Translations under genes and position numbers: made by a program
In this document: one piece after another, positions 1-64,000 of the stretch
Layout of the letters: the number at the start of each line of letters is the position of its first letter
Numbering within the stretch: the stretch's first letter is position 1
Notes under the pieces: model-generated
Databases searched by the model: none
What the model saw: the letters and a program-made list of their open reading frames with translations, nothing else
What the model was told of the DNA's origin: nothing
Source: Desulfobacterales bacterium
GTDB lineage: Bacteria > Desulfobacterota > Desulfobacteria > Desulfobacterales > JAFDDL01
NCBI GenBank assembly: GCA_034003325.1
Contig: JAVEYW010000016.1
Coordinates: 1-64,000 of the forward strand
Direction of reading: 5' to 3'
DNA: 64,000 nucleotides

Positions 1-471
1 GGGAAAATCCCTCCGGATATTTTGGGCCTACGGGATTTCCCAGCTACTTTGGTTAGTTTCCTATATACATTGCAAAGTGGACAGTTTACTTGCTACAAAA
101 GCGGACATTTCTATTTGTTGCTAACATTAATTTTTCCACACCAACCCATGGATGGCGACATCACCATGAAGCCGCAATGGCTCCTTTTCGCGAATACCGC
201 AACAGGCTTAAAGCAGTGTGAGAGAATGACTATTTCCAAAATCCTGAACCCCCTTACATACGATCACCCCCGCCTTCTCTTGCACACCATTCGGCAAATC
301 CATATCCAGTTGCAGGCCGCTGAAGCCGTGAAGCAAAATCTCAAATCTCCCAACTCTTGTTTTGTTCCCATGAGTGATATATGAAGTCCGGGTTGAGCGG
401 TAGGTCGGGAACAGCCCGCTCAGTGTATTTTGGTTTGAAATTATTGATGATAAAAGAAATAGGGGCACAAA
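1..471. other. non-coding stretch upstream of hisHF
   Basis: No convincing gene is seen in these 471 bases. The open frames present have no recognisable domain and no good ribosome binding site. Two related 19-20 bp units at 74-117 resemble the end of an IS21-type element and are listed separately. The last 20 bases contain AGGGG seven bases before the hisHF start codon. Confidence 0.5.
74..117. repeat. pair of short direct repeats, possible IS21-family end remnant
   Basis: Two related units, AAAGTGGACAGTTTACTTG (74-92) and AAAGCGGACATTTCTATTTG (98-117), lie 24 bp apart. IS21-family elements carry repeated GGACA-containing units near their ends, so this could be the edge of an element lying mostly outside the window or a decayed scar. 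No transposase fragment is visible here, so the call rests on the repeat pair alone. Confidence 0.25.
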
Positions 472-2109
472 ATGATCACCCTTTTGGATTACGGCGCCGG
501 CAATGTCCGCAGTGTCATTAATGCCATCGAAAGCCTTGGCGAACAGGTTAAGATCGTCTCCTCCGCTCAAGATATTGTATCGGCTGAAAAACTGGTATTT
601 CCAGGCGTTGGGGCTTTTGGGAATATGATGCGGATACTGGGGGAAAAAAATTACACGGCGCCGCTGACAGACTATCTGAAATCGGATCGGCCGTTTCTGG
701 GCATCTGCCTGGGCCTTCAAGCCCTTTTTGAAAGCAGCGAGGAAGCCCCGGGGGTTCGGGGATTGGGCATTCTGACAGGCATGGTCAAACGGTTTGCCGT
801 AAATCTGGCCGTTCCTCATATCGGCTGGAACGGGCTCGGTATTCAACAACCCTCACGGCTTTTTAACGGCCTCAATGGAAATGAAAAATTTTATTTTGTG
901 CATTCCTTTCATGTCGTGCCACGGGACGATGCCGTCATATTAACCACTACGGATTACGGAATCCGCTTCGTCAGCGCTGTTCAGCGAAATAATATCATTG
1001 CCACCCAGTTTCATCCCGAAAAAAGCGGGGAACCCGGCCTTCAAATCCTGAAAAATTTTATCGAAACCGGCGCCGAAGCCTTCATGCCTGTTCAGGCCGC
1101 CACGGAAACCCGGCTGGCCAAACGGGTTATCGCCTGCCTGGATGTGCGGGCCACCGATCAGGGGGATCTGGTGGTTACCAAGGGCGATCAATATGATGTT
1201 CGGGAAGGCGGATCCGTACGAAACCTCGGAAAACCGGTGGAACTGGCCAGCCGATATTACCGGGAAGGCGCTGATGAAATCACCTTTTTGAATATCACCG
1301 GATTCAGAGATTTTCCGCTAAAAGACATGCCGATGCTTCAGGTATTGGCGCAAACGTCCAAACATGTGTTTGTCCCTCTAACCATCGGCGGGGGTATACG
1401 CGATTTCACCGACAAGGAAGGGCGCAAATACACGGCCCTGGAGGTAGCCACGGAATATTTCAGATCCGGTGCGGATAAAATTTCCATCGGCAGCGACGCG
1501 GTATATATTGTGGAGCAATATCTGAAAACAGGTAAAAAAACGGGTAAAAGCCCCATTGAAGAGATCTCGCGCGTTTACGGCGCCCAAGCCGTGGTCATTT
1601 CCATCGACCCCCGGCGGGTCTATGTCGATACGCCCAAAGCGGTTCCATACAAAATCATTCACACCGATGTGCCGGGCCCCAACGGCGAGCGCTATTGCTG
1701 GTATCAGTGCACCGTAAGGGGCGGCCGCGAAGGCCGGAATGTGGATGCCGTCACCCTTGCCCAGGTTTGCGAGACGCTCGGTGCCGGCGAAATTCTGCTG
1801 AATTGCATAGACCGTGACGGCACCAACTCGGGCTTTGATATTGAACTGATTAACGCGGTGAAGGCCGCCGTTACCATTCCGGTGATCGCTTCCAGCGGGG
1901 CCGGATGCGCCGCGCATTTTCTTGAAGTGTTTATGAAGACAAAGGCTGAATCCGCCCTGGCGGCAGGCATTTTTCACCGTCAGGAAGTTCCCATCAGCGA
2001 GGTAAAGGCGTATCTGGCGGGAAAAGTGGAAATTAGAATATCGCCTAACCCGGCAGAGCCGGAAGCTGGGCGGCTGGGCTGCCTGGCAGCTAACGACCTT
2101 CTCCAATGA
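472..2109 (+). CDS. hisHF: fused imidazole glycerol phosphate synthase HisHF
   Basis: This 545-residue protein joins the glutaminase and cyclase halves of imidazole glycerol phosphate synthase, the histidine-pathway step that makes IGP and AICAR from PRFAR and glutamine. Residues 1-205 are HisH, with nucleophile Cys79 in GICLGLQ and His181/Glu183 in FHPEK. Residues about 215-520 are HisF, with Asp224 (ACLDV) and Asp447 (CIDRDG) as the general acid/base pair. The cyclase half has the extra segments seen in eukaryotic HIS7, for example around residues 312-365 and 385-420, so it is HIS7-like rather than a simple join of bacterial subunits. Residues from about 524 to the end are encoded by a dispersed repeat. 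No other his genes lie nearby. AGGGG seven bases upstream supports the start. Confidence 0.93.
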   Translation: MITLLDYGAGNVRSVINAIESLGEQVKIVSSAQDIVSAEKLVFPGVGAFGNMMRILGEKNYTAPLTDYLKSDRPFLGICLGLQALFESSEEAPGVRGLGILTGMVKRFAVNLAVPHIGWNGLGIQQPSRLFNGLNGNEKFYFVHSFHVVPRDDAVILTTTDYGIRFVSAVQRNNIIATQFHPEKSGEPGLQILKNFIETGAEAFMPVQAATETRLAKRVIACLDVRATDQGDLVVTKGDQYDVREGGSVRNLGKPVELASRYYREGADEITFLNITGFRDFPLKDMPMLQVLAQTSKHVFVPLTIGGGIRDFTDKEGRKYTALEVATEYFRSGADKISIGSDAVYIVEQYLKTGKKTGKSPIEEISRVYGAQAVVISIDPRRVYVDTPKAVPYKIIHTDVPGPNGERYCWYQCTVRGGREGRNVDAVTLAQVCETLGAGEILLNCIDRDGTNSGFDIELINAVKAAVTIPVIASSGAGCAAHFLEVFMKTKAESALAAGIFHRQEVPISEVKAYLAGKVEIRISPNPAEPEAGRLGCLAANDLLQ

Positions 2110-2160
2110 TACACGCTTTTTCGTGTATGTTTCTGGTATAGGGTCTAACCCGGCCTAACC
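2044..2160 (+). repeat. dispersed repeat, copy A
   Basis: The unit begins CCTAACCCGGCAGAGCCGG, continues with AAGCTGGGCGGCTGGG, then a hairpin ATACACG-CTTTTT-CGTGTAT at 2109-2128, and ends at GGTATAGGGTCT (2146). A second unit seems to begin directly afterwards (AACCCGGCC, 2147-2155). The repeat overlaps the last 22 codons and the stop of hisHF. Related copies lie at 10731, 11594, 28454, 29793, 45093 and 50413. Confidence 0.8.
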
Positions 2161-2372
2161 GAAAATCGGCAACAGCGGGGTAGGATAACCTCTTGCTTCG
2201 ATGCGACGCCGTTGCGTGGCGGTTTCGATGAGAAGGACCGATTTGTTCATTTAGTTGCCAATTCAGTTTTTTAACCCCAAAAAATAAGCCGGCCGCCTTG
2301 TTTCATCGGGTTAAATAATCTATAGTAATTGCTTTATGAATTAATAAAATTAGGTGTAAGCTAATTATCAAT

Positions 2373-3059
2373 ATGAAATTATCTTTGACACAATTGGCGC
2401 GCTGCCTGGACTTATCGCCGAGTACCATCGAACGATGGGTATCGCAGGGCCGCATTCCCGTACACATTTCAAATAAGGATTGCATTTTTAATCCATCCGC
2501 ATTGGGCAAATGGTCTGCTGCTCACAAGGTGAAATTTACGCCACCCCAGGCGTTGCAAGGCGAACCGGTTATTGAGCCAGTTGAAACCTTGATAGGGGCC
2601 ATGGGTCGCGGCGGCGTTTTTAAAAATATAGAGGGCGATTCGATAGCGTCCATCCTTCAGGCAGCGGTAAACCGGTTGACCGGAATACCTGAAAAATCAA
2701 AAGAAGACCTCTTTCAAAAGCTTCTGGAACGGGAACAGTTGACCTCCACCGGTATCGGAAAGGGGGTGGCTATTCCCCATCCCCGCTCGCCCATTGCAGC
2801 CATTGAGCACAAATCAATGATCGCCACCTGTTTTTTAAAAACACCTGTGGACTTCAACGCCGTTGACGGCAAACCGGTCTTTGCGCTGTTTGTGCTCATA
2901 AGCCAGACCGTTCAACAGCATTTGCATTTATTATCCCGTCTCTCGTTTTGCATTCGAAACGATGCCTTTATCTCTTTTTTGAAAACCCGGCCGGCACCGG
3001 AGGCTCTTTTCCCCAAAATCACGGAGCTTGAAATTGAGATGGACCGGACAAACCGCTGA
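2373..3059 (+). CDS. HTH-EIIA(Ntr)-type fusion protein (PtsN-like)
   Basis: The 228-residue protein has an excisionase/MerR-like helix-turn-helix at residues 1-50 (LSPSTIERWVSQGRIPV) and a PTS EIIA type-2 domain at about 70-220. The phosphorylatable histidine is His136 in GVAIPHPR. EIIA(Ntr) proteins act as phospho-dependent regulatory partners and often control transporters or kinases. The HTH suggests DNA binding, or protein contact using the same fold. Its TGA overlaps the ATG of the CLC channel gene by one base (TGATG), so the pair is translationally coupled and the EIIA may regulate the channel; that last step is inference. The upstream region 2161-2372 holds no other gene. Confidence 0.8.
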   Translation: MKLSLTQLARCLDLSPSTIERWVSQGRIPVHISNKDCIFNPSALGKWSAAHKVKFTPPQALQGEPVIEPVETLIGAMGRGGVFKNIEGDSIASILQAAVNRLTGIPEKSKEDLFQKLLEREQLTSTGIGKGVAIPHPRSPIAAIEHKSMIATCFLKTPVDFNAVDGKPVFALFVLISQTVQQHLHLLSRLSFCIRNDAFISFLKTRPAPEALFPKITELEIEMDRTNR

Positions 3060-4798
3060 TGGACCGCTCTTTCATTAACTTTTTGAATAAATGGCGGTAT
3101 CCGGCCAGTTGGGCGATTTTCCGTTTCGATGATAGAATCCTGATGATCTTATTGGCCGTTATCGTCGGAACCTGTGCCGGCCTGGCCGCCGTTGCACTCA
3201 ACCGCTCGCTGCTTTTTCTGTTTGAGCAGCTGAATCACCTGAGGCACTTCTGGTGGGGATTCATTCTGCCGGCTATCGGCGCAGTCCTGTCGACAATCGT
3301 CCTTGAAAATATTTTCAAGGAGAGCGCAGGCTATGGTGTGCCGGAGGTCATCTACAGCGTCTCCCGATTCGGCGGTCTGCTGAGACTCCGGTCGAGCTTT
3401 TCCCGCCTGATTTCAAGTTGTCTGACTATCGGTAGCGGCGGTTCAGCCGGTCCCGAAGCACCGGTCGTCATCAGCGGCTCCGCCATCGGGTCTAATATCG
3501 CCACGTTATTTTCCTTAAACGACCGCCAACGGATCACACTGGTCGGATGCGGCACCGCCGCTGCCATTGGTTCCATTTTTAATGCTCCCATAGCGGGCAT
3601 GGTCTTTGCGATTGAAGTGATCCTCGGTGACTGGAAGGCCCCAAGCATCATCCCCATTGCCATCGCTTCGGTGGCGGGCACGGAATTAAGCCGCCTGCTG
3701 CAGGGCAATCAGATCGCTTTTTCCCATCGCGTCTTTCATTTGGATATGATCGAAAACCTATCCTGCTTCGGTCTTGGCATCTTCTGCGCCGCCGCATCGA
3801 TTCTGTTGACCCGCGCGCTGGGCATCATGCACCACCGGGCGGAAAAGGTTCAACTCCCCTCATGGTTAAAAGCCGCTGTCGGCGGTTGCGCCGTCGGCCT
3901 CATCGGCATTTTTATGCCGCCCGTTCTGGGGGAAGGATACCATTCCATTCGAAGCATGATCATCGGCGCGTTTGAACCGGGGTTGATGTTCGCAGCCATT
4001 GCAGTCGGCGCAAAAATCGCCGCAACAAGCTTGACCCTCGGCTCGGGCGGTTCAGGCGGTATTTTCGCCCCCGGCCTTGTCATCGGCAGCATGGTCGGGT
4101 TGACTTATCATCGCGCCCTAACCTTTTTATGGCCCTCAGCCGAATGGGTCAATGAAGGCAGTTTTGCACTGCTCGGCATGGCGGGGCTCATCAGCGGAAT
4201 TTTGCAGGCACCGTTGACGGGAATTTTTCTGATCATCGAAATCACCGGCGGCTATGATGTCATCCTGCCTCTGATCATCGTATCCGCTATTTCAACCTCG
4301 CTTTGCCACTATATCGAACCGGCATCCATCTATTTAAAAGGTCTAATCGAAAAGGGGCAATTGTTGCGGCTCGGCACCGATGCCCGCGTGTTGCAGGATT
4401 TAAGCATCACCGAGCTGATTGAAAAAGACTGCACCGTGGTCACACCAAACCTGTTACTCAGGGATTTCATTAAAATCATCGAACGGTCTCACCGAAATTA
4501 TTTTCCGGTCCAAGAAGAAGACACCGGCCTATTTGTCGGTTTGATTCATCTGGACGATATTCGACCCTACCTGTTTAACCGGGGAATGTATGATGTGGTA
4601 TTGCTAGGGCAAATCATGAGAACGGAGGTGGAGGTGATCAATCCGAATGATGATCTGCCGAATGTATTGAACATTATGGATGAAAAACGCTATTTTTCCA
4701 TGCCCGTCGTGAAAAACGGGCGTTTTATCGGCATGATTTCAAAGGCCACCCTTCTGGATCAATACCGCAAGGAATTGCGAATACAAACCATCGTTTGA
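3059..4798 (+). CDS. CLC-type chloride channel/antiporter with CBS domains
   Basis: A 579-residue inner-membrane protein of the CLC family. About ten hydrophobic segments occupy residues 28-425. The selectivity signatures are visible: GYGVPEV at 91-97, GSGGSAGPEAP at 125-135 with the gating glutamate Glu133, and a GIFAP motif in the later GSGGSGGIFAPG. A tandem CBS pair follows at roughly residues 440-575 and normally binds adenine nucleotides to regulate the channel. A gating glutamate is expected both in Cl-/H+ antiporters and in channels, so the transport mode cannot be told from sequence. It is coupled to the preceding EIIA gene by a one-base overlap. Confidence 0.9.
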   Translation: MDRSFINFLNKWRYPASWAIFRFDDRILMILLAVIVGTCAGLAAVALNRSLLFLFEQLNHLRHFWWGFILPAIGAVLSTIVLENIFKESAGYGVPEVIYSVSRFGGLLRLRSSFSRLISSCLTIGSGGSAGPEAPVVISGSAIGSNIATLFSLNDRQRITLVGCGTAAAIGSIFNAPIAGMVFAIEVILGDWKAPSIIPIAIASVAGTELSRLLQGNQIAFSHRVFHLDMIENLSCFGLGIFCAAASILLTRALGIMHHRAEKVQLPSWLKAAVGGCAVGLIGIFMPPVLGEGYHSIRSMIIGAFEPGLMFAAIAVGAKIAATSLTLGSGGSGGIFAPGLVIGSMVGLTYHRALTFLWPSAEWVNEGSFALLGMAGLISGILQAPLTGIFLIIEITGGYDVILPLIIVSAISTSLCHYIEPASIYLKGLIEKGQLLRLGTDARVLQDLSITELIEKDCTVVTPNLLLRDFIKIIERSHRNYFPVQEEDTGLFVGLIHLDDIRPYLFNRGMYDVVLLGQIMRTEVEVINPNDDLPNVLNIMDEKRYFSMPVVKNGRFIGMISKATLLDQYRKELRIQTIV

Positions 4799-4838
4799 TA
4801 CTTTTTTCATATTTCAACGCGATGGCCAAGGCATCGCA

Positions 4839-5618
4839 TTAAGCCACATCGAGTACCACATGGCCGCCAAAAAAGATCCGGGCGGTTTTTTCATAATGTG
4901 CGGTTTTTTCAGACACCATTACCCGCAGGGCGCCTTTTCGATCTGCAGGCTGATTCAATTCGCTTGATGCGTCGATAATTTGTTTTACCTGTAAGGCCAA
5001 CGGCATGATTCCTGTTACTATTTTAATCCGGGCGCCGGCTTTTCGTGCGAAGGCCCTTTGTAAAAGGGAAAAATGGTTGCACCCCAGGATAAGGGTATCG
5101 ATTTGCCGGGTAATCAGCGGGTGAAGATGTTTTTTGACCATCATGTGAGTCTCCGGCTTTTGGATCCACCCTTCCTCTACGAGTGCGACGAGCAATGGCG
5201 CTGCAACAGCATACACCCGAGCACTGTCACATCTTTTTTGAATCGTTTCCTCAAAAAACCGGCTTTCCACCGTGGCGCGGGTTGCGATCAGACCAAATCC
5301 GTTTTTGGAGGAGTCTGCCATCGCCGCGGTTATTGTTGCCTCAGACACGGATAAAACGGGCGTGGCAAAAGTATCTTCAAGGTGCGGCCCTGCCACGCAG
5401 GCCACGGTGTGGCCGGCAAGCACCAACAGGTTGGCCCCTGCCTTCAATAAAAACTCGGCGCTTCGCAGTGTATAATCCCGTATTACTGCCGCGGGGCGCG
5501 CACCATACGGCATGTGGGCGGTATCTCCGAAATACAACAAATCCTGATTCGGCAGCAACCGTCTGATTTCCCGCGCCACCGTTAACCCGCCGAGCCCCGA
5601 ATCGATCAACCCAATCAT
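4839..5618 (-). CDS. MurI-like Asp/Glu racemase-superfamily protein lacking the first catalytic Cys
   Basis: The 259-residue protein resembles glutamate racemase, which makes D-glutamate for peptidoglycan: IDSGLGGLTVAREI at 5-18, GDTAHMPYG at 31-39 and LGCNHFSLL at 178-186. The ACNTA motif that carries the first catalytic Cys in MurI reads AGHTV here (residues 68-72), so Gly69 replaces that Cys. The second catalytic Cys (Cys180) and nearby His182 are kept. A Cys74 sits five residues downstream. Canonical racemases need both cysteines; arylmalonate decarboxylase in the same superfamily has Gly at the first position and Cys at the second. True activity is therefore uncertain. The start was chosen at 5618 because it overlaps the upstream stop (ATGA) and matches the family N-terminus; the frame stays open further upstream but only over the neighbouring gene. 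Confidence 0.8.
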   Translation of the reverse strand: MIGLIDSGLGGLTVAREIRRLLPNQDLLYFGDTAHMPYGARPAAVIRDYTLRSAEFLLKAGANLLVLAGHTVACVAGPHLEDTFATPVLSVSEATITAAMADSSKNGFGLIATRATVESRFFEETIQKRCDSARVYAVAAPLLVALVEEGWIQKPETHMMVKKHLHPLITRQIDTLILGCNHFSLLQRAFARKAGARIKIVTGIMPLALQVKQIIDASSELNQPADRKGALRVMVSEKTAHYEKTARIFFGGHVVLDVA

Positions 5619-6052
5619 GGTGTCACATCTCTTTGCGCCAGCACCCGCGATACGCAAGCAACAATGGCCTCGTCGGAAAAATCGGTACGCATGCCGGGGC
5701 AAGCGCCGGCCATGATCCGCCAGTTTTCCGGCGCCCTGAGGACACTTTCGATAAACGGCCACGCACGGCACATTTTCGGTTTGACGGGGTGTATGCCGCA
5801 CCCGTCCGCCGTGAGAAATACGCAATACCCGTCTTTCCCTTGCGCAATTACCGGTTTTTTGCCTGAAAAGCGGCAGTATGCGTCGACAAACCGTTCCGGC
5901 GGAACGCCGATATATTCGGATATAGCCTGAATGTCTTTTTCCGTGACAAAGGTGCCGCCATAGCCCTTGCAACAGTCGTTACACCGTTGACATTCAAAAA
6001 TATCCGCCGGGTCCGGCACCTTTTTCTCGAATTCGGGTGCATCAGAAACCAT
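5615..6052 (-). CDS. YkgJ-family cysteine-cluster protein
   Basis: The 145-residue protein carries the metal-binding cysteine cluster of the YkgJ/CxxCxxCC family: CQRCNDCC near the N-terminus, then a spaced set of further cysteines (AYCRF, GYCVF, GCGIH, KMCRAWPF). Members are thought to bind zinc or iron-sulfur, but their role is not settled. It overlaps the end of recR by 11 bp upstream and the MurI-like gene by 4 bp downstream, so the three genes form one transcription unit. Confidence 0.8.
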   Translation of the reverse strand: MVSDAPEFEKKVPDPADIFECQRCNDCCKGYGGTFVTEKDIQAISEYIGVPPERFVDAYCRFSGKKPVIAQGKDGYCVFLTADGCGIHPVKPKMCRAWPFIESVLRAPENWRIMAGACPGMRTDFSDEAIVACVSRVLAQRDVTP

Positions 6053-6641
6053 GCCGGGCCTCCATCGCTTTTTTAAGCGTCATCTGATCCACATATTTTA
6101 GATCCCCGCCCACCGGAACCCCCGTGGCAATCCGTGTCATCTTGACCGGATACGGCGCCAGCTTTTCAGCAATAAACGTTGCGGTCGTTTCCCCCTCAAG
6201 GTTGGTGCCCGTAGCCAGCACGACCTCCCGGACGCCGCCCTCGCGAACCCGATCGATTAATTCCCGAATGCGAATATCATCCGGTCCGACCCCGTCCATG
6301 GGCGATAAAACGCCGCACAGCACATGGTACAAACCGCCAAAAGCGCCCGCCTTTTCAATAGAAGCCATGTCCCCTTGTTGTTCCACCACACACAAAAGAC
6401 CGGCATCGCGACCCGTATCACTGCAAATGCGACATTGCTCGGCATCGCTAAGAGAAAAACACTTTCGACAAAGCCGGATGCGATCCTTTACATCCATGAT
6501 GCTCTGTGACAGCGCCTCGGCCGCCTCCCTGGAGGAACGAAGGATATGCACGGCCAGCCGCTCGGCCGTTTTTTCGCCGATGCCGGGCAATTTGGAAAAA
6601 TTTTTGATCAACGCAATCATGGATGGCGGATAATGATTCAT
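6042..6641 (-). CDS. recR: recombination mediator RecR
   Basis: A 199-residue protein of normal RecR length. It has a helix-hairpin-helix region (LPGIGEKTAERLA), a four-cysteine zinc finger with Cys58, 61, 70 and 73 (CRKCFSL...CRIC), and a Toprim domain containing ATGTNLEGETTA. RecR works with RecF/RecO to load RecA on gapped DNA. It follows ebfC and dnaX in the common dnaX-ebfC-recR order. Confidence 0.96.
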   Translation of the reverse strand: MNHYPPSMIALIKNFSKLPGIGEKTAERLAVHILRSSREAAEALSQSIMDVKDRIRLCRKCFSLSDAEQCRICSDTGRDAGLLCVVEQQGDMASIEKAGAFGGLYHVLCGVLSPMDGVGPDDIRIRELIDRVREGGVREVVLATGTNLEGETTATFIAEKLAPYPVKMTRIATGVPVGGDLKYVDQMTLKKAMEARHGF

Positions 6642-6716
6642 TCACCTGCTCCGATAATCATGATAGTTACCCCACGCACGGTTCACCCGCACGCTCTTCG
6701 CGCCTAACGATTGGCC

Positions 6717-7031
6717 TCACATGAGGCCGGGAATATTCAACCCGCCGGTGAGCTGGCTCATCTTCTCAGAAACCATTTCCTGGGACTTCGTCAATGCATC
6801 GTTGACCGCCGAGAGAATAAGATCCTGAAGCATTTCAACGTCCTCGGGATCAACCACTTCCTTTTCAATATGGATCGAAACAATCTGCTGGCGCCCATTG
6901 GCCACAACTTTGACCATACCGCCGCCGGAAGTTGTTTCCACCGTCATTTGCCCCGCCTCTTCCTGCATTTTAAGCATCTTGGCCTGAAGTTGCTGGGCTT
7001 GTTTCATCATTTTTCCCATACCACCCTTCAT
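6717..7031 (-). CDS. ebfC: YbaB/EbfC nucleoid-associated protein
   Basis: The 104-residue protein begins with a [14 protein letters not shown] helix, followed by the [11 protein letters not shown] strand region and [13 protein letters not shown], typical of YbaB/EbfC dimeric DNA-binding proteins. Its position between dnaX and recR is the usual one. An SD-like GGAGG lies shortly upstream of the start. Confidence 0.95.
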
Positions 7032-7081
7032 GAATCCACCTCCTTGTCCCGGCGTTATCCGGGAAATCTATATGCTTCCAT

Positions 7082-8773
7082 CTAACTCATCTTCACATCA
7101 ACAACCTTGCCGTCAAATATCTCGATCACATCCTGAACCAGTGGGTGACGAAGCGCCTCATTCTTTCGTTGCTGCTCCTCTTCTTTTCCTTCCCGATGGT
7201 CCGAAATCTCAATGGCCCCGGAATGAATCGTCACTTGCAAGGGCCGGCCAAAATAGTCGCTGCAAACCTGCGCCAGCGCGCCGCGGCTTTTTTCCCGCTG
7301 CACCATATTCAAATTGAATTTGCTGCCCGACACCTCAATCTCAATCGTTGACTTGGAAAGCGTTTTGGCCGCACTGAGGGTCAAATTGGGCGCCAGCATA
7401 GGATAATCAATTGAAATCCGACTTAAAATATCCTGCCAAGCCCTGTCAAGAGATTCCGCCGTTTCACCAGTCTCAACCGGTTTGTTTTTCGGGGCGGAAG
7501 TCTCGGCGATCTTCTGAGGATAAACAGGCGCACTCGGTTCTTTTAAAGCAGCTGATTTCCCATGAAAACCATTCGGAACATCATCATAAGATGGCGGCGG
7601 CACCCCCATTTTATTTCCGGAATCAACAAAAAAATCTTTTCTTAATGCGTCCAGGCCTTCGATAAGATGTTCGATGGGCAATGCCGGTTTAAGAACGCCC
7701 AGGCGAATAAAGGCCATTTCCAGGGCAAGGCGAGGTTGCACGGCATACCGAATGGCCTGCTCTTCCCGCATTAACAAGTCCAGTGTCTGGGTTAGCACTG
7801 CCGGGGTCACGACCTGAATCTGCCTTCGGGCCATTTCGATTTCCTGATCGGAAAAGCTCACCAATGCCGCCGCATTTTTGGCCACTTTAATCACAAGAAG
7901 GTTTCGAAAATGGCCAATCAGATCAGAATAAAGTTTTTTCAGATCCCGGCCACGGCCATGGGCGGTGTCAAGGATATTCAGCAGTTCCGAAACGTTTTGC
8001 GTCAACGCGGCAGCGGAAATTTTAAACAAGGTTTCTGTATCCACAGCCCCCAGCAGATCCAGAACATGGTCATGCAAAATCGGCCCGTCCGCGCAAGAAA
8101 TCATCTGATCCAACAGGCTTAACGCATCGCGCATGCTTCCACCGGACTCCCTGGCGATCACCCAAAGGCTTTCTTCCGGAAATGCGATGGCTTCCGCTGC
8201 GCATAGCTTGGCAAGATGGGTCACGACTGCCTGTAAATCAATTCGGCGCAGATCGTGCCGCTGGCACCTTGACAGAATCGTAATCGGTATCTTATGCGGC
8301 TCGGTCGTGGCAAAGAAAAACAACACGTGCGCGGGCGGTTCCTCCAGGGTTTTCAGCAGGGCGTTAAACGCGGCCGTGCTCAGCATATGCACTTCATCGA
8401 TAATATATATTTTGTAAGGGCTGTGCGCCGGCATATATTTGATATTGTCCCGCAGCTCCCTTACCTGATCCACCGAATTATTGGAAGCACCGTCGATCTC
8501 AAAAACATCCGTGGAGTTTCCCGCCGTGATTTCCACACATGAACGGCAGGTATTACAGGGGTTCGGGCTCGGCCCCGCTTTACAGTTCATGGCTTTTGCC
8601 AAAATCCGCGCGATGGTGGTCTTGCCGGTACCCCTGGGGCCTGAAAACAAAATAGCATGCGCCACCCGGCCGGACGAAATGGCATTAGAAAGCGTTTGGG
8701 TCACATGCTCCTGGTGAACCACCGCCTCAAAAGTTTGGGGCCGATACTTTCGAGCAAGCACAAGATAGGACAT
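7082..8773 (-). CDS. dnaX: DNA polymerase III subunit gamma/tau
   Basis: This 563-residue protein is the clamp-loader ATPase. It shows Walker A GPRGTGKTT, a four-cysteine zinc module (CKAGPSPNPCNTCRSC), Walker B DEVHML and the sensor region LSRCQRHDLRR. The C-terminal third is the less conserved tau extension. No attempt was made to establish a programmed frameshift producing a short gamma form. The start is preceded by AAAGGAA. It is the first protein gene of the dnaX-ebfC-recR group. Confidence 0.95.
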   Translation of the reverse strand: MSYLVLARKYRPQTFEAVVHQEHVTQTLSNAISSGRVAHAILFSGPRGTGKTTIARILAKAMNCKAGPSPNPCNTCRSCVEITAGNSTDVFEIDGASNNSVDQVRELRDNIKYMPAHSPYKIYIIDEVHMLSTAAFNALLKTLEEPPAHVLFFFATTEPHKIPITILSRCQRHDLRRIDLQAVVTHLAKLCAAEAIAFPEESLWVIARESGGSMRDALSLLDQMISCADGPILHDHVLDLLGAVDTETLFKISAAALTQNVSELLNILDTAHGRGRDLKKLYSDLIGHFRNLLVIKVAKNAAALVSFSDQEIEMARRQIQVVTPAVLTQTLDLLMREEQAIRYAVQPRLALEMAFIRLGVLKPALPIEHLIEGLDALRKDFFVDSGNKMGVPPPSYDDVPNGFHGKSAALKEPSAPVYPQKIAETSAPKNKPVETGETAESLDRAWQDILSRISIDYPMLAPNLTLSAAKTLSKSTIEIEVSGSKFNLNMVQREKSRGALAQVCSDYFGRPLQVTIHSGAIEISDHREGKEEEQQRKNEALRHPLVQDVIEIFDGKVVDVKMS

Positions 8774-8947
8774 GGCGCGGGTTCCTTTTTTTATCGATAC
8801 ATCACGATATCAATGTTCGCCTTCCGGGAACAAGCCCCCCGGGTGAACTTGAAAACCATCGGTCTTGATTCGGACAAATGGGGGTAACAACACAAGCGGC
8901 GAAACAAGGCGATATGGAAGGAAAGGTATTTAAACACATGAAATACG

Positions 8948-9041
8948 TGGCGGAGAGAGAGGGATTCGAACCCTCGGTGCCGCTATTAACAGCACACACG
9001 ATTTCCAGTCGTGCACCTTCGGCCAGCTCGGTCATCTCTCC
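8948..9041 (-). tRNA. tRNA-Ser (GGA anticodon)
   Basis: Read on the minus strand, the acceptor stem GGAGAGA pairs with TCTCTCC, followed by discriminator G and an encoded CCA. The anticodon stem CACGA/TCGTG encloses CTGGAAA, giving anticodon GGA. A long variable arm (GTGCTGTTAATAGCGGCAC) and GGTTCGAATCC T-arm confirm a class II tRNA-Ser. Confidence 0.95.
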
Positions 9042-9079
9042 GTTTTGTCAACGAGTGGGGGGAACATTCAAAAATAACC

Positions 9080-9172
9080 TGGCGGAGAGGGTGGGATTCG
9101 AACCCACGATCCCGTTTTTGACAGGATACCGCTTTTCGAGAGCGGGGCCTTCAGCCGCTCGGCCACCTCTCC
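9080..9172 (-). tRNA. tRNA-Ser (CGA anticodon)
   Basis: On the minus strand the acceptor stem GGAGAGG pairs with CCTCTCC, with discriminator G and encoded CCA. The anticodon loop CTCGAAA between CCGCT and AGCGG gives anticodon CGA. The long variable arm (ATCCTGTCAAAAACGGGAT) marks a class II tRNA-Ser. It lies 38 bp upstream of the GGA gene, so the two are probably cotranscribed. Confidence 0.95.
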
Positions 9173-9418
9173 TGAACCCTCCTCTACATATCCGTAAAAT
9201 TGGCTTCATAGCTTCTTTCCCCATAGGTGTCAACTAGGTTCTTTGGGAATTAATGCTATGAATGGTGTGAATTCTGAGAACGCAAAATTTATCGCTTGAT
9301 CCGAGAACGGCTTTATAGTATCGGTTGGCCCATTCATCGTGAATATAAGCGCCTGTTATTATTTTTATTTATATTTTCATCAATTTTTGATCGGAAATTT
9401 GCAAAAAGGATTTATGAA

Positions 9419-10735
9419 ATGGCCAGAATACTTCCTTTCCAGGGAATCCACTACAATCTAAGCAAAATCGGCAATTATGCAAATGTCGCCACACCACCTT
9501 ACGACGTGATTCCGGAAGCCCAGCGGAATATGTTTCACGAACGCCATCCCAACAATGTGATCCGCCTGATTCTCGGAAAGCCGACCGATGCTGACACCCC
9601 GCAAAATAATCCGCATACCCGCGCCGCCGCTTTTTTCAGAGAGTGGTTGGCAAAAAATATCTTGCTGAAATCACCGGAAGCCGCGCTGTACCTGACCGCT
9701 GTCGACTTTCCGTTCAAGGGAGAAACCGTTCGGCGTTACGGTCTGACCGCCAAAGTGGCCCTTGAACCGTTTGAGAAAAAAATCATCCTTCCCCACGAAC
9801 GTACGTTTTCAAAGGTAAAATCCGAACGGCTGGAATTGATAAAATTATGCCACGCCAATTTCAGCCCGATTTTTTCTCTCTACACGGATTCGGAAAACAT
9901 ATTGAACACGCTGGTGGCCGCCGCCGGAAACGTATCACCGGAAATGGATTTCATTGATGACGCCGGCCACAGGCACCTGATGTGGCGCCTAACGGATCCG
10001 GAACTTCACCAATCCATTACCACGGTGTTTCACAACAAGCCTTTATTTATCGCGGACGGTCATCATCGATACGAAACCGCGCTCAATTTCCGCAACTGGC
10101 TGAAAGACACTCAGCCGGATTTTGATACATCGCATCCGGCCAACTTCATTATGATGTCCTTATCCAGCATCAGTGACCCAGGGCTTGTTATTCTTCCGGC
10201 CCACCGCATTTTGACGGCCGTCCCCGCTGAAATACGCGAAACTTTCATCTCAACCGCTGAAAACTATTTTGATATTATTAGCGTGCCCGCCGGTCACGAA
10301 GGGCGCGTCGAATTGATGTCACGGCTCGAACCGGAAACAGCAGGGAATCGCTTTGGCGTAGTGATTAAAAACCAGCCCTTGTATTACTTGCTGACGCTCA
10401 AACCCGGTGTCATGGACCGGCTCTTTGAGGATGAGCTTCCGCCCGCGCTACGGCACCTGGATGTTACAGTGCTTACCCGCCTTATTTTCATGGAAATTCT
10501 AAAATTTGACCAGGAGCGGTTGGATAACGAAAAGGCGATTATGTATTCAAGCACGGAGGACGGTGCCTTCGAGGCGGTTGAAAAGGCGGGACAAGATATC
10601 TGTTTTATTCTCAACCCCACGAAAATCAAACAGGTTCGGCAGGTATCGGAACAAGGGTTGATCATGCCGAGGAAATCAACCTATTTTTATCCCAAAGTCA
10701 TCACCGGCCAGGTCATGAACGACCTGAAGCCCTAA
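9419..10735 (+). CDS. DUF1015 family protein
   Basis: A 438-residue protein of the DUF1015 family, recognised by the N-terminal ATPPYDVI and the central FIADGHHRYETALNFR motif. The family is broad in anaerobes and methanogens; its function is unknown, although it is sometimes linked to serine kinase-like activity (SerK). The start at 9419 (MARILPF) is preferred to a more upstream ATG at 9296 because AAAGGA lies at a good distance and the family begins with this segment. The TAA stop falls inside dispersed repeat copy B. Confidence 0.85.
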   Translation: MARILPFQGIHYNLSKIGNYANVATPPYDVIPEAQRNMFHERHPNNVIRLILGKPTDADTPQNNPHTRAAAFFREWLAKNILLKSPEAALYLTAVDFPFKGETVRRYGLTAKVALEPFEKKIILPHERTFSKVKSERLELIKLCHANFSPIFSLYTDSENILNTLVAAAGNVSPEMDFIDDAGHRHLMWRLTDPELHQSITTVFHNKPLFIADGHHRYETALNFRNWLKDTQPDFDTSHPANFIMMSLSSISDPGLVILPAHRILTAVPAEIRETFISTAENYFDIISVPAGHEGRVELMSRLEPETAGNRFGVVIKNQPLYYLLTLKPGVMDRLFEDELPPALRHLDVTVLTRLIFMEILKFDQERLDNEKAIMYSSTEDGAFEAVEKAGQDICFILNPTKIKQVRQVSEQGLIMPRKSTYFYPKVITGQVMNDLKP

Positions 10736-10833
10736 CCCGGCAAAGCCGGGAGCTGGGCGGCTGGGATGCTTGGCAGCTAACAACCTTCTCTAATGATACA
10801 CGCTTTTTCGTGCATGTTTCTAATAAAGGGTCT
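10731..10833 (+). repeat. dispersed repeat, copy B
   Basis: The unit begins CCTAACCCGGCAAAGCCGG, runs through GAGCTGGGCGGCTGGG, has the second hairpin ATACACG-CTTTTT-CGTGCAT and ends AATAAAGGGTCT. It is the closest relative of copy A. The TAA in the first seven bases is the stop codon of the DUF1015 gene. Confidence 0.8.
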
Positions 10834-10867
10834 ATGCGGCCGAGCCGGAATCTGCCCCAACCCCTGT

Positions 10868-11593
10868 TCAGTCATATTGAAACATTTGTCTGGCCGCTTC
10901 GGTATAAGCGCCGTCGGTATGATAAAGAATTATCGGCGGCGCCAGCCGGGTGCCGGGTTTGCCACCCTTTTTCCCCTCCACCAGAACCAATTTGGCGGCT
11001 TCATTTTCGTAGGATTGGATTGCCTGAAGCGTTTTGGGTTCAATCCCGGCCTTGCGCATCTCGATGATCAAATCGCAAACGCGTTCCGCCGTGTAAATAG
11101 ACAGGAAGTATCCCCCGGTTCGCAGCATGCGGCGTGCCGTGAGCATCACGTCGGACAACCCCACCCGTATTTCGTGCCGGGCCACCGCACGCTGGTCATT
11201 CGGATTGATTCGCCCGGAGCCGGCCCGGTGAAAGGGCGGGTTCACCACAACCAGATCGACGGGACCGCCCGTCATGAAAATCCGAAGTGATTTCATGTCT
11301 GCATGCAAAATCGTAATACGATCCGTCATGCGGTTATCCTTCACATTTTCCACCGCCAAGCGCGCCAGCGAACTCTGGACTTCAACACCAAAAACATGAA
11401 TAGCGGGCTTTCGAAATGCCATAATCAGGGGAATAATGCCGCAGCCGGTGCCCAAATCCAGCACCTTTTCCCCGGGGAGTCTTTTGGAAAAATAGGCCAG
11501 AATAACGGCGTCAATGGAATACCGATAGCCATCGGACTCTTGCCTGACCTGAATTCGGCCGTCAAAAAAAGCATCGAATGTAACGAGCGACAT
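10868..11593 (-). CDS. TrmN6-like tRNA1(Val) adenine-N6 methyltransferase
   Basis: A 241-residue SAM-dependent methyltransferase with motif I VLDLGTGCGIIPLIMA and the N6-adenine motif VVNPPFHR. This combination and the length fit TrmN6/YfiC, which methylates A37 of tRNA1(Val). The start at 11593 (MSLVTF) is chosen because AAAGGGG lies just upstream; another ATG at 11614 lies inside repeat copy C and has no binding site. The AAAGGGG itself is part of the repeat, so translation of this gene may use a repeat-derived ribosome binding site. Confidence 0.8.
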   Translation of the reverse strand: MSLVTFDAFFDGRIQVRQESDGYRYSIDAVILAYFSKRLPGEKVLDLGTGCGIIPLIMAFRKPAIHVFGVEVQSSLARLAVENVKDNRMTDRITILHADMKSLRIFMTGGPVDLVVVNPPFHRAGSGRINPNDQRAVARHEIRVGLSDVMLTARRMLRTGGYFLSIYTAERVCDLIIEMRKAGIEPKTLQAIQSYENEAAKLVLVEGKKGGKPGTRLAPPIILYHTDGAYTEAARQMFQYD

Positions 11594-11690
11594 GGCCCCT
11601 TTCACGGGAAGCATTCACGAAAAAGCGTGTCTATCCGAAGAGGATCGTTGACCGCCGCGCAGCCCGGCTGCCCAGCTTCCGGTTTCCCCG
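11594..11690 (-). repeat. dispersed repeat, copy C (diverged)
   Basis: On the minus strand this reads GGAAACCGGAAGCTGGGCAG, then a spacer, then CACG-CTTTTT-CGTG and CCGTGAAAGGGGCC. The left palindrome is degraded but the AAGCTGGG core, the hairpin and the AAAGGG tail are kept. It fills the space between the DUF721 and TrmN6-like genes. Confidence 0.65.
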
Positions 11691-11692
11691 AA

Positions 11693-12010
11693 TTAGCTTC
11701 GATGGCGCCCGACTTTGAATTTTATATTCTCCACCAGGGCTATCCCCAGCTTATGATTAATACGCGCAATCATGTCTGGTTTTAAGAACTGCAATTGTTG
11801 ATGCCAGACCGAATTGGCGACCTCCACCCAAAGCAGCCGGTTCTTGTAAGCAGCCGGCCGGGCATGGCCCGAAATCTGCTCTCCGAGGGCGTCCTCCCAA
11901 ATCTCCAGGATAAGGGTCAGTTCCCTGCCGCATGTTTGCTTATGCGTTTTAAGTAGCTCCGAGATGATGCCGCCGATATGAACGCACTGTTTTAATGAGG
12001 GCCTGACCAA
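11693..12010 (-). CDS. DUF721/DciA-like protein
   Basis: A 105-residue protein with the DUF721 pattern: a central IWEDALGEQISGHARP followed by LWVEVANSVWHQQLQFLKP. The family includes DciA, the predicted loader of the replicative helicase in bacteria lacking DnaC. The start codon is TTG at 12010 with GGAG five bases before it. A candidate promoter is present at 12078-12107. The function in this organism is inferred from family only. Confidence 0.75.
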   Translation of the reverse strand: MVRPSLKQCVHIGGIISELLKTHKQTCGRELTLILEIWEDALGEQISGHARPAAYKNRLLWVEVANSVWHQQLQFLKPDMIARINHKLGIALVENIKFKVGRHRS

Positions 12011-12077
12011 CCTTACTCCATAAAAAAAACATTAAATTGTCCTTGACCTTTTTCATCGGCGAGTCCACCGAATTAAA

Positions 12078-12107
12078 ACCATAGACAAGCCTCGGAACCC
12101 TTGTCAA
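12078..12107 (-). promoter_or_regulatory. candidate sigma70-type promoter for the DUF721 gene
   Basis: On the minus strand TTGACA (12107-12102) is followed after 18 bases by TATGGT (12083-12078). The start codon lies about 70 bases further on. The -35 element forms part of an inverted repeat shared with the divergent promoter. Confidence 0.45.
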
Positions 12108-12175
12108 GGAAAAGCAAACGCCTCGCGATTTCGCCACCGCGTTGCAACTGCCCAAGACGCCAGGAGCATTTTTCC

Positions 12176-12206
12176 TTGACTTCAACGGCCTGCTAACTTA
12201 GATAAT
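12176..12206 (+). promoter_or_regulatory. candidate promoter for hflKC
   Basis: TTGACT at 12176-12181 and GATAAT at 12201-12206 are separated by 19 bases, which is longer than ideal. No better pair was found upstream of hflK. Confidence 0.3.
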
Positions 12207-12456
12207 TAAAAATTATTTAAATGTTAATCGGCACGCTGCAATGCATAACCTTTTTATTTCAGAGTGTATGCAACCTATGGCCCCGACGCTGACGGATGCG
12301 GAGCGACTTGGTTTTCAGTCGGCTTAACAACCATTCCCATCCGGCCAACTCAATGGTTCGTTCAGTCTTATTTTCGCGTAAACCCCTTTATGTGAAATGT
12401 CTGCATACTGCATGAATTTCCGGGGAAACAAAATATATAATTATAGGAAAAACATT

Positions 12457-13494
12457 ATGAACTGGGATTGGGACAAACTTAAAGATCATCAACAACAACA
12501 GCACGGCGGCCCCCCGCCCCAATTTGATGAGATATTAAATAAAATTAAAGACATCAAATTTCCAGGCGGCCCGTTATTTATTGTAGTGATCCTTCTCGCG
12601 TTTATCTCACTAAGCTGTTTTTTTACAGTGGGCGTGGATGAGGAAGGGGTAGTGCAACGATTCGGTCGCTATGTACGCACCAATCAACCGGGGCTAGGAT
12701 TTAAACTCCCCATGGGTATTGAAAAAGTCACAAAGGTCAAAGTCCGCTTAGTCTACAAGGCGGAGTTTGAAAGCGGTCCGAGCCAAATGGTGCCCGCCGC
12801 CACCCGGTTTTTAGGCGGGGATGACGCGGCCAACCCCACACTGATGCTGACCGGCGACTTAAATGTGGCGGTCGTGCCCTGGATTGTTCAATACCGCATA
12901 AAAGAGCCTTACGATTATTTATTCAAGGTAAAAAATGTAGAGGTGCTGCTCTCGGATCTTTCCGAAGCCGCGATGCGGCTTGTCGTTGGAGACCGCAGCA
13001 TCAACGAGGTGATCACCAAGCGGGACGAAATCGCGATAGAGGCCAAGGAAGTGCTTCAAAGGGAACTCGACAATGCAAACGCCGGCATCGCCATCACCAC
13101 GATTGAAATGAAAAAAACAAATGTTCCCGATCCCGTACAGCCCTCTTTTAATGAAGTCAATCAGGCGGTTCAGGATAAGGAAACCATGATTTACCAAGCC
13201 AAGGAAGATTACAACAAGGCGCTTCCCGAGGCCAGGGGAGAAGCGGAAAGAACGATCAGGGCCGCCGAGGGCTATGCCATGGAGCGTGTCAACCTGGCAA
13301 AGGGAGATGCTTCTCGCTTTCTGGCCCTTTACCGTGAATACGCCAAGGCCAAAGACATTACCAAACGAAGGATGTATCTGGAAACGATCGCAGAGGTGTT
13401 TCCCGCATTGGGGAAAAAATATATTGTCGACTCGGAGCAAAAAAATTTATTGCCTTTGCTTAACTTAGGAAACGAAAGCGGTGTAACCAAATGA
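12457..13494 (+). CDS. hflK: HflK, membrane protease modulator
   Basis: A 345-residue SPFH/band-7 membrane protein with the HflK layout: a soluble N-terminus rich in Gln/Pro (HQQQQHGGPPP), a single membrane segment at about residues 33-55, then the SPFH domain starting GVDEEGVVQRFGRYV. With HflC it forms the cage that surrounds and modulates the FtsH protease. The start at 12457 (MNWDWDKL) has AGGAAAA upstream and fits the family; an in-frame ATG 60 bases earlier lacks a site. The stop overlaps hflC by 4 bp. Confidence 0.93.
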   Translation: MNWDWDKLKDHQQQQHGGPPPQFDEILNKIKDIKFPGGPLFIVVILLAFISLSCFFTVGVDEEGVVQRFGRYVRTNQPGLGFKLPMGIEKVTKVKVRLVYKAEFESGPSQMVPAATRFLGGDDAANPTLMLTGDLNVAVVPWIVQYRIKEPYDYLFKVKNVEVLLSDLSEAAMRLVVGDRSINEVITKRDEIAIEAKEVLQRELDNANAGIAITTIEMKKTNVPDPVQPSFNEVNQAVQDKETMIYQAKEDYNKALPEARGEAERTIRAAEGYAMERVNLAKGDASRFLALYREYAKAKDITKRRMYLETIAEVFPALGKKYIVDSEQKNLLPLLNLGNESGVTK

Positions 13495-14480
13495 AAACCA
13501 AAGGTGCTCTCATAATCATTGGCGCGATTGCCGTTGTTGTTCTATTCTTATCAGCCTTTGTGGTCGATGAAACCGAACAGGTGGTCATCACCCAATTCGG
13601 AAAAGTCATCGGTGAGCCGATCACCAGCCCGGGGCTCAAATTTAAAATTCCTTTTATTCAAATAGCGACCTTCTTCCCCAAAAACCTGCAGTCATGGGAT
13701 GGGGAACCGGGCCAGATACCGACACTGGAAAAAACCTATATTTGGGTCGATGCCTTTGCGCGCTGGAAAATCGTTGACCCCGTTCAATTCTTTGAGACTG
13801 TCAACAATTTGAACCGGGCCAAAGGCCGCCTGGATGACATCATCGACCCGGCGGTCAGAAATGCCGTCACCTCGTATCGCCTGATCGAAACAGTCCGAAA
13901 AAGCAACCGCGAGCTTGACACCATGGAAGTCGGCGTTGATACGGTCCAAAACGAGGAGGCTTCAACCGATACAAAAGGATTTTCATCCCAGACAGAGAAA
14001 ATTTCAACTTATATAATTAATACCGGCAGGGAAAAAATCATGCAGATGATTCTTGAACAGGCCCAGCCTAAGTTGAAAGGTTTCGGCATCGAGCTGGTGG
14101 ACGTTAAAATCAAGCGGATCAATTATGTCGACCAAGTTCGCAAATCGGTCTATGGCCGCATGATTGCGGAACGAAATCAAATCGCTGAAAAATTCCGTTC
14201 GGAGGGTCAGGGCGAAGCCAAAAAAATTCTTGGAGAAAAAGAGCGGGATTTAAAAGAGATTACCTCCGAGGCCTACCGCAGGGCGCAGCAAATCAAGGGG
14301 AAAGCGGATGCTGAAGCGACACGAATTTTTGCCGACGCATTCGGCGTCGATGCGGATTTTTATTCTTTTTCAAAAACACTGGAAACGTATAAAACCACGA
14401 TGGATTCCAACAGCTCACTGGTGATCTCGACAGATTCAGATTTTTTCAAATATCTAAAAGGATATTCCCAACAGCCCTAG
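13491..14480 (+). CDS. hflC: HflC, membrane protease modulator
   Basis: A 329-residue SPFH protein with one N-terminal membrane segment (residues 5-24), then VVDETEQVVITQFGKVIG, and a long helical C-terminal part with GQGEAKKILGEKERDLK. It overlaps hflK by ATGA. The insert at about residues 145-180 is richer in Thr/Glu than in E. coli HflC. A strong hairpin terminator follows at 14513-14550. Confidence 0.93.
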   Translation: MKTKGALIIIGAIAVVVLFLSAFVVDETEQVVITQFGKVIGEPITSPGLKFKIPFIQIATFFPKNLQSWDGEPGQIPTLEKTYIWVDAFARWKIVDPVQFFETVNNLNRAKGRLDDIIDPAVRNAVTSYRLIETVRKSNRELDTMEVGVDTVQNEEASTDTKGFSSQTEKISTYIINTGREKIMQMILEQAQPKLKGFGIELVDVKIKRINYVDQVRKSVYGRMIAERNQIAEKFRSEGQGEAKKILGEKERDLKEITSEAYRRAQQIKGKADAEATRIFADAFGVDADFYSFSKTLETYKTTMDSNSSLVISTDSDFFKYLKGYSQQP

Positions 14481-14512
14481 GCCGATTCGCCAAACCAATG
14501 CGGCAAAAAATA

Positions 14513-14550
14513 AAAAAGCACCCCGCAAGATGTTCTACGGGGTGCTTTTT
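14513..14550. terminator. bidirectional intrinsic terminator
   Basis: AAAAAGCACCCCG and CGGGGTGCTTTTT form a 13-bp stem with a short loop, flanked by an A tract on one side and a T tract on the other. It can end hflKC transcription on the plus strand and the small bS22-like gene on the minus strand. Confidence 0.9.
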
Positions 14551-14581
14551 AATAGTTTTTTTTATCAATTCGGGGAAATAT

Positions 14582-14680
14582 TTATTTGCCCTTTCGCCTC
14601 TGATGACGGGTTCGGGCGAGAAGCTTTCGATGCTTGTGTTTTCTCATCTTTTTTTTTCGTTTCTTGATAACGCTGCCCAA
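14582..14680 (-). CDS. bS22-like / AURKAIP1-COX24 domain mini ribosomal protein
   Basis: A 33-codon gene gives a very basic 32-residue peptide that begins (M)GSVIKKRKKKMRKHKHRK, continues LLARTRHQ and ends RRKGK. This matches the COX24/AURKAIP1 motif and the mycobacterial 30S protein bS22, which also starts MGSVIKKR. The start codon is TTG at 14680. It is preceded by GGAGGTGATC, a ten-base exact complement of the usual 16S 3' end, four to five bases away. It lies convergent to hflC and shares its terminator. Too short for normal gene callers, it is likely a real and highly expressed gene. Confidence 0.85.
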   Translation of the reverse strand: MGSVIKKRKKKMRKHKHRKLLARTRHQRRKGK

Positions 14681-14682
14681 AT

Positions 14683-14692
14683 GATCACCTCC
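14683..14692 (-). promoter_or_regulatory. extended Shine-Dalgarno of the bS22-like gene
   Basis: The minus-strand sequence GGAGGTGATC would pair over ten consecutive bases with the canonical 16S rRNA 3' end. This decides the TTG start of the adjacent mini-gene, which would otherwise be missed. Confidence 0.7.
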
Positions 14693-14811
14693 AATCGTAC
14701 GGATTTTAGTTTATCCGGGACGCATAACATCAATTCAGGCTGCTTGTCCACAATTATTTATTTTTTTGCGGGATCATTTGACGAGCGCCCAGCGAATGCT
14801 TAAAAAGGAAT

Positions 14812-15360
14812 ATGATCTCACCAACCGAACTGCAACGGTTTACACCAGCCCAGATTGCCGTTATCAATGACGCGGCCGCCATGGCTGAGGAACTTGTCAG
14901 CAATGCCTACAAAATGTCCGCCAGCCAGTGGCTCCGCCGAAAATATGATTTTAAAACCGTTGCAGATCTTGACCCCGGAGAAATCGTAAACGGCCCATTT
15001 GCGCAAATTGTTCGGTATGAAGGTCAGCGAATGGACAGCTTTTTAGGCTCAGCGATATATGATTTCTATAAAATATGCCTTCAGGACCACGCCATTCTCG
15101 AGGCGATGCGACACGATAGGGGCATAAAACTTTTTCCTTTTTCCCTGTATATTTTAACCCATGAATTAATTCATGTCGTTCGCTTCAGCAAATTTCTCTG
15201 TAACTTCGCGGCCACTGATAATGAACGAATGGCCGAGGAGACCATCGTGCATCAAGAAACGCATGATATGCTCAGCCGCCTGACACTTGACGGCCTGCCC
15301 GAAGTGTTTCGTTTTTATAATAAATGGCGACTGCCAATGGAACAGGTCAGCGATTCCTGA
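14812..15360 (+). CDS. uncharacterised protein with HExxH motif
   Basis: The 182-residue protein is not one I can assign to a named family. It has no signal peptide or membrane segment. At about residues 121-126 it has HELIH, which fits the HExxH zinc-metallopeptidase signature, within SLYILTHELIHVVRF. Further acidic and histidine residues follow (EETIVHQETH, about 143-152) that could supply a third metal ligand. It starts close to a run AAAAAGGAA. The next gene encodes an FmdB-type zinc ribbon but has its own promoter. A metal-binding role is inferred only from the motif. Confidence 0.6.
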   Translation: MISPTELQRFTPAQIAVINDAAAMAEELVSNAYKMSASQWLRRKYDFKTVADLDPGEIVNGPFAQIVRYEGQRMDSFLGSAIYDFYKICLQDHAILEAMRHDRGIKLFPFSLYILTHELIHVVRFSKFLCNFAATDNERMAEETIVHQETHDMLSRLTLDGLPEVFRFYNKWRLPMEQVSDS

Positions 15361-15372
15361 TCGGTTCCTGCC

Positions 15373-15400
15373 TTGACAAGTGGGAACCCTGCCATATATT
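15373..15400 (+). promoter_or_regulatory. sigma70-type promoter for the FmdB-like gene
   Basis: TTGACA at 15373-15378 and TATATT at 15395-15400 are separated by 16 bases. The start codon of the FmdB-like gene lies 70 bases downstream, with AGGAGG nine bases before it. Confidence 0.6.
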
Positions 15401-15469
15401 TTTTCCAAACTTCGCTGTTCTTGGGTGTCAGGATTCATATATTTCTTTATTTTCAGGAGGTTTTAGAAA

Positions 15470-15751
15470 ATGCCCATTTATGAGTACGAATGCTGCCAGT
15501 GTGGAAAAATCGAAGAGGCGATACAACATTTTTCCGACGCACCATTAACGACGTGCAGGCACTGTTCCGGAAAGCTTTCAAAACTTATTTCCCAAAGCAG
15601 CTTCCACCTTAAAGGCAGTGGATGGTTTGCGGACGGGTACGGTGCCAAATCCAAAGAGAAAGATGTCCCGGTAGCAAAAGAGGCGGGAAACACAGGCGCT
15701 TGCTCGGGACCGGAAAAATCCGTCGATTCCGGTACCAAGGCGAGTGAATAA
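15470..15751 (+). CDS. FmdB-family zinc ribbon protein
   Basis: A 93-residue protein beginning MPIYEYECCQCG, with the second half of the ribbon at CRHCSGKLSKLIS, followed by SSFHLKGSGWF. These are diagnostic of the FmdB/CxxC regulatory family. The tail is hydrophilic and low in complexity. FmdB was first described as a possible regulator of a formamidase gene; its general function is unknown. Its own promoter and strong ribosome binding site suggest independent expression. Confidence 0.88.
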   Translation: MPIYEYECCQCGKIEEAIQHFSDAPLTTCRHCSGKLSKLISQSSFHLKGSGWFADGYGAKSKEKDVPVAKEAGNTGACSGPEKSVDSGTKASE

Positions 15752-15865
15752 ACCGATCTTTTTTCCCGCACCACCCTTTACAACCATGAAACTGTGATTA
15801 TTTTCGGCAGGTAATTAGATTGCTGACGTAAAACACCAACTGCGTTTGATCGGCGGTAGTCGTCA

Positions 15866-15911
15866 CGGAGCGCTTCTCGCGGAAAATGAAGCGGGAGCCT
15901 GCCACGCTCCG
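15866..15911 (+). promoter_or_regulatory. two-part hairpin in the groESL leader
   Basis: CGGAGCG (15866-15872) can pair with CGCTCCG (15905-15911), and CTTC with GAAG inside it. It sits about 100 bases before groES. No CIRCE operator (TTAGCACTC-N9-GAGTGCTAA) is visible in the 257-base gap, so heat-shock control, if any, is not of the HrcA type. The hairpin could be a leader element or the end of the fmdB transcript. Confidence 0.3.
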
Positions 15912-16008
15912 GCATACCCGGCACCAACTATTGCAATATCATTTTAAAAAAGACCATTTTTATTTATTAGGGCTCGTTTAAACGTAACAGAAAAAGGAGA
16001 AAGCGGAA

Positions 16009-17984
<1,976 letters not shown>

Positions 17985-18433
17985 GTCGCTACCGCAACAC
18001 GTTGTCCTTATGAATCATAAACAAAAGTCCCTTGCGCATTCAGCGTAAGGGACTTTTGTTATCCCCCCTCCCGTTTCTCAAACACTGATTTTTCACACGA
18101 AACGCCAAAAAAAACCAATTGTTTATAGCCATTAACGTTGCGACCGGTGTGTGAGATTCAGGTGGTGATCCCCAACGGCCACCATGCACTACGGTTTTAC
18201 AGGTAAATACGATTACTCTGTGGCGGCCGAGAAATTTTATGGAACTTTGCATTATTTTGTGATTTAGTGGGCCTCACTTTCCGTGGCCTCCCGATTAGCG
18301 TTTTTTTTCAGAAGCACCCTAAATTCGCTGTTCATGGAACGCCGCTTTTTCTCGTTGCTTTTCAATGCAACCACAGGGTCACCTATGCGAGCGTCCCCAT
18401 GGCGCTTGGGACCGGAATTGAGAGGGAATAGCA
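17985..18433. other. intergenic region after groEL
   Basis: Apart from the groEL terminator at 18020-18060, no gene or clear regulatory signal is seen in this 449-base gap. The sequence before the next gene has GAGGGAATAG as a ribosome binding site. Confidence 0.4.
18020..18060 (+). terminator. groESL intrinsic terminator
   Basis: AACAAAAGTCCCTT pairs with AAGGGACTTTTGTT around a small inner CGC/GCG stem. The T-rich right arm is the usual transcript end after groEL. Confidence 0.85.
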
Positions 18434-19345
18434 ATGACACGATTCATCGTGGGATGGTTGGTCCTTTTGTGCAGCGTATTGGCACAAAATAACTTTGCTT
18501 CGGCTGATAATCACGCGCGTGATTACCTTCCAGCGCCTCCCGGATGTCTCGGCGTATTGCTTTATTATAATCACAGTTGGGCCGACACCTTGTATGGTGA
18601 TGGGAACAACGTGGCTGACAACTTGGATTTTTCAGGCGATGTGGGCACAGCAAGATTTGTTTATTTCTATATGCTCGGCAGCTTTGAATTTTATTCCAAT
18701 CTTATAATTCCCTTCGGACACTTAGCATTTGAACTGCCGGGGGAACAAGATTTCTCCGCATCCGGGCTGGCAGACCCAATCCTGCAGTCAGGCGTATGGT
18801 TTTATCAGAACAACCAGTCGAAAACCTGGGCCGGAGTCACCACATACGTTTTTCCGCCGCTTGGAAACTACGACAATAAAGGGGTTTTGAGCCTGGGCGC
18901 CAACCAATGGCGTTTTCGAGAGGAGTTGAATCTTACTCAGGGATTCTCCGTCCTTCCGGGCCATAACGCCTACTTTGAATTGACGATTGCGGGCGATTTC
19001 TTCACGGACAATGATGACTTCGGCCCGGCAAGTCAAAACAGAAGCAAAGATCCCATCCTGACGGTTGAGAGTCATCTAAGCTATGATGTCACCCGCACCC
19101 TTTTCGCTTCGACGGACTATTATTACCACCATGGCGGAAAGACAAATATCGAGGGAATCGATCAGCAGGATAACCTAAGCAATCACACACTGGGGGCCTC
19201 ACTCGCCTACAACCTCACCCCGCGCTTTCAGGTTCTTTTACAGTATTTAAACGACGTTGAGGTCGAAAGCGGCCCAAAGTCCCAAGCCATAATGACCCGG
19301 TTCCTCTACATCTGTGACCTGAGCTACTTATTCAGAAGACCTTAA
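18434..19345 (+). CDS. outer-membrane beta-barrel protein, Phenol_MetA_deg/transporter-like
   Basis: A 303-residue protein with a signal peptide ending near ANNFASA (residue about 25). The mature part has alternating aromatic beta strands and closes with ...TRFLYICDLSYLFRR. The pattern GHLAFELPGEQDFSASGLADPIL and AGVTTYVFPPLGNYD matches the barrel family annotated as phenol MetA degradation or 'transporter', often found near aromatic or hydrocarbon genes. No such genes are nearby. The specific substrate cannot be told from sequence. Confidence 0.7.
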   Translation: MTRFIVGWLVLLCSVLAQNNFASADNHARDYLPAPPGCLGVLLYYNHSWADTLYGDGNNVADNLDFSGDVGTARFVYFYMLGSFEFYSNLIIPFGHLAFELPGEQDFSASGLADPILQSGVWFYQNNQSKTWAGVTTYVFPPLGNYDNKGVLSLGANQWRFREELNLTQGFSVLPGHNAYFELTIAGDFFTDNDDFGPASQNRSKDPILTVESHLSYDVTRTLFASTDYYYHHGGKTNIEGIDQQDNLSNHTLGASLAYNLTPRFQVLLQYLNDVEVESGPKSQAIMTRFLYICDLSYLFRRP

Positions 19346-19529
19346 CCAGCCAAAAACAAGCGGCCGATCACAAGAGGCCATCACCCCCATTTTTTCCCAT
19401 ACCGCCCTTTACCCCCATGGAATTGTTATATTTTACGGCGTCTATTAAATATTGGTTATAAATTCAAATTATTCACAATTTTTTGGTCCCCGCTTCTTTC
19501 CGTCCATCGGGGCATTTTGCAGTAAGGCC

Positions 19530-19560
19530 TTGACAAGACCCGAACTAGAAGGGTAATAAT
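19530..19560 (+). promoter_or_regulatory. candidate promoter for the LysM protein gene
   Basis: TTGACA at 19530-19535 is followed after 18-19 bases by TAATAAT (19554-19560). The LysM gene starts 84 bases downstream. Confidence 0.45.
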
Positions 19561-19643
19561 TCTCAAACAAATAGAATACCTATCGCGTCATCCGCCGTAC
19601 TTCGGCGACAACGTCAAACCGCGCAACCGAATCGAGGCTCACT

Positions 19644-20681
19644 ATGTTTTCTGTTTTATCTACGATGTTGGTCAGGGTAGCGCTCGTAACGGCAGTTTTA
19701 TTCGCCATTCCATTGAGTCTTTCAGCACAAACTGCCCGGGAACAAAATAAAATTCCTTATGAAACCGGATTTTACTATACGGTGCAAAAGGGAGATACGC
19801 TTTGGGGCATTTCAAAAAAGTTCTTTAAAACCCCGTTTCAGTGGCCGGATCTGTGGCAAAAAAACGACCAGCTGCCGAATCCGCACTGGATTTATCCCGG
19901 CCAAACATTGCGGCTGTATCTAAAAGACGGCGTGGTGCAATTCGAAGAGGTGGAAAACATCCCCCAAGATGCGCCTGCCGCCGAACCGGTTCTGCCGCCC
20001 TCGTTTGAGTTTGTGCAGATCGATCAGGTCGGATTTATTCGAAAAACACCTGTTGAGCCGCACGGCACGCTGTTCAAATCAAAAGATGATAAAGAAATGA
20101 TCAGCATGCAGGACATGGTTTACATTCGGCCTGAAAATTCACACGAACTGCTTCCAGGGAAACAGTACATCGTTTACAGAACAATTCCCCCGCTTGAAGA
20201 TAAAAAATCGCTCGAAACAATCGGATATCAGCATTATATTGTCGGCATCGCCGAAATTACCGGACAGGAACCCGGCCTTGCCGTGGGACGCATCTTGAAA
20301 GCATTCCGAGATATCCAGATCGGAGATTTATTGATTCCCTATGAGCCGAAATCGACCACCATCGCTCTAAAAGAGGCCGTACAGGGCCTTGAAGGGCGGC
20401 TCATTGCAACAGAGGAACACAATGAACTCATCGGACATAATACATTGGGGTTCATCGATAAAGGCGCAGAGGACGGCGTCGAAGCAGGCCAATCCTATGA
20501 ACTCTTTTATCGTGAAAAAGCGAGGCACACGATTCAGGGGGAGACGCCTGAAATCCTGCCAGCCATTGAACTCGGCGATTTTCTGGTTCTTCACACCGAG
20601 GATACCACCGCCACTGTACTGATTACCCGATCCGACCGCGACATTAAACCCGGTGAGACTTTTCGGGCATCGACTCGTTAA
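19644..20681 (+). CDS. secreted LysM-domain protein
   Basis: A 345-residue protein with a signal peptide (about 1-29, ending SLSAQT) and one LysM domain at about residues 43-93 (YTVQKGDTLWGISKKFF ... IYPGQTLRLY). LysM binds peptidoglycan glycan chains. The rest has no named domain, but its repeating turns resemble other periplasmic LysM proteins of Desulfobacterota. It is monocistronic: it has its own promoter and a terminator shared with the convergent dsbA-like gene. Confidence 0.8.
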   Translation: MFSVLSTMLVRVALVTAVLFAIPLSLSAQTAREQNKIPYETGFYYTVQKGDTLWGISKKFFKTPFQWPDLWQKNDQLPNPHWIYPGQTLRLYLKDGVVQFEEVENIPQDAPAAEPVLPPSFEFVQIDQVGFIRKTPVEPHGTLFKSKDDKEMISMQDMVYIRPENSHELLPGKQYIVYRTIPPLEDKKSLETIGYQHYIVGIAEITGQEPGLAVGRILKAFRDIQIGDLLIPYEPKSTTIALKEAVQGLEGRLIATEEHNELIGHNTLGFIDKGAEDGVEAGQSYELFYREKARHTIQGETPEILPAIELGDFLVLHTEDTTATVLITRSDRDIKPGETFRASTR

Positions 20682-20750
20682 TATTGTCGAAAGCTGAGTA
20701 AGCAGGCGATTCACCGCTAATGATATAATAGCGCTTCATTGATAGGATCT

Positions 20751-20799
20751 AAATAGAAAAAGACGCATGGCCGCCCGGTGTCCGTGCCTTTTTCTATTT
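20751..20799. terminator. bidirectional terminator between LysM and DsbA-like genes
   Basis: AAATAGAAAAAG (20751-20762) pairs with CTTTTTCTATTT, with an inner GCATGG/CCGTGC stem. The A- and T-rich arms allow termination from both sides. The right arm touches the stop codon of the DsbA-like gene. Confidence 0.8.
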
Positions 20800-21668
20800 T
20801 AATGTGCTGTTTTTTTCAATTCAGCATCAATCAGTTTTTGGAATCCGTCAAGGGTCCGTTCCGTAAGCTGCCTTCCATTGATAAATACTTTCGGGACCCC
20901 CTTGACATCGGCCTGAAGACCGTCATTAATATCCGCCTGAATTCGCCGGAACAAGTCAGGGGCTTTCATCTTTTCTTCAAACTCGGCTCTGTCGAAGCCC
21001 AGATCCGCGGCAATAGTTAATATCTTCTCATCGCTGAGACTGTCATATTCATCGAACAGGCGATCATGAAATTCCCAGAATTCCCCAGTGTTGGCCGCCA
21101 CCTCGGAAGCCGCCGCCGCAACGAGGGCAAATTTGTGCATCTTTAGCGGGAAATGTTTGAAGACCAATTTCACCTTTCCCTTATTTTGCGCAAGTACCTG
21201 TTTGAGCAACGGCGCCATTCGTGCACAATAGGGGCATTGAAATTCCGCAAATAAAACAATAGTCACCGGCGCATTCTCCTCTCCCCGCACGGGGGAGCCC
21301 TCGATATTGATGAGCTGAATAAACTCAAGCGCCAGAACTTTCACCGTATTGTTTTTTCTATCGGTCAACAACAGCAGATGTTCCTCGGGACCTTCTTGAA
21401 TTCGATTCACATTGCTTCCGACCACGATCGTATCATTAAGAACACCCTGTGATGAGTAAACGAACAGCTCACCGGCCTCCGTCAGCACAAAAATCCATTT
21501 CCCACTCCTGGAAACAGCCACATCCACTGGCGAATGCGTCAATTCCAATGTCTTTTGCACGCGCCATTCAACTTCAGCCCAGCCTAAAGAAAACAGACCC
21601 GACACGCTCAAAAAAATAAAAAAGCAGATAACGCTACGCACTTTTCCCCCATTTTTGCGCTTATTCAC
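20799..21668 (-). CDS. DsbA-family thiol oxidoreductase linked to PilY1
   Basis: A 289-residue exported protein with an N-terminal signal/anchor (VICFFIFLSVSGLFSLGWA). The first 110 residues of the mature part look like beta-propeller-type repeats (VDVAVSRSGKWIFVLTEAGELFVYS). From about residue 120 there is a DsbA/thioredoxin-fold domain with active site FAEFQCPYC and a cis-Pro region GVPKVFING. It overlaps the end of the PilY1 gene by 8 bp, so the two are cotranscribed. A role in forming the disulfides of the Cys-rich PilY1 is inferred. Confidence 0.8.
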   Translation of the reverse strand: MNKRKNGGKVRSVICFFIFLSVSGLFSLGWAEVEWRVQKTLELTHSPVDVAVSRSGKWIFVLTEAGELFVYSSQGVLNDTIVVGSNVNRIQEGPEEHLLLLTDRKNNTVKVLALEFIQLINIEGSPVRGEENAPVTIVLFAEFQCPYCARMAPLLKQVLAQNKGKVKLVFKHFPLKMHKFALVAAAASEVAANTGEFWEFHDRLFDEYDSLSDEKILTIAADLGFDRAEFEEKMKAPDLFRRIQADINDGLQADVKGVPKVFINGRQLTERTLDGFQKLIDAELKKTAH

Positions 21669-24600
21669 TTCGCCAACTCATACGACCCGATTTCATCGTC
21701 TTGATGGGCAGGGTCGGCCGATTTATTTCAACAATGGCTCCGGTACTGGTCTGAACAAAAGCCGTATCCCCCGATTGTCTACCGACATGCAAGTTGGGTG
21801 TAGTGGCAAGTCCTCGACCAATATCAAGCTTATTGATCACGTTCGGCGGATCATCGCCAGACAAACCGATCCCCTCACTAAACACCGGCTGGTACCAGGC
21901 CGTGCCGCTCTGATAATAAAGGGCATAAAGATAGGCCTGACCCTCTGGCCGGCAAACATCATCAAATGGCTGATAAGTGGTAAAGGTCAACAGCCCACCC
22001 AAAAGCGTGGCTTGACCCAAATTCCGCTCCCGAGGCGCTGAGAAGTTTAAATACCAGCCGTCCGTGCCTGAATAGCCTTTGAACACTTTGTTCTCGTCAT
22101 AAACACATCCCGTGCCGGCAATATAATCAACCATATCCTTAAAGGTCGTCACACCGGCGGGCAAACACCCGACGCCGCCCCCTTCGCAGGAAAGAAGCGC
22201 AGCTTCCGGTTTTTCTGCCTGTTGCACCAATATCTGGTCGATCCGCAACAATTTTCGAGTACCTGGTGCGTCCAGGTCGCTCGGTGGAATCAGTGCATTC
22301 GCATTTGTAACCGGGCGCCAGGTAAAATTACCGTTGCAATCCATCGGCTCCTTGATGCCGTAATAGCTCTCCTGGCCGTTGCTGCTGACATCCGTCTTAT
22401 CATCTTTGTGCATGAATCGGCCCGTACCGAAATAAACCCAAAAACTATCGCCATCCCATCCAACGCTGGGCGCAGCGGAGATCGGCCGGCCGGGCTCAAA
22501 CATCACACCGGGAGGGCCTAATACGAAAGTAGATTTCCCCCACTCATGCGGGGCGGTCATTCGGCTATCCGCGTTAGTGACCCAGCGATAAAGTTTTCCA
22601 TCCCAACTGCCGCCCTTAGCCGCCCATTTGCCTTCAATGGTGCCGAAATAGAGCGCATCAACCCGGTAATCGGGCACCAGGTCGTAATCCACGCTGATAA
22701 TGTCCGATACCATGCCATCTCCAGAGGTCGCTAACACATGGCTGCCGGCCGCTGAACCGGCATCAGGGGGAACCGCCGGAATCCGAAACACCTTTGATCC
22801 GGTAGTCAACTTGTCCAGTGGAAACACGCCGATCCGCGGTTTCTGGTTACTTGTTCCTTCACGTCCCCAGTTTAAACCGCCGTCGGAATCCACATCCGTC
22901 GGGCCGCTGCCCACGACCAGATACCATTTGGTTACGTTTCCTTCCTTCATGGGAACAACCGCGGGAACAGCCACGGTATGACCCAGTTCCGCACTCGTGG
23001 CGGGATCAAAAGTCAATTCACCCAAAAGGACCGGTGGTATTTCAGGATTGGTTATGTCCATCACCACATAGGAAGAAACAAACTGACGGCTATCGGTGAT
23101 ATCACTGGTTGAGACCTTGCCACCTCCAATCCGCATGCCCGCAATCAGGATGGTTCCCCACCCTTCGGGATGGTCCGCGTCAGGGGTAAAAATTCGGACA
23201 TCAAAGATTCGCGGCTTTAAATCCACGAAATATTTATGAACATAATTTTTTTCGGTAAGGCAACGCAAATGGGGAAGCAAATTATACGGCGCATACGCCC
23301 AGAGCTCCGCTCCCAGCAAAGGGGCGTTCGCAACCGCCGCACATCCCGGACTCAGGCAGAACGCTTGGGTGCTCTCATCATAAAACCCGCCGTTTACCGC
23401 ATGAAGCAACCCGTCGTTTCCACCAAAATAAATAACATTTCGCCGATGTTGATATTTTTCATAAAATTTTGCGTACCCCTCATCCCGATAGAGTAAATGG
23501 TAATTATCCATGGGACGGCCCACAGCCGTCGGCGTGGAATGAATAATATCCACCAAACGCCATGTGATATTCGCCGGTGACCCGGTAATGTTAAAATTGG
23601 GCGGGGTGGGAACCTGGCGCTTTCGAACCGTGTCGTCAGCCAAATTGTCTTTGCCTCGTATCCAACTGACAATGGCATCCACTCCGGCATCCGTGGCCAT
23701 GCCAAAATCCAGCGGTACCGCCGGCCGGTTGGGTGCCCCGGCCGCCGGGACCACCGACTGCGCAGCCCAATCCATGGCTGGTACAAAGGGGAGCATCTCA
23801 TTGGCGTCCGCAGCGCCGTTATTGTTCAGATCGTTCCAGGTAAAGATATAGCGCTTTTTTTCATCCGATATATAGACGGCACGGTTGGCATCAATATCCG
23901 CATCACCAATACCGGCCAGCCATTCCGCCGCGGACCACAGATAGTTGACATCATGCAGACTCTTGACCGTTCCGTTGCAAACACCGGCCGCATTCACCTC
24001 TCCATAGCAGGCCATGGTAGCGCCATTGGCCTCGTCAAAAAAGAAGACCACCCGCTGATCCGCGTCGGTCAACGCCTTGTCCCCATCATCTTCATACAGC
24101 CTACCATAGGCATCCACCAACAGTGCATGAACCTCACCGGTCCAAGTCACTTCCGGCTTTCCACTCGGATCATCCATGTGAGGCCAGAAAATAGCCTGGT
24201 AAACGGCCCCTTCGCCCCCGCGCGTCGCCGCGATGACCGAAGCGGCGGAACCGGCAGCAGCTCTTTTCATGACCGTCCTGAGCACGCTCTCGATTTGCTG
24301 CTTAAGCTGTGCCGGATCAGCGGCAATAAGCGGCGCCTCACTACCGCCGTTAAACGCCGCATTTTCGAGCAATGTTTTTGGGTTGCATTCTCCAACCCCT
24401 TCATCACGAGGCGTTCCGGCCACCACCAAAAACGTCAGAATATTCTGATACAATTCAGACTCGGCATAGGGACTGCCGGAAAAAATATTCCCTTTCCAGG
24501 CATAATGGGTCAAATCATCTAGATAGGAGCTGCCGTATAAATCACCGCATCCGGCCGAATTATCAACATCAGGTTCGTCTTTTACGCCGGCGGCACCGGC

Positions 24601-26493
24601 AAGGTTCACCATAATTGGATTCAAATCAGCCGTGGAAGCGCCGTCCGTAATAAGAAGCAGGTTGTTTTTTTCGCAATATTCGGAGATAGGCGCCGCATCA
24701 ACGGGAAAATCAGTTGGGTTTAACCGAAGATCCGCCCGTTGCGTATAATAGCCGATGGCATTAAAAACCGCCTCGGCCAGGGGCGTCCAGGACTTAGCCT
24801 TAATATTATTGATATTGCTCTTCAATCCGGTGAGATGATCGGCCCCGGCGCCGATGGGTTGAACCAGATACGTGCCGTCCTTATTGTCCGGATCATCGCA
24901 GTCATAGGTCACGTAGGGGAAGGGTTTAGCACACTCACTCTTTGACCCGTCATAATTAAATGCCATTGCGCCGATTTTAATTTCCTGACCATATATTTCA
25001 AGCAGACCGGATGGAACGGCATCCGTAGCGATACGCGCTTGAAAGGTCGCCAGTGGGGTCCCGAGTTGACCGGCCGCCCCCTGGCTCATGAGCATGGCGG
25101 GCAGGTTCCATGTTTCACCGGAGGACATCTGTAAATCGCTGGGATCCACCACCTGAGGAACTTCAATATACCCGCAAAACCGCTCACGAGCTGCAGTGAT
25201 ACACTCATCCAGATTTGTCCAATCCCTTCCCATCGCCACGATTTCGGCATCGCTCTTCCATCCGCCGACCGCGCCGCCACCGTCACACTCCTGGACAACG
25301 ACCCAGTCTTCTTCTTTCTTGCATTCACTTTTTCCGCTGTTCCAGTTCGTGCAATATTCAATAACGCCGCCGTTGCATCGCTCCCTGGGTTGAAGCGCCC
25401 TATCCACGCAGGCGACATCGTGACATACGCCGGGAGGATTCCAGCATTCACCGATAAACCCTTCCAGTGCCGGTGTCGTACCGTTGCCATAGCAGACATA
25501 GGCCGCGTTGTCCTTTGTGATGGTCCGTGGGTCGTCCCGGGTATACACATCCGCGCACCAATTTTCAAAATTAAACCCCTGAGCCCCCCCTCCGGGCCAA
25601 TCCCCCTGCTTGTTCAGATACCAGCAGTCGTGCAAGGAATTAATCAATGCCTGCTTGTCATGTTCACCTGGCTGTTGATACGGATTTTGAGCATCGTATT
25701 CCATGCAGTCTATGATGCTTTGCTTGACCTGCCCGAAACCAGTCGGATCCCCCATCATTAAATCAATAGCCGCCTGGCATTTTTCGGGCACAAAACCGTT
25801 CTGAGTAATCTGAAAAATGTCGATCAGCGTCGTATCAACGCCGTCCGTGTCGTCATAGTCGGTTCGAATACCCAACACCAGCTTGTAGGCGGTGGCCCCA
25901 CTCGTAAGACCAACTTCTTTAATGAAACGATTTCCGGAGCAACCCCGGCCTTCTGATTCCAGTTCGCCGGCAGTATATTTTCCACCCGTGAGAATCTGTT
26001 TTTGAATGTCGAACTTGGAGGCCGTGGCCCAATTGAGAAAGTTGCCCGTGGCTTTGAAAGCGTCCACCTGAATAATGGTGTCCGCGCCGACCACTTCGGT
26101 TCTGGTAACCACGCACACATAGGCATTGCTGTAAGCAGTCGTTCCGGCCGCGCCTGCGCATGCGCCAGCAACAGTCGTTTCAAATCTATTAGAACCGCTG
26201 TTGTGCGCATACCAAGAACTTCCGTCAAAATACCCCGAATAAATCACGTTATGATCATAGGTATCATCAAAGCAGACCGTGTCATTCTTCTGATACGCCA
26301 TATCATACATACTGGCGGAGTTATCGATGATCAACAGCAGGTTCGGGTCCACTCCGGCCGCGAGAAAGGGAGGATCCGCCGTATCCGTGCAATCACACGT
26401 ATCCGCAATCGCCGCAGCCGGCAAACATGCCATAACCGCCGCCAGCACAATCATTCGAACGCAAATTGATGTGTATTTTTTAAAATAGAACAT
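21661..26493 (-). CDS. pilY1: PilY1-type pilus tip protein, Cys-rich, with intact VWA MIDAS
   Basis: A 1610-residue secreted protein. A signal peptide ends near residue 30 (AAAIA). A von Willebrand factor A domain begins LLLIIDNSASM, with DxSxS at residues 57-61. The C-terminal 700 residues form the PilY1 beta-propeller, with YFGGNDGLLHAVNGG and the conserved VYFGTGRFMHKDDKTD. An EF-hand-like loop (DLNNNGAADANE) lies between them. I count about 40 cysteines, most in residues 200-480, many spaced CxxC or CxxxxC, pointing to extensive disulfide bonding. PilY1 sits at the type IV pilus tip and acts in adhesion and mechanosensing. It is the fifth gene of minor-pilin cassette 1. Confidence 0.9.
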   Translation of the reverse strand: MFYFKKYTSICVRMIVLAAVMACLPAAAIADTCDCTDTADPPFLAAGVDPNLLLIIDNSASMYDMAYQKNDTVCFDDTYDHNVIYSGYFDGSSWYAHNSGSNRFETTVAGACAGAAGTTAYSNAYVCVVTRTEVVGADTIIQVDAFKATGNFLNWATASKFDIQKQILTGGKYTAGELESEGRGCSGNRFIKEVGLTSGATAYKLVLGIRTDYDDTDGVDTTLIDIFQITQNGFVPEKCQAAIDLMMGDPTGFGQVKQSIIDCMEYDAQNPYQQPGEHDKQALINSLHDCWYLNKQGDWPGGGAQGFNFENWCADVYTRDDPRTITKDNAAYVCYGNGTTPALEGFIGECWNPPGVCHDVACVDRALQPRERCNGGVIEYCTNWNSGKSECKKEEDWVVVQECDGGGAVGGWKSDAEIVAMGRDWTNLDECITAARERFCGYIEVPQVVDPSDLQMSSGETWNLPAMLMSQGAAGQLGTPLATFQARIATDAVPSGLLEIYGQEIKIGAMAFNYDGSKSECAKPFPYVTYDCDDPDNKDGTYLVQPIGAGADHLTGLKSNINNIKAKSWTPLAEAVFNAIGYYTQRADLRLNPTDFPVDAAPISEYCEKNNLLLITDGASTADLNPIMVNLAGAAGVKDEPDVDNSAGCGDLYGSSYLDDLTHYAWKGNIFSGSPYAESELYQNILTFLVVAGTPRDEGVGECNPKTLLENAAFNGGSEAPLIAADPAQLKQQIESVLRTVMKRAAAGSAASVIAATRGGEGAVYQAIFWPHMDDPSGKPEVTWTGEVHALLVDAYGRLYEDDGDKALTDADQRVVFFFDEANGATMACYGEVNAAGVCNGTVKSLHDVNYLWSAAEWLAGIGDADIDANRAVYISDEKKRYIFTWNDLNNNGAADANEMLPFVPAMDWAAQSVVPAAGAPNRPAVPLDFGMATDAGVDAIVSWIRGKDNLADDTVRKRQVPTPPNFNITGSPANITWRLVDIIHSTPTAVGRPMDNYHLLYRDEGYAKFYEKYQHRRNVIYFGGNDGLLHAVNGGFYDESTQAFCLSPGCAAVANAPLLGAELWAYAPYNLLPHLRCLTEKNYVHKYFVDLKPRIFDVRIFTPDADHPEGWGTILIAGMRIGGGKVSTSDITDSRQFVSSYVVMDITNPEIPPVLLGELTFDPATSAELGHTVAVPAVVPMKEGNVTKWYLVVGSGPTDVDSDGGLNWGREGTSNQKPRIGVFPLDKLTTGSKVFRIPAVPPDAGSAAGSHVLATSGDGMVSDIISVDYDLVPDYRVDALYFGTIEGKWAAKGGSWDGKLYRWVTNADSRMTAPHEWGKSTFVLGPPGVMFEPGRPISAAPSVGWDGDSFWVYFGTGRFMHKDDKTDVSSNGQESYYGIKEPMDCNGNFTWRPVTNANALIPPSDLDAPGTRKLLRIDQILVQQAEKPEAALLSCEGGGVGCLPAGVTTFKDMVDYIAGTGCVYDENKVFKGYSGTDGWYLNFSAPRERNLGQATLLGGLLTFTTYQPFDDVCRPEGQAYLYALYYQSGTAWYQPVFSEGIGLSGDDPPNVINKLDIGRGLATTPNLHVGRQSGDTAFVQTSTGAIVEINRPTLPIKTMKSGRMSWRSE

Positions 26494-26535
26494 GTGGCCT
26501 CTCCTTTTTTCGCTTTCAGCCGATATGGGTCGGGA

Positions 26536-27180
26536 TCAGGGAATGCAAATCCCTTCAGTTCCGGTAACATGTCGATATTGTGTCCAAACAATGCTCTCGC
26601 TTCCGGCATTGCCCACTCGCTGAGTCGCAATATCAAAAATCAGGTGCGTTCCGCCGGAGGCGGATGCTTTTCCCTTTCCTTCATATCCAGCAGGCATTTC
26701 CAGCGCGCTGCCCAAAGCGAACCGGGCATTTCCACCAATGGTAAAGTTGGTATGCGGCTCTCCGGCAGCATAACCAACGGGCAGATGAAAATCCCGGGGC
26801 CTTTCTCCCACGCCGCCATCTCCAGGCATTTCCACCGAATCATCGCTATTTTGCCAGAAAGCAAGTGTGTTCACGGAAATTAATCCCCCGCGCGTCGCGT
26901 TGGTAAACCCGGTGGCGCATGCAATATTTTGCTCCAACAGTTCGGCGGCAAGTTCCGTTGCGCCATCCGCGGCATAAAAGGTTTCCTGGTGAAGGCGGTC
27001 GTTTCCGGCAATCTTGCTCTCCGTCGAAGAGGATTGAACGAGAATTTGGCTTAAAAGAGAAAGCACCGCAAGGATAACAATGGCAACGATCAGCGCGGAA
27101 CCGGTCTCATTATGTTGAAGAAACCCCTGGCTATCGGGATTGCATCGCAAATTAAAAACTATCCGCTTTATAGTAGACAT
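26536..27180 (-). CDS. pilX: PilX-like minor pilus protein (cassette 1)
   Basis: A 214-residue protein with the PilX N-terminal membrane helix (GSALIVAIVILAVLSLL) followed by STESKIAGNDRLHQETFYAADGATE, the conserved PilX stretch. It lacks the GFTLIE prepilin motif. PilX-type proteins help prime pilus assembly with PilV, PilW, FimT and PilY1. It overlaps the PilV gene by 29 bp and is 42 bp from PilY1. AGGAG sits eight bases before the start. Confidence 0.85.
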   Translation of the reverse strand: MSTIKRIVFNLRCNPDSQGFLQHNETGSALIVAIVILAVLSLLSQILVQSSSTESKIAGNDRLHQETFYAADGATELAAELLEQNIACATGFTNATRGGLISVNTLAFWQNSDDSVEMPGDGGVGERPRDFHLPVGYAAGEPHTNFTIGGNARFALGSALEMPAGYEGKGKASASGGTHLIFDIATQRVGNAGSESIVWTQYRHVTGTEGICIP

Positions 27181-27559
27181 GCGCTACACTCCTATTTTCC
27201 CCGTTTTCCGTCCATGTCGTGGTGATGGTAACCGTCTTCACATTTGGAATGGGGGCGCCTGCCGCAGACACATTCCAGGTTACGGTATAGTTGCCGTTCA
27301 CAAGGGTCGTCGTCGTACCGGGCATCAGCACGGCGTCGTTATAGGCCAGCGCGAGGAGCTTCTCCTGCCGGTCCGCGTTTTCGACGGCAGCGGTTGTCAT
27401 GCGACGGGCGGCGAAATTGATTTTTGTGGTTGACAGGTTAATACTTAACAGGCCCAAGATGCCCACGGCCAATATAAAAATCGCGATCATGGTTTCAATC
27501 AACGTAAAGCCGCCGGCGTTCCCCATGGTTCGTTCTATAATATTCCGTTTTTCAGCCAT
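27152..27559 (-). CDS. pilV: PilV-like prepilin (cassette 1)
   Basis: A 135-residue prepilin with cleavage motif GGFTLIETMIAIF and a membrane helix, then the short PilV-type C-terminal part ending in TTTWTENGENRSVAHVYY. The start at 27559 (MAEKRN) has AGGAG about 13 bases upstream; ATG codons at 27586 and 27526 are also in frame. It is processed by PilD and incorporated as a minor pilin. Confidence 0.8.
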   Translation of the reverse strand: MAEKRNIIERTMGNAGGFTLIETMIAIFILAVGILGLLSINLSTTKINFAARRMTTAAVENADRQEKLLALAYNDAVLMPGTTTTLVNGNYTVTWNVSAAGAPIPNVKTVTITTTWTENGENRSVAHVYYKADSF

Positions 27560-27611
27560 TATGCTGCGCCAACTCCTTCCGGGCACGATAAGATGCCCTA
27601 AACAAGCATTT

Positions 27612-28436
27612 TCATTCCAATCCCATGTTGCGGCATTTGACCTCGACCGTCATGGGAATACGACGGAAATTATCATTCTGGACCGGCAAAATCACCTCCG
27701 GCGCGCCGGGTCGTTGATTCGAATATGACTGGGTGTCCTGATAGCTGATCCCAAAAGCGCTTGCACCCGCGCCGGTACGGGCAACAAGGGAGATTTGAAC
27801 CGAACGGATAGTGGATGTATCCGCTACAGGGGTACCGATCACCGCACCATTGCCGTCAAGGTAAACAAAATTGAGTGCATCGATACTTGAGGCCATTGGT
27901 TGCCCGTTTCTTAATAGATGGCAAGCAGCACCGGTATTGTTCTCGGTGACAAGCCCGTCATTGAGGCCATTCCCGTTCCCGTCATTACTCAAATTATAGG
28001 TAATCTGCTCGTTGGGATCGGCCGTACTTTCGTTATACCATTCCGCCTCATCCGGCTCGTCGATCAGCCCGTTGACGTTATTATCAACACCGTCCCCGCC
28101 CTCATCCACCACACCGTCTTTATCGTTATCCACGCCATCACTCAGGCCACCCGTAAAGTCCATTGAGAAGCTAATGGTGTGCGCATCCGCCACAGTAATG
28201 TCGGCCCCGGCCTTTCCGGTGGGGTCAAGACCGGCCAGCTTGAGCTCCCGGGTCATCAGATACGTCGCCGCCCGAAGGTTTTGCTGCATATCGACCATCT
28301 CACGCTGGGTATAGTAAGAGCGCAGCTGTGCCTGGTAAGCCAACGTAATTCCCGCTACGACGATGCCGAACACGGCAATTGAGATGAGCAGTTCAACGAT
28401 TGTAAAGCCGTTACTGCCTCTGTTTAATCGAAACAT
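27612..28436 (-). CDS. pilW: PilW-like prepilin with calcium-type loops (cassette 1)
   Basis: A 274-residue prepilin with NGFTIVELLISI, a membrane helix and TYLMTRELKLAGLDP, typical of PilW. Around residues 117-145 there are Asp-rich motifs DNDKDGVVDEGGDG and DNNVNGLIDEPDE resembling thrombospondin type-3 calcium loops. The start at 28436 is chosen for the GGAAAG upstream; the frame stays open into repeat copy D, which encodes no conserved protein. Confidence 0.8.
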   Translation of the reverse strand: MFRLNRGSNGFTIVELLISIAVFGIVVAGITLAYQAQLRSYYTQREMVDMQQNLRAATYLMTRELKLAGLDPTGKAGADITVADAHTISFSMDFTGGLSDGVDNDKDGVVDEGGDGVDNNVNGLIDEPDEAEWYNESTADPNEQITYNLSNDGNGNGLNDGLVTENNTGAACHLLRNGQPMASSIDALNFVYLDGNGAVIGTPVADTSTIRSVQISLVARTGAGASAFGISYQDTQSYSNQRPGAPEVILPVQNDNFRRIPMTVEVKCRNMGLE

Positions 28437-28453
28437 ATGTCGCACCACTTTCC

Positions 28454-28563
28454 TGACCCGGCAAAGCCGGAAGCTTGGAAGCTTGAAGTCTGTAAACCAA
28501 AAGACCGTCACGACCTTCTACATCCATACACGCTAAAACGTGTATGTGTTTGATAAAGGGTTC
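28454..28563 (+). repeat. dispersed repeat, copy D
   Basis: Reads TGACCCGGCAAAGCCGG, then AAGCTTGGAAGCTTGAAG, a hairpin CATACACG-CTAAAA-CGTGTATG, and GATAAAGGGTTC. It fills the gap between the FimT-like and PilW-like genes inside a pilin operon, so it is transcribed in antisense orientation with the operon. Its loop differs from copies A and B while the stem is kept. Confidence 0.75.
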
Positions 28564-29101
28564 ATTGTATACTCGTGTGACCGCTTAATAACAAAACAAC
28601 ATTACGCACCGCGCCACCCTGTATGTCAGCCAATGTCACCATGCCACCGGTAAGCATATTGGCTGCATCATTAGGAAATCCTCTCCGGTCGAACCGGAAA
28701 GCCGGGTTTCCCGAAAAATTTGCCGCCGTCATGTTCACATTCTTCGGCAGTTGGCCTAAAGCCAATTGCCGTTCATTGCCGTCGCACACCCAATTCAGCG
28801 CGTTATCGAGAATGCCGTCCGAATTCGCATCGACGCTGCCTGCGCCATCATCCACAAATACGGTGTAGGAATTGTTGGCGGTATTAAATGCCACCACGAT
28901 ATCCGTATTTTCCTTAACCGCTGCCGTTCTGGCTTGGCGCATCACTGCCATTATATCCCTAGCGCCCCCCCCCAATTGGTGCCGAACGGTCATATTGTTA
29001 AAACTAGGAACCGCAACCGCGATCAGCACGCCGAAGATACTGATAACAACCATCAGCTCAATGAGCGTAAATGCATAGCAGTTCTTTACTTTATCAGTCA
29101 T
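28562..29101 (-). CDS. GspH/FimT-like pseudopilin (cassette 1)
   Basis: A 179-residue prepilin whose cleavage site reads YAFTLIELMVVI, so Ala rather than Gly sits at position -1. The fold region includes the typical FDRRGFPND. A probable calcium loop (DDGAGSVDANSDGILDN) lies at about 95-112. It is the first gene of cassette 1. AAAGGA precedes the start. Confidence 0.8.
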   Translation of the reverse strand: MTDKVKNCYAFTLIELMVVISIFGVLIAVAVPSFNNMTVRHQLGGGARDIMAVMRQARTAAVKENTDIVVAFNTANNSYTVFVDDGAGSVDANSDGILDNALNWVCDGNERQLALGQLPKNVNMTAANFSGNPAFRFDRRGFPNDAANMLTGGMVTLADIQGGAVRNVVLLLSGHTSIQ

Positions 29102-29470
29102 GTGGGACCCGTCCTTTCCCGTATCTCCCGTATCTTCGGCGGCGGCGCCCTAAGGAACCTTTTAAAAGAACCTGTTCAACGCCATTATGTTCATAACAAA
29201 GCATTCGCATCTAAAAAAAGAATCGTCGCATGAAATCAGGTGAGAATCTGGAAAAAACAGCTTGAAGAGAGATTGCAGCTATCTAAATTCTACTGTGTTG
29301 AGAAGCACATCTCATTCCATTCACTAACGAAAGCCATCCCAGCGCCCAAAAAGCCGCCATCAAATTGATATGATAAAACATAATGCGTCTTAAAACCAAA
29401 ATCTCGATGATGGAATCGTACCATGTCAGGGGTCAATGGACCGGTTCTGCCGAAAAACAAGTGCCACTTT

Positions 29471-29514
29471 TTGTCATTTACGAGTATTTTTGTCAGCCAT
29501 CGTATCTATTGTCA
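29471..29514 (-). promoter_or_regulatory. three TGACAA boxes at 19-bp spacing
   Basis: On the minus strand TGACAA occurs at 29514-29509, 29495-29490 and 29476-29471, exactly 19 bp apart each time. The array lies about 370-410 bases before the FimT-like gene. Regular spacing suggests a site for a repeated or oligomeric DNA-binding protein, possibly the nearby NarL-type regulator; that link is only a guess. Confidence 0.35.
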
Positions 29515-29792
29515 GGCGATCCCATATCGATCACAACTTTTTGATATCGTTTTGAATATAGTAAAAGCAGCGGGTATCAAGAGCGATGGCCGGTATAAAA
29601 TTAATTAATAGGCAGGCAATCTGCTTCAACTTCGCTTCGCCGAAGTATTAGTTTATTTTATATGAATTATTACATGTTATTAAGTGGTTTTTTCGTGATA
29701 AAAGGGAGCCGGGAGGGCATTCTTGCAATTACAGTTATAGCAGAACCGTCTTTTCAGGTATTAGGTTTTTCCTAAAAAGCATATGCGATTAA

Positions 29793-29947
29793 CCTAATCC
29801 GGCAAAGCCGGATTGCTGGGAAGATAGAATGCGGAGATGCAAAAAAGGTATCTCCCACCTTCAGTGAGGATACACGCAAAAGCGTGCATGTTTCTGGTAA
29901 AGGGCCGAATCCGGCTAAGCTGGAAGCTGGGCGGCTGGGCTGATAGG
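29793..29947 (+). repeat. dispersed repeat, copy E plus partial second unit
   Basis: CCTAATCCGGCAAAGCCGG opens the unit; the second hairpin is ATACACGC-AAAA-GCGTGCAT and the unit ends GGTAAAGGGCC (29906). A second unit starts straight after (GAATCCGGCTAAGCTGGAAG) and runs to the response-regulator stop codon. The spacer closely matches copy F. Confidence 0.8.
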
Positions 29948-30601
29948 CTAAACGTCGGCCGTGGTGAGTCCAACCCTGATAGCGTATTTGGTCAATTCCG
30001 CCACGCTGTGCAGACCGAGCTTTTCCATAATGCACTTACGGCGGGCCTCGACGGTTTTGACGCTTACGTTCAAGGCTTCGGCGATTCGACGGGTGGGGTG
30101 TCCCTCCGCGATCATCTGCAGGACTTCACGTTCCTTAACGGTGAGGTCTTTTGTCGAGGGGGTCATCTCGGGAGGAACGTGGGGAATACAATCACTGACA
30201 ATGACGCCAGTCACCTTGGGGCTCAAATATATCTGATTGTCTTCTGCAACCCGAATGGCCTGAATCAACTCTTTAAAGGCGCCTTCTTTCAAAATAAACC
30301 CCTTGGCACCGGCTTTGAGCATGCCGAGAACATAGTTCGTGTCCGAATGCATGGACAGGGCGATCACCTTGACCTCCGGAACCGCCTCGATACACAGAAT
30401 GGTGGCATCCATGCCATTTAAATCGGGCATGCCGATGTCCATGATGATAACATCCGGCCGATGCCGGCGGGCCAGCAATACGGCTTCCCGGCCCGTTTCT
30501 GCTTCCGCCACCACTTCCATATACGGCTGGCCCTTGATGAGGCTGCGCAGGCCTTCCCTGACAATTTCGTGATCATCGGCTAAAAGAATGCGTAGTCTCA
30601 T
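29948..30601 (-). CDS. NarL/LuxR-family response regulator
   Basis: A 217-residue two-component regulator. The receiver has Asp9/Asp10, the phospho-acceptor Asp55 in IIMDIGMPDL and a conserved Lys at about 105. A LuxR-type helix-turn-helix occupies about 150-215 (LTVKEREVLQMIAEGHPTRRIAEALNVS). It overlaps the kinase gene by 4 bp (ATGA), so the pair is a cognate system. Its position between two pilin cassettes suggests control of pilus genes, but no direct evidence exists in the sequence. Confidence 0.92.
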   Translation of the reverse strand: MRLRILLADDHEIVREGLRSLIKGQPYMEVVAEAETGREAVLLARRHRPDVIIMDIGMPDLNGMDATILCIEAVPEVKVIALSMHSDTNYVLGMLKAGAKGFILKEGAFKELIQAIRVAEDNQIYLSPKVTGVIVSDCIPHVPPEMTPSTKDLTVKEREVLQMIAEGHPTRRIAEALNVSVKTVEARRKCIMEKLGLHSVAELTKYAIRVGLTTADV

Positions 30602-32388
30602 AACGATGGGCTCCTTTGCGCATCAGGGGGAATATATTTCAATGGCACCGTAAGGCACACCCGGGTACCCTTTCCCGGCGCCGAGTCAAGCTCAAACCGA
30701 CCGCCGAAATGGTGTATTCGTTCTTTGATGCTGAACAAGCCGAAACCGAGTTCAACATTCACGGCTTCCGGATCGAATCCCACGCCATTGTCCTGAATCA
30801 TAACCTTCACGGTATCCTCCTCGGCCATCATGGTGATTTGGGCCTCACGGCTGCGGGCATGCTTGATAATATTAAACAGCAATTCGCGTGCGGCCTGAAA
30901 AAGCATCACCCGCAATGCCGTTTCCACGGGAATATCAGAATTTACGACATCAAATTTGATTTCAAGGCCGTACTGTCGGCCGAATTTTTCACTCAGCCAT
31001 TTGAGTGCTGCCGCCAGACCGAATTCGTAAAGAATCGGCGGACTGAGATCAAAGGTCAGGGTTCGGGTGCTCTGAATCGCTGTTTCGATATATTTGCCGA
31101 TTTGCTCCACATGGGTCAAAGCTCCGGTAGCGGCGGGCAGGGTGGAGGCCAGCTCATCAAGCTTTATTTTCGAAATGGCAAGCGGCTGACCGATGTAATC
31201 GTGAAGATCAATGGCTATCTTGCGTCGTTCCCGCTCTTCTGTGAGCAGCAATTCGGATGATAGATGGCGAAGCCTGCGATGGTAATCGGTCAATTTTTTT
31301 TCGTAACGCTGACGCTCTTCAATTTCACCCATCAGCCCTTTTTGAATCGAATGTTGCCGGGCAACCAGGCGGTCAAATTCCCTGGACAGCACGCCGATCT
31401 CGTCTTTACGCGAACTGTTGTGTGTCAAGGTCAGGTCGTCGGTGTCGCGAATGGCAACGGCATGGCGTGTCAACGATGCAATCGGCCCAATGACCGTCAT
31501 TTTCAACAGCCATAGCAGAACCAGCACGAGAATGATCGATACAAGAATATCAGATACGGCGCCGTAACGAATGCCGGCAAGCCCTTCTGCCGTAAAATCC
31601 CTTGACAGGGTCGCTCGAAGCAACAGCGCGGGGACGCCGTCTATATCCGGAATCGTGGTATAAGCCTGAAGCGTGCCGGTCTTTTCTTGAATAAACATGG
31701 GATGTGAGGCATTCATCCGTGTCATCGCCAGCCGGTCATCATCGGTCATCCACGCATCGCCCAATTTCATATACGTGTGATCGACGCGGGTCTGAGAGAC
31801 CAGGCGTTTTACCAACGCGGGCGATAGCAATTTTCCCATAATCAGCGTACCGACGGCCGGACCCCGGTTCTCGCTGGTAATGACCGGTCGCGAAGAAACC
31901 AGCATCGGGCCTTTATCCGTCAAAAAAAGACCGCTCACACCACCGATCGCCTGCGCTTGCTTGAGCAACGAATGGGTTATTGGCAAGCCGGGCCGGTCCA
32001 ACGGGCGGATCAATATGGGGGTCGCCGAATCGACCGCCACGGCCTTGCCCCAAACCAGATTTCCTTTTAAATCATAATAATGAATCAGATTCAGGTCGTT
32101 ATCTAAAAACGTCTCTTGTACCAGATTGGACTTGATGTAATCGGCGTTACGGTCCAGCAAAAACGCGTAAGAATCATCCCAGGCTGCCCAATCGTTGGTC
32201 AGAATATCCAGGAATTTAATTGAACTCTCCAACGTAGCGATGCAACGAGCCAGCTCCTTTTTGGCAAATGTTTGTTCCAGCGCCAAATAATTGGGATATA
32301 TGACCCGCCGGTAAATGGTGTAATCCGAAACCGCCAGCAGCAGTGACAAAACCAGCAGACTTCCGGCTATTTTCCATTTTAACGTCAT
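30598..32388 (-). CDS. CHASE4-HAMP sensor histidine kinase (HisKA_3 type)
   Basis: A 596-residue membrane kinase. A first membrane segment at about residues 7-24 is followed by an extracytoplasmic CHASE4 domain (NDWAAWDDSYAFLLDR). After a second membrane segment near 280-300 comes a HAMP domain, then HisKA_3 with the phospho-acceptor His near 395 in ERRKIAIDLHDYIGQ. The HATPase has DNGVGFDPEAV and GFGLFSIKERIHHFGG. The ligand is unknown. It partners the NarL-type regulator downstream and lies 22 bp after the GspE/PilB gene. Confidence 0.9.
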   Translation of the reverse strand: MTLKWKIAGSLLVLSLLLAVSDYTIYRRVIYPNYLALEQTFAKKELARCIATLESSIKFLDILTNDWAAWDDSYAFLLDRNADYIKSNLVQETFLDNDLNLIHYYDLKGNLVWGKAVAVDSATPILIRPLDRPGLPITHSLLKQAQAIGGVSGLFLTDKGPMLVSSRPVITSENRGPAVGTLIMGKLLSPALVKRLVSQTRVDHTYMKLGDAWMTDDDRLAMTRMNASHPMFIQEKTGTLQAYTTIPDIDGVPALLLRATLSRDFTAEGLAGIRYGAVSDILVSIILVLVLLWLLKMTVIGPIASLTRHAVAIRDTDDLTLTHNSSRKDEIGVLSREFDRLVARQHSIQKGLMGEIEERQRYEKKLTDYHRRLRHLSSELLLTEERERRKIAIDLHDYIGQPLAISKIKLDELASTLPAATGALTHVEQIGKYIETAIQSTRTLTFDLSPPILYEFGLAAALKWLSEKFGRQYGLEIKFDVVNSDIPVETALRVMLFQAARELLFNIIKHARSREAQITMMAEEDTVKVMIQDNGVGFDPEAVNVELGFGLFSIKERIHHFGGRFELDSAPGKGTRVCLTVPLKYIPPDAQRSPSL

Positions 32389-32410
32389 TTACACAACCCT
32401 TGCATTCTGC

Positions 32411-34219
32411 TTATGCTCCCTCCCAGGTAACCCGCAGCACTTCCCGGCTCGTGGTGACGCCAGCCATCATCTTGCGAAGTGCATTTTCACGCAGCGTGAT
32501 CATGCCTTCGGCCTTGGCGCGCACCTGAATGGCGCTGCTATCGGCAGAGGCCACAGTCAACTTTTTAATTTCCTCGGAAAACGGCAACACTTCAAACACA
32601 CCGATCCGGCCGTAATAGCCGGTTCCCCGACATTTTTGGCATCCTTTCCCGCGATAGAGCTGAACGGTTTTGTTACCGCTGATGTGAATCCCCATGGTCA
32701 CCAGCTCGTCGGTCGCCATGGGGTAGACCTCCTTGCACCCGTCACAGATGGTCTTAACGAGCCGCTGAGCAACAATTCCAACCAGGCTCGCCTGAATTAA
32801 AAAAGCAGGAATGCCCAGGTCGATCAGACGGGTGATGGCGGACGGGGCATCGTTGGTGTGCAGGGTGGACAATACCAGGTGCCCGGTCAGGGCGGCCTGA
32901 ACGGCATTTTGCGCGGTCTCGAGATCGCGCATTTCCCCCAGCATGATGACGTCCGGATCCTGCCTCAAAATATTTCTCAAAATCGAATCAAAGGTAATCC
33001 CCACGGCCGGCTGCACCGCGATCTGGTTAAAGGATTCATGAATCATTTCTATCGGATCTTCAACTGTCGTTACATTGATCTCCGGAGTCGCTAAAACCCG
33101 CAGGGTGGAATAAAGGGTCGTAGATTTACCGCTGCCCGTGGGGCCGCACACCAGAATGATGCCGTGGGGCCGGTCGATAAAGCGATTGTACCGTGCCAGG
33201 TCCTTGCCGGAAAACCCCAGTTGCGCCAGATCCTGAAACAAAATATCCGGGTCCATCAACCGCATGACCACCTTTTCGCCGAAAGCCACAGGCACCACCG
33301 ATACCCGAATTTCCACGGCCTTATCATTCCGCTCGATTTTGATTCGGCCATCCTGCGGTCTTCGTTTTTCCGAAATATCCAAACGGGATAAGCTCTTTAT
33401 TCGGCTCACAATCGCGGAGTGAACGCTTTTCGGCAGGTGATACGCTGAATGGAGCACCCCGTCGATTCTCATGCGGATCAAAGAGGTCTCGCGCTTGGGT
33501 TCGATGTGAATATCACTGGCACGCTGATCAAACGCATAGCCGAAAAGATGTTCGACCGCATTGATGATGTGCCGGTCATTGGAGGGAAGCTCGTCGGAAG
33601 ATCGAAGCCGCACGTACTGCTCCAGATTTCCCAGATCAATGCCCGGCGCCGAAAACTGATCTTCCGCAGCTGCAATGGATCGCTTGAACCCAAAAAATTC
33701 GTTGATAATTTTTACGATATCGGATTTGGGCGATACCACCGCCTGAACCTTCATATGGCTGGCCCTGGAAATATCTTCCATGATCTCGGAATTGAAAGGA
33801 TTTGACGTGGCAACCGTTAAAGACCCGTCGCTGATGGCGATGGGAAGCACCAAATGCTTCATGGCAAACGATTTGGGAATGGTGGTGGTCACAATATTCA
33901 GATCCAGCTTAAGCGGATCGATTTTGAAAAACGGCAGGCCCCACTCCGCCGCAAACGCCTGGAAGATGATGTCCTCGTCAATCCCTTTAAAGGCGTCATC
34001 GGCCCGGTGAATATTCAAGGGAGTCAGCAAATCAATGAAGGTAACGGGGTTAAACTCACCGTCCGTGCTCTCATCTTGTCGCTGCTTTTGCTGAAGGTGT
34101 TCAAGCCGTCTTCTCAGACTTGACTCCTTCTGGAGAATCTCCTGCGCCTGTTCCGCGGTGATCACCCCACTGTTGAGAAGCGCCTGGCATACACTTTTAG
34201 AAGAAAACGGATCTTTCAT
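32411..34219 (-). CDS. PilB/GspE-type assembly ATPase
   Basis: A 602-residue secretion/pilus ATPase. An N-terminal MshEN-like domain (about residues 80-180) is followed by the ATPase core with Walker A GPTGSGKSTTLYS near residue 355, an Asp box and HLVLSTLHTNDAP. The four-cysteine zinc element (CDGCKEV... CQKCRGTGYYGRIGVFEV) is intact. Such ATPases power pilin polymerisation. No platform protein (PilC/GspF) or major pilin is in the window, so the partner machinery lies elsewhere. Confidence 0.9.
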   Translation of the reverse strand: MKDPFSSKSVCQALLNSGVITAEQAQEILQKESSLRRRLEHLQQKQRQDESTDGEFNPVTFIDLLTPLNIHRADDAFKGIDEDIIFQAFAAEWGLPFFKIDPLKLDLNIVTTTIPKSFAMKHLVLPIAISDGSLTVATSNPFNSEIMEDISRASHMKVQAVVSPKSDIVKIINEFFGFKRSIAAAEDQFSAPGIDLGNLEQYVRLRSSDELPSNDRHIINAVEHLFGYAFDQRASDIHIEPKRETSLIRMRIDGVLHSAYHLPKSVHSAIVSRIKSLSRLDISEKRRPQDGRIKIERNDKAVEIRVSVVPVAFGEKVVMRLMDPDILFQDLAQLGFSGKDLARYNRFIDRPHGIILVCGPTGSGKSTTLYSTLRVLATPEINVTTVEDPIEMIHESFNQIAVQPAVGITFDSILRNILRQDPDVIMLGEMRDLETAQNAVQAALTGHLVLSTLHTNDAPSAITRLIDLGIPAFLIQASLVGIVAQRLVKTICDGCKEVYPMATDELVTMGIHISGNKTVQLYRGKGCQKCRGTGYYGRIGVFEVLPFSEEIKKLTVASADSSAIQVRAKAEGMITLRENALRKMMAGVTTSREVLRVTWEGA

Positions 34220-34324
34220 GGCCGGCTATTATCCCCATGTCCGAATTGATGCCTCATTAAATTATTAGATTAGATATTCAGCATGTTATCATCATATGGA
34301 CGATAATCAACCTTTTTTATGCTC

Positions 34325-34386
34325 AAAAAAAAGCCCATCCGGAAAAAATCCTCACCGATGGTGAGATAGTTCTTCCGAATGGGCCT
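34325..34386 (-). terminator. terminator after the second PilY1 gene
   Basis: On the minus strand GCCCAT/ATGGGC and an inner CTCACC/GGTGAG hairpin form an extended stem, followed by TTTTTTTT. It separates cassette 2 from the GspE gene. Confidence 0.7.
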
Positions 34387-34495
34387 CTATCACGGCAACC
34401 ATTGGGTGTTATTTTTTGTTCGGATTAAAATTGACATCCACTTTGAACTCAGCCAACCAAACCCCTTTGCCATTGGCTCTATGTCATCGCTTTTC

Positions 34496-37400
34496 TTAAT
34501 CAAACCAGTCGACCATTCGACTCTTAAACGGAAAGGCCGGATCAACGTCAGCTTCAATAATCTCGCCGGTACTCATCTGAAGGAATGCCTTTCCGCCTTT
34601 TTCCCGCCCGATATGAATACCGCCGATAGGAGGTGGAGCGCCTTCGCCAAGCGCCTTGGTTTCTTCCATAATTTCTCCCGCATTGGGCGGAAGAAGCGGT
34701 TTGTAGAAAGCAGTGCCGGTTTCGAAATAAAGACCGTAGAGAATGCTGGTGCCGCCAAAATGGCAGACATCATCACTCGGCGTGTATGCTGGCACAAATA
34801 CAGCCCCTCCCAAAACGGAAAACTTGCTGATGCAGCGTTCTGACGGCAGGGGGGGGACATCCTCGGATATCTCAAGGTTGCGGCTCCATCCATCAAGCCA
34901 GTCATTATCCACATCGACCGTGCCGTCGGGCAAAATCCCGTTGTTCTGGCGCACCAACTTCAATAAATCATCCCAGTTCCCGATTTCGCCCCATGCGCCG
35001 CCCCCGTATGCCTCTATTGTCCGGTCTTTCTTCACCCGGTAGAGAGAGGCGTTGAGAAGCTTTTCCGCTCCGATACCCTGGGCCGCTCCGGCAACATATC
35101 CGTCAAAGCTATACTCCCGGGCATTGTGGAAAAGCGGATCTTTCATGCCAAAGAGATGTTGGGGGGCCGCATCCGTCTTGTCCGCTTCAGAAACATACCG
35201 CCCGGTGCCAAAATAAACCCAGACATTATCATCCATATCAAGGCTCAAAGCCATGGGAGCCGTAATCGGTCCCAGTTTCATCATGGGGCCCGCCGGAAGA
35301 GGTTTAAACTCTTCGGCAAGCAGATGATGATGCCAGACGGTCGGGTCATTGGTCACTTCCCACCAGTCCGGATCTCTATCACCATTGGCATTAACCCCGT
35401 CCCAATTCTCATAGGTATCGATGGTCCAGGCCTTTCCAGTCCAGGCTGAATGCGGGTCAGCCGGATCCGCCTTGATCGATTCCCCCAGATAAATGGCATT
35501 GACCTCAAAGTTAAGCCCCTTGTCCAGAGCCACCGGCGAGTTAACAACGGAATTGTCGCTCAAGGTAAACAGATAATCGTTGCCGCCGGCGCCGGTCGGA
35601 TCGCCGGTTTTAAGATCCACCACATAAACCCGACCCGGCTGATCGCTGATTCCCTGATAGGCCAAATCCCCTTGGGGGCCGGAGCCGAAAACGGCCAACC
35701 ACCGCTCGGGCCTGCCCGTGGGTACCCGAACATCATTTTGCTTAAAGTGGTCACCCCCGATTTTGATGATCGAAGGCACGGACCGGCTCATCCCCAGTCC
35801 TTCGTAGGTTCTCTCCCACACAAGCTTCGGGCTTGTCGGGTTGGTAATATCCAACAGCGTATAACTCGGCTTAAATGTTTCGGTGTTTCCATCCGCGTCC
35901 GCATCGACCGGAATGTCCTTTCCGCCCATATTGAGTCCGAGCAAAAGAAAGGTCCCCCATTCATTCTGGCCCACACCCGCGATCTTGGCATCAAAAATCC
36001 GAGGCGTCGAATCCACATAATAACTGTGATAGTAGTCCGGATCCGAAAGCCATTTCAAGTGCGGCAGAACTGCCCGCGGAATATAGCTCCATAACTCATC
36101 TCCGATGGTGAACCCTTGGGCACCGTACTTTTCCACCGGTTCCTCAAAGGTATTGGTGCCCCGGTTAAACCGCCATGACGTAAAGGCGTGAAGCATCCCG
36201 TCGTTACCACCCGCGTATACCACCGTTTGACGGTTCTTATGTGCTTCAACATAAGCGCCGTAAGACCGGTCGGAATAAATGATATGATACTGCTCGACAG
36301 GTTTGCTGACCGAAACCGGCGTTGAGTAGACAATATCTCCCAGTTTCCATTGCTTCCCGTCGATGGCGCGGTTCCGAAGTCCGGGAGCATCGACGCCTCG
36401 AACGTAGTTGATCAGCCTTCGGGCCCGAAAATCCAGGTCCGGGCCTAACAGGTTGATATTTGCGTCCGGGAAGAGAGCGATGTCCGCATTGCTGACCCCG
36501 AGCATACTCTTGATTGAATCAAGATTACCGTCGGCAAAGGGTATCAGGCTACCGTTCAAAGCGGAAGTCAGAATATTGCGATCCGAACTGTCCGTATCCG
36601 CCAAAACCCTACCGGCTTCCCAAATGGGAAGGATATCGTCCATCTCAACCGTAAAATATCCGTCTGCATCTAAATCGGGATATTGCTGCGCAACAGTCAC
36701 ATTATAGCGTCGAACCTTGCTTTCTCCATTGATCAATTTAAAGACGAGAACCTTATCTTCCGACAAGTCAAGCCGTTGATTACCGTTGGTGTCTTCCCGT
36801 ATCAGTCCCTGGGAATCAACCCACAATGACTGAAGATATCCCATCCAGCGAACCTCATCGGTGCCCGTAGCGGTCACGGGCCTGAAATAGGCTTGAATCA
36901 GGGTGCCTTCCCCTTCATTGGTGGTAGCCAGTACCGATGCAGAGGTTCCGGAAGCGGATTTAGCCGCAATTTGTGCAAACGATGCATTGAGCTGCGCTTC
37001 CAACCGAAGCGGATTGGTTACATAAAAATAGTTATCCGGAATGCCGTCGTGATTGGTGTCCCACTCTGTTTCAAGATCCGGTATATCATTGTCGTTCTGA
37101 TCCTTAAACCCGCCATATTTGCCGGCATAAAAGAGTGGATCTTTCAGTAAGGTGGCAGCCGGAGCATTGCCGGTGGTAAAGTTTCTGGTCGTGCTGTTCG
37201 GCAGAAACGTGTGGTCTTCCCAGGCACGATCCGCCACCCCCTGGTTCGGTCCAATCCCCGGAGGGGTATCCAAATAAAAGTCCTTATCCTCGTTGTTGGG
37301 CTGACTTGCGTTTTTTATTTCCATGTAAACGCCGTCATCGTCCGTTCCCGAAATGATATAGCCGAAATGCTGTTTGGTACTGCCGCCATTCACATTGGCG

Positions 37401-39382
37401 CTTTCTATGTGAATATCCAAGCTGCCATCCGGTTGTTTCGTATATTCATAAGTGATGATCGCATCCATATCAAAGTCGGACCCCTGCTCGGCATGCTCAT
37501 AGGATACTCGAAACTTTCCGTGATCAGCACTGAGTTCTTCCACATAAAAGTCCACCATGGCGCATGTCGGCTGAAAATCTTTGACACACTCTCCGGAGTC
37601 GGGACGACACGGTTCAACACCCCCGCCACTGGCCGAGTAAATTGATTTGGCAAGCGGCACCAGCGTGACGATCTTCCCATTGGCCATGGGGATTTCTATC
37701 CTGGGCAAAGGGGACGCAAGACCTACCGCATAAGTGTCGACCTTTTGATCTCCTTCCACGATATTTAGATCCGTAATCTGGCCGTAATGAGCGACAGAGG
37801 CGGCATAATAGCCGCCCGCTTTTGTCGGCTCTTCCGGACATAAGCCCCGAATGCTGGACAAGCCGGCTACGGTTTTTCCGGAACACGCGGTGTCAAAGCT
37901 GCCGCCACTCTGACCGATGTAATATTTGTTCCCGCTGATGCCCTCGTTGGCAGAGATGGGGGCAAGGCCGGAAGCCACATTCAACGCGCCGAAATTCTCG
38001 ACAAAACCATCATTGAAATTGCCGTCAACCCCGGGCAACTGGTTCGTATCATAAGAGGGATTGATATCACTGATAACCAGCATCACCGGTTTGGCGCAAG
38101 CCGGATATGTGCCGTAAGGGTCTTGCCACGCTTCCAAAGGAAGATTCAGCCCTCTGTCGTTTCCATCCGAAACCAAAGTGGAAAACCGATTCGTTTTTTC
38201 AGCACCGGCGAAATATCGAAGACTTTCATACATCATCTCCGCAACGGGATTTCCCCACATGTAATTTTCGCCTTCATTAATGGGACGGCTGTATATGGTT
38301 TGATCCCAATAATGGGTGCCATGATTAAATCCAATGATGCGAAAATTATCGATGGTTTTAACAATTCCCTTAATCGATGCATCCGATTTGTATTTAAACT
38401 GGCCGGTATCGGGATTGATTTCATCGGAAATCGGCCCGATATTCTTTCTCAGAGCCCCGCCTGACAGGTGATTCCCATAAGAGGCTGTTAAAAGACCAAA
38501 ATACATTCGTTCAGATTCCCCATACCGTTGCAATAGACCGGTAGGCTTATAATTGCCATCCGGGTACTGCTTGCAATTTCCTTCCGGACTGGCTGAATCG
38601 CATACCAACACACGCACTTCATATTGATGCTCGGGCGCGCCTACCAATGTATCGCCCATAATACCGGTTCCGCTCTCAGCCGACACCCATGTCCAAATAC
38701 GCTTGTCGCTGTTCAGTTTTACCCGCAATAAGGGGGCGTAAGTTGCAGCACCCGGAGCAACAAGCGAACCGCTGGCGAAAAGATGCCGTTTGCCCGCGGC
38801 CGGTAGACTAAAGGGCGTATATTTACTGATATCGTACCCATCCGTTGCAATATCTAAATATTCTTTGCCCCAGCAATGGGCATCATTGGGGATATAGGCT
38901 CTTTCCAGCACGGTTCGATCCGCTGTGTCGGTAGAACGATACCCGCCGTAAAGAACTTTTCTGACGGTATCAATACGGGACATGGTCAAATAATTTAAAT
39001 AATCCCCACTCCAATAGGCACCGGCAGGTTTTTCTTTTCCGTTTATGGTGGGACCGACAGCTTCAAACCGTTTATTGCCGGCGACGTATTCATAATACTT
39101 GTAACTGTCAAAATAGCCATAATACTCGATGGCCGGGTTATAGCGTATGTCCAACTGGCCGTCTCCATCAAGGTCCGACGCATCGTTATATGCTTCATAA
39201 TAAAGTTTATGGTCACGCCCCATAACAAGCATGACCAAGGGAGGAATGCTTTTGGCCCCCACAATGGGCACCGCCTGGTATTGAATCGGCGTAACCGCGT
39301 GAGCCGATTGTGACCCCGCGAACATCAAAGAGGCGATCAGGATCGCTCTTACCATCTGAAATGCCTTATTATGGTCTTTCAT
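34496..39382 (-). CDS. second PilY1-type protein, degenerate MIDAS
   Basis: A 1628-residue secreted PilY1 homologue with a signal peptide ending near SQSAHA (residue 29). The N-terminal part begins PPLVMLVMGRDHKLYY, where a VWA MIDAS (DxSxS) would be expected; that motif is not present. An Asp-rich loop (DASDLDGDGQLDIR) follows directly. The C-terminal propeller has VYAGGNDGMLHAFTS and VYFGTGRYVSEADKTD. It has about 13 cysteines, far fewer than the first PilY1. The start at 39382 (MKDHNK) has AGGTGAG five bases upstream. It ends cassette 2. Confidence 0.88.
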   Translation of the reverse strand: MKDHNKAFQMVRAILIASLMFAGSQSAHAVTPIQYQAVPIVGAKSIPPLVMLVMGRDHKLYYEAYNDASDLDGDGQLDIRYNPAIEYYGYFDSYKYYEYVAGNKRFEAVGPTINGKEKPAGAYWSGDYLNYLTMSRIDTVRKVLYGGYRSTDTADRTVLERAYIPNDAHCWGKEYLDIATDGYDISKYTPFSLPAAGKRHLFASGSLVAPGAATYAPLLRVKLNSDKRIWTWVSAESGTGIMGDTLVGAPEHQYEVRVLVCDSASPEGNCKQYPDGNYKPTGLLQRYGESERMYFGLLTASYGNHLSGGALRKNIGPISDEINPDTGQFKYKSDASIKGIVKTIDNFRIIGFNHGTHYWDQTIYSRPINEGENYMWGNPVAEMMYESLRYFAGAEKTNRFSTLVSDGNDRGLNLPLEAWQDPYGTYPACAKPVMLVISDINPSYDTNQLPGVDGNFNDGFVENFGALNVASGLAPISANEGISGNKYYIGQSGGSFDTACSGKTVAGLSSIRGLCPEEPTKAGGYYAASVAHYGQITDLNIVEGDQKVDTYAVGLASPLPRIEIPMANGKIVTLVPLAKSIYSASGGGVEPCRPDSGECVKDFQPTCAMVDFYVEELSADHGKFRVSYEHAEQGSDFDMDAIITYEYTKQPDGSLDIHIESANVNGGSTKQHFGYIISGTDDDGVYMEIKNASQPNNEDKDFYLDTPPGIGPNQGVADRAWEDHTFLPNSTTRNFTTGNAPAATLLKDPLFYAGKYGGFKDQNDNDIPDLETEWDTNHDGIPDNYFYVTNPLRLEAQLNASFAQIAAKSASGTSASVLATTNEGEGTLIQAYFRPVTATGTDEVRWMGYLQSLWVDSQGLIREDTNGNQRLDLSEDKVLVFKLINGESKVRRYNVTVAQQYPDLDADGYFTVEMDDILPIWEAGRVLADTDSSDRNILTSALNGSLIPFADGNLDSIKSMLGVSNADIALFPDANINLLGPDLDFRARRLINYVRGVDAPGLRNRAIDGKQWKLGDIVYSTPVSVSKPVEQYHIIYSDRSYGAYVEAHKNRQTVVYAGGNDGMLHAFTSWRFNRGTNTFEEPVEKYGAQGFTIGDELWSYIPRAVLPHLKWLSDPDYYHSYYVDSTPRIFDAKIAGVGQNEWGTFLLLGLNMGGKDIPVDADADGNTETFKPSYTLLDITNPTSPKLVWERTYEGLGMSRSVPSIIKIGGDHFKQNDVRVPTGRPERWLAVFGSGPQGDLAYQGISDQPGRVYVVDLKTGDPTGAGGNDYLFTLSDNSVVNSPVALDKGLNFEVNAIYLGESIKADPADPHSAWTGKAWTIDTYENWDGVNANGDRDPDWWEVTNDPTVWHHHLLAEEFKPLPAGPMMKLGPITAPMALSLDMDDNVWVYFGTGRYVSEADKTDAAPQHLFGMKDPLFHNAREYSFDGYVAGAAQGIGAEKLLNASLYRVKKDRTIEAYGGGAWGEIGNWDDLLKLVRQNNGILPDGTVDVDNDWLDGWSRNLEISEDVPPLPSERCISKFSVLGGAVFVPAYTPSDDVCHFGGTSILYGLYFETGTAFYKPLLPPNAGEIMEETKALGEGAPPPIGGIHIGREKGGKAFLQMSTGEIIEADVDPAFPFKSRMVDWFD

Positions 39383-39398
39383 CGTCTCACCTTTCATT

Positions 39399-40031
39399 CT
39401 ACAACCCTCCAGGAATACCCAACAATTTTATATACTTTGACGTAATAGACGCTCTGGCGCCGCCCGAGCCCGCGGCTTGGGTGGTGAACCAATAGGGAAT
39501 TTCAATGGCCGCCCGTTCCCCAACGCCAGATGCACCAGTACCGAATTCCGCGCCCCCCCCTTTTACCTGCTGAGCCTTTAACCGGTCGAGGTTAATCCCC
39601 ACATTGCTCGTAACGGTTTGAAGCGTCCCGTCATCCGGGTTCTTCCGACCGCTCTTCATCGTATAAGTAAGGTCGTCTGTCGAATCATACGCGCCATCAT
39701 AATCATACGCCTCATCCTTCAGAGCGGCGCCGGTCTGCCCCATTGCAAGTTCAAACCTATGGAGAGTGGTCGGCTGCAAGGACACCTCGTCATCATCAAG
39801 CACTCGGGACACCCATTTAGCCATGCCATAATTCCCGCTTTCGGCATGATAGAAAACGATCTTATAATTTTTATCATTTCCCGCTATCTTTTGCTCAACC
39901 ACCGACATGTTGGTGGCGCTGACCCCGATAATCGTAACAAGCGCCAACACCATCATGACGATTAGGATCACGGATCCCTTCTGGTCATAGCGGCCGGCTG
40001 TAAATGCGCCCATATCCATCCTCTCTTTCAT
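39399..40031 (-). CDS. PilX-like minor pilus protein (cassette 2)
   Basis: A protein of up to 210 residues with a hydrophobic helix GSVILIVMMVLALVTIIGVS and the PilX hallmark VVEQKIAGNDKNYKIVFYHAESG. The start could be at 40031, 40019 or 40013; the last has GAGAGG at the best distance. It lies between the PilV-like gene (6 bp gap at the longest start) and the second PilY1. Confidence 0.8.
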   Translation of the reverse strand: MKERMDMGAFTAGRYDQKGSVILIVMMVLALVTIIGVSATNMSVVEQKIAGNDKNYKIVFYHAESGNYGMAKWVSRVLDDDEVSLQPTTLHRFELAMGQTGAALKDEAYDYDGAYDSTDDLTYTMKSGRKNPDDGTLQTVTSNVGINLDRLKAQQVKGGGAEFGTGASGVGERAAIEIPYWFTTQAAGSGGARASITSKYIKLLGIPGGL

Positions 40032-40036
40032 GCTTT

Positions 40037-40534
40037 TCAAATGATCTCCGGCACCACTCGCTGCATGGAAACGCTGCGTTGCATGCCGTTTCCGCGCCAA
40101 ATAATAATCACCGACACGGTCTTGGTGCGCTCGATCAAATCATCCACCGCTACATTCCAGTAAAGCGTGTACTGGCCGCTCGGATCATTTTCGATATGAT
40201 CAGCGCTTGCCGCGGTCACATCAAAAAGCCCCCGATCCCCCGCACCGCCGTCGCCATCCGTGTCATTCAGGTCCGAATGATTATAGGGAAGCATCATCAG
40301 GGTTTCGATTTTATCCATTCCCCAAGTGGAGGCTTCCGTGTATTGCCGGGCGGAGGTATTCCCCTGCATAGCGGAAATCTGCATATTGGCCACGGCGAGA
40401 ACCCCGATGGAAAAAATCGCAATTCCGATCATCACTTCGACAATTGAAAATCCGTTCCGGTCAAGTCCTATAGACTTCTTTCCTCTCACACCCGGCACAC
40501 TTTCAACGCCGAAACAAGGTTTGATTATCTTCAT
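40037..40534 (-). CDS. PilV-like prepilin (cassette 2)
   Basis: A 165-residue prepilin with a relatively long leader and cleavage site NGFSIVEVMIGIAIF, then MQGNTSARQYTEASTWGMDKIE, typical of PilV. The C-terminal part contains an Asp-rich DLNDTDGDGGAGDRG loop. It is 6 bp downstream of the PilW-like gene. Confidence 0.8.
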   Translation of the reverse strand: MKIIKPCFGVESVPGVRGKKSIGLDRNGFSIVEVMIGIAIFSIGVLAVANMQISAMQGNTSARQYTEASTWGMDKIETLMMLPYNHSDLNDTDGDGGAGDRGLFDVTAASADHIENDPSGQYTLYWNVAVDDLIERTKTVSVIIIWRGNGMQRSVSMQRVVPEII

Positions 40535-40540
40535 GTCCGT

Positions 40541-41482
40541 TTATCCCCCCATATTTCTGCAAACCACTGATGCGGTGAGCAAGCGCCTTCGGAAGTTGTC
40601 ATTCGCGACCAGTCTTTTATCCCCGATCACATAAGTTGACTGGTCCACCAAGCTTTCATCCCGGCTCGGACTTCTCACCAGCATCCAGATTTGAACCGCC
40701 CGAATCTGCCCGATAGGCACCCGGTCGGCAATGGCAAGGGCCACCCCCCCCGGCGCATCATTCACGTCAATGACCCCATCGGCATTCGTATCCAAACTTG
40801 TGTCAAGCCATCTATCATTATCCGTATCGATCGCCCATATCGTCGGCTCCCCGGCATCCTGGATGCCGTTACCATTGGTATCCACAAAATCGAGTCTACC
40901 ATCATCGTTGTCATCAAAAGCGTAGGCAAAGGCGATGGCCTCCACATTCTCTACGAGCGTATCGGGACCTCCTCCGGCCAGCGTGTCATTCCTTTGCAAA
41001 ACCGTCGGTTGCGGCGTCCCCCCCGCGGCAACCATATCGGGAACGCCGTCCCCCGCGGCGTCTCCAGCCAGCGCATAGGTAATATCTTCTCCCGGTGAAT
41101 TCAGCGCCTTATCGCAAAATCCGATCTCGTCCACATCATTGACCACCATGCCGTCCCCGTCATCGTCCACGCCATCATATATATCCATAGTGAACCGAAC
41201 CTTACCGGATCCCGCCTCAATAATGCCCACTGCTTCTTTAGTCGAAAATTCGAGACGATTATATCCAGCCAGCCGAATTTCGCGGGTTAAATAATATAAT
41301 CCGGCCCGCAGATTTTCCTGAATATCGACCACCCCCTGCTGAACCGTATAGGCTTTTTGTTGAGAGCTGAAGACGGAGTAAGCCGCTGCCACCACAACAG
41401 AGGATATTGCAATCCCAATCAGCAACTCCACCAGCGTAAAACCCCTGCTGCTCACCGCCATCGACTTGACCTTACGTTCCAT
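40541..41482 (-). CDS. PilW-like prepilin with multiple calcium-type loops (cassette 2)
   Basis: A 313-residue prepilin with RGFTLVELLIGI, a membrane helix and LRAGLYYLTREIRLAG, the PilW signature. Asp-rich loops are stacked in the middle: DDDGDGMVVND, DDNDDGRLDFVDTNGNGIQD, DTDNDRWLD and DTNADGVIDVND. They resemble dockerin or thrombospondin type-3 calcium loops. The start at 41482 is chosen because the upstream AAGGG is too close to the ATG at 41491. Confidence 0.8.
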   Translation of the reverse strand: MERKVKSMAVSSRGFTLVELLIGIAISSVVVAAAYSVFSSQQKAYTVQQGVVDIQENLRAGLYYLTREIRLAGYNRLEFSTKEAVGIIEAGSGKVRFTMDIYDGVDDDGDGMVVNDVDEIGFCDKALNSPGEDITYALAGDAAGDGVPDMVAAGGTPQPTVLQRNDTLAGGGPDTLVENVEAIAFAYAFDDNDDGRLDFVDTNGNGIQDAGEPTIWAIDTDNDRWLDTSLDTNADGVIDVNDAPGGVALAIADRVPIGQIRAVQIWMLVRSPSRDESLVDQSTYVIGDKRLVANDNFRRRLLTASVVCRNMGG

Positions 41483-41531
41483 ATGCTTCATCCCTTCCCG
41501 AAAAACAGCACGAAACCGCTCAAAATACGGG

Positions 41532-42053
41532 CTAATTCCAGCTTACGCCGCCGTCCGCGCTTCGTATTATCCGACTACTTCCGGCAAGCGTCAGGTTAAC
41601 CCCTTGATAGGTATCCCGCGCATTTTTAAGATGGATTTCACCCGCCAAGGTTGAAAATCCCCGGCTGTTAATGGTCACATCGACAACCGGGGCGACCACG
41701 CCGAAAAGGTCGATAATTACAATTCCCGCAGGCATGGCAAGATTCATAACCGGGTTATCCCCCCCATCCAGGATTCCCCTGTTAGGCGCATCGGTCGCAT
41801 TGTCTAAAAAGGATGAACAAACACGCGTGTTTGAATCAAACCGGATAAAAACATCAGCATTGTTTTTGACCGCTTCAAGTCGGGCGGACTGAATCATCGA
41901 TCTAATATCGAGAACTGATGATTTCAGGCGATAATCCGGAAGCCAACGGTTAAGCCCGGCACCCCCGACGCCCGCTATAATCCCCAGGATAGAGATCACG
42001 ATCATTACTTCAATGAGCGTGAACCCGTTGTTGCTTTTAAGTAATTTTATCAT
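41532..42053 (-). CDS. GspH/FimT-like pseudopilin (cassette 2)
   Basis: A 173-residue prepilin with NGFTLIEVMIVISI and RLEAVKNNADVFIRFD, typical of the GspH/FimT family. The start at 42053 (MIKLLK) has GGAG six bases upstream. It is the first gene of cassette 2. GspH-type proteins prime pilus or pseudopilus assembly. Confidence 0.8.
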   Translation of the reverse strand: MIKLLKSNNGFTLIEVMIVISILGIIAGVGGAGLNRWLPDYRLKSSVLDIRSMIQSARLEAVKNNADVFIRFDSNTRVCSSFLDNATDAPNRGILDGGDNPVMNLAMPAGIVIIDLFGVVAPVVDVTINSRGFSTLAGEIHLKNARDTYQGVNLTLAGSSRIIRSADGGVSWN

Positions 42054-42457
42054 TTCCATTCTCCGAAGGCTTGAGTTCACCCTGATTCCATACAAAGATG
42101 ATGCCAACAGTTAACCAACGCATCCATCCAGCAGCCAACCACCTTGAAAAAGTATGTATTTTATCTATTATATTAAATTGTTGAAACACATTAAGGCGTT
42201 AGCAGTCTTACCCCTTTTTTGCCCCCCCATGATAGATAAGGCAACGGGTGGTGATACCGGTGGCGGTATTTTCATCTTGGCTATTAATTTATTTAATACT
42301 CTTGTTCCTTTGATGGGCGCATCAAAAAGCGAATTCGACGCTTAAATCACCATATCAGGTTGATGGCTTTAATAGCGACTACTCTATATTGTAGTTTAAA
42401 TTCAATTAATAGGGTGGTTACAAGGCGTTATTTCGCTCCCGGTAATTCTTTTGGAAG
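42054..42457. other. intergenic region between pilin cassettes 3 and 2
   Basis: A 404-base AT-rich gap without a convincing gene. No c-di-GMP (GEMM) riboswitch core is visible. It should hold the promoter of cassette 2, but none is clear. Confidence 0.4.
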
Positions 42458-43501
42458 TCAGGGTTGGCGCCAGCTTCCGGGAATAACCGATGCGCTCACG
42501 ACACTGCTGCTCGCATCGTTGAACGCATCCACATACTCTCCCACGAGTTGAACCCCCAGGCAATCGCCGGTGCCCTGAACGCCGCCTTGCCCGGCCAGAA
42601 CCTGGCCCATGATCGGATGCTGCGGAGTGGATAAGTCGCCTTCGGGTAGGATAATATTGCGGGCATTGGGCGCATACAGCACGCCATGAAGGGTGGCATC
42701 GCCGGAAAGGGACACTTGCTCGCCCTCCACGAAAAAAATCCCCTGAAGCCGGCGATTTCCCGAAATAGTGAGATCGCCTCTGACCCAGGTGATATAGGGC
42801 TGCGTATCCGCGGGGGAATCCCGCCAGAATCGCTCACGCGTTCTGAAACAGGTGTCAAAAATCTCGTCGTCCAGCGCATCGACGGCCTCGTCCGCCAGAG
42901 ATTTCAGCGCAATCGGGTTAATTTCCGGCAAAACGGCATCGGCTTGAATCATGGCCGCATCCGGACGTCCCAGCTCATCGAACCCCATCACCGGAACGGC
43001 ACCTCCCGACAGCGCAATGTCCCCTGACGATATAACGGCGATTTTCGGCGAATGGGCCGCGTGAGCCGCAGACGGGGTGAGCCGAACGCTGCAAGAGAGC
43101 TCCTGAAAGGACGTCGCCAGGCTCCCTTCAGAGACAATACGAAGAACGCCGCCCGGTAACCGGGAATCCCACCGGCCGTTCCCATCATTTGTCGCATCAT
43201 ACACGGTGACCGCGTAAGTTCCTTTCAGACCGGTCAAGGATAGCTCGCCGGTGGCTGCGGGCCAGGCTTCGAAATCCTCCCCCCGCCAGAGGGGATTGCC
43301 CTGAATCCCGGCAACCGCTATCTTAAGACCCGACTCGGCCAGATAAAATGACTGAACCTGCCTCACTTGGTTGTGCGCAATCAACCGGTTTAAAAAAGCG
43401 GTTTTAAGCACCCAAAGGCTCATAACGCCCAGCACACCCAACACCATGAGGCAGAGAACCATCACAGATCCATGTTTATCCGTCATTCGGTCTATCATCA
43501 T
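42458..43501 (-). CDS. PilX-like protein with beta-rich C-terminus (cassette 3)
   Basis: A 347-residue protein with a PilX-type helix (HGSVMVLCLMVLGVLGVMSLW) and QVQSFYLAESGLKIAV. From about residue 165 it turns into short regular beta strands with repeating GD/S patterns (SSGDIALSGG, RGDLTISGNRRLQGIFFVEG, SLSGDATLHGVLYAPN), similar to bactofilin-like or polymer-forming cytoskeletal repeats. This extension is not part of typical PilX. It overlaps the FN3-PilW gene by ATGA. The function of the extension is unknown. Confidence 0.7.
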   Translation of the reverse strand: MMIDRMTDKHGSVMVLCLMVLGVLGVMSLWVLKTAFLNRLIAHNQVRQVQSFYLAESGLKIAVAGIQGNPLWRGEDFEAWPAATGELSLTGLKGTYAVTVYDATNDGNGRWDSRLPGGVLRIVSEGSLATSFQELSCSVRLTPSAAHAAHSPKIAVISSGDIALSGGAVPVMGFDELGRPDAAMIQADAVLPEINPIALKSLADEAVDALDDEIFDTCFRTRERFWRDSPADTQPYITWVRGDLTISGNRRLQGIFFVEGEQVSLSGDATLHGVLYAPNARNIILPEGDLSTPQHPIMGQVLAGQGGVQGTGDCLGVQLVGEYVDAFNDASSSVVSASVIPGSWRQP

Positions 43502-45069
43502 GGGCTCTCCGGCGGCGGAGCATCGGGAATAAATAGGGTGGCGGCTTCCGAGGGAGCGCTGACATTAAATCCGTGGTCCTCCGCCAGAACCGTATACCGG
43601 CTGGTTTCCCCGGCCGGGGGGGATGTGTCCGTAAAAAGCAGCGTGTGCGAGGGAATCAGGCCGTTTGAAATGCGCAAATCGTCGCCCAAAACCCCTATTT
43701 TGCGAACCACATGAAAACCGGCCAGATCACAGCTCAAGGGCGCTTCCCAAGCCAAAGATACGCTTTCGTCCGCGTTCAACACCGCACTTAACCCGCTTGG
43801 CGCAGGCGGAGCAAAAAGATCGCGCACCCGTATCTCGGCAGTCTTTTCTCCGAGCCCCCCATCGTTAACAGCAGCCACGCTCACATAATACACATCGGCG
43901 GGAATGGCGCGAACATCCAAGGTAACATTAAGTTCCGAATCGGCCGCCACATCCATGCTATAGCCAAAAGCCTGCGGTGCAACATCAAAAAACACGCGAT
44001 ATCCTGTTACGCAGCAAGTATTTTCGTCTAAACTTTCTCCTTCTGCATCCAATGACACGGGATCCCATGTCAAAGAAATCCGGCAGGGATTATTTTCATC
44101 CAACGCGGCGGCTACATTTACATTTTCAGGCAGAGCTGGCAGTGGGCATTCTGATCCGATTCCGATTTGCGAAAGGTTACGCAACCGAACCCGGCAGGTT
44201 CTTGTGATCACCCCGCCTTCTGCCATGGCGGTTCCGGGTAACGAGGTGGCATCCGTCTGCCCGGTCAAAGAAACGCGAATACAGCCATCCGCCTCCACGC
44301 CCAGTTGCATATCAAGTATATTTTCCGCGACCGGTTGAAACCCGCCCGAATTGACACGTCGTTTCAATACCGGCCGGCCCTTGGTGTGCCGCCTGAATTG
44401 CGGGTCATTCACAGCGTTGAACACGGTGTAAGTGACCATGCTGATCTCCCCAATCACGGTTCCCGCCGGAAAATATTTTTCGCATGGCTGATTTCCTAAA
44501 AGCGCCGGATCCGTATCAATTTCCAATTCTTTTTTCACGATTCCCGTAACCCGCGCATAGACCGGCTCCTCCCCCAGCCGAAAAATGTCACCCGGCATAA
44601 ATTGTTCTTTCAATTTGCTTTCGGACAGCACCGTGGTGAGGCGCGTGCCGGAAGCCGGCAAGAAAAGCGTGGTGGGATTGCTATTCGTAGGCACCGTCGA
44701 GAGAAAGCTGATCATATCCGGCTCGTTTTCCTCGCCCAACGTGATCTTCGGGTTATGGTCCATTCTCACACGAAGGGGTGAGTTAACGATAAATGCGTCG
44801 GGAATCCAGTCTGAAAGATGCTGCACCAGGGTATCGCCGGCGGCATAACAGCCTGCCTCGGTCAACTCCCGCTTCAGGGTATTCATGGCAAAGCGAAGGT
44901 TCTGATCCCGTTCCTGAACCAAATATGCCCGTTCATAAGCCCGCTGCTCGGACGCAAAAAACGAATAGAGGCCCCCCGTAAGAATGCTCAAGATGAGCAT
45001 TGCCACCAGTATTTCAACCAATGTCAGGCCGTTGGATCCGCAGTCGGTAGAGGGCTGTATCTGAGCCAT
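43498..45069 (-). CDS. PilW-like prepilin fused to fibronectin-III-like domains (cassette 3)
   Basis: A 523-residue prepilin, about twice the usual PilW length. The N-terminus has NGLTLVEILVAMLIL and RFAMNTLKRELTEAGCYA, as in PilW. From about residue 310 there are two FN3-like domains with PALPENVNVAA ... RISLTWDPVSL and APPAPSGLSAVLNADESVSLAWEAP. FN3 domains often mediate adhesion. No PilY1 exists in this cassette, so this protein may take the adhesive or tip role; that is inference. Confidence 0.75.
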   Translation of the reverse strand: MAQIQPSTDCGSNGLTLVEILVAMLILSILTGGLYSFFASEQRAYERAYLVQERDQNLRFAMNTLKRELTEAGCYAAGDTLVQHLSDWIPDAFIVNSPLRVRMDHNPKITLGEENEPDMISFLSTVPTNSNPTTLFLPASGTRLTTVLSESKLKEQFMPGDIFRLGEEPVYARVTGIVKKELEIDTDPALLGNQPCEKYFPAGTVIGEISMVTYTVFNAVNDPQFRRHTKGRPVLKRRVNSGGFQPVAENILDMQLGVEADGCIRVSLTGQTDATSLPGTAMAEGGVITRTCRVRLRNLSQIGIGSECPLPALPENVNVAAALDENNPCRISLTWDPVSLDAEGESLDENTCCVTGYRVFFDVAPQAFGYSMDVAADSELNVTLDVRAIPADVYYVSVAAVNDGGLGEKTAEIRVRDLFAPPAPSGLSAVLNADESVSLAWEAPLSCDLAGFHVVRKIGVLGDDLRISNGLIPSHTLLFTDTSPPAGETSRYTVLAEDHGFNVSAPSEAATLFIPDAPPPESP

Positions 45070-45092
45070 CGTGATTTTTTCCTTAAAGCTTC

Positions 45093-45138
45093 CCAGCGTC
45101 CCGGCTTCAAGTTTTTCGCTTTCGGCGAAGCCGGATTA
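45093..45138 (-). repeat. dispersed repeat fragment (copy G)
   Basis: On the minus strand the end of the PilV-like gene reads GTAATCCGGCTTCGCCG followed by an AAGCCGGGACGCTGGGAAG-like stretch. Only the left part of the unit is present, and it is diverged. The TAA is the stop of the gene, as in copy B. Confidence 0.4.
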
Positions 45139-45519
45139 CGGCAAAATGATGGAAGCCAGCTCGACCCGGTGAGCATCACCCTCCCACCAGCTTACGGTTA
45201 CAGTTATCGTTTTGCGTTGCGGATTGGCTTGCTCCGAAACCCGGACTCGCCGCTGAAACACCATCGACCCGCCCGGCACTCCGGCGCACCCGTTCGGCTC
45301 ATCGCAATCGAGAATGTCTGAATAGCTGCGCGATATTATCTCTTCCATCTTGTTTTCGGCCAGGTATAGCGCCGCATCAAAATCCCGGGCGAGCTGGTTT
45401 GTGCGAAAAATCATTCCCGCCATTTGAATTGTCGCCAACATGCAAAGAGAAAAAAGCCCAAGGGCGAAAACCGCCTCCAAAAGAGAAAAACCGGACTCAG
45501 TCATCTGGTTTTGCGGCAT
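45136..45519 (-). CDS. PilV-like prepilin (cassette 3)
   Basis: A 127-residue prepilin with SGFSLLEAVFALGLFSLCML, then LAENKMEEIISRSYSDI, as in PilV/GspI-type proteins. The start at 45519 shares one base with the preceding stop (TGATG); an ATG five codons later is another option. The longer open frame extending upstream overlaps the GspH-like gene and is not used. Confidence 0.75.
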   Translation of the reverse strand: MPQNQMTESGFSLLEAVFALGLFSLCMLATIQMAGMIFRTNQLARDFDAALYLAENKMEEIISRSYSDILDCDEPNGCAGVPGGSMVFQRRVRVSEQANPQRKTITVTVSWWEGDAHRVELASIILP

Positions 45520-46019
45520 CAGTTCGATCTTTCCATTCGAAGTTGGCCCGCGATGGCGGCGGAAATCTTGATGCGCTGATCGCGGGCTTGCGCCAGGGTG
45601 ATGCTCATCAGCGTTTGCGCACCCGTGGGGCTGAAAATAATTTGGTCCTGCGTAGCGGCAATAATCCGGACACCCGGAAAATAGGCGTCGTTTTGCGGGT
45701 CCGAAAATCGCCCCTCTCGGGCTTCCGAATGCCATGCCGTGGATTGACTGGAACGATCCCCGGATTCAAGCCGGTACGTATTTTCATGAACGTCAAATAT
45801 GATCCGGTGTTGTCGGTTGGTGGCAGCGGCTCTCATTTTCGCGTAAAGCATATCGCAAACAAGCCGCTGCGCGGCATGCTTGAGCCGGTAGCGGGGCAAC
45901 GTCGTGTGAAAAAACCACGGCAAGACCACTGCGCTCAGGCTTGCCAGAACGGCCAGCGCAATGATCAATTCCAGCATCGTCATGGCGAGCTGGTCGTTTT
46001 TTTTCAGAATTGCGCGCAT
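45519..46019 (-). CDS. GspH-like pseudopilin (cassette 3)
   Basis: A 166-residue prepilin whose cleavage site is unusual: LAMTMLELIIALAVLA, with Ala at -1 and Met at +1. The rest, LVCDMLYAKMRAAATNRQHRIIFD, fits GspH/FimT. It begins the third set of pseudopilins, 32 bp after the DUF4124-like gene. Confidence 0.75.
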   Translation of the reverse strand: MRAILKKNDQLAMTMLELIIALAVLASLSAVVLPWFFHTTLPRYRLKHAAQRLVCDMLYAKMRAAATNRQHRIIFDVHENTYRLESGDRSSQSTAWHSEAREGRFSDPQNDAYFPGVRIIAATQDQIIFSPTGAQTLMSITLAQARDQRIKISAAIAGQLRMERSN

Positions 46020-46051
46020 AATCGACAGATTTGCTGCCGTTTACAACTTCA

Positions 46052-46546
46052 TCAGGGGTTAAGTTCAGATAAACACTTCAGCTCTTCCGCAAGATACCGC
46101 TTTTTTCGCATCAGATTTCTTCGCAACCGCTCGTCATGAGATCGTTTCGCCAGATGTCGTTCCATTTCGCCGATTTCTATTTTTCTGCTGCTTATTCGCT
46201 CCCGCAACCGATCGGTCGGGGATGGAAGGGATGCATCGCGGACGCCGGCCATTCCGCCCGTTGATAATCTTACGCCGGCAGAACCATTTTTAGCAGCATT
46301 TTCAGGGGACGGCACGTCACCCCGTTCCTCCTTGATTAGAAGAACAGGGTATGAATTCGATTCCTTCGGGGCAGACACATTGCTGTAAAAAGCCTCCCCT
46401 CGGTCATTTTCCCATCGATAGATGTGTTGGCAAAGCGCCGGCCGGCAATCAATCATCACGCTGACAAAAAAGAGCCACGCACTTGCGGCACGGCACCCCG
46501 CGGCAATACGGGTGATTGATCGGCAACCCTTATTATTTTTTCCCAT
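46052..46546 (-). CDS. exported DUF4124-like protein
   Basis: A 164-residue protein with a signal-type segment (residues 18-35) ending near RPALCQ. The mature N-terminus HIYRWENDRGEAFYSNVS matches the DUF4124 pattern. The C-terminal half is a charged helix (RERISSRKIEIGEMERHL), likely coiled coil. Function unknown. It overlaps the LysM membrane-protein gene by 14 bp and precedes cassette 3. Confidence 0.6.
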   Translation of the reverse strand: MGKNNKGCRSITRIAAGCRAASAWLFFVSVMIDCRPALCQHIYRWENDRGEAFYSNVSAPKESNSYPVLLIKEERGDVPSPENAAKNGSAGVRLSTGGMAGVRDASLPSPTDRLRERISSRKIEIGEMERHLAKRSHDERLRRNLMRKKRYLAEELKCLSELNP

Positions 46547-47216
46547 TGCCTATTTTAACCACCAGTTTCTGACCGGGCTGAATGGCGTCATTTTCGGAAA
46601 GCTTGTTTAAACGCCGCAATTCATCCACCGTCGAATTATAGCGTCTGCTGATACTATACAGGGTTTCCTTGGCGCTAACGACATGATAAACGGGCTTGCT
46701 TACGGGCGCGGGACGCTTCTCTGCGCGAACCGGCGCAGGCGCAGGGGCGTCCTTTTTCACGGGCTGCGACGATACCTTTTTCAGCTCCGCCAAATCCCGG
46801 GCCAATTTATCCGTCATCATGGTAATGGACGCCTCCATATGCTCAAACCGATCCGCATACCGTTCAGAGATCGCCACTTGCTTTTCAAGTTTACCCACCA
46901 CCCCGTTAATTTCCGGAATCGTCGCCATTTGCTCTTCCAGTCTCGCCAGTCGCTCTTCTAAAAGCGCAAACTTGGGTTCGGTTTCATCCGTTGCGTCCTT
47001 TCGGCTGAAGACAAGAAATATCAGAATGAAAAGGAGCAACAACGCGCCAATGACGATAAAAGGGGTTTCCGCACGGCTGAAAAACTTTTGAGAAACAGAG
47101 CGATTACGCCGCTTCGACGATTCGTAAGGGTTGGGTTCAAAATAATTTTCTTCCTCATCGGGTCGCATCATGCCGGGTTCATCATTAAATTCTTTATTAA
47201 ATTCCTTGTCGATCAT
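46533..47216 (-). CDS. membrane-anchored coiled-coil LysM protein
   Basis: A 227-residue protein with a short cytoplasmic N-terminus, one membrane helix (FIVIGALLLLFILIFLVF), a coiled coil at about 80-145 (LEERLARLEEQMA), a Pro/Ala-rich linker and a C-terminal LysM domain (YHVVSAKETLYSISRRYN). The architecture suits a protein linking the inner membrane to peptidoglycan, as pilus-associated proteins such as FimV do. It heads the transcription unit of cassette 3. Confidence 0.75.
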   Translation of the reverse strand: MIDKEFNKEFNDEPGMMRPDEEENYFEPNPYESSKRRNRSVSQKFFSRAETPFIVIGALLLLFILIFLVFSRKDATDETEPKFALLEERLARLEEQMATIPEINGVVGKLEKQVAISERYADRFEHMEASITMMTDKLARDLAELKKVSSQPVKKDAPAPAPVRAEKRPAPVSKPVYHVVSAKETLYSISRRYNSTVDELRRLNKLSENDAIQPGQKLVVKIGNGKK

Positions 47217-47477
47217 CTTATTCTTTCCCGATTAAGTGGCTTATAACACACTGCCTGCGTCTCAGTAACACGAAGGGCCGGCAAGACCGCACATCAATTT
47301 TTGATGGAAAGGCGAATCTTCGCCTGTGACTATATGGAGCGAACGCAATCAACTGGGGCGTGAAAATGTGTCTGGTTAATAAAATCAAAACCATATTCGT
47401 CATGGGTGTTTTTTCGAATCAGTCGTTTTTCCTATATAGTAACTCTTATAAAAAAGAAAGGGGAAAAATAAAAAGGC

Positions 47478-48392
47478 TTATGGTAAACCCTTTTTTCCGA
47501 AAAACGCATCGAATTCCTTCCAAAAACAGGCCCGAATCGCATCGGTTTCGCATAAAATTTCATGCCGGGCACCCGGCAGAATTGTAAACCGGCAATTCGG
47601 CAGGCGTAACGAAATCAAGCGTTGCGCAGACAGGGAAACAATTCGGTCCTTCTGCGCACAGATCATTAACAAGGGCGTTTGTATACGCTCCGCCTCCCCT
47701 TTTCGCTTCAACCGGTCAATAGATCGAAACGTGGCTGCCAGCCATGCCCAGGTGACGCTGCCAACAGTCAGGTGAGGGTTCTGCCTCATAATATCCTGCG
47801 CCGCCCAAAAGCGCCGGGCATCCGAAGTCAGCGGGTTGTTTTTAAAACGCACCCGTTTTTCGGAATATCCCCCGGCGCCGAAGCAAACCTGTTCGGCGAA
47901 ACCACCCTGAATGGCAAAGCGGGTGATTACTCTCGCCACAGACGCCGGCAACGGGGAGGTGTGGATATCGATCATCGGGGATATAAGCGCCGCTTTACTA
48001 AAGGCATCGGGCTGCGCACGAAAAAATCTTAGCGCGATATGCCCCCCCATGGAGTGAGCCAGAAGAAAGAGGGGCCGATGACCTCGGGGATGAAGGATCT
48101 TCCGATAAAAAACCGACAAATCGGCAAGATAATCTTCATAACAGGCTACATACCCCTTGTGGGGGTCTGGAAGCTGGCGTAAAGATCCGCCCTGCCCCCG
48201 CCAATCCAGGCTGTAAACATCAAACCCGCGTTCGTTCAATTCCCCGACGGTTTCCAAATGCTTCTCCATAAACTCGGCACGGCCGTTTAAAAGCAACAGG
48301 GTTCCCCGGCGCCGCTCGGTTTCGGACGGCCAAAATCCATAACGCAGGGTCATATCGGGAGTCGTTTGAATGGTGGCAAAGGGTGAATTCAT
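47478..48392 (-). CDS. alpha/beta hydrolase, lysophospholipase-like
   Basis: A 304-residue alpha/beta hydrolase of the Hydrolase_4/PldB type. The oxyanion region is LLLLNGRAEFMEKH; the nucleophile motif is LAHSMGGH; the acid and His are in ICAQKDRIVS and LPGARHEI. Such enzymes cleave lysophospholipids or monoacylglycerols. The start at 48392 (MNSPFATIQ) is the best fit to family, though longer starts at 48458 or 48446 cannot be excluded. A 261-base gap separates it from the LysM gene. Confidence 0.85.
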   Translation of the reverse strand: MNSPFATIQTTPDMTLRYGFWPSETERRRGTLLLLNGRAEFMEKHLETVGELNERGFDVYSLDWRGQGGSLRQLPDPHKGYVACYEDYLADLSVFYRKILHPRGHRPLFLLAHSMGGHIALRFFRAQPDAFSKAALISPMIDIHTSPLPASVARVITRFAIQGGFAEQVCFGAGGYSEKRVRFKNNPLTSDARRFWAAQDIMRQNPHLTVGSVTWAWLAATFRSIDRLKRKGEAERIQTPLLMICAQKDRIVSLSAQRLISLRLPNCRFTILPGARHEILCETDAIRACFWKEFDAFFGKKGLP

Positions 48393-48624
48393 TGTGATCA
48401 AAGTCTCTTGTTGCAAGTGAACAGGGAATAAGCGCTTTTCGCCCATCCCGTCAAGCAAAAAGCCTTGGCTTGCTTGCCCGTTCGCATTTCACTTTTTTTA
48501 TGAAGCCCGCTTGACCGGACCGATACGTTACCGTATGGTTCAGGCAATCGTCATACCTTGTCGCGCACCTGAAATATGCCACCAGGTGACAGGGCTTTGA
48601 ACCATTTACCGCGGATGCAATGAC

Positions 48625-48879
48625 ATGGGAATCCACTCTCACACTTTTGTAGAGGAATATGCCGGCCTGGTTGGATTTGGACTGGACCGGCAAACCGATG
48701 AAAACACGGTGATTTATTATCTGCAAAAATTCAGCGACGATGCGCTGATCAAGCACCTGATTCCTAAATTGCCGAATCGTGCCCTGGAAGATATTTTCAA
48801 CCTGATCAACCGAATGCTCAAAGAAAATCTCTCGGAATCCGAATACCACCGGTTCTTTCTAAAGGATGGCATCGAATGA
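48625..48879 (+). CDS. small uncharacterised protein
   Basis: An 84-residue soluble, mostly helical and acidic protein (YYLQKFSDDALIKHLIPKLPNRALEDIFNLI). I cannot name a family. It has no signal peptide or metal motif. Its length and codon use look genuine. It is divergent from the hydrolase and lies 92 bp upstream of the M29 aminopeptidase. Confidence 0.6.
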   Translation: MGIHSHTFVEEYAGLVGFGLDRQTDENTVIYYLQKFSDDALIKHLIPKLPNRALEDIFNLINRMLKENLSESEYHRFFLKDGIE

Positions 48880-48971
48880 TTCAGAAATTGATGATAGTTT
48901 ATCCATTCGAAAGCGGCAGCTGGCCGAGCGATGGGATTCTCAAATAGGTACATACTAATGGAGGACAATCC

Positions 48972-50168
48972 ATGCTGACGGAAAAACAACTTCAGCGTTA
49001 TGCGGACGTTTTGCTGTGGGGGCTTCACACCGCCCGTAATGGCCGAATCAAAAAAAATGAGGTCGTTTTAATCCGGTATGATATGCCGGCGATTCGGCTG
49101 GCCGAAATTTTGTACGCCAAGCTGCTTGAAATGGGAATTCATCCGATTCAGCGGGCGGGCTTAACGCCGGTTATGGAAAAGCAGTTCTACACATCGGCCA
49201 ATTCAAAGCAACTCGTCTTTCGCGTACCCGGCGATGATGCCTTGTACCAACATCTCAACGGCAGCATTTTTCTCCATGCCCCGGTGTCTATCACGCACCT
49301 TGCGGATACGGATCCGTCAAAAATCGCGAAAGCAACCGTCGCTAAGAAATACCTGAGGGACATTTTAGACAGCCGCGAGGAAAAGGGGCTTTTCAGTTGG
49401 ACCTTGTGTACGCTGCCCACAGCGGAACTATCCCGTCAGGCGGGCATGGGCATAAAAGCCTACGGCGCTCAAATCGCAAAAGCGTGCTTTCTGGACCGGA
49501 AAGACCCTGTCCATCACTGGCGCGAAATTCATCGCGCGGCCGGCGAAATAAAAGATCGGCTCAACCGGCTGGCCATCGACCATTTCCATATCGAGTCAAG
49601 CGATGTCGATTTAACGGTCACTCCCGGCGCGAAAAGAAAATGGCTCGGCATTTCAGGGCATAACATACCGAGTTTTGAGCTTTTTCTTTCACCCGATTGG
49701 CACGGCACGCACGGCCGCTACTACGCGGACCAACCCTCTTATCGCAGCGGAAACTATGTCCGGGGGGTCCGGCTTGAATTTGCCAATGGAAAAGCCGTCT
49801 CCGTCCGCGCCGAGGTGGGTGAGGCGTTCGTCAACCATCAGCTCTCCATGGACAGCGGCGCGTGCCGAATTGGCGAATTCTCATTGACCGATAAACGCTT
49901 TTCCCGAATCAATGCCTTTATGGCAAACACCCTTTATGACGAAAATTACGGTGGGAAATTCGGGAATTGCCATATTGCGCTCGGTGCGTCCTATTCTGAC
50001 TCATTTAACGGCGCCCCCGCCTCTCTTACGCCCGAACTGAAGAAAAAATTGGGTTTCAACCACTCGGCACTTCACTGGGATCTTGTCAATACACAACCCA
50101 AACGCGTCACCGCCCATTTGAAATCAGGTGGCAGAACCGTTATTTACGAAAATGGTCTATTTCTTTAA
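48972..50168 (+). CDS. M29-family metal aminopeptidase
   Basis: A 398-residue protein of the M29 (aminopeptidase T/AmpS) family. Metal-ligand regions are visible: CRIGEFSLT near residue 300, NCHIALGASY near 337 and HWDLV near 375. The upstream site is GGAGGACAATCC. The gene ends in a 4-bp overlap with the convergent small protein gene at 50165. Confidence 0.85.
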   Translation: MLTEKQLQRYADVLLWGLHTARNGRIKKNEVVLIRYDMPAIRLAEILYAKLLEMGIHPIQRAGLTPVMEKQFYTSANSKQLVFRVPGDDALYQHLNGSIFLHAPVSITHLADTDPSKIAKATVAKKYLRDILDSREEKGLFSWTLCTLPTAELSRQAGMGIKAYGAQIAKACFLDRKDPVHHWREIHRAAGEIKDRLNRLAIDHFHIESSDVDLTVTPGAKRKWLGISGHNIPSFELFLSPDWHGTHGRYYADQPSYRSGNYVRGVRLEFANGKAVSVRAEVGEAFVNHQLSMDSGACRIGEFSLTDKRFSRINAFMANTLYDENYGGKFGNCHIALGASYSDSFNGAPASLTPELKKKLGFNHSALHWDLVNTQPKRVTAHLKSGGRTVIYENGLFL

Positions 50169-50365
50169 GCGCCCGAACGGCCATCATCACACGGCTCTAT
50201 GGATTCGGCCAACCTGGCGTGTTCGGCCGTGGTGGACAATTCACATACCGGCAGGGGCAGCACCGTCATCTGCCGGCCGCAACATTTCGGGGGAGAGTCT
50301 TTCGAATCGGCAAGCACTTTCCGGCTGCCGCAATTTTCACAGGTAAAGGTCTTCGAGTTGTTCAT
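50165..50365 (-). CDS. desulforedoxin-like mini metalloprotein
   Basis: A 66-residue protein with TCENCGS at the N-terminus and PPKCCGRQM at about residues 26-34. This CxxC ... CCG arrangement and spacing resemble desulforedoxin (CxxC ... CCGEDM), the small Fe(Cys)4 domain also found at the N-terminus of desulfoferrodoxin. The rest has no named domain. The start at 50365 has AGGAGG five bases upstream; an open frame extending further upstream only covers repeat copy F. Confidence 0.65.
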   Translation of the reverse strand: MNNSKTFTCENCGSRKVLADSKDSPPKCCGRQMTVLPLPVCELSTTAEHARLAESIEPCDDGRSGA

Positions 50366-50670
50366 GGCATCCTCCTTTTTGCGGGTAAATCGGGCACTGC
50401 ATTCCTTATTGATTAAACCCCGTATCAGCAACATGCACGCTTTTGCGTGTATATTCGCCGAAGGTGAAAGATTGCTTTTATGCATCCCAGCATTCCAGCA
50501 TCCGGCTTTGCCGGATTAGGAGACACCCGCTTATTTCCTTTTAACTTAGCCTATGGTAATCAACACCGTCGACATAATCAAGGAACAGCGGGAAATATTA
50601 ATTGCGTATTTTACCCATCTTCAGTAGAAAGTGGCGTTTTTTTGCCCAATGATATGAACAGGAGCTCGGC
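50366..50670. other. intergenic region with repeat copy F
   Basis: About 305 bases containing the minus-strand repeat copy F and the upstream region of the epimerase gene. No other gene is apparent. AACAGGAG precedes the epimerase start. Confidence 0.5.
50413..50520 (-). repeat. dispersed repeat, copy F
   Basis: On the minus strand it reads CCTAATCCGGCAAAGCCGG, then a spacer, then ATACACGC-AAAA-GCGTGCAT and TGATACGGGG. It closely matches copy E in both hairpins. Being in the opposite orientation shows the family is mobile or was copied in both directions. Confidence 0.8.
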
Positions 50671-51645
50671 ATGCGTGTTTTAATCACCGGCGGCGCCGGA
50701 TTTATCGGATCACACCTCACAGAAGCATACTTGAAAAACGGGGACACGGTGTATATCGTTGATAATCTGTCAACCGGCGCCCTGAATAATATAAAATTGT
50801 TTCAGAAAGATGTACGATATAAAAACCGGCTTCACATGTACACGGACACCATTTTTAACTACGATCTGATGCTGGAGTTAGTAGGGACTTGCGATGTTGT
50901 CTTTCACTTGGCCGCTGCGGTCGGCGTTCGCTACATACTTGACAACCCACTTGAATCCATCAAAGTCAATATTCATGGAACGGAAAACGTACTTGAGCTC
51001 TGCGCCAAATTTAAAAAAAAGGTATTGATCGCTTCCTCATCGGAGGTCTACGGAAAGCATACGCATGCGCCCTTGGTCGAAACCGATAATATTATTTATG
51101 GGCCGTCTACCAAATTCCGGTGGAGCTATGCAGCCTCAAAATTAATCGATGAATTTACGGCGCTGGCCTATTATCGCACCAAGGGACTCGAAGTGGTCAT
51201 CGCCCGCCTGTTCAATACGGTAGGGCCCCGCCAAACCGGCGCATACGGGATGGTGTTGCCCAGATTCGTCAGCCAGGCGCTTAAAAACGAGCCGCTCCAA
51301 GTGTATGGCGACGGCACACAAACTCGCACCTTCACGTACGTCAAAGACGTGGTTCAGGCACTCATATCGCTTATGGATTCGAACCACACGGCCGGAGAAG
51401 TGTTTAATATCGGAGGGGATGAAGAAACCACCATTTTACAGTTGGCTGAAAAAACTATCGCGGCGGCGCAATCCGAGTCGATTATAAAGATTATCCCTTA
51501 TGATGAGGTGTTCGAAAAAGATTTTGAGGATATGCAGCGGCGGGTGCCGGGCATCGATAAAATACGGAAAGCCGTTGGATTTGAGCCCAAAACGGACCTG
51601 GATACGATTCTAAACCAGGTGATCAATTATGCCCGGCAGAATTAG
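50671..51645 (+). CDS. NAD-dependent epimerase/dehydratase (sugar nucleotide)
   Basis: A 324-residue extended SDR protein. The Rossmann motif is GGAGFIGSH at residues 7-15; the catalytic pair is in WSYAASKLIDE (Tyr-x3-Lys near 152-156). ARLFNTVGPRQTGAYGMV resembles UDP-glucose 4-epimerase and UDP-xylose synthase. The exact substrate is not clear. The gene overlaps the convergent CheY-like gene by 23 bp at the 3' ends. Confidence 0.88.
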   Translation: MRVLITGGAGFIGSHLTEAYLKNGDTVYIVDNLSTGALNNIKLFQKDVRYKNRLHMYTDTIFNYDLMLELVGTCDVVFHLAAAVGVRYILDNPLESIKVNIHGTENVLELCAKFKKKVLIASSSEVYGKHTHAPLVETDNIIYGPSTKFRWSYAASKLIDEFTALAYYRTKGLEVVIARLFNTVGPRQTGAYGMVLPRFVSQALKNEPLQVYGDGTQTRTFTYVKDVVQALISLMDSNHTAGEVFNIGGDEETTILQLAEKTIAAAQSESIIKIIPYDEVFEKDFEDMQRRVPGIDKIRKAVGFEPKTDLDTILNQVINYARQN

Positions 51646-52000
51646 GTCCTACGCCTTCCGGGAAAACCCGCCGAAGATGCGCCAAAAGTTCATATATGGA
51701 AAAGGGTTTGGGGAGTATCAAATCAAAATCATGCGTCCCCAAAAGTGCAGGGGTTCCGGACATGGCGATAACGGGGGTCTTTTTTTTATCCGACCTGCGA
51801 ATATGGTTAACAACCTCGACACCACCAAATCGGGGCATCATCACATCCGTCAAAACGACATCAATATGGAATTGATCAAACAGCGCAACGCCTTGCTCAC
51901 CACCTACCGCAACCAGCACCTCAAAGCCAAAACGGGTCAATGCCCGATGCAGCATGTCGGTAATGGCTTTCTCATCATCAATAACTAGAACAGTACCCAC
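51623..52000 (-). CDS. single-domain response regulator (CheY-like)
   Basis: A 125-residue stand-alone receiver with VIDDE at residues 6-10, phospho-acceptor Asp52 in VVLTDVMMP, Ser/Thr in IAMSGTP and Lys in ILPKPFS. It has no output domain. The start codon is GTG. A candidate promoter lies upstream (TTGACA at 52090-52095 on the minus strand). No kinase gene is adjacent, so the partner is unknown. Confidence 0.88.
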   Translation of the reverse strand: MGTVLVIDDEKAITDMLHRALTRFGFEVLVAVGGEQGVALFDQFHIDVVLTDVMMPRFGGVEVVNHIRRSDKKKTPVIAMSGTPALLGTHDFDLILPKPFSIYELLAHLRRVFPEGVGPNSAGHN

Positions 52001-52072
52001 AATCAGACCACAACAGCATTAGGAAAATATTAACAGCGCAGGGGACGGTTTTTTTCTCGATACAGCGGAATA

Positions 52073-52121
52073 ATACCAATTTTCCCATTTGTCAACTTAA
52101 ATTTGAGTACTTAAATTTGAG
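52073..52121 (-). promoter_or_regulatory. candidate promoter for the CheY-like gene, with tandem repeat
   Basis: On the minus strand TTGACA (52095-52090) precedes a TATTAT/TATTCC region about 14-17 bases on. Directly upstream is an exact 13-base repeat ACTTAAATTTGAG (52095-52107 and 52109-52121, plus-strand reading). The repeat could be an operator. Confidence 0.3.
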
Positions 52122-52164
52122 AATTTTTTGGAAAATTCACCACTGAAAACAGATGACCGTTTCG

Positions 52165-52662
52165 TCAAATTTTATATTTTCCAAAAGCGTCCGGAGAAAG
52201 GCTTTCTAAATATTCCGCCCACTTCTTGCCCTCCAGGCTCTTATCGGTCAGCTCGCCTTCCGGCCCCTGTATTTTCGATTTTTCGATCACCTTGTCGTCA
52301 ATATAAATCGGCGCGCTCAACCGCAGGGCGATGGCGATGGCATCACTGGGTCTTGCATCCATTTCAAATCGCGACGCATCAGAGGCAAAATGAAGGCGGG
52401 CAAAAAACGTATTGTCATGAATATCGCAGATTTCTACTTTTAACAAATCGACCTGTACCCGTTCCAGGACATTTTTAAACAGATCATGCGTCATCGGCCT
52501 ATCAAATTTGATGCTTTGCAGCACCGAGGCGATGGAGGTGGCCTCAAGGAGCCCAATCCAAATGGGGATGACCTCGCCGTCATCCTCCGTTTTAAGAAAA
52601 ATAATCGGACTGTTCGATGCCGGATCCATGGTCATGCCCGCAACACTGGCTTTATGCAGCAT
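52165..52662 (-). CDS. bifunctional nuclease (BFN) family protein
   Basis: A 165-residue protein of the BFN/DUF151 family, shown by VIPIWIGLLEATSIA, the central MTHDLFKNVL and the conserved DARPSDAIAIALRL. Plant members have DNase/RNase activity; bacterial roles are unclear. The start at 52662 has AGGAG nine bases upstream and overlaps the end of miaB by 11 bp, so it is in the miaB operon. Confidence 0.87.
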   Translation of the reverse strand: MLHKASVAGMTMDPASNSPIIFLKTEDDGEVIPIWIGLLEATSIASVLQSIKFDRPMTHDLFKNVLERVQVDLLKVEICDIHDNTFFARLHFASDASRFEMDARPSDAIAIALRLSAPIYIDDKVIEKSKIQGPEGELTDKSLEGKKWAEYLESLSPDAFGKYKI

Positions 52663-54067
52663 AGCTGTTAACTCCTTTCTTGGGGGACAATGAAAGGTCC
52701 GAACCGCAAGGTCTTCCCCACAAAGAATGAGCCATCGCCCTTTCAACTCGAACATCCACCAGAGTTCCGGTCAAGTCAAAACAAGCCGCCTTATCCTCAA
52801 CGGAAAAATTAACAATTTTATTACCGGTTGTCCGTCCGCTCCATTGCGGGGTCGATGAAATTCCCCACCCCTCAACGCCGCCATGTTGCTTGCTCGGTCC
52901 CTCGACCAGAACGCTCACGATGGAACCGACCATCGCCCGGTTCTTTTCGTCGGTAATCCGGCTTTGAAGAGCCAGCAATTCCTGAAGTCTTTCTTTTCTC
53001 TCTTCTTCGGGAAGCTTTCCTTTAAAATGGACTGCCGGCGCATGGGGTCGGTCTGAATATATAAATGCAAACACGCTGTCGTATTGAACGGTTTTAATTA
53101 AACCAAGGGTATCTTCAAAATCGGCACGCGTTTCACCGGGAAAGCCCACGATAAAATCCGACGAAACCGCGATATCCCGGCACGCGGCACGCAATTTGCG
53201 GATTTTCTCCAGATACATTTCCCGCGTGTAGCGACGGTTCATTATCTGCAAAATGCGATTTGACCCCGACTGAACCGGAAGATGAATATGATGGCACAGT
53301 TTGTCAAGCCGAGCGAACGCATCCATCAGTTCATCTGAGAGATCCTTGGGATGGCTCGTGGTAAACCGAATTCGAACAAGCCCTTTAATTTCATTGACCT
53401 GCGCCAGCAACTCGGGAAAGGAGCATAGCCCCTCTTTTTTTCCGTAACTGTTGACGTTTTGCCCGAGCAGCGTAATTTCGCCGGCGCCGGCCGCGACCAG
53501 GGATTTAATCTCCGCCAGTATTTTTTCAGGTTCCCGGCTGGTTTCACGGCCCCGGACAAAGGGGACGACACAATAGGCGCAATAATTATCACATCCCCGC
53601 ATAATGGTGACAAACCGAGACGGCCGTGCATCAAGGACGCCTCTTTTTTCCGGGGCCTGTTCCATGCACGTTTCAGCCATCTCCAGATCGACGATGCGGC
53701 ATTTTTTTTCGGCAATTTTCTGAACCATTTCCGGCAGCCGATGAATCGTCCGGGTTCCGAAAACAAGGTCAACATGAGAAACCCGACGAAGAATTTTTTC
53801 ACCCTCCTGCTGGGCAACACATCCGCCCACGCCGATAATCAGTTCGGGCTTTTTTCCCTTTAACTCCGCCAGCCGCCCCAAAAAACTAAAGGCTTTTTGT
53901 TCGGCTTTTTCCCGCACGGAACAGGTGTTGAGCAAAATGACATCCGCCGCCTCAATCGTCTCGGTCCTCTCAAACCCCACCGCACCAAGACTTTGGGCCA
54001 TCTGATCGGAATCATACACATTCATCTGGCATCCGATGGTCTGAATATATAGGTATTTTTTTTTCAT
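52652..54067 (-). CDS. miaB: tRNA-2-methylthio-N6-dimethylallyladenosine synthase MiaB
   Basis: A 471-residue radical-SAM methylthiotransferase. The N-terminal UPF0004 domain starts YIQTIGCQMNVYDS, with auxiliary-cluster cysteines (Cys13, LLNTCSVREKA, GVGGCVAQ). The radical-SAM cluster motif is RGCDNYCAYCVVPF. A TRAM domain with SIVSVLVEGPSK is at the C-terminus. It methylthiolates A37 of certain tRNAs. It overlaps the DUF4911 gene by 4 bp. Confidence 0.95.
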   Translation of the reverse strand: MKKKYLYIQTIGCQMNVYDSDQMAQSLGAVGFERTETIEAADVILLNTCSVREKAEQKAFSFLGRLAELKGKKPELIIGVGGCVAQQEGEKILRRVSHVDLVFGTRTIHRLPEMVQKIAEKKCRIVDLEMAETCMEQAPEKRGVLDARPSRFVTIMRGCDNYCAYCVVPFVRGRETSREPEKILAEIKSLVAAGAGEITLLGQNVNSYGKKEGLCSFPELLAQVNEIKGLVRIRFTTSHPKDLSDELMDAFARLDKLCHHIHLPVQSGSNRILQIMNRRYTREMYLEKIRKLRAACRDIAVSSDFIVGFPGETRADFEDTLGLIKTVQYDSVFAFIYSDRPHAPAVHFKGKLPEEERKERLQELLALQSRITDEKNRAMVGSIVSVLVEGPSKQHGGVEGWGISSTPQWSGRTTGNKIVNFSVEDKAACFDLTGTLVDVRVERAMAHSLWGRPCGSDLSLSPKKGVNSYAA

Positions 54068-54342
54068 TCACTATTTCTCAAAAGCATTTCACAACGAGTC
54101 AACAGCTCGTTTTCTTCTGCTTCTTTCATCGCCGCAATCGGCCGCATCATCGCCTCTTGTTGCATTTCTTCAATTAGCGCATCTGTCTCTGGTTCACATC
54201 CGGGCGCCACATAAAGTACCACCAATCCGTCCTTTGAATCCAACGTGCTAAGGCCTGCAATGCCGTCATAGGCTTCCAACAGGAACCGAAGCAGGTAAAT
54301 CGCCCTGCGATCCATTCGATAGTATCGTTTCAGTGTTTCCAT
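54064..54342 (-). CDS. DUF4911 domain protein
   Basis: A 92-residue protein with the pattern of DUF4911: an N-terminal RRAIYLLRFLLEAYDGIAGLSTLD and a central LVVLYVAPGCE. Function unknown. It is the first gene of the DUF4911-miaB-BFN string, with 4-bp overlap with miaB. Genes are diverging at 54342/54493, where the recJ promoter should lie. Confidence 0.7.
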   Translation of the reverse strand: METLKRYYRMDRRAIYLLRFLLEAYDGIAGLSTLDSKDGLVVLYVAPGCEPETDALIEEMQQEAMMRPIAAMKEAEENELLTRCEMLLRNSE

Positions 54343-54492
54343 GGCGTGAATAAGCGATTTGTCTCCATCTTTTTTATCAGGGTAACACCATCTTCCTTTT
54401 TATTTCAACCTAAATCCTGACCACCCGCCAAAAAGCCCACAGGGAACATTTATGATTGTCGAATTGCCTGTTTTGGGGTATATCGCGGATCT

Positions 54493-56229
54493 ATGAAAGA
54501 GCAGTGGCAGATTCTGACGCCGGACAAAGAAACCGTGCGGCACTTGTGTGAGGCCCTCAAATGCCACCCGGTTACGGCGGGTGTTCTGGTAAATCGCAAC
54601 CTTTCCTCTTTTGCCGACGCGCAGGCCTTCATTCATGCAGCGTTAAAAAATCTTCGCTCACCATTCGGCATCAAGGATATGGACCGGGCCGTCCGCAGAA
54701 TACACGCCGCGATTGTCCGGAAAGAAAAAATTCATATCTTCGGGGACTACGATGTGGACGGTATCAGCGCAACGGTACTGCTTTATGAGTTTCTACGCGC
54801 AGCCGGCGGACTCGTGGACTATTACGTGCCGCATCGGGTCTCTGAAGGATACGGGCTTCGAGAAAAACACATTCACGATTACGTCGCACCCAATCACTAT
54901 CAACTGCTTATCACAGTGGATTGCGGAATAAGCAGTCACAAAGCGGCCATTGCGGCCAAGCAAGCGGGAATCGATCTGATCATCACGGACCACCACCAAG
55001 TTCCGGAAACACTGCCCGATGCCTTCGCCGTGATCAATCCCAAGCGCACGGATTGCACCGCCGGATTCGACGACGCGGCCGGTGTCGGGGTGGTGTATTT
55101 CGTTCTCATCTGCCTGCGTAAGTACTTAAGAGACATGGGATTTTGGATGGATCGGCCCGAACCGAACTTAAAAAACGCCTGTGATTTGGTGGCACTGGGA
55201 ACTGTGGCAGACATTGTCCCCCTTACCGGAGAAAACCGGATTCTCACCAAAATCGGGCTGGAGGTGATCAATGCCGGTCTTCGGCCCGGTATTCAGGCAT
55301 TGCTCTCGGCTGCGGCCGTTCGCGACCCGGTTGCCAGCGAAGATGATATCTCCTACCGGTTAGCACCCCGCCTCAACGCGGCCGGCAGAATTGATCACGC
55401 CCAATGCGCCATCGAACTGCTGACAACCCGGGATTCGGCGCAAGCAAGAACGATCGCCGATACGCTCAATGGGATGAATGCGAAACGGCAATCGATCGAA
55501 AAAGATATTTTAAAACAAATTCGAGACCGCCTGCCGTTATCCTATCCGGACTTAACCCAACGCCCCGCCATTATCCTTTCCGACACCCGGTGGCATGAAG
55601 GGGTTCTCGGTATCGTTGCAGCCAAGTTGGCCGATCGATACTATCGGCCCGTGATTCTGATTTCCACCCGAAATGGCGCCGGCAAAGGCTCTGCCAGGAG
55701 CATTCCCGGGTTCAATCTGTACGAGGGGCTGAAACTGACCGAAAATTACCTGGAAAGCTTTGGTGGACATGCCCGTGCGGCAGGGCTGTCCATCAAGCGG
55801 GAAAATATTTCCGGATTCACCCGCGAATTTGAAGCGATTGTTAAAGCCCAAACCGAACTATCGGCGTTTATCCCTGTTCTGACCATTGATCAGGAACTGA
55901 GTTTTGATCAGATTTCTCCACGGCTGGCGGATGAACTGGAAAAGTTGCAGCCTTTCGGCGAAGGAACCCCGGAACCCCTTTTTATGTCCCGCAATCTAAA
56001 GGTTACCTATTCTCAACTCATCGGCAATGCCCATCGCAGAATGAGCTTAATGCAACCGGGCGCAAAAACCGATCAAGTCATAAGCGCCATACAGTTTAAT
56101 GTCGATACGGGCTGCGCCTTTCCGGAATATCTGGAAAAAATCGCGTACCGGCTTCGCTGGAACCGGTGGAACGGAAAAAAAACAATGCAAATGCTTATTG
56201 AAGCGATTTGTCCCAAGGAAACCGCATGA
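54493..56229 (+). CDS. recJ: single-strand DNA exonuclease RecJ
   Basis: A 578-residue DHH-family exonuclease. Motifs: FGDYDVDGISATVLL at 83-97, VDCGIS and TDHHQVPE near 145-170, and GGHARAAGLSIK in the DHHA1 region. It acts 5'-3' on single-stranded DNA in repair and recombination. It overlaps the next gene by 4 bp. Confidence 0.95.
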   Translation: MKEQWQILTPDKETVRHLCEALKCHPVTAGVLVNRNLSSFADAQAFIHAALKNLRSPFGIKDMDRAVRRIHAAIVRKEKIHIFGDYDVDGISATVLLYEFLRAAGGLVDYYVPHRVSEGYGLREKHIHDYVAPNHYQLLITVDCGISSHKAAIAAKQAGIDLIITDHHQVPETLPDAFAVINPKRTDCTAGFDDAAGVGVVYFVLICLRKYLRDMGFWMDRPEPNLKNACDLVALGTVADIVPLTGENRILTKIGLEVINAGLRPGIQALLSAAAVRDPVASEDDISYRLAPRLNAAGRIDHAQCAIELLTTRDSAQARTIADTLNGMNAKRQSIEKDILKQIRDRLPLSYPDLTQRPAIILSDTRWHEGVLGIVAAKLADRYYRPVILISTRNGAGKGSARSIPGFNLYEGLKLTENYLESFGGHARAAGLSIKRENISGFTREFEAIVKAQTELSAFIPVLTIDQELSFDQISPRLADELEKLQPFGEGTPEPLFMSRNLKVTYSQLIGNAHRRMSLMQPGAKTDQVISAIQFNVDTGCAFPEYLEKIAYRLRWNRWNGKKTMQMLIEAICPKETA

Positions 56230-57401
56230 ATCCAACCATTCAAACCGGCCTTGAACACTTCTTGACGGCACCGCCCAAAACAATCCACGGACAGCGCCTG
56301 GGGCTTTTGTGCAACCCGGCTTCCGTCAATTCAGCGCTTCAACATGCCCGGGATTTGATTCACCAGCGCTTTCCGGGACAGCTAACCACACTTTTTTCGC
56401 CCCAGCACGGCTTTTTTTCCGAAAAACAGGATAACATGATCGAATCGGCAAACCTGCGGGATGAGGCATTGGGTATCCCCGTTTATAGCCTTTACGGAAA
56501 AACCCGGAAACCCACCGAGGAAATGTTCGATTCCATCGACACCCTTCTCATCGACTTGCAGGATGCGGGCACACGTGTCTATACGTTCATTTACACCATG
56601 AGCTATTGCCTGGAGGCGGCCCGCAAATACGGAAAAACGGTGATTGTGCTTGACCGGCCCAATCCCGTGGGGGGTCTTGCGGTCGAGGGAAATTGCCTTT
56701 CAAAGGATTGCGCTTCGTTCGTGGGGCGCTTTCCCATTCCCATGCGACACGGCATGACCATTGGTGAGCTGGCCCGGTTGTTCAACCATGCCTATGGCAT
56801 CGGCTGCGATCTTTCGGTCATTCCCATAAAAGGGTGGCGCAGGGCCATGTATTTTGAAGACACCGGTCTCCCCTGGGTGGCCCCGTCGCCGAATTTGCCG
56901 ACGCCGATTTCCGCACTGGTATATCCGGGCCAGGTTATTTGGGAAGGCACCAATATCTCCGAAGGCCGGGGAACCACTCAGCCGTTCGAACTCTTTGGTG
57001 CGCCGTTTCTGAATACCGGCAAAATTCTCGATCATATTCAGGAATCAAGTATGCCGGGTGTCATCCTGAGAGCGCTCGGCTTTGAGCCCACCAGCAACAA
57101 ATGGCAGGGAAGGTTGTGCCGCGGGTTTCAACTCCATGTCACGGACCGGGCGACATTCAGGCCCTACCGAACCACCCTCTTACTCATGCAGACCATTATC
57201 GGCCTGCACCGGAAAGATTTTTCATGGAAAGCCCCCCCTTATGAATATGAATATTCCAGGCTTCCCATCGACCTGATTCTCGGGGATTGCCGCATTCGGA
57301 AACAAATTGAACGACTAGAGAATATTGATAAAGTAGAAGCATCCTGGATGGGGAAAACGGCTGAATTTCACCAATTACGAGAAACGTATCTACTGTATTG
57401 A
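56226..57401 (+). CDS. NamZ-like exo-beta-N-acetylmuramidase (DUF1343)
   Basis: A 391-residue protein of the DUF1343 family, shown by GLLCNPASVN, TLFSPQHGFF, IDLQDAGTRVYTFIYTM, LDRPNPVGG and WEGTNISEGRGTTQPFE. Members such as NamZ remove terminal MurNAc from peptidoglycan fragments. No signal peptide is seen, so it appears cytoplasmic, suggesting use in recycling. The start at 56226 is favoured because it forms ATGA with recJ; a start 18 bases upstream is also in frame. The MurU-AmgK fusion 3.5 kb away would use its product. Confidence 0.85.
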   Translation: MNPTIQTGLEHFLTAPPKTIHGQRLGLLCNPASVNSALQHARDLIHQRFPGQLTTLFSPQHGFFSEKQDNMIESANLRDEALGIPVYSLYGKTRKPTEEMFDSIDTLLIDLQDAGTRVYTFIYTMSYCLEAARKYGKTVIVLDRPNPVGGLAVEGNCLSKDCASFVGRFPIPMRHGMTIGELARLFNHAYGIGCDLSVIPIKGWRRAMYFEDTGLPWVAPSPNLPTPISALVYPGQVIWEGTNISEGRGTTQPFELFGAPFLNTGKILDHIQESSMPGVILRALGFEPTSNKWQGRLCRGFQLHVTDRATFRPYRTTLLLMQTIIGLHRKDFSWKAPPYEYEYSRLPIDLILGDCRIRKQIERLENIDKVEASWMGKTAEFHQLRETYLLY

Positions 57402-57447
57402 AACGGATAAACCGGGCATTTTAAGAAGGCATTAAGATTCCGGGCAC

Positions 57448-57490
57448 AAAAAAGCGCCCTGCAATATCTTAAAATAAATGCAGGGCGCTT
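57448..57490 (-). terminator. intrinsic terminator for the small membrane protein gene
   Basis: AAGCGCCCTGCA pairs with TGCAGGGCGCTT. On the minus strand the stem is followed by a TTTTTT tract. It may also slow or stop transcripts from the convergent NamZ-like gene. Confidence 0.75.
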
Positions 57491-57508
57491 GATATCGGAT
57501 AAGGCGAT

Positions 57509-57787
57509 TTATGCCTTGGTTTTCAGTGTTTCAATCTCTTTTTTCAAATCGTCGATCTCTTTTTTATAATTTTCGGGATTGTCGTCACCGGCATCACCCT
57601 TGCTTTTTTCATTGCTTTTCCATGTATCTTTCAACTCGTCAAACCCGAGGTACAATGCCAGACCGCCCCCCATCAGCAACATGGCCGGGATTGAGCCCGC
57701 CAGTAAGTCCAGAAACGGCTTCCACCAGACAGATATGCCGATAAGGCCCAAAACGGCCGCAATTGCCCCACCAATTAGCGTCTTCAT
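57509..57787 (-). CDS. small membrane protein with coiled-coil tail
   Basis: A 92-residue protein with two hydrophobic segments (residues 4-21 and about 30-48) followed by a charged Glu/Lys coiled coil (YKKEIDDLKKEIETLK). I do not recognise a family. It is monocistronic, with its own terminator. AGGAGG lies shortly before the start. Confidence 0.6.
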   Translation of the reverse strand: MKTLIGGAIAAVLGLIGISVWWKPFLDLLAGSIPAMLLMGGGLALYLGFDELKDTWKSNEKSKGDAGDDNPENYKKEIDDLKKEIETLKTKA

Positions 57788-58211
57788 AAAAAAAGTCCTC
57801 CTTTTAAGTATGTTCTCAATTCTATATGCGGCTTCAATGGAAATTCGTACCTTCGCCTGCTTTGTTTTAATTCAATGGTCCATACGGGAAAAAGCATCGG
57901 GTTTCAGCCCGCAACCGATCGTTCTAAAATGAAAAAACCGCCCCACCTTCATGGCGGCCTCCGCTTGATTTGAAGCTTTCTCCTCCTCGATTTGGGCGCA
58001 TAAACACCAAATTTTCGAAACGGTATCATAACAACTATTGATGCGCAAGAATATTTTTACCCGAAGTGGTCCATCCGCATGAACCCATCGGCGACGCTTA
58101 CGCATTTTTTGGTTTAACAGATTGAATTTTTTATTAAAAAAATGATGGCACCCCTCGGATTTAGCCGTTGCATTTGCCGTATATATCTGTTATCTCCGAG
58201 GCCGAAAAACA
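57788..58211. other. intergenic region before plsB
   Basis: A 424-base stretch without a confident gene. A minus-strand open frame of 77 codons (58105-57872) is preceded by no clear binding site, matches no known family and is probably not coding. Within it, CCGCC/GGCGG followed by TTTTTT (minus strand, near 57930-57955) looks like a terminator-type hairpin, so a small minus-strand transcript is possible. Confidence 0.35.
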
Positions 58212-60872
58212 GTGAATTCATCGGAATTTGTTATGATGCATCTATTCAAAATCTGGCTTGAAAAAATTACTAATACTTACAACCGATGGGCAGGTTACGC
58301 CCTTCGGAACACCCATCACCATTATTTTTGCGAATTGCCCGCGCAAATCAGCTGGCCCGCCCATTTGCTCTTGAAACTGTTTTATCGCGGTCTGACCGTC
58401 AATACGGAACAAACGGCCGCGATTCAAAAGATCGAACCGAACGCTATTATTATCTATGCCAACAAGTTTCAGAGCAAATTCGAATACCTTTTCTATTATA
58501 CGCGATATAAGGAACACAAGTTACCGATTCCTGAAATCGGGTTGGGATACAAAACAAGGCTGTGGCAGCCGCCAACACGCGTGTTTCGAATTTTCTTCTC
58601 CTATTTTGACTATTTTCTACGCCATCGCCGCCTGCAAGACCCCTATGAAACCGGCTATATACAAGAGGCTCTGATCTCCGGGAAAAGCGCCTTTTTAACT
58701 CTGATTGAAGAAAAGGGGTTTTACCGCCGTTTCGTGAAAGCGGAAACTGATCCGGTACAATACCTCATCGATGTGCAGCAGCAGATAGAACGTCCCATCT
58801 ATATTGTTCCCCATCTGATGTTCTTTGACAGAAAACCACCGCGACAAACAACCGGAATAGTGGACATTTTTTTCGGAACGGAAGCCAAGCCCGGAAAACT
58901 TAGACGCTTTTTCACGCTGTTCAAAAACCCCGAAAAAATTTTTTTTGAAATTTCGACACCGCTCAATCTGAAGGAATTCATCAATGAACCGGGGAACCGG
59001 TCGCTTTCATCCTATCATCTGGCAATTCACTTGCGCCGCAAATTAATCGTTCAGTTCAACCGCCACCGTCAAAGCATCACCGGTCCGGTCCTGAAATCCA
59101 GGGAAGAGCTCAAGGAAAACATCCTTACCAACGAACGCCTCAGAAGTATCATGGTCCAACATGCTGAAAAGCGTGAAGTATCCATCCATGAAGTCTATAA
59201 AGAAGCATCGGATTACATTGATGAGATCGCCGCCAGATATAATAATTCCGTCTTGGCGGTAGGCGCTTTCGTGGTCAGACAAATCATTCGAATCATGTTC
59301 GACGGTATATCGGTAAACAGCGATATGCTCAAGCAGATTAAAAGCGCGGCCCGCCAAGGCCCTCTCATTCTGGTTCCCTGCCACAAAAGCCATATCGATT
59401 ACCTGATTCTTTCCTATCTGTTCTACATGAACAATATGCCCGCTCCTCATGTGGTGGCCGGAAAGAATCTCTTTTTCTGGCCCCTCGGGCCTTTTTTCAG
59501 GGCTGCGGGCGCTTTTTCCATTCGCCGATCCTTCAAGGGCGCGGTTTTTTATTCCAAAGTATTTGCCGAATACATTCACAAACTTCTTGAAGAGGGGTTC
59601 AATATCGAGCTCTTTATCGAGGGCGGACGAAGCCGGACCGGTAAGCTGATCATGCCCCAGTTGGGGTTTTTATCAATCCTGCTCAATGCATATAAAAATA
59701 ATGCCTGCGAAGATATGAATTTTGTACCGATTTTCGTTGGATATGACCGGGTTCCCGAAGAAAAATCGTACCTTTACGAAATCGAAGGCGGCAAAAAAAA
59801 GCCTGAAAACCTGCGACAGGTGTTGCGCGCCCGCAAGGCCCTGAAGAAAAAGTACGGTCGTATCTATGTGCGAATCGCAGAACCGATTCCCCTCAAATCA
59901 CTCCTGGAACAAAAACAAATCGATCTGCAGGATGCCTCTCAAAAAACCTTCAATCATTTGTGTCGGTATATCGGCCAGCGACTCATTCATGCCATCGATC
60001 GCGCCTCAGTTGTCACGCCTCACGCCCTGGTTGCCGGCGCGGTCCTTCATTTCACGGAAAACGGCTTCACGAAGGCTCAGATGCTGGGGCATATCGAAAC
60101 CTTTATGACTTATATTCTTTCCCAGCACGTCGCCATCGCGGACACGCTGCTGCTCAATCACACGCAGGCGGCAAAGCACGTATTCAACCTTTATCGAAAC
60201 CGCCGATTTATCGAGCAGGTCACTCCCGAAAAAGACACTGCCGAAACAGCGCCGCTCTTTACCGTCAATGTGGCCAAGCGGCATAATCTTGAGTACTATA
60301 AGAACAACAGCATTTCCTTCTTCATTCCGGCGGCCTTTACCGCGCTGATCATTCTTGAAAAAGATGCCTTTCAGTTCTCGGCTGCCGATTTACGGGAAAA
60401 TTATGTATTTCTTCAGACTCTGTTTAAAAACGAATTTAATTTCGACCCGGATCAATCCCCGGAAAGGTTCGTCCGAAAGACCCTAAAGGCCTTCATTGAC
60501 GACGCGATCCTGATGCCCCACCCTATGTTGCCCGACACGTACAACCTGACATCGGTCGGTTATCGAAAGCTCGGGTTGTTTGCCCGGTTGATAAAACCAT
60601 ACCTTGAAGCCTATTGGGTGGTATTGAGCTTTCTGAAAGCCAACTCGAAAAACGCCATGAAGCCCAAGGATCGCCTGAAAAAAATACAGACGCTGGGACA
60701 ACGCATGTACAAGGGCAAAGAAATCGAGAGGAGGGAAGCGCTCTCCAGAATATATTATGAAAACGCGCTGGACGCTTACAACGCCGAAGGCATAAAAGGC
60801 GGCGAAAACACGGAAGAAATTTCGACCTTCGCTGAAAAAATCAGACGGTATCTTGATGTGACGGCCTCATGA
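58212..60872 (+). CDS. plsB: glycerol-3-phosphate acyltransferase PlsB
   Basis: An 886-residue protein of the large PlsB type, the first acyltransferase of phospholipid synthesis at the inner membrane. Motifs in order: HKSHIDYLILSY (HX4D), GAFSIRRSF, FIEGGRSRTGKL and the VPIFVGYDRVPEE block, all near residues 390-520. The proposed start is GTG at 58212; an ATG at 58233 is an alternative. Its stop overlaps the MurU-AmgK gene by 4 bp, so the two are cotranscribed. Confidence 0.92.
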   Translation: MNSSEFVMMHLFKIWLEKITNTYNRWAGYALRNTHHHYFCELPAQISWPAHLLLKLFYRGLTVNTEQTAAIQKIEPNAIIIYANKFQSKFEYLFYYTRYKEHKLPIPEIGLGYKTRLWQPPTRVFRIFFSYFDYFLRHRRLQDPYETGYIQEALISGKSAFLTLIEEKGFYRRFVKAETDPVQYLIDVQQQIERPIYIVPHLMFFDRKPPRQTTGIVDIFFGTEAKPGKLRRFFTLFKNPEKIFFEISTPLNLKEFINEPGNRSLSSYHLAIHLRRKLIVQFNRHRQSITGPVLKSREELKENILTNERLRSIMVQHAEKREVSIHEVYKEASDYIDEIAARYNNSVLAVGAFVVRQIIRIMFDGISVNSDMLKQIKSAARQGPLILVPCHKSHIDYLILSYLFYMNNMPAPHVVAGKNLFFWPLGPFFRAAGAFSIRRSFKGAVFYSKVFAEYIHKLLEEGFNIELFIEGGRSRTGKLIMPQLGFLSILLNAYKNNACEDMNFVPIFVGYDRVPEEKSYLYEIEGGKKKPENLRQVLRARKALKKKYGRIYVRIAEPIPLKSLLEQKQIDLQDASQKTFNHLCRYIGQRLIHAIDRASVVTPHALVAGAVLHFTENGFTKAQMLGHIETFMTYILSQHVAIADTLLLNHTQAAKHVFNLYRNRRFIEQVTPEKDTAETAPLFTVNVAKRHNLEYYKNNSISFFIPAAFTALIILEKDAFQFSAADLRENYVFLQTLFKNEFNFDPDQSPERFVRKTLKAFIDDAILMPHPMLPDTYNLTSVGYRKLGLFARLIKPYLEAYWVVLSFLKANSKNAMKPKDRLKKIQTLGQRMYKGKEIERREALSRIYYENALDAYNAEGIKGGENTEEISTFAEKIRRYLDVTAS

Positions 60873-62578
60873 AAGCCTTGATTCTTGCCGCGGGATTCGG
60901 AACCCGATTGCGGCCCTATACCGTGAACACACCCAAGCCGCTGTTTACCATCGACGGCCAAGCACTTCTGGATAGAATCATATGTCAACTCTATCAAGCC
61001 GGTTGCAGCGATATTATCGTCAACACGCATCATCTTTCCCATCAAATCGAGGCGCATCTGGCCAATCGAACCTATCCGGTTCCGGTCGGCACGCGGTACG
61101 AACCTGTCGTATTGGGAACAGGCGGCGCCATTCGTAGTGCCGCCGATTTTTGGGACGACACCCCTTTCATGGTCATCAACAGCGACATCGTCACGGATAT
61201 TGATCTTAGAGGCGTGTACGAATTTCATTGCCGCCATCACACACCGGCCACGCTGGTGTTGACCGATGCCCCCGCATTTAACACCGTGGTGATAGACGAT
61301 CATGACCGGATTGTTGAATTTACCGAAAACGAGGATGGCGATCCGCCGATTGAAAAATACCGAAGGCTTACATTCACCGGCATCCAGGTGTTAGACTCGG
61401 CGGTTATTCAGTTGATCCCAAACGCGCCGTTTGTGAACAGTATTGATGTGTACCGGCGATTGATCTCCAGGAAAACACCCCCCAAAGCCTTTATCGCCGT
61501 GAATCAGCAATGGGAAGATATCGGCACGGTTGAGCGTTACCGAAAAATCGCCCGGAATGTAACCGCGGCACGGGCGTTTCAAACGGTATTCGGAGAAAAA
61601 CCTAAGCCGCCGATTCAGCAAACGCTTCTGGCTGGAGACGGATCGGACCGCACCTGGCATCGCCTTCGGGCAGGCACACACAGCCTTGTCATGGCGGATC
61701 ACGGCATTCGAAACCAGGCACCGCCAGCAGAAATCGATTCTTTCGTTTCCATCGGCTCGCATCTTTATGAAAAGAAAGTACCCGTTCCTAGAATTTTCCG
61801 GTACGATTCTTTTTCCGGCATGGTTTTCTTGGAGGACCTGGGGGATACACACTTACAGGCCTACATTCGAAATCTAGCGGCCCCTGAAAAAATCGAATCC
61901 GCCTACCGTACCGTGATCGATCATTTGATTCACCTCTCACTTGCGGGCAAGCAGGGGTTTGACACTTCCTGGACCTATCAAACCGCCGCCTATGACAAAC
62001 CGCTTGTGCTGGAGCGGGAATGTCGGTACTTTGTGGAAGCGTTTCTAAACGGTCACATGCACCTGGACTGCCGGTTTGAGAACCTTCAATCCGAGTTTGC
62101 GTATCTGGCCGATAACGCCTTGCGCTATTCGGTTTCTGGCCTTCTGCACCGGGATTTTCAGTCCCGAAACATCATGGTTCATAATGGCCGGTTTTATATT
62201 ATCGATTTTCAGGGCGCCCGCTTGGGACCGATTCAGTATGATCTAGCTTCCCTGCTGATCGATCCCTATGTGGAATTGTCGGTACCCCTGCAAAACGCCT
62301 TGCTGAATTATGCCGTTGAAGCGCTCAGCACCCGGGCATCCATTGAACCGGAAGCCTTTCGGCAGGGCTACCGCTTTTGCCGCATTACCCGAAACCTGCA
62401 AATCCTGGGGGCCTTTGGCTTTTTAAACGGTGTCAAACAGAAACCCTATTTTGCGCAATATATTCCCGCAGCCTTGCGGTCATTGAATCAGGGATTGAGT
62501 CAACTCGACCCGGCGCCCTTAATTCAATTGAACCAACTGATACAAACCATCATGTCCCGTGAACCTTCACGGGAGTAA
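60869..62578 (+). CDS. MurU-AmgK fusion: MurNAc-1-P uridylyltransferase and sugar kinase
   Basis: A 569-residue fusion. Residues 1-240 are a nucleotidyltransferase with LILAAGFGTRLRPYT and the TPKPL motif, like MurU. From about 245 there is an aminoglycoside-phosphotransferase-type kinase like AmgK, with LLHRDFQSRNIMV (about 425-437) and IIDFQGARLGPIQYDLAS (about 442-459). In Pseudomonas the two are separate and turn MurNAc into UDP-MurNAc. The fused arrangement gives two successive steps in one chain. It overlaps plsB by ATGA. Assignment to MurNAc rests on family resemblance; other sugars remain possible. Confidence 0.8.
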   Translation: MKALILAAGFGTRLRPYTVNTPKPLFTIDGQALLDRIICQLYQAGCSDIIVNTHHLSHQIEAHLANRTYPVPVGTRYEPVVLGTGGAIRSAADFWDDTPFMVINSDIVTDIDLRGVYEFHCRHHTPATLVLTDAPAFNTVVIDDHDRIVEFTENEDGDPPIEKYRRLTFTGIQVLDSAVIQLIPNAPFVNSIDVYRRLISRKTPPKAFIAVNQQWEDIGTVERYRKIARNVTAARAFQTVFGEKPKPPIQQTLLAGDGSDRTWHRLRAGTHSLVMADHGIRNQAPPAEIDSFVSIGSHLYEKKVPVPRIFRYDSFSGMVFLEDLGDTHLQAYIRNLAAPEKIESAYRTVIDHLIHLSLAGKQGFDTSWTYQTAAYDKPLVLERECRYFVEAFLNGHMHLDCRFENLQSEFAYLADNALRYSVSGLLHRDFQSRNIMVHNGRFYIIDFQGARLGPIQYDLASLLIDPYVELSVPLQNALLNYAVEALSTRASIEPEAFRQGYRFCRITRNLQILGAFGFLNGVKQKPYFAQYIPAALRSLNQGLSQLDPAPLIQLNQLIQTIMSREPSRE

Positions 62579-62601
62579 ATCAAGATAAGGGAGACAATGA
62601 A

Positions 62602-63432
62602 ATGAGCGCGATCAACGTCATGGTAAACGGGCTGCCCGGAAACGTCGCTGTCACCGTGGCCAAACACATTCACGCAGATGACCGGCTGAATCTCATCCCT
62701 TTTTCTTTGACCGGCCCGGAAATCGAGTACCCCGAGCATGTCCTTGATGGCGTTATCGTCAAGCTGGTCCGACCGGATATCCGGGAAAAAGAAATCACAA
62801 CCATCAAAGCCAGGTATCCCGGCCTCATATCGGTAGACTATACGCATCCCACCGCCGTTAACGATAATGCGGCGTTTTACTGCCGCCACGGGCTTCCCTT
62901 TGTGATGGGCACCACCGGCGGCGACCGGGCACTGCTGCTCGATACGGTCACCCGGGCGGCGCTTCCCGCAGTAATCGCCCCCAATATGGCAAAGCAGATT
63001 GTCGGCCTTCAAGCGATTATGGAATACGCCGCCAGAGAATTCCCGGGGCTTTTTTCCGGCTACTCTCTGGAAGTAAAGGAAAGCCATCAGCAGGGAAAAG
63101 CCGACACCAGCGGCACGGCAAAGGCGATGGTTCAGTATTTTAATAAGATGGGGATTTCCTTTTCAGCCAACGACATTATTATGGAAAGAGATCCGAAGAA
63201 GCAAAAAACCGAATGGGGCGTTCCCGAGGAATATATCAAGGGGCATGCCTGGCACACCTATACCCTCATTTCAAAAGACAAAACCGTCAAATTCGCCTTT
63301 ACGCACAATGTAAACGGCAGGGACGTCTATGCGCTGGGCACCGTGGATGCCATCCTTTTCCTGCAACAAAAAATTAAGGCCTGCGCCGCCGGCAAGGTGT
63401 ACAGTATGATTGACGTGCTCAGGGGAAAGTAA
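62602..63432 (+). CDS. dapB: dihydrodipicolinate reductase, plant-type
   Basis: A 276-residue protein that reduces dihydrodipicolinate in lysine/DAP synthesis. Its cofactor loop is VMVNGLPGNVA rather than the usual GxxGxMG, and its catalytic region reads EVKESHQQGKADTSGTAKAM, where the HHxxK motif of typical DapB is altered to SHQQGK. These features match the plant-type DapB group. GGGAG lies about eight bases before the ATG. DAP synthesis fits with the peptidoglycan genes nearby. Confidence 0.85.
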   Translation: MSAINVMVNGLPGNVAVTVAKHIHADDRLNLIPFSLTGPEIEYPEHVLDGVIVKLVRPDIREKEITTIKARYPGLISVDYTHPTAVNDNAAFYCRHGLPFVMGTTGGDRALLLDTVTRAALPAVIAPNMAKQIVGLQAIMEYAAREFPGLFSGYSLEVKESHQQGKADTSGTAKAMVQYFNKMGISFSANDIIMERDPKKQKTEWGVPEEYIKGHAWHTYTLISKDKTVKFAFTHNVNGRDVYALGTVDAILFLQQKIKACAAGKVYSMIDVLRGK

Positions 63433-63444
63433 CCGAAAACATGG

Positions 63445-63966
63445 CTATGGCCGTATTCCGAGGGATTTCACATAGGCGATGATCCGCCACCGATCATCCA
63501 TCATAATGGTCGAGGCCAGCGCGGGTTGCCTGCCGCCGGGAATGCCGTAACTGATTTCCTTGAACAACACCCCATCGGGCATGCCCTGAACTTTTTCAGA
63601 TCGGAGATCTCCGGGCAGTGGGGCAAAACTTTGTCCCACCGTGCCGTTGCCGTCATGGTTTTTCCCATGGCATTGAATGCAATAATGGACATACAATATA
63701 TTGCCGTTTGCCGCCTCGGCTCCCCTATCTGCAGGTGCCAAGGGAGACAAGATCTCTTCTCCGTTCATTCGGCGATATTCGGCCTCACCACCCTCCACCG
63801 GCACGGACCCCGGCGCCATATAGGAAATGGCTTCCTCGTGCGGCCGAATAGCGGGCGTCTCCCACATGCGGCCGAAAGGAAAGCGGTTATCGTAGAAAAC
63901 AAAGAGTTGATAAGCCCCAACCGCAACCAAACCCAAAACCAGCATGATCCCGATGGTTTTTTTCAT
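63445..63966 (-). CDS. monoheme c-type cytochrome, ActE-like
   Basis: A 173-residue exported or membrane-anchored protein with an N-terminal hydrophobic helix (GIMLVLGLVAVGAYQLFVF), a conserved segment PAIRPHEEAISYMAPGSVP and one heme-binding site CIQCH at residues 96-100. Met residues at 129 or 155-156 could be the axial ligand. The pattern resembles ActE, the small monoheme subunit of alternative complex III. The neighbours that would confirm this lie beyond the window edge. AAGGGGAATAA precedes the start. Confidence 0.65.
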   Translation of the reverse strand: MKKTIGIMLVLGLVAVGAYQLFVFYDNRFPFGRMWETPAIRPHEEAISYMAPGSVPVEGGEAEYRRMNGEEILSPLAPADRGAEAANGNILYVHYCIQCHGKNHDGNGTVGQSFAPLPGDLRSEKVQGMPDGVLFKEISYGIPGGRQPALASTIMMDDRWRIIAYVKSLGIRP

Positions 63967-64000
63967 TTATTCCCCTTTTTCGCCCCTGATGTGCTGCGAA

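Follow-up and report, generated by a model that had tools for sequence, protein, structure and literature searches.

A DsbA-like enzyme from a selenocysteine/cysteine-switching family, encoded behind a cysteine-rich PilY1 in a pilus gene cluster of Desulfobacterales

Among the closest described systems is BcfH, a DsbA-family enzyme reportedly encoded within the bcf fimbrial operon of Salmonella; SrgA is a further case of such an enzyme in a fimbrial operon. As regards PilY1, the periplasmic protein TfcP, encoded beside pilY1 in Myxococcus xanthus, stabilises PilY1.1 (PMC8833165), some myxobacterial clades of Cys-rich vWA PilY1 proteins reach median counts of up to 41 cysteines with many predicted disulfides (PMC13190605), and a cysteine of the vWA domain of PilY1 matters for surface signalling in Pseudomonas aeruginosa (PMC8806160). 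Bacterial DsbA-like selenoproteins with a UxxC motif are also already known (PMC1794560, PMC13188914). A literature search with partial coverage returned neither a DsbA-family gene tied to a PilY1 operon nor a type IV pilus (T4P) operon with a disulfide enzyme of its own; this silence is weak evidence of novelty.

The locus described here lies in a window of 64,000 nucleotides (the whole stretch of DNA that was analysed) from a Desulfobacterales bacterium, in which a gene for a DsbA-family enzyme follows the gene for a Cys-rich PilY1 (PilY1a). The reading we favour, with moderate confidence, is that a periplasmic Thioredoxin_4 enzyme, from a family that switches between selenocysteine (Sec) and Cys, has been captured by a minor-pilin/PilY1 operon and acts on PilY1a without being an obligate private chaperone of PilY1. 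The relevant features are:

19644..20681, plus strand: LysM protein, its gene convergent with that of DsbA; genome G216 also has it beside DsbA, and G025 has it in the same region
20799..21668, minus strand: secreted disulfide enzyme of the DsbA/Thioredoxin_4 family, with CPYC and the cis-Pro loop GVP; start at GTG 21668 or GTG 21641
21225..21236, minus strand: CPYC active site of the enzyme, residues 145-148; first codon TGA (Sec) in most order-level homologs
21315..21578, minus strand: N-terminal domain of the enzyme, residues ~31-118, found in the whole family and read as two YVTN-type beta-propeller blades
21661..26493, minus strand: PilY1a, Cys-rich (37) vWA-type PilY1 of 1610 aa, with a DxSxS motif around residue 57 and the PilY1 propeller at its C-terminus
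26536..27180, minus strand: PilX-like minor pilin, in the same cluster as PilY1a
27152..27586, minus strand: PilV-like minor pilin (N_methyl)
27612..28511, minus strand: PilW-like minor pilin (N_methyl)
28562..29101, minus strand: FimU/GspH-like minor pilin
34496..39397, minus strand: PilY1b, a second PilY1 with 11 Cys and no DsbA neighbour

PilY1a matches the T4P_PilY1 propeller (PF05567; 41.4 bits vs 28.1), has pilX, pilV, pilW and fimU upstream, and is with PilY1b one of the only two PilY1 matches in its genome. The preliminary description of this DNA had given about 40 cysteines for the first PilY1 and about 13 for the second, and had placed the DsbA gene beside the first only. The placement is correct and the contrast is real, although the exact counts are 37 (35 past the signal peptide) and 11: full-length PilY1 proteins of the same order (29 sequences) show a median count of 11; 26 of them have no more than 19 cysteines, and only three go beyond that number. 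The cysteines of PilY1a are concentrated in the vWA-type head, which contains 24 of them in the first 600 residues, 14 being located between residues 239 and 440. About 25 are kept in most orthologs, and several pairs of alignment columns (373/403, 1046/1051 and 829/839) are gained or lost jointly, a pattern that would be expected of disulfide partners. The highest content seen is that of the PilY1a of G080 (L233), with 66 Cys or 3.7 per 100 aa; the DsbA linked to it is sister to the window copy and likewise a Cys form with Val-cisPro. As for the wider surroundings, positions 26536-47216 of the window hold two minor-pilin/PilY1 clusters in succession, between which (29948-34219) lie genes for a GspE ATPase of the MshEN type, a CHASE4 histidine kinase and a LuxR-type response regulator.

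The enzyme had been described as a secreted thiol oxidoreductase with a CPYC active site, and this is borne out by its Pfam matches (Thioredoxin_4, PF13462, 105.4 bits vs a gathering score of 23.2; DSBA, 71 bits), by CPYC and the cis-Pro loop, by the inserted thioredoxin fold and by a signal peptide assigned by eye. An 8-bp overlap with the PilY1a gene (21661-21668), also claimed earlier, exists for the longest ORF, which starts at the first GTG (21668), but it is unproven, because an in-frame GTG at 21641 with GGGGGAAAA directly upstream would leave a gap of 19 nt; a start there would give a signal peptide of 22 residues (judged by eye) and is the more likely one in view of its SD sequence. 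With either the overlap of 8 nt or the gap of 19 nt, the gene lies behind PilY1a on the same strand, a pilus-operon location of the BcfH/SrgA type. Scans of the locus for promoters and terminators performed no better than on shuffled sequences and are uninformative on the transcript. In an AlphaFold model built with 23 sequences (mean pLDDT 92), residues 116-287 form a domain like those of BdbD, ScsC and BcfH (Z 20-24; 23.8 for BdbD), preceded by seven strands at residues 47-113 with pLDDT mostly above 90. The profile of residues 28-116 matches the YVTN propeller protein 1l0q, and we read this part as two YVTN-type propeller blades, a reading that rests on the sequence profile since the structural comparison hardly tested the N-terminal part. 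The beta-rich N-terminus had been regarded as unusual and as a possible recogniser of the PilY1 client. It is real but not unusual: every full-length homolog carries it, with or without PilY1, which makes it a family-wide rather than a PilY1-specific feature and argues against the proposed recognition.

The enzyme belongs to a family of selenoproteins whose catalytic position can be occupied by either Sec or Cys. Order-level homologs often have an in-frame TGA in place of the codon for the first active-site Cys, with intact coding sequence on either side; among 42 copies at this level, the window copy included, TGA (UPYC and variants) is found in 24 and a Cys codon in 18. The 51 nt around the active site are more stably folded in the TGA forms, with a mean of -17.7 kcal/mol vs -12.0 kcal/mol in the Cys forms (p=3e-6, uncorrected for kinship); the downstream hairpin of the TGA forms is typically CTCGAGCAGGTGCTCGAG. 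SelB scored above the cut-off in 12 of the 14 genomes tested, and tRNA-Sec is present in the genome of the window. TGA as a mark of pseudogenes was considered and rejected, because the same catalytic codon is affected in 24 homologs with intact flanks, hairpins follow it, and SelB is present in most of the genomes tested. According to the tree, the distribution of Sec and Cys requires at least 15 changes. The window copy itself is a Cys form (TGC) without the in-frame UGA of a selenoprotein, and on the tree it clusters with G080's Cys copy. It scores 78.3 bits with NF041057, the NCBIfam model of the Rcas_1661 (seleno)lipoprotein, against a cut-off of 190, and therefore belongs to another subfamily. 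Plasmid records searched for the enzyme gave only partial archaeal matches.

The adjacency of PilY1a and DsbA, with order and strand kept, recurs in five families of the order (G000, which is the genome of the window, G025, G033, G080 and G129), whose enzymes are about 43-54% identical. The gap between the two genes is about 170 nt in G025, about 0.4 kb in G033, about 130 nt in G080 and about 30 nt in G129, and the next gene after the pair varies (LysM in G000, GspE in G129, DUF4124 in G025 and G080). Such recurrence in five related families is not due to chance. Descent from an ancestral PilY1a-DsbA pair is the simplest reading, because linkage requires three changes on the tree and most linked copies group together. 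In four genomes (G053, G050, G228 and G235) the linkage is lost. G235 nevertheless retains a decayed DsbA, with frameshifts, stops and no CxxC, directly behind PilY1a (L236:8676-9330); its PilY1a gene contains one in-frame TAG, and an intact Sec copy of the enzyme is found elsewhere in the genome. In G233, from the same genus as G129, the enzyme lies in a pilus cluster, preceded by a DUF4124 gene and by a PilY1 that is not PilY1a, and in G216 it adjoins LysM with no PilY1 there.

With a threshold of E<=1e-35, the enzyme is carried by 56 of the 241 genomes of the class draw. It is present in 8 of the 13 genomes with a PilY1a ortholog vs 48 of the 228 others (Fisher p=0.003, uncorrected for kinship). 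A genome was assigned to the ortholog group for a high score or an agreeing pattern of cysteines, and the group was fixed, from scores and inspection, once the data had been seen. The preliminary description had suggested a dedicated folding pair, expected the DsbA variant to co-occur with Cys-rich PilY1 elsewhere, and held that a DsbA widespread without such a PilY1 would speak against it. The conserved pair and the enrichment agree with the suggestion, but the co-occurrence is not strict: a PilY1a ortholog is missing from 48 of the 56 enzyme-bearing genomes, which is largely the contrary outcome that had been named, linkage was lost in four genomes, and Cys-rich PilY1a occurs without the enzyme in two fairly complete genomes, G155 (31 Cys, in a genome of one contig) and G001 (with 36 Cys). 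The enzyme is also absent from G248, G168 and G234, whose genomes are less complete or fragmentary. In a separate scan of genome contigs, which demanded a Cys codon and is thus valid for the context of Cys forms only, none of 24 homologs had a PilY1 neighbour within flanks of up to 10 kb. A PilY1 match beside the enzyme in Geothermobacter (L071) was discarded as a Cys-rich MopE-like protein; the DsbA homolog of G. hydrogeniphilus lies directly behind this secreted protein of 373 aa, which combines 26 Cys with MopE-like repeats for metal binding (L071:8610-9731). Another homolog, in G013, is convergent with a lipoprotein-like ORF of 647 aa with 38 Cys (L053:8274-10217).

In the scenario we propose, a general periplasmic thiol-disulfide enzyme from a DsbA family widespread in Desulfobacterota, with two N-terminal propeller blades and a catalytic residue that switches between Sec and Cys, would have been captured in the window lineage by the minor-pilin/PilY1 operon, with which it is probably co-transcribed. 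It would most likely form or correct disulfides among the 35 cysteines of mature PilY1a before the tip complex is assembled, PilY1a, large and Cys-rich, being its probable local client. The domains, the conserved pairing, the kept cysteines and the exchange of Sec and Cys at the active-site codon are observed directly; co-transcription, the role of PilY1a as client and the direction of the reaction (oxidase or isomerase) are inferred. Capture is supported by the persistence of the pair while the next gene changes and by the decayed DsbA that still lies behind PilY1a in G235. The pair could also be inherited synteny, as the linked copies mostly form one subclade. On this ground it is conceivable, though clearly the less likely explanation, that the enzyme is a general housekeeping catalyst with many secreted clients and no special tie to PilY1a. 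The 48 genomes with the enzyme and without PilY1a, the four unlinked cases and the different PilY1 in G233 are consistent with such a role; that the window enzyme is the sole strong Thioredoxin_4 match in its own genome fits a housekeeping and a local role alike. A housekeeping role alone, however, would account poorly for a pair that outlasts changes of the next gene, for co-occurrence above background, and for the long branches of the linked copies in G000 and G080, which are paired with the most Cys-rich PilY1a proteins (37 and 66 Cys). It is tempting, if speculative, to go beyond simple capture and consider a DsbA that can use Sec or Cys interchangeably and bears a propeller of two blades, recruited to the T4P tip operons of one order and specialised for Cys-rich vWA PilY1, most of all in the G000/G080 lineage, where it might determine the disulfide status of a tip adhesin with a putative role in force sensing.

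The candidates for re-oxidation of the enzyme bear on the direction of its reaction. DsbB was not found in the genome of the window and is lacking in 12 of the 13 genomes examined; the former contains one VKOR (C2:198739), which could re-oxidise the enzyme. In G025, G129 and G033, all with the linked enzyme, neither DsbB nor VKOR was recognised, so oxidase activity is not assured and there is room for an isomerase or reductase, which would maintain PilY1a's vWA cysteines in a switchable form suited to sensing force or surfaces. Such a function would suit the scarcity of DsbB, CPYC combined with T/V-cisPro, relatives similar to BcfH, ScsC and DsbG, Sec at the attacking position in relatives and the signalling role of the vWA cysteine in P. 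aeruginosa (PMC8806160), but the VKOR of the window genome speaks against it and we think it improbable. Least credible of all is a PilY1a folding partner in the strict sense with the blades as its client-recognition domain, for which the conserved pairing in five families and the precedent of TfcP as an adjacent-gene helper of PilY1.1 (PMC8833165, PMC13190605) can be cited, but which, with blades in all homologs irrespective of PilY1, an enzyme common without PilY1a and PilY1a found without the enzyme, is largely refuted as a rule for the family.

The best structural matches to residues 116-287 of the window enzyme are BdbD (3eu3) and ScsC (6nen), with Z of 21-24, which lack its N-terminal propeller blades. 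To our knowledge, neither has a pilus linkage. BcfH (7jve) resembles the window enzyme in the catalytic domain (Z 20.3), but it serves chaperone-usher fimbriae and has a different N-terminal part, whereas the enzyme described here belongs to a T4P tip operon and carries the two putative blades; we know of no Sec-containing relatives of BcfH. With the DsbA-like UxxC selenoproteins and NF041057 the family of the window enzyme shares a thioredoxin fold with UxxC and the interchange of Sec and Cys; the window copy differs from them in having Cys, and the available portions of PMC1794560 and PMC13188914 describe no pilus linkage for these selenoproteins. TfcP is a cytochrome c that works via calcium binding (PMC8833165), unlike a disulfide enzyme, and the Cys-rich PilY1 clades of myxobacteria were defined without a linked DsbA, the words "Dsb" and "thioredoxin" being absent from PMC13190605. 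Since the state of the disulfides in PilY1's vWA domain has been proposed to matter for surface sensing, the locus provides a natural pair for testing, and the wider family, with its many Sec/Cys swaps, a test bed for the use of selenium by periplasmic DsbA. Seen beside these systems, the locus is real and conserved, and it represents a variation on something already known, not a novel type of system.
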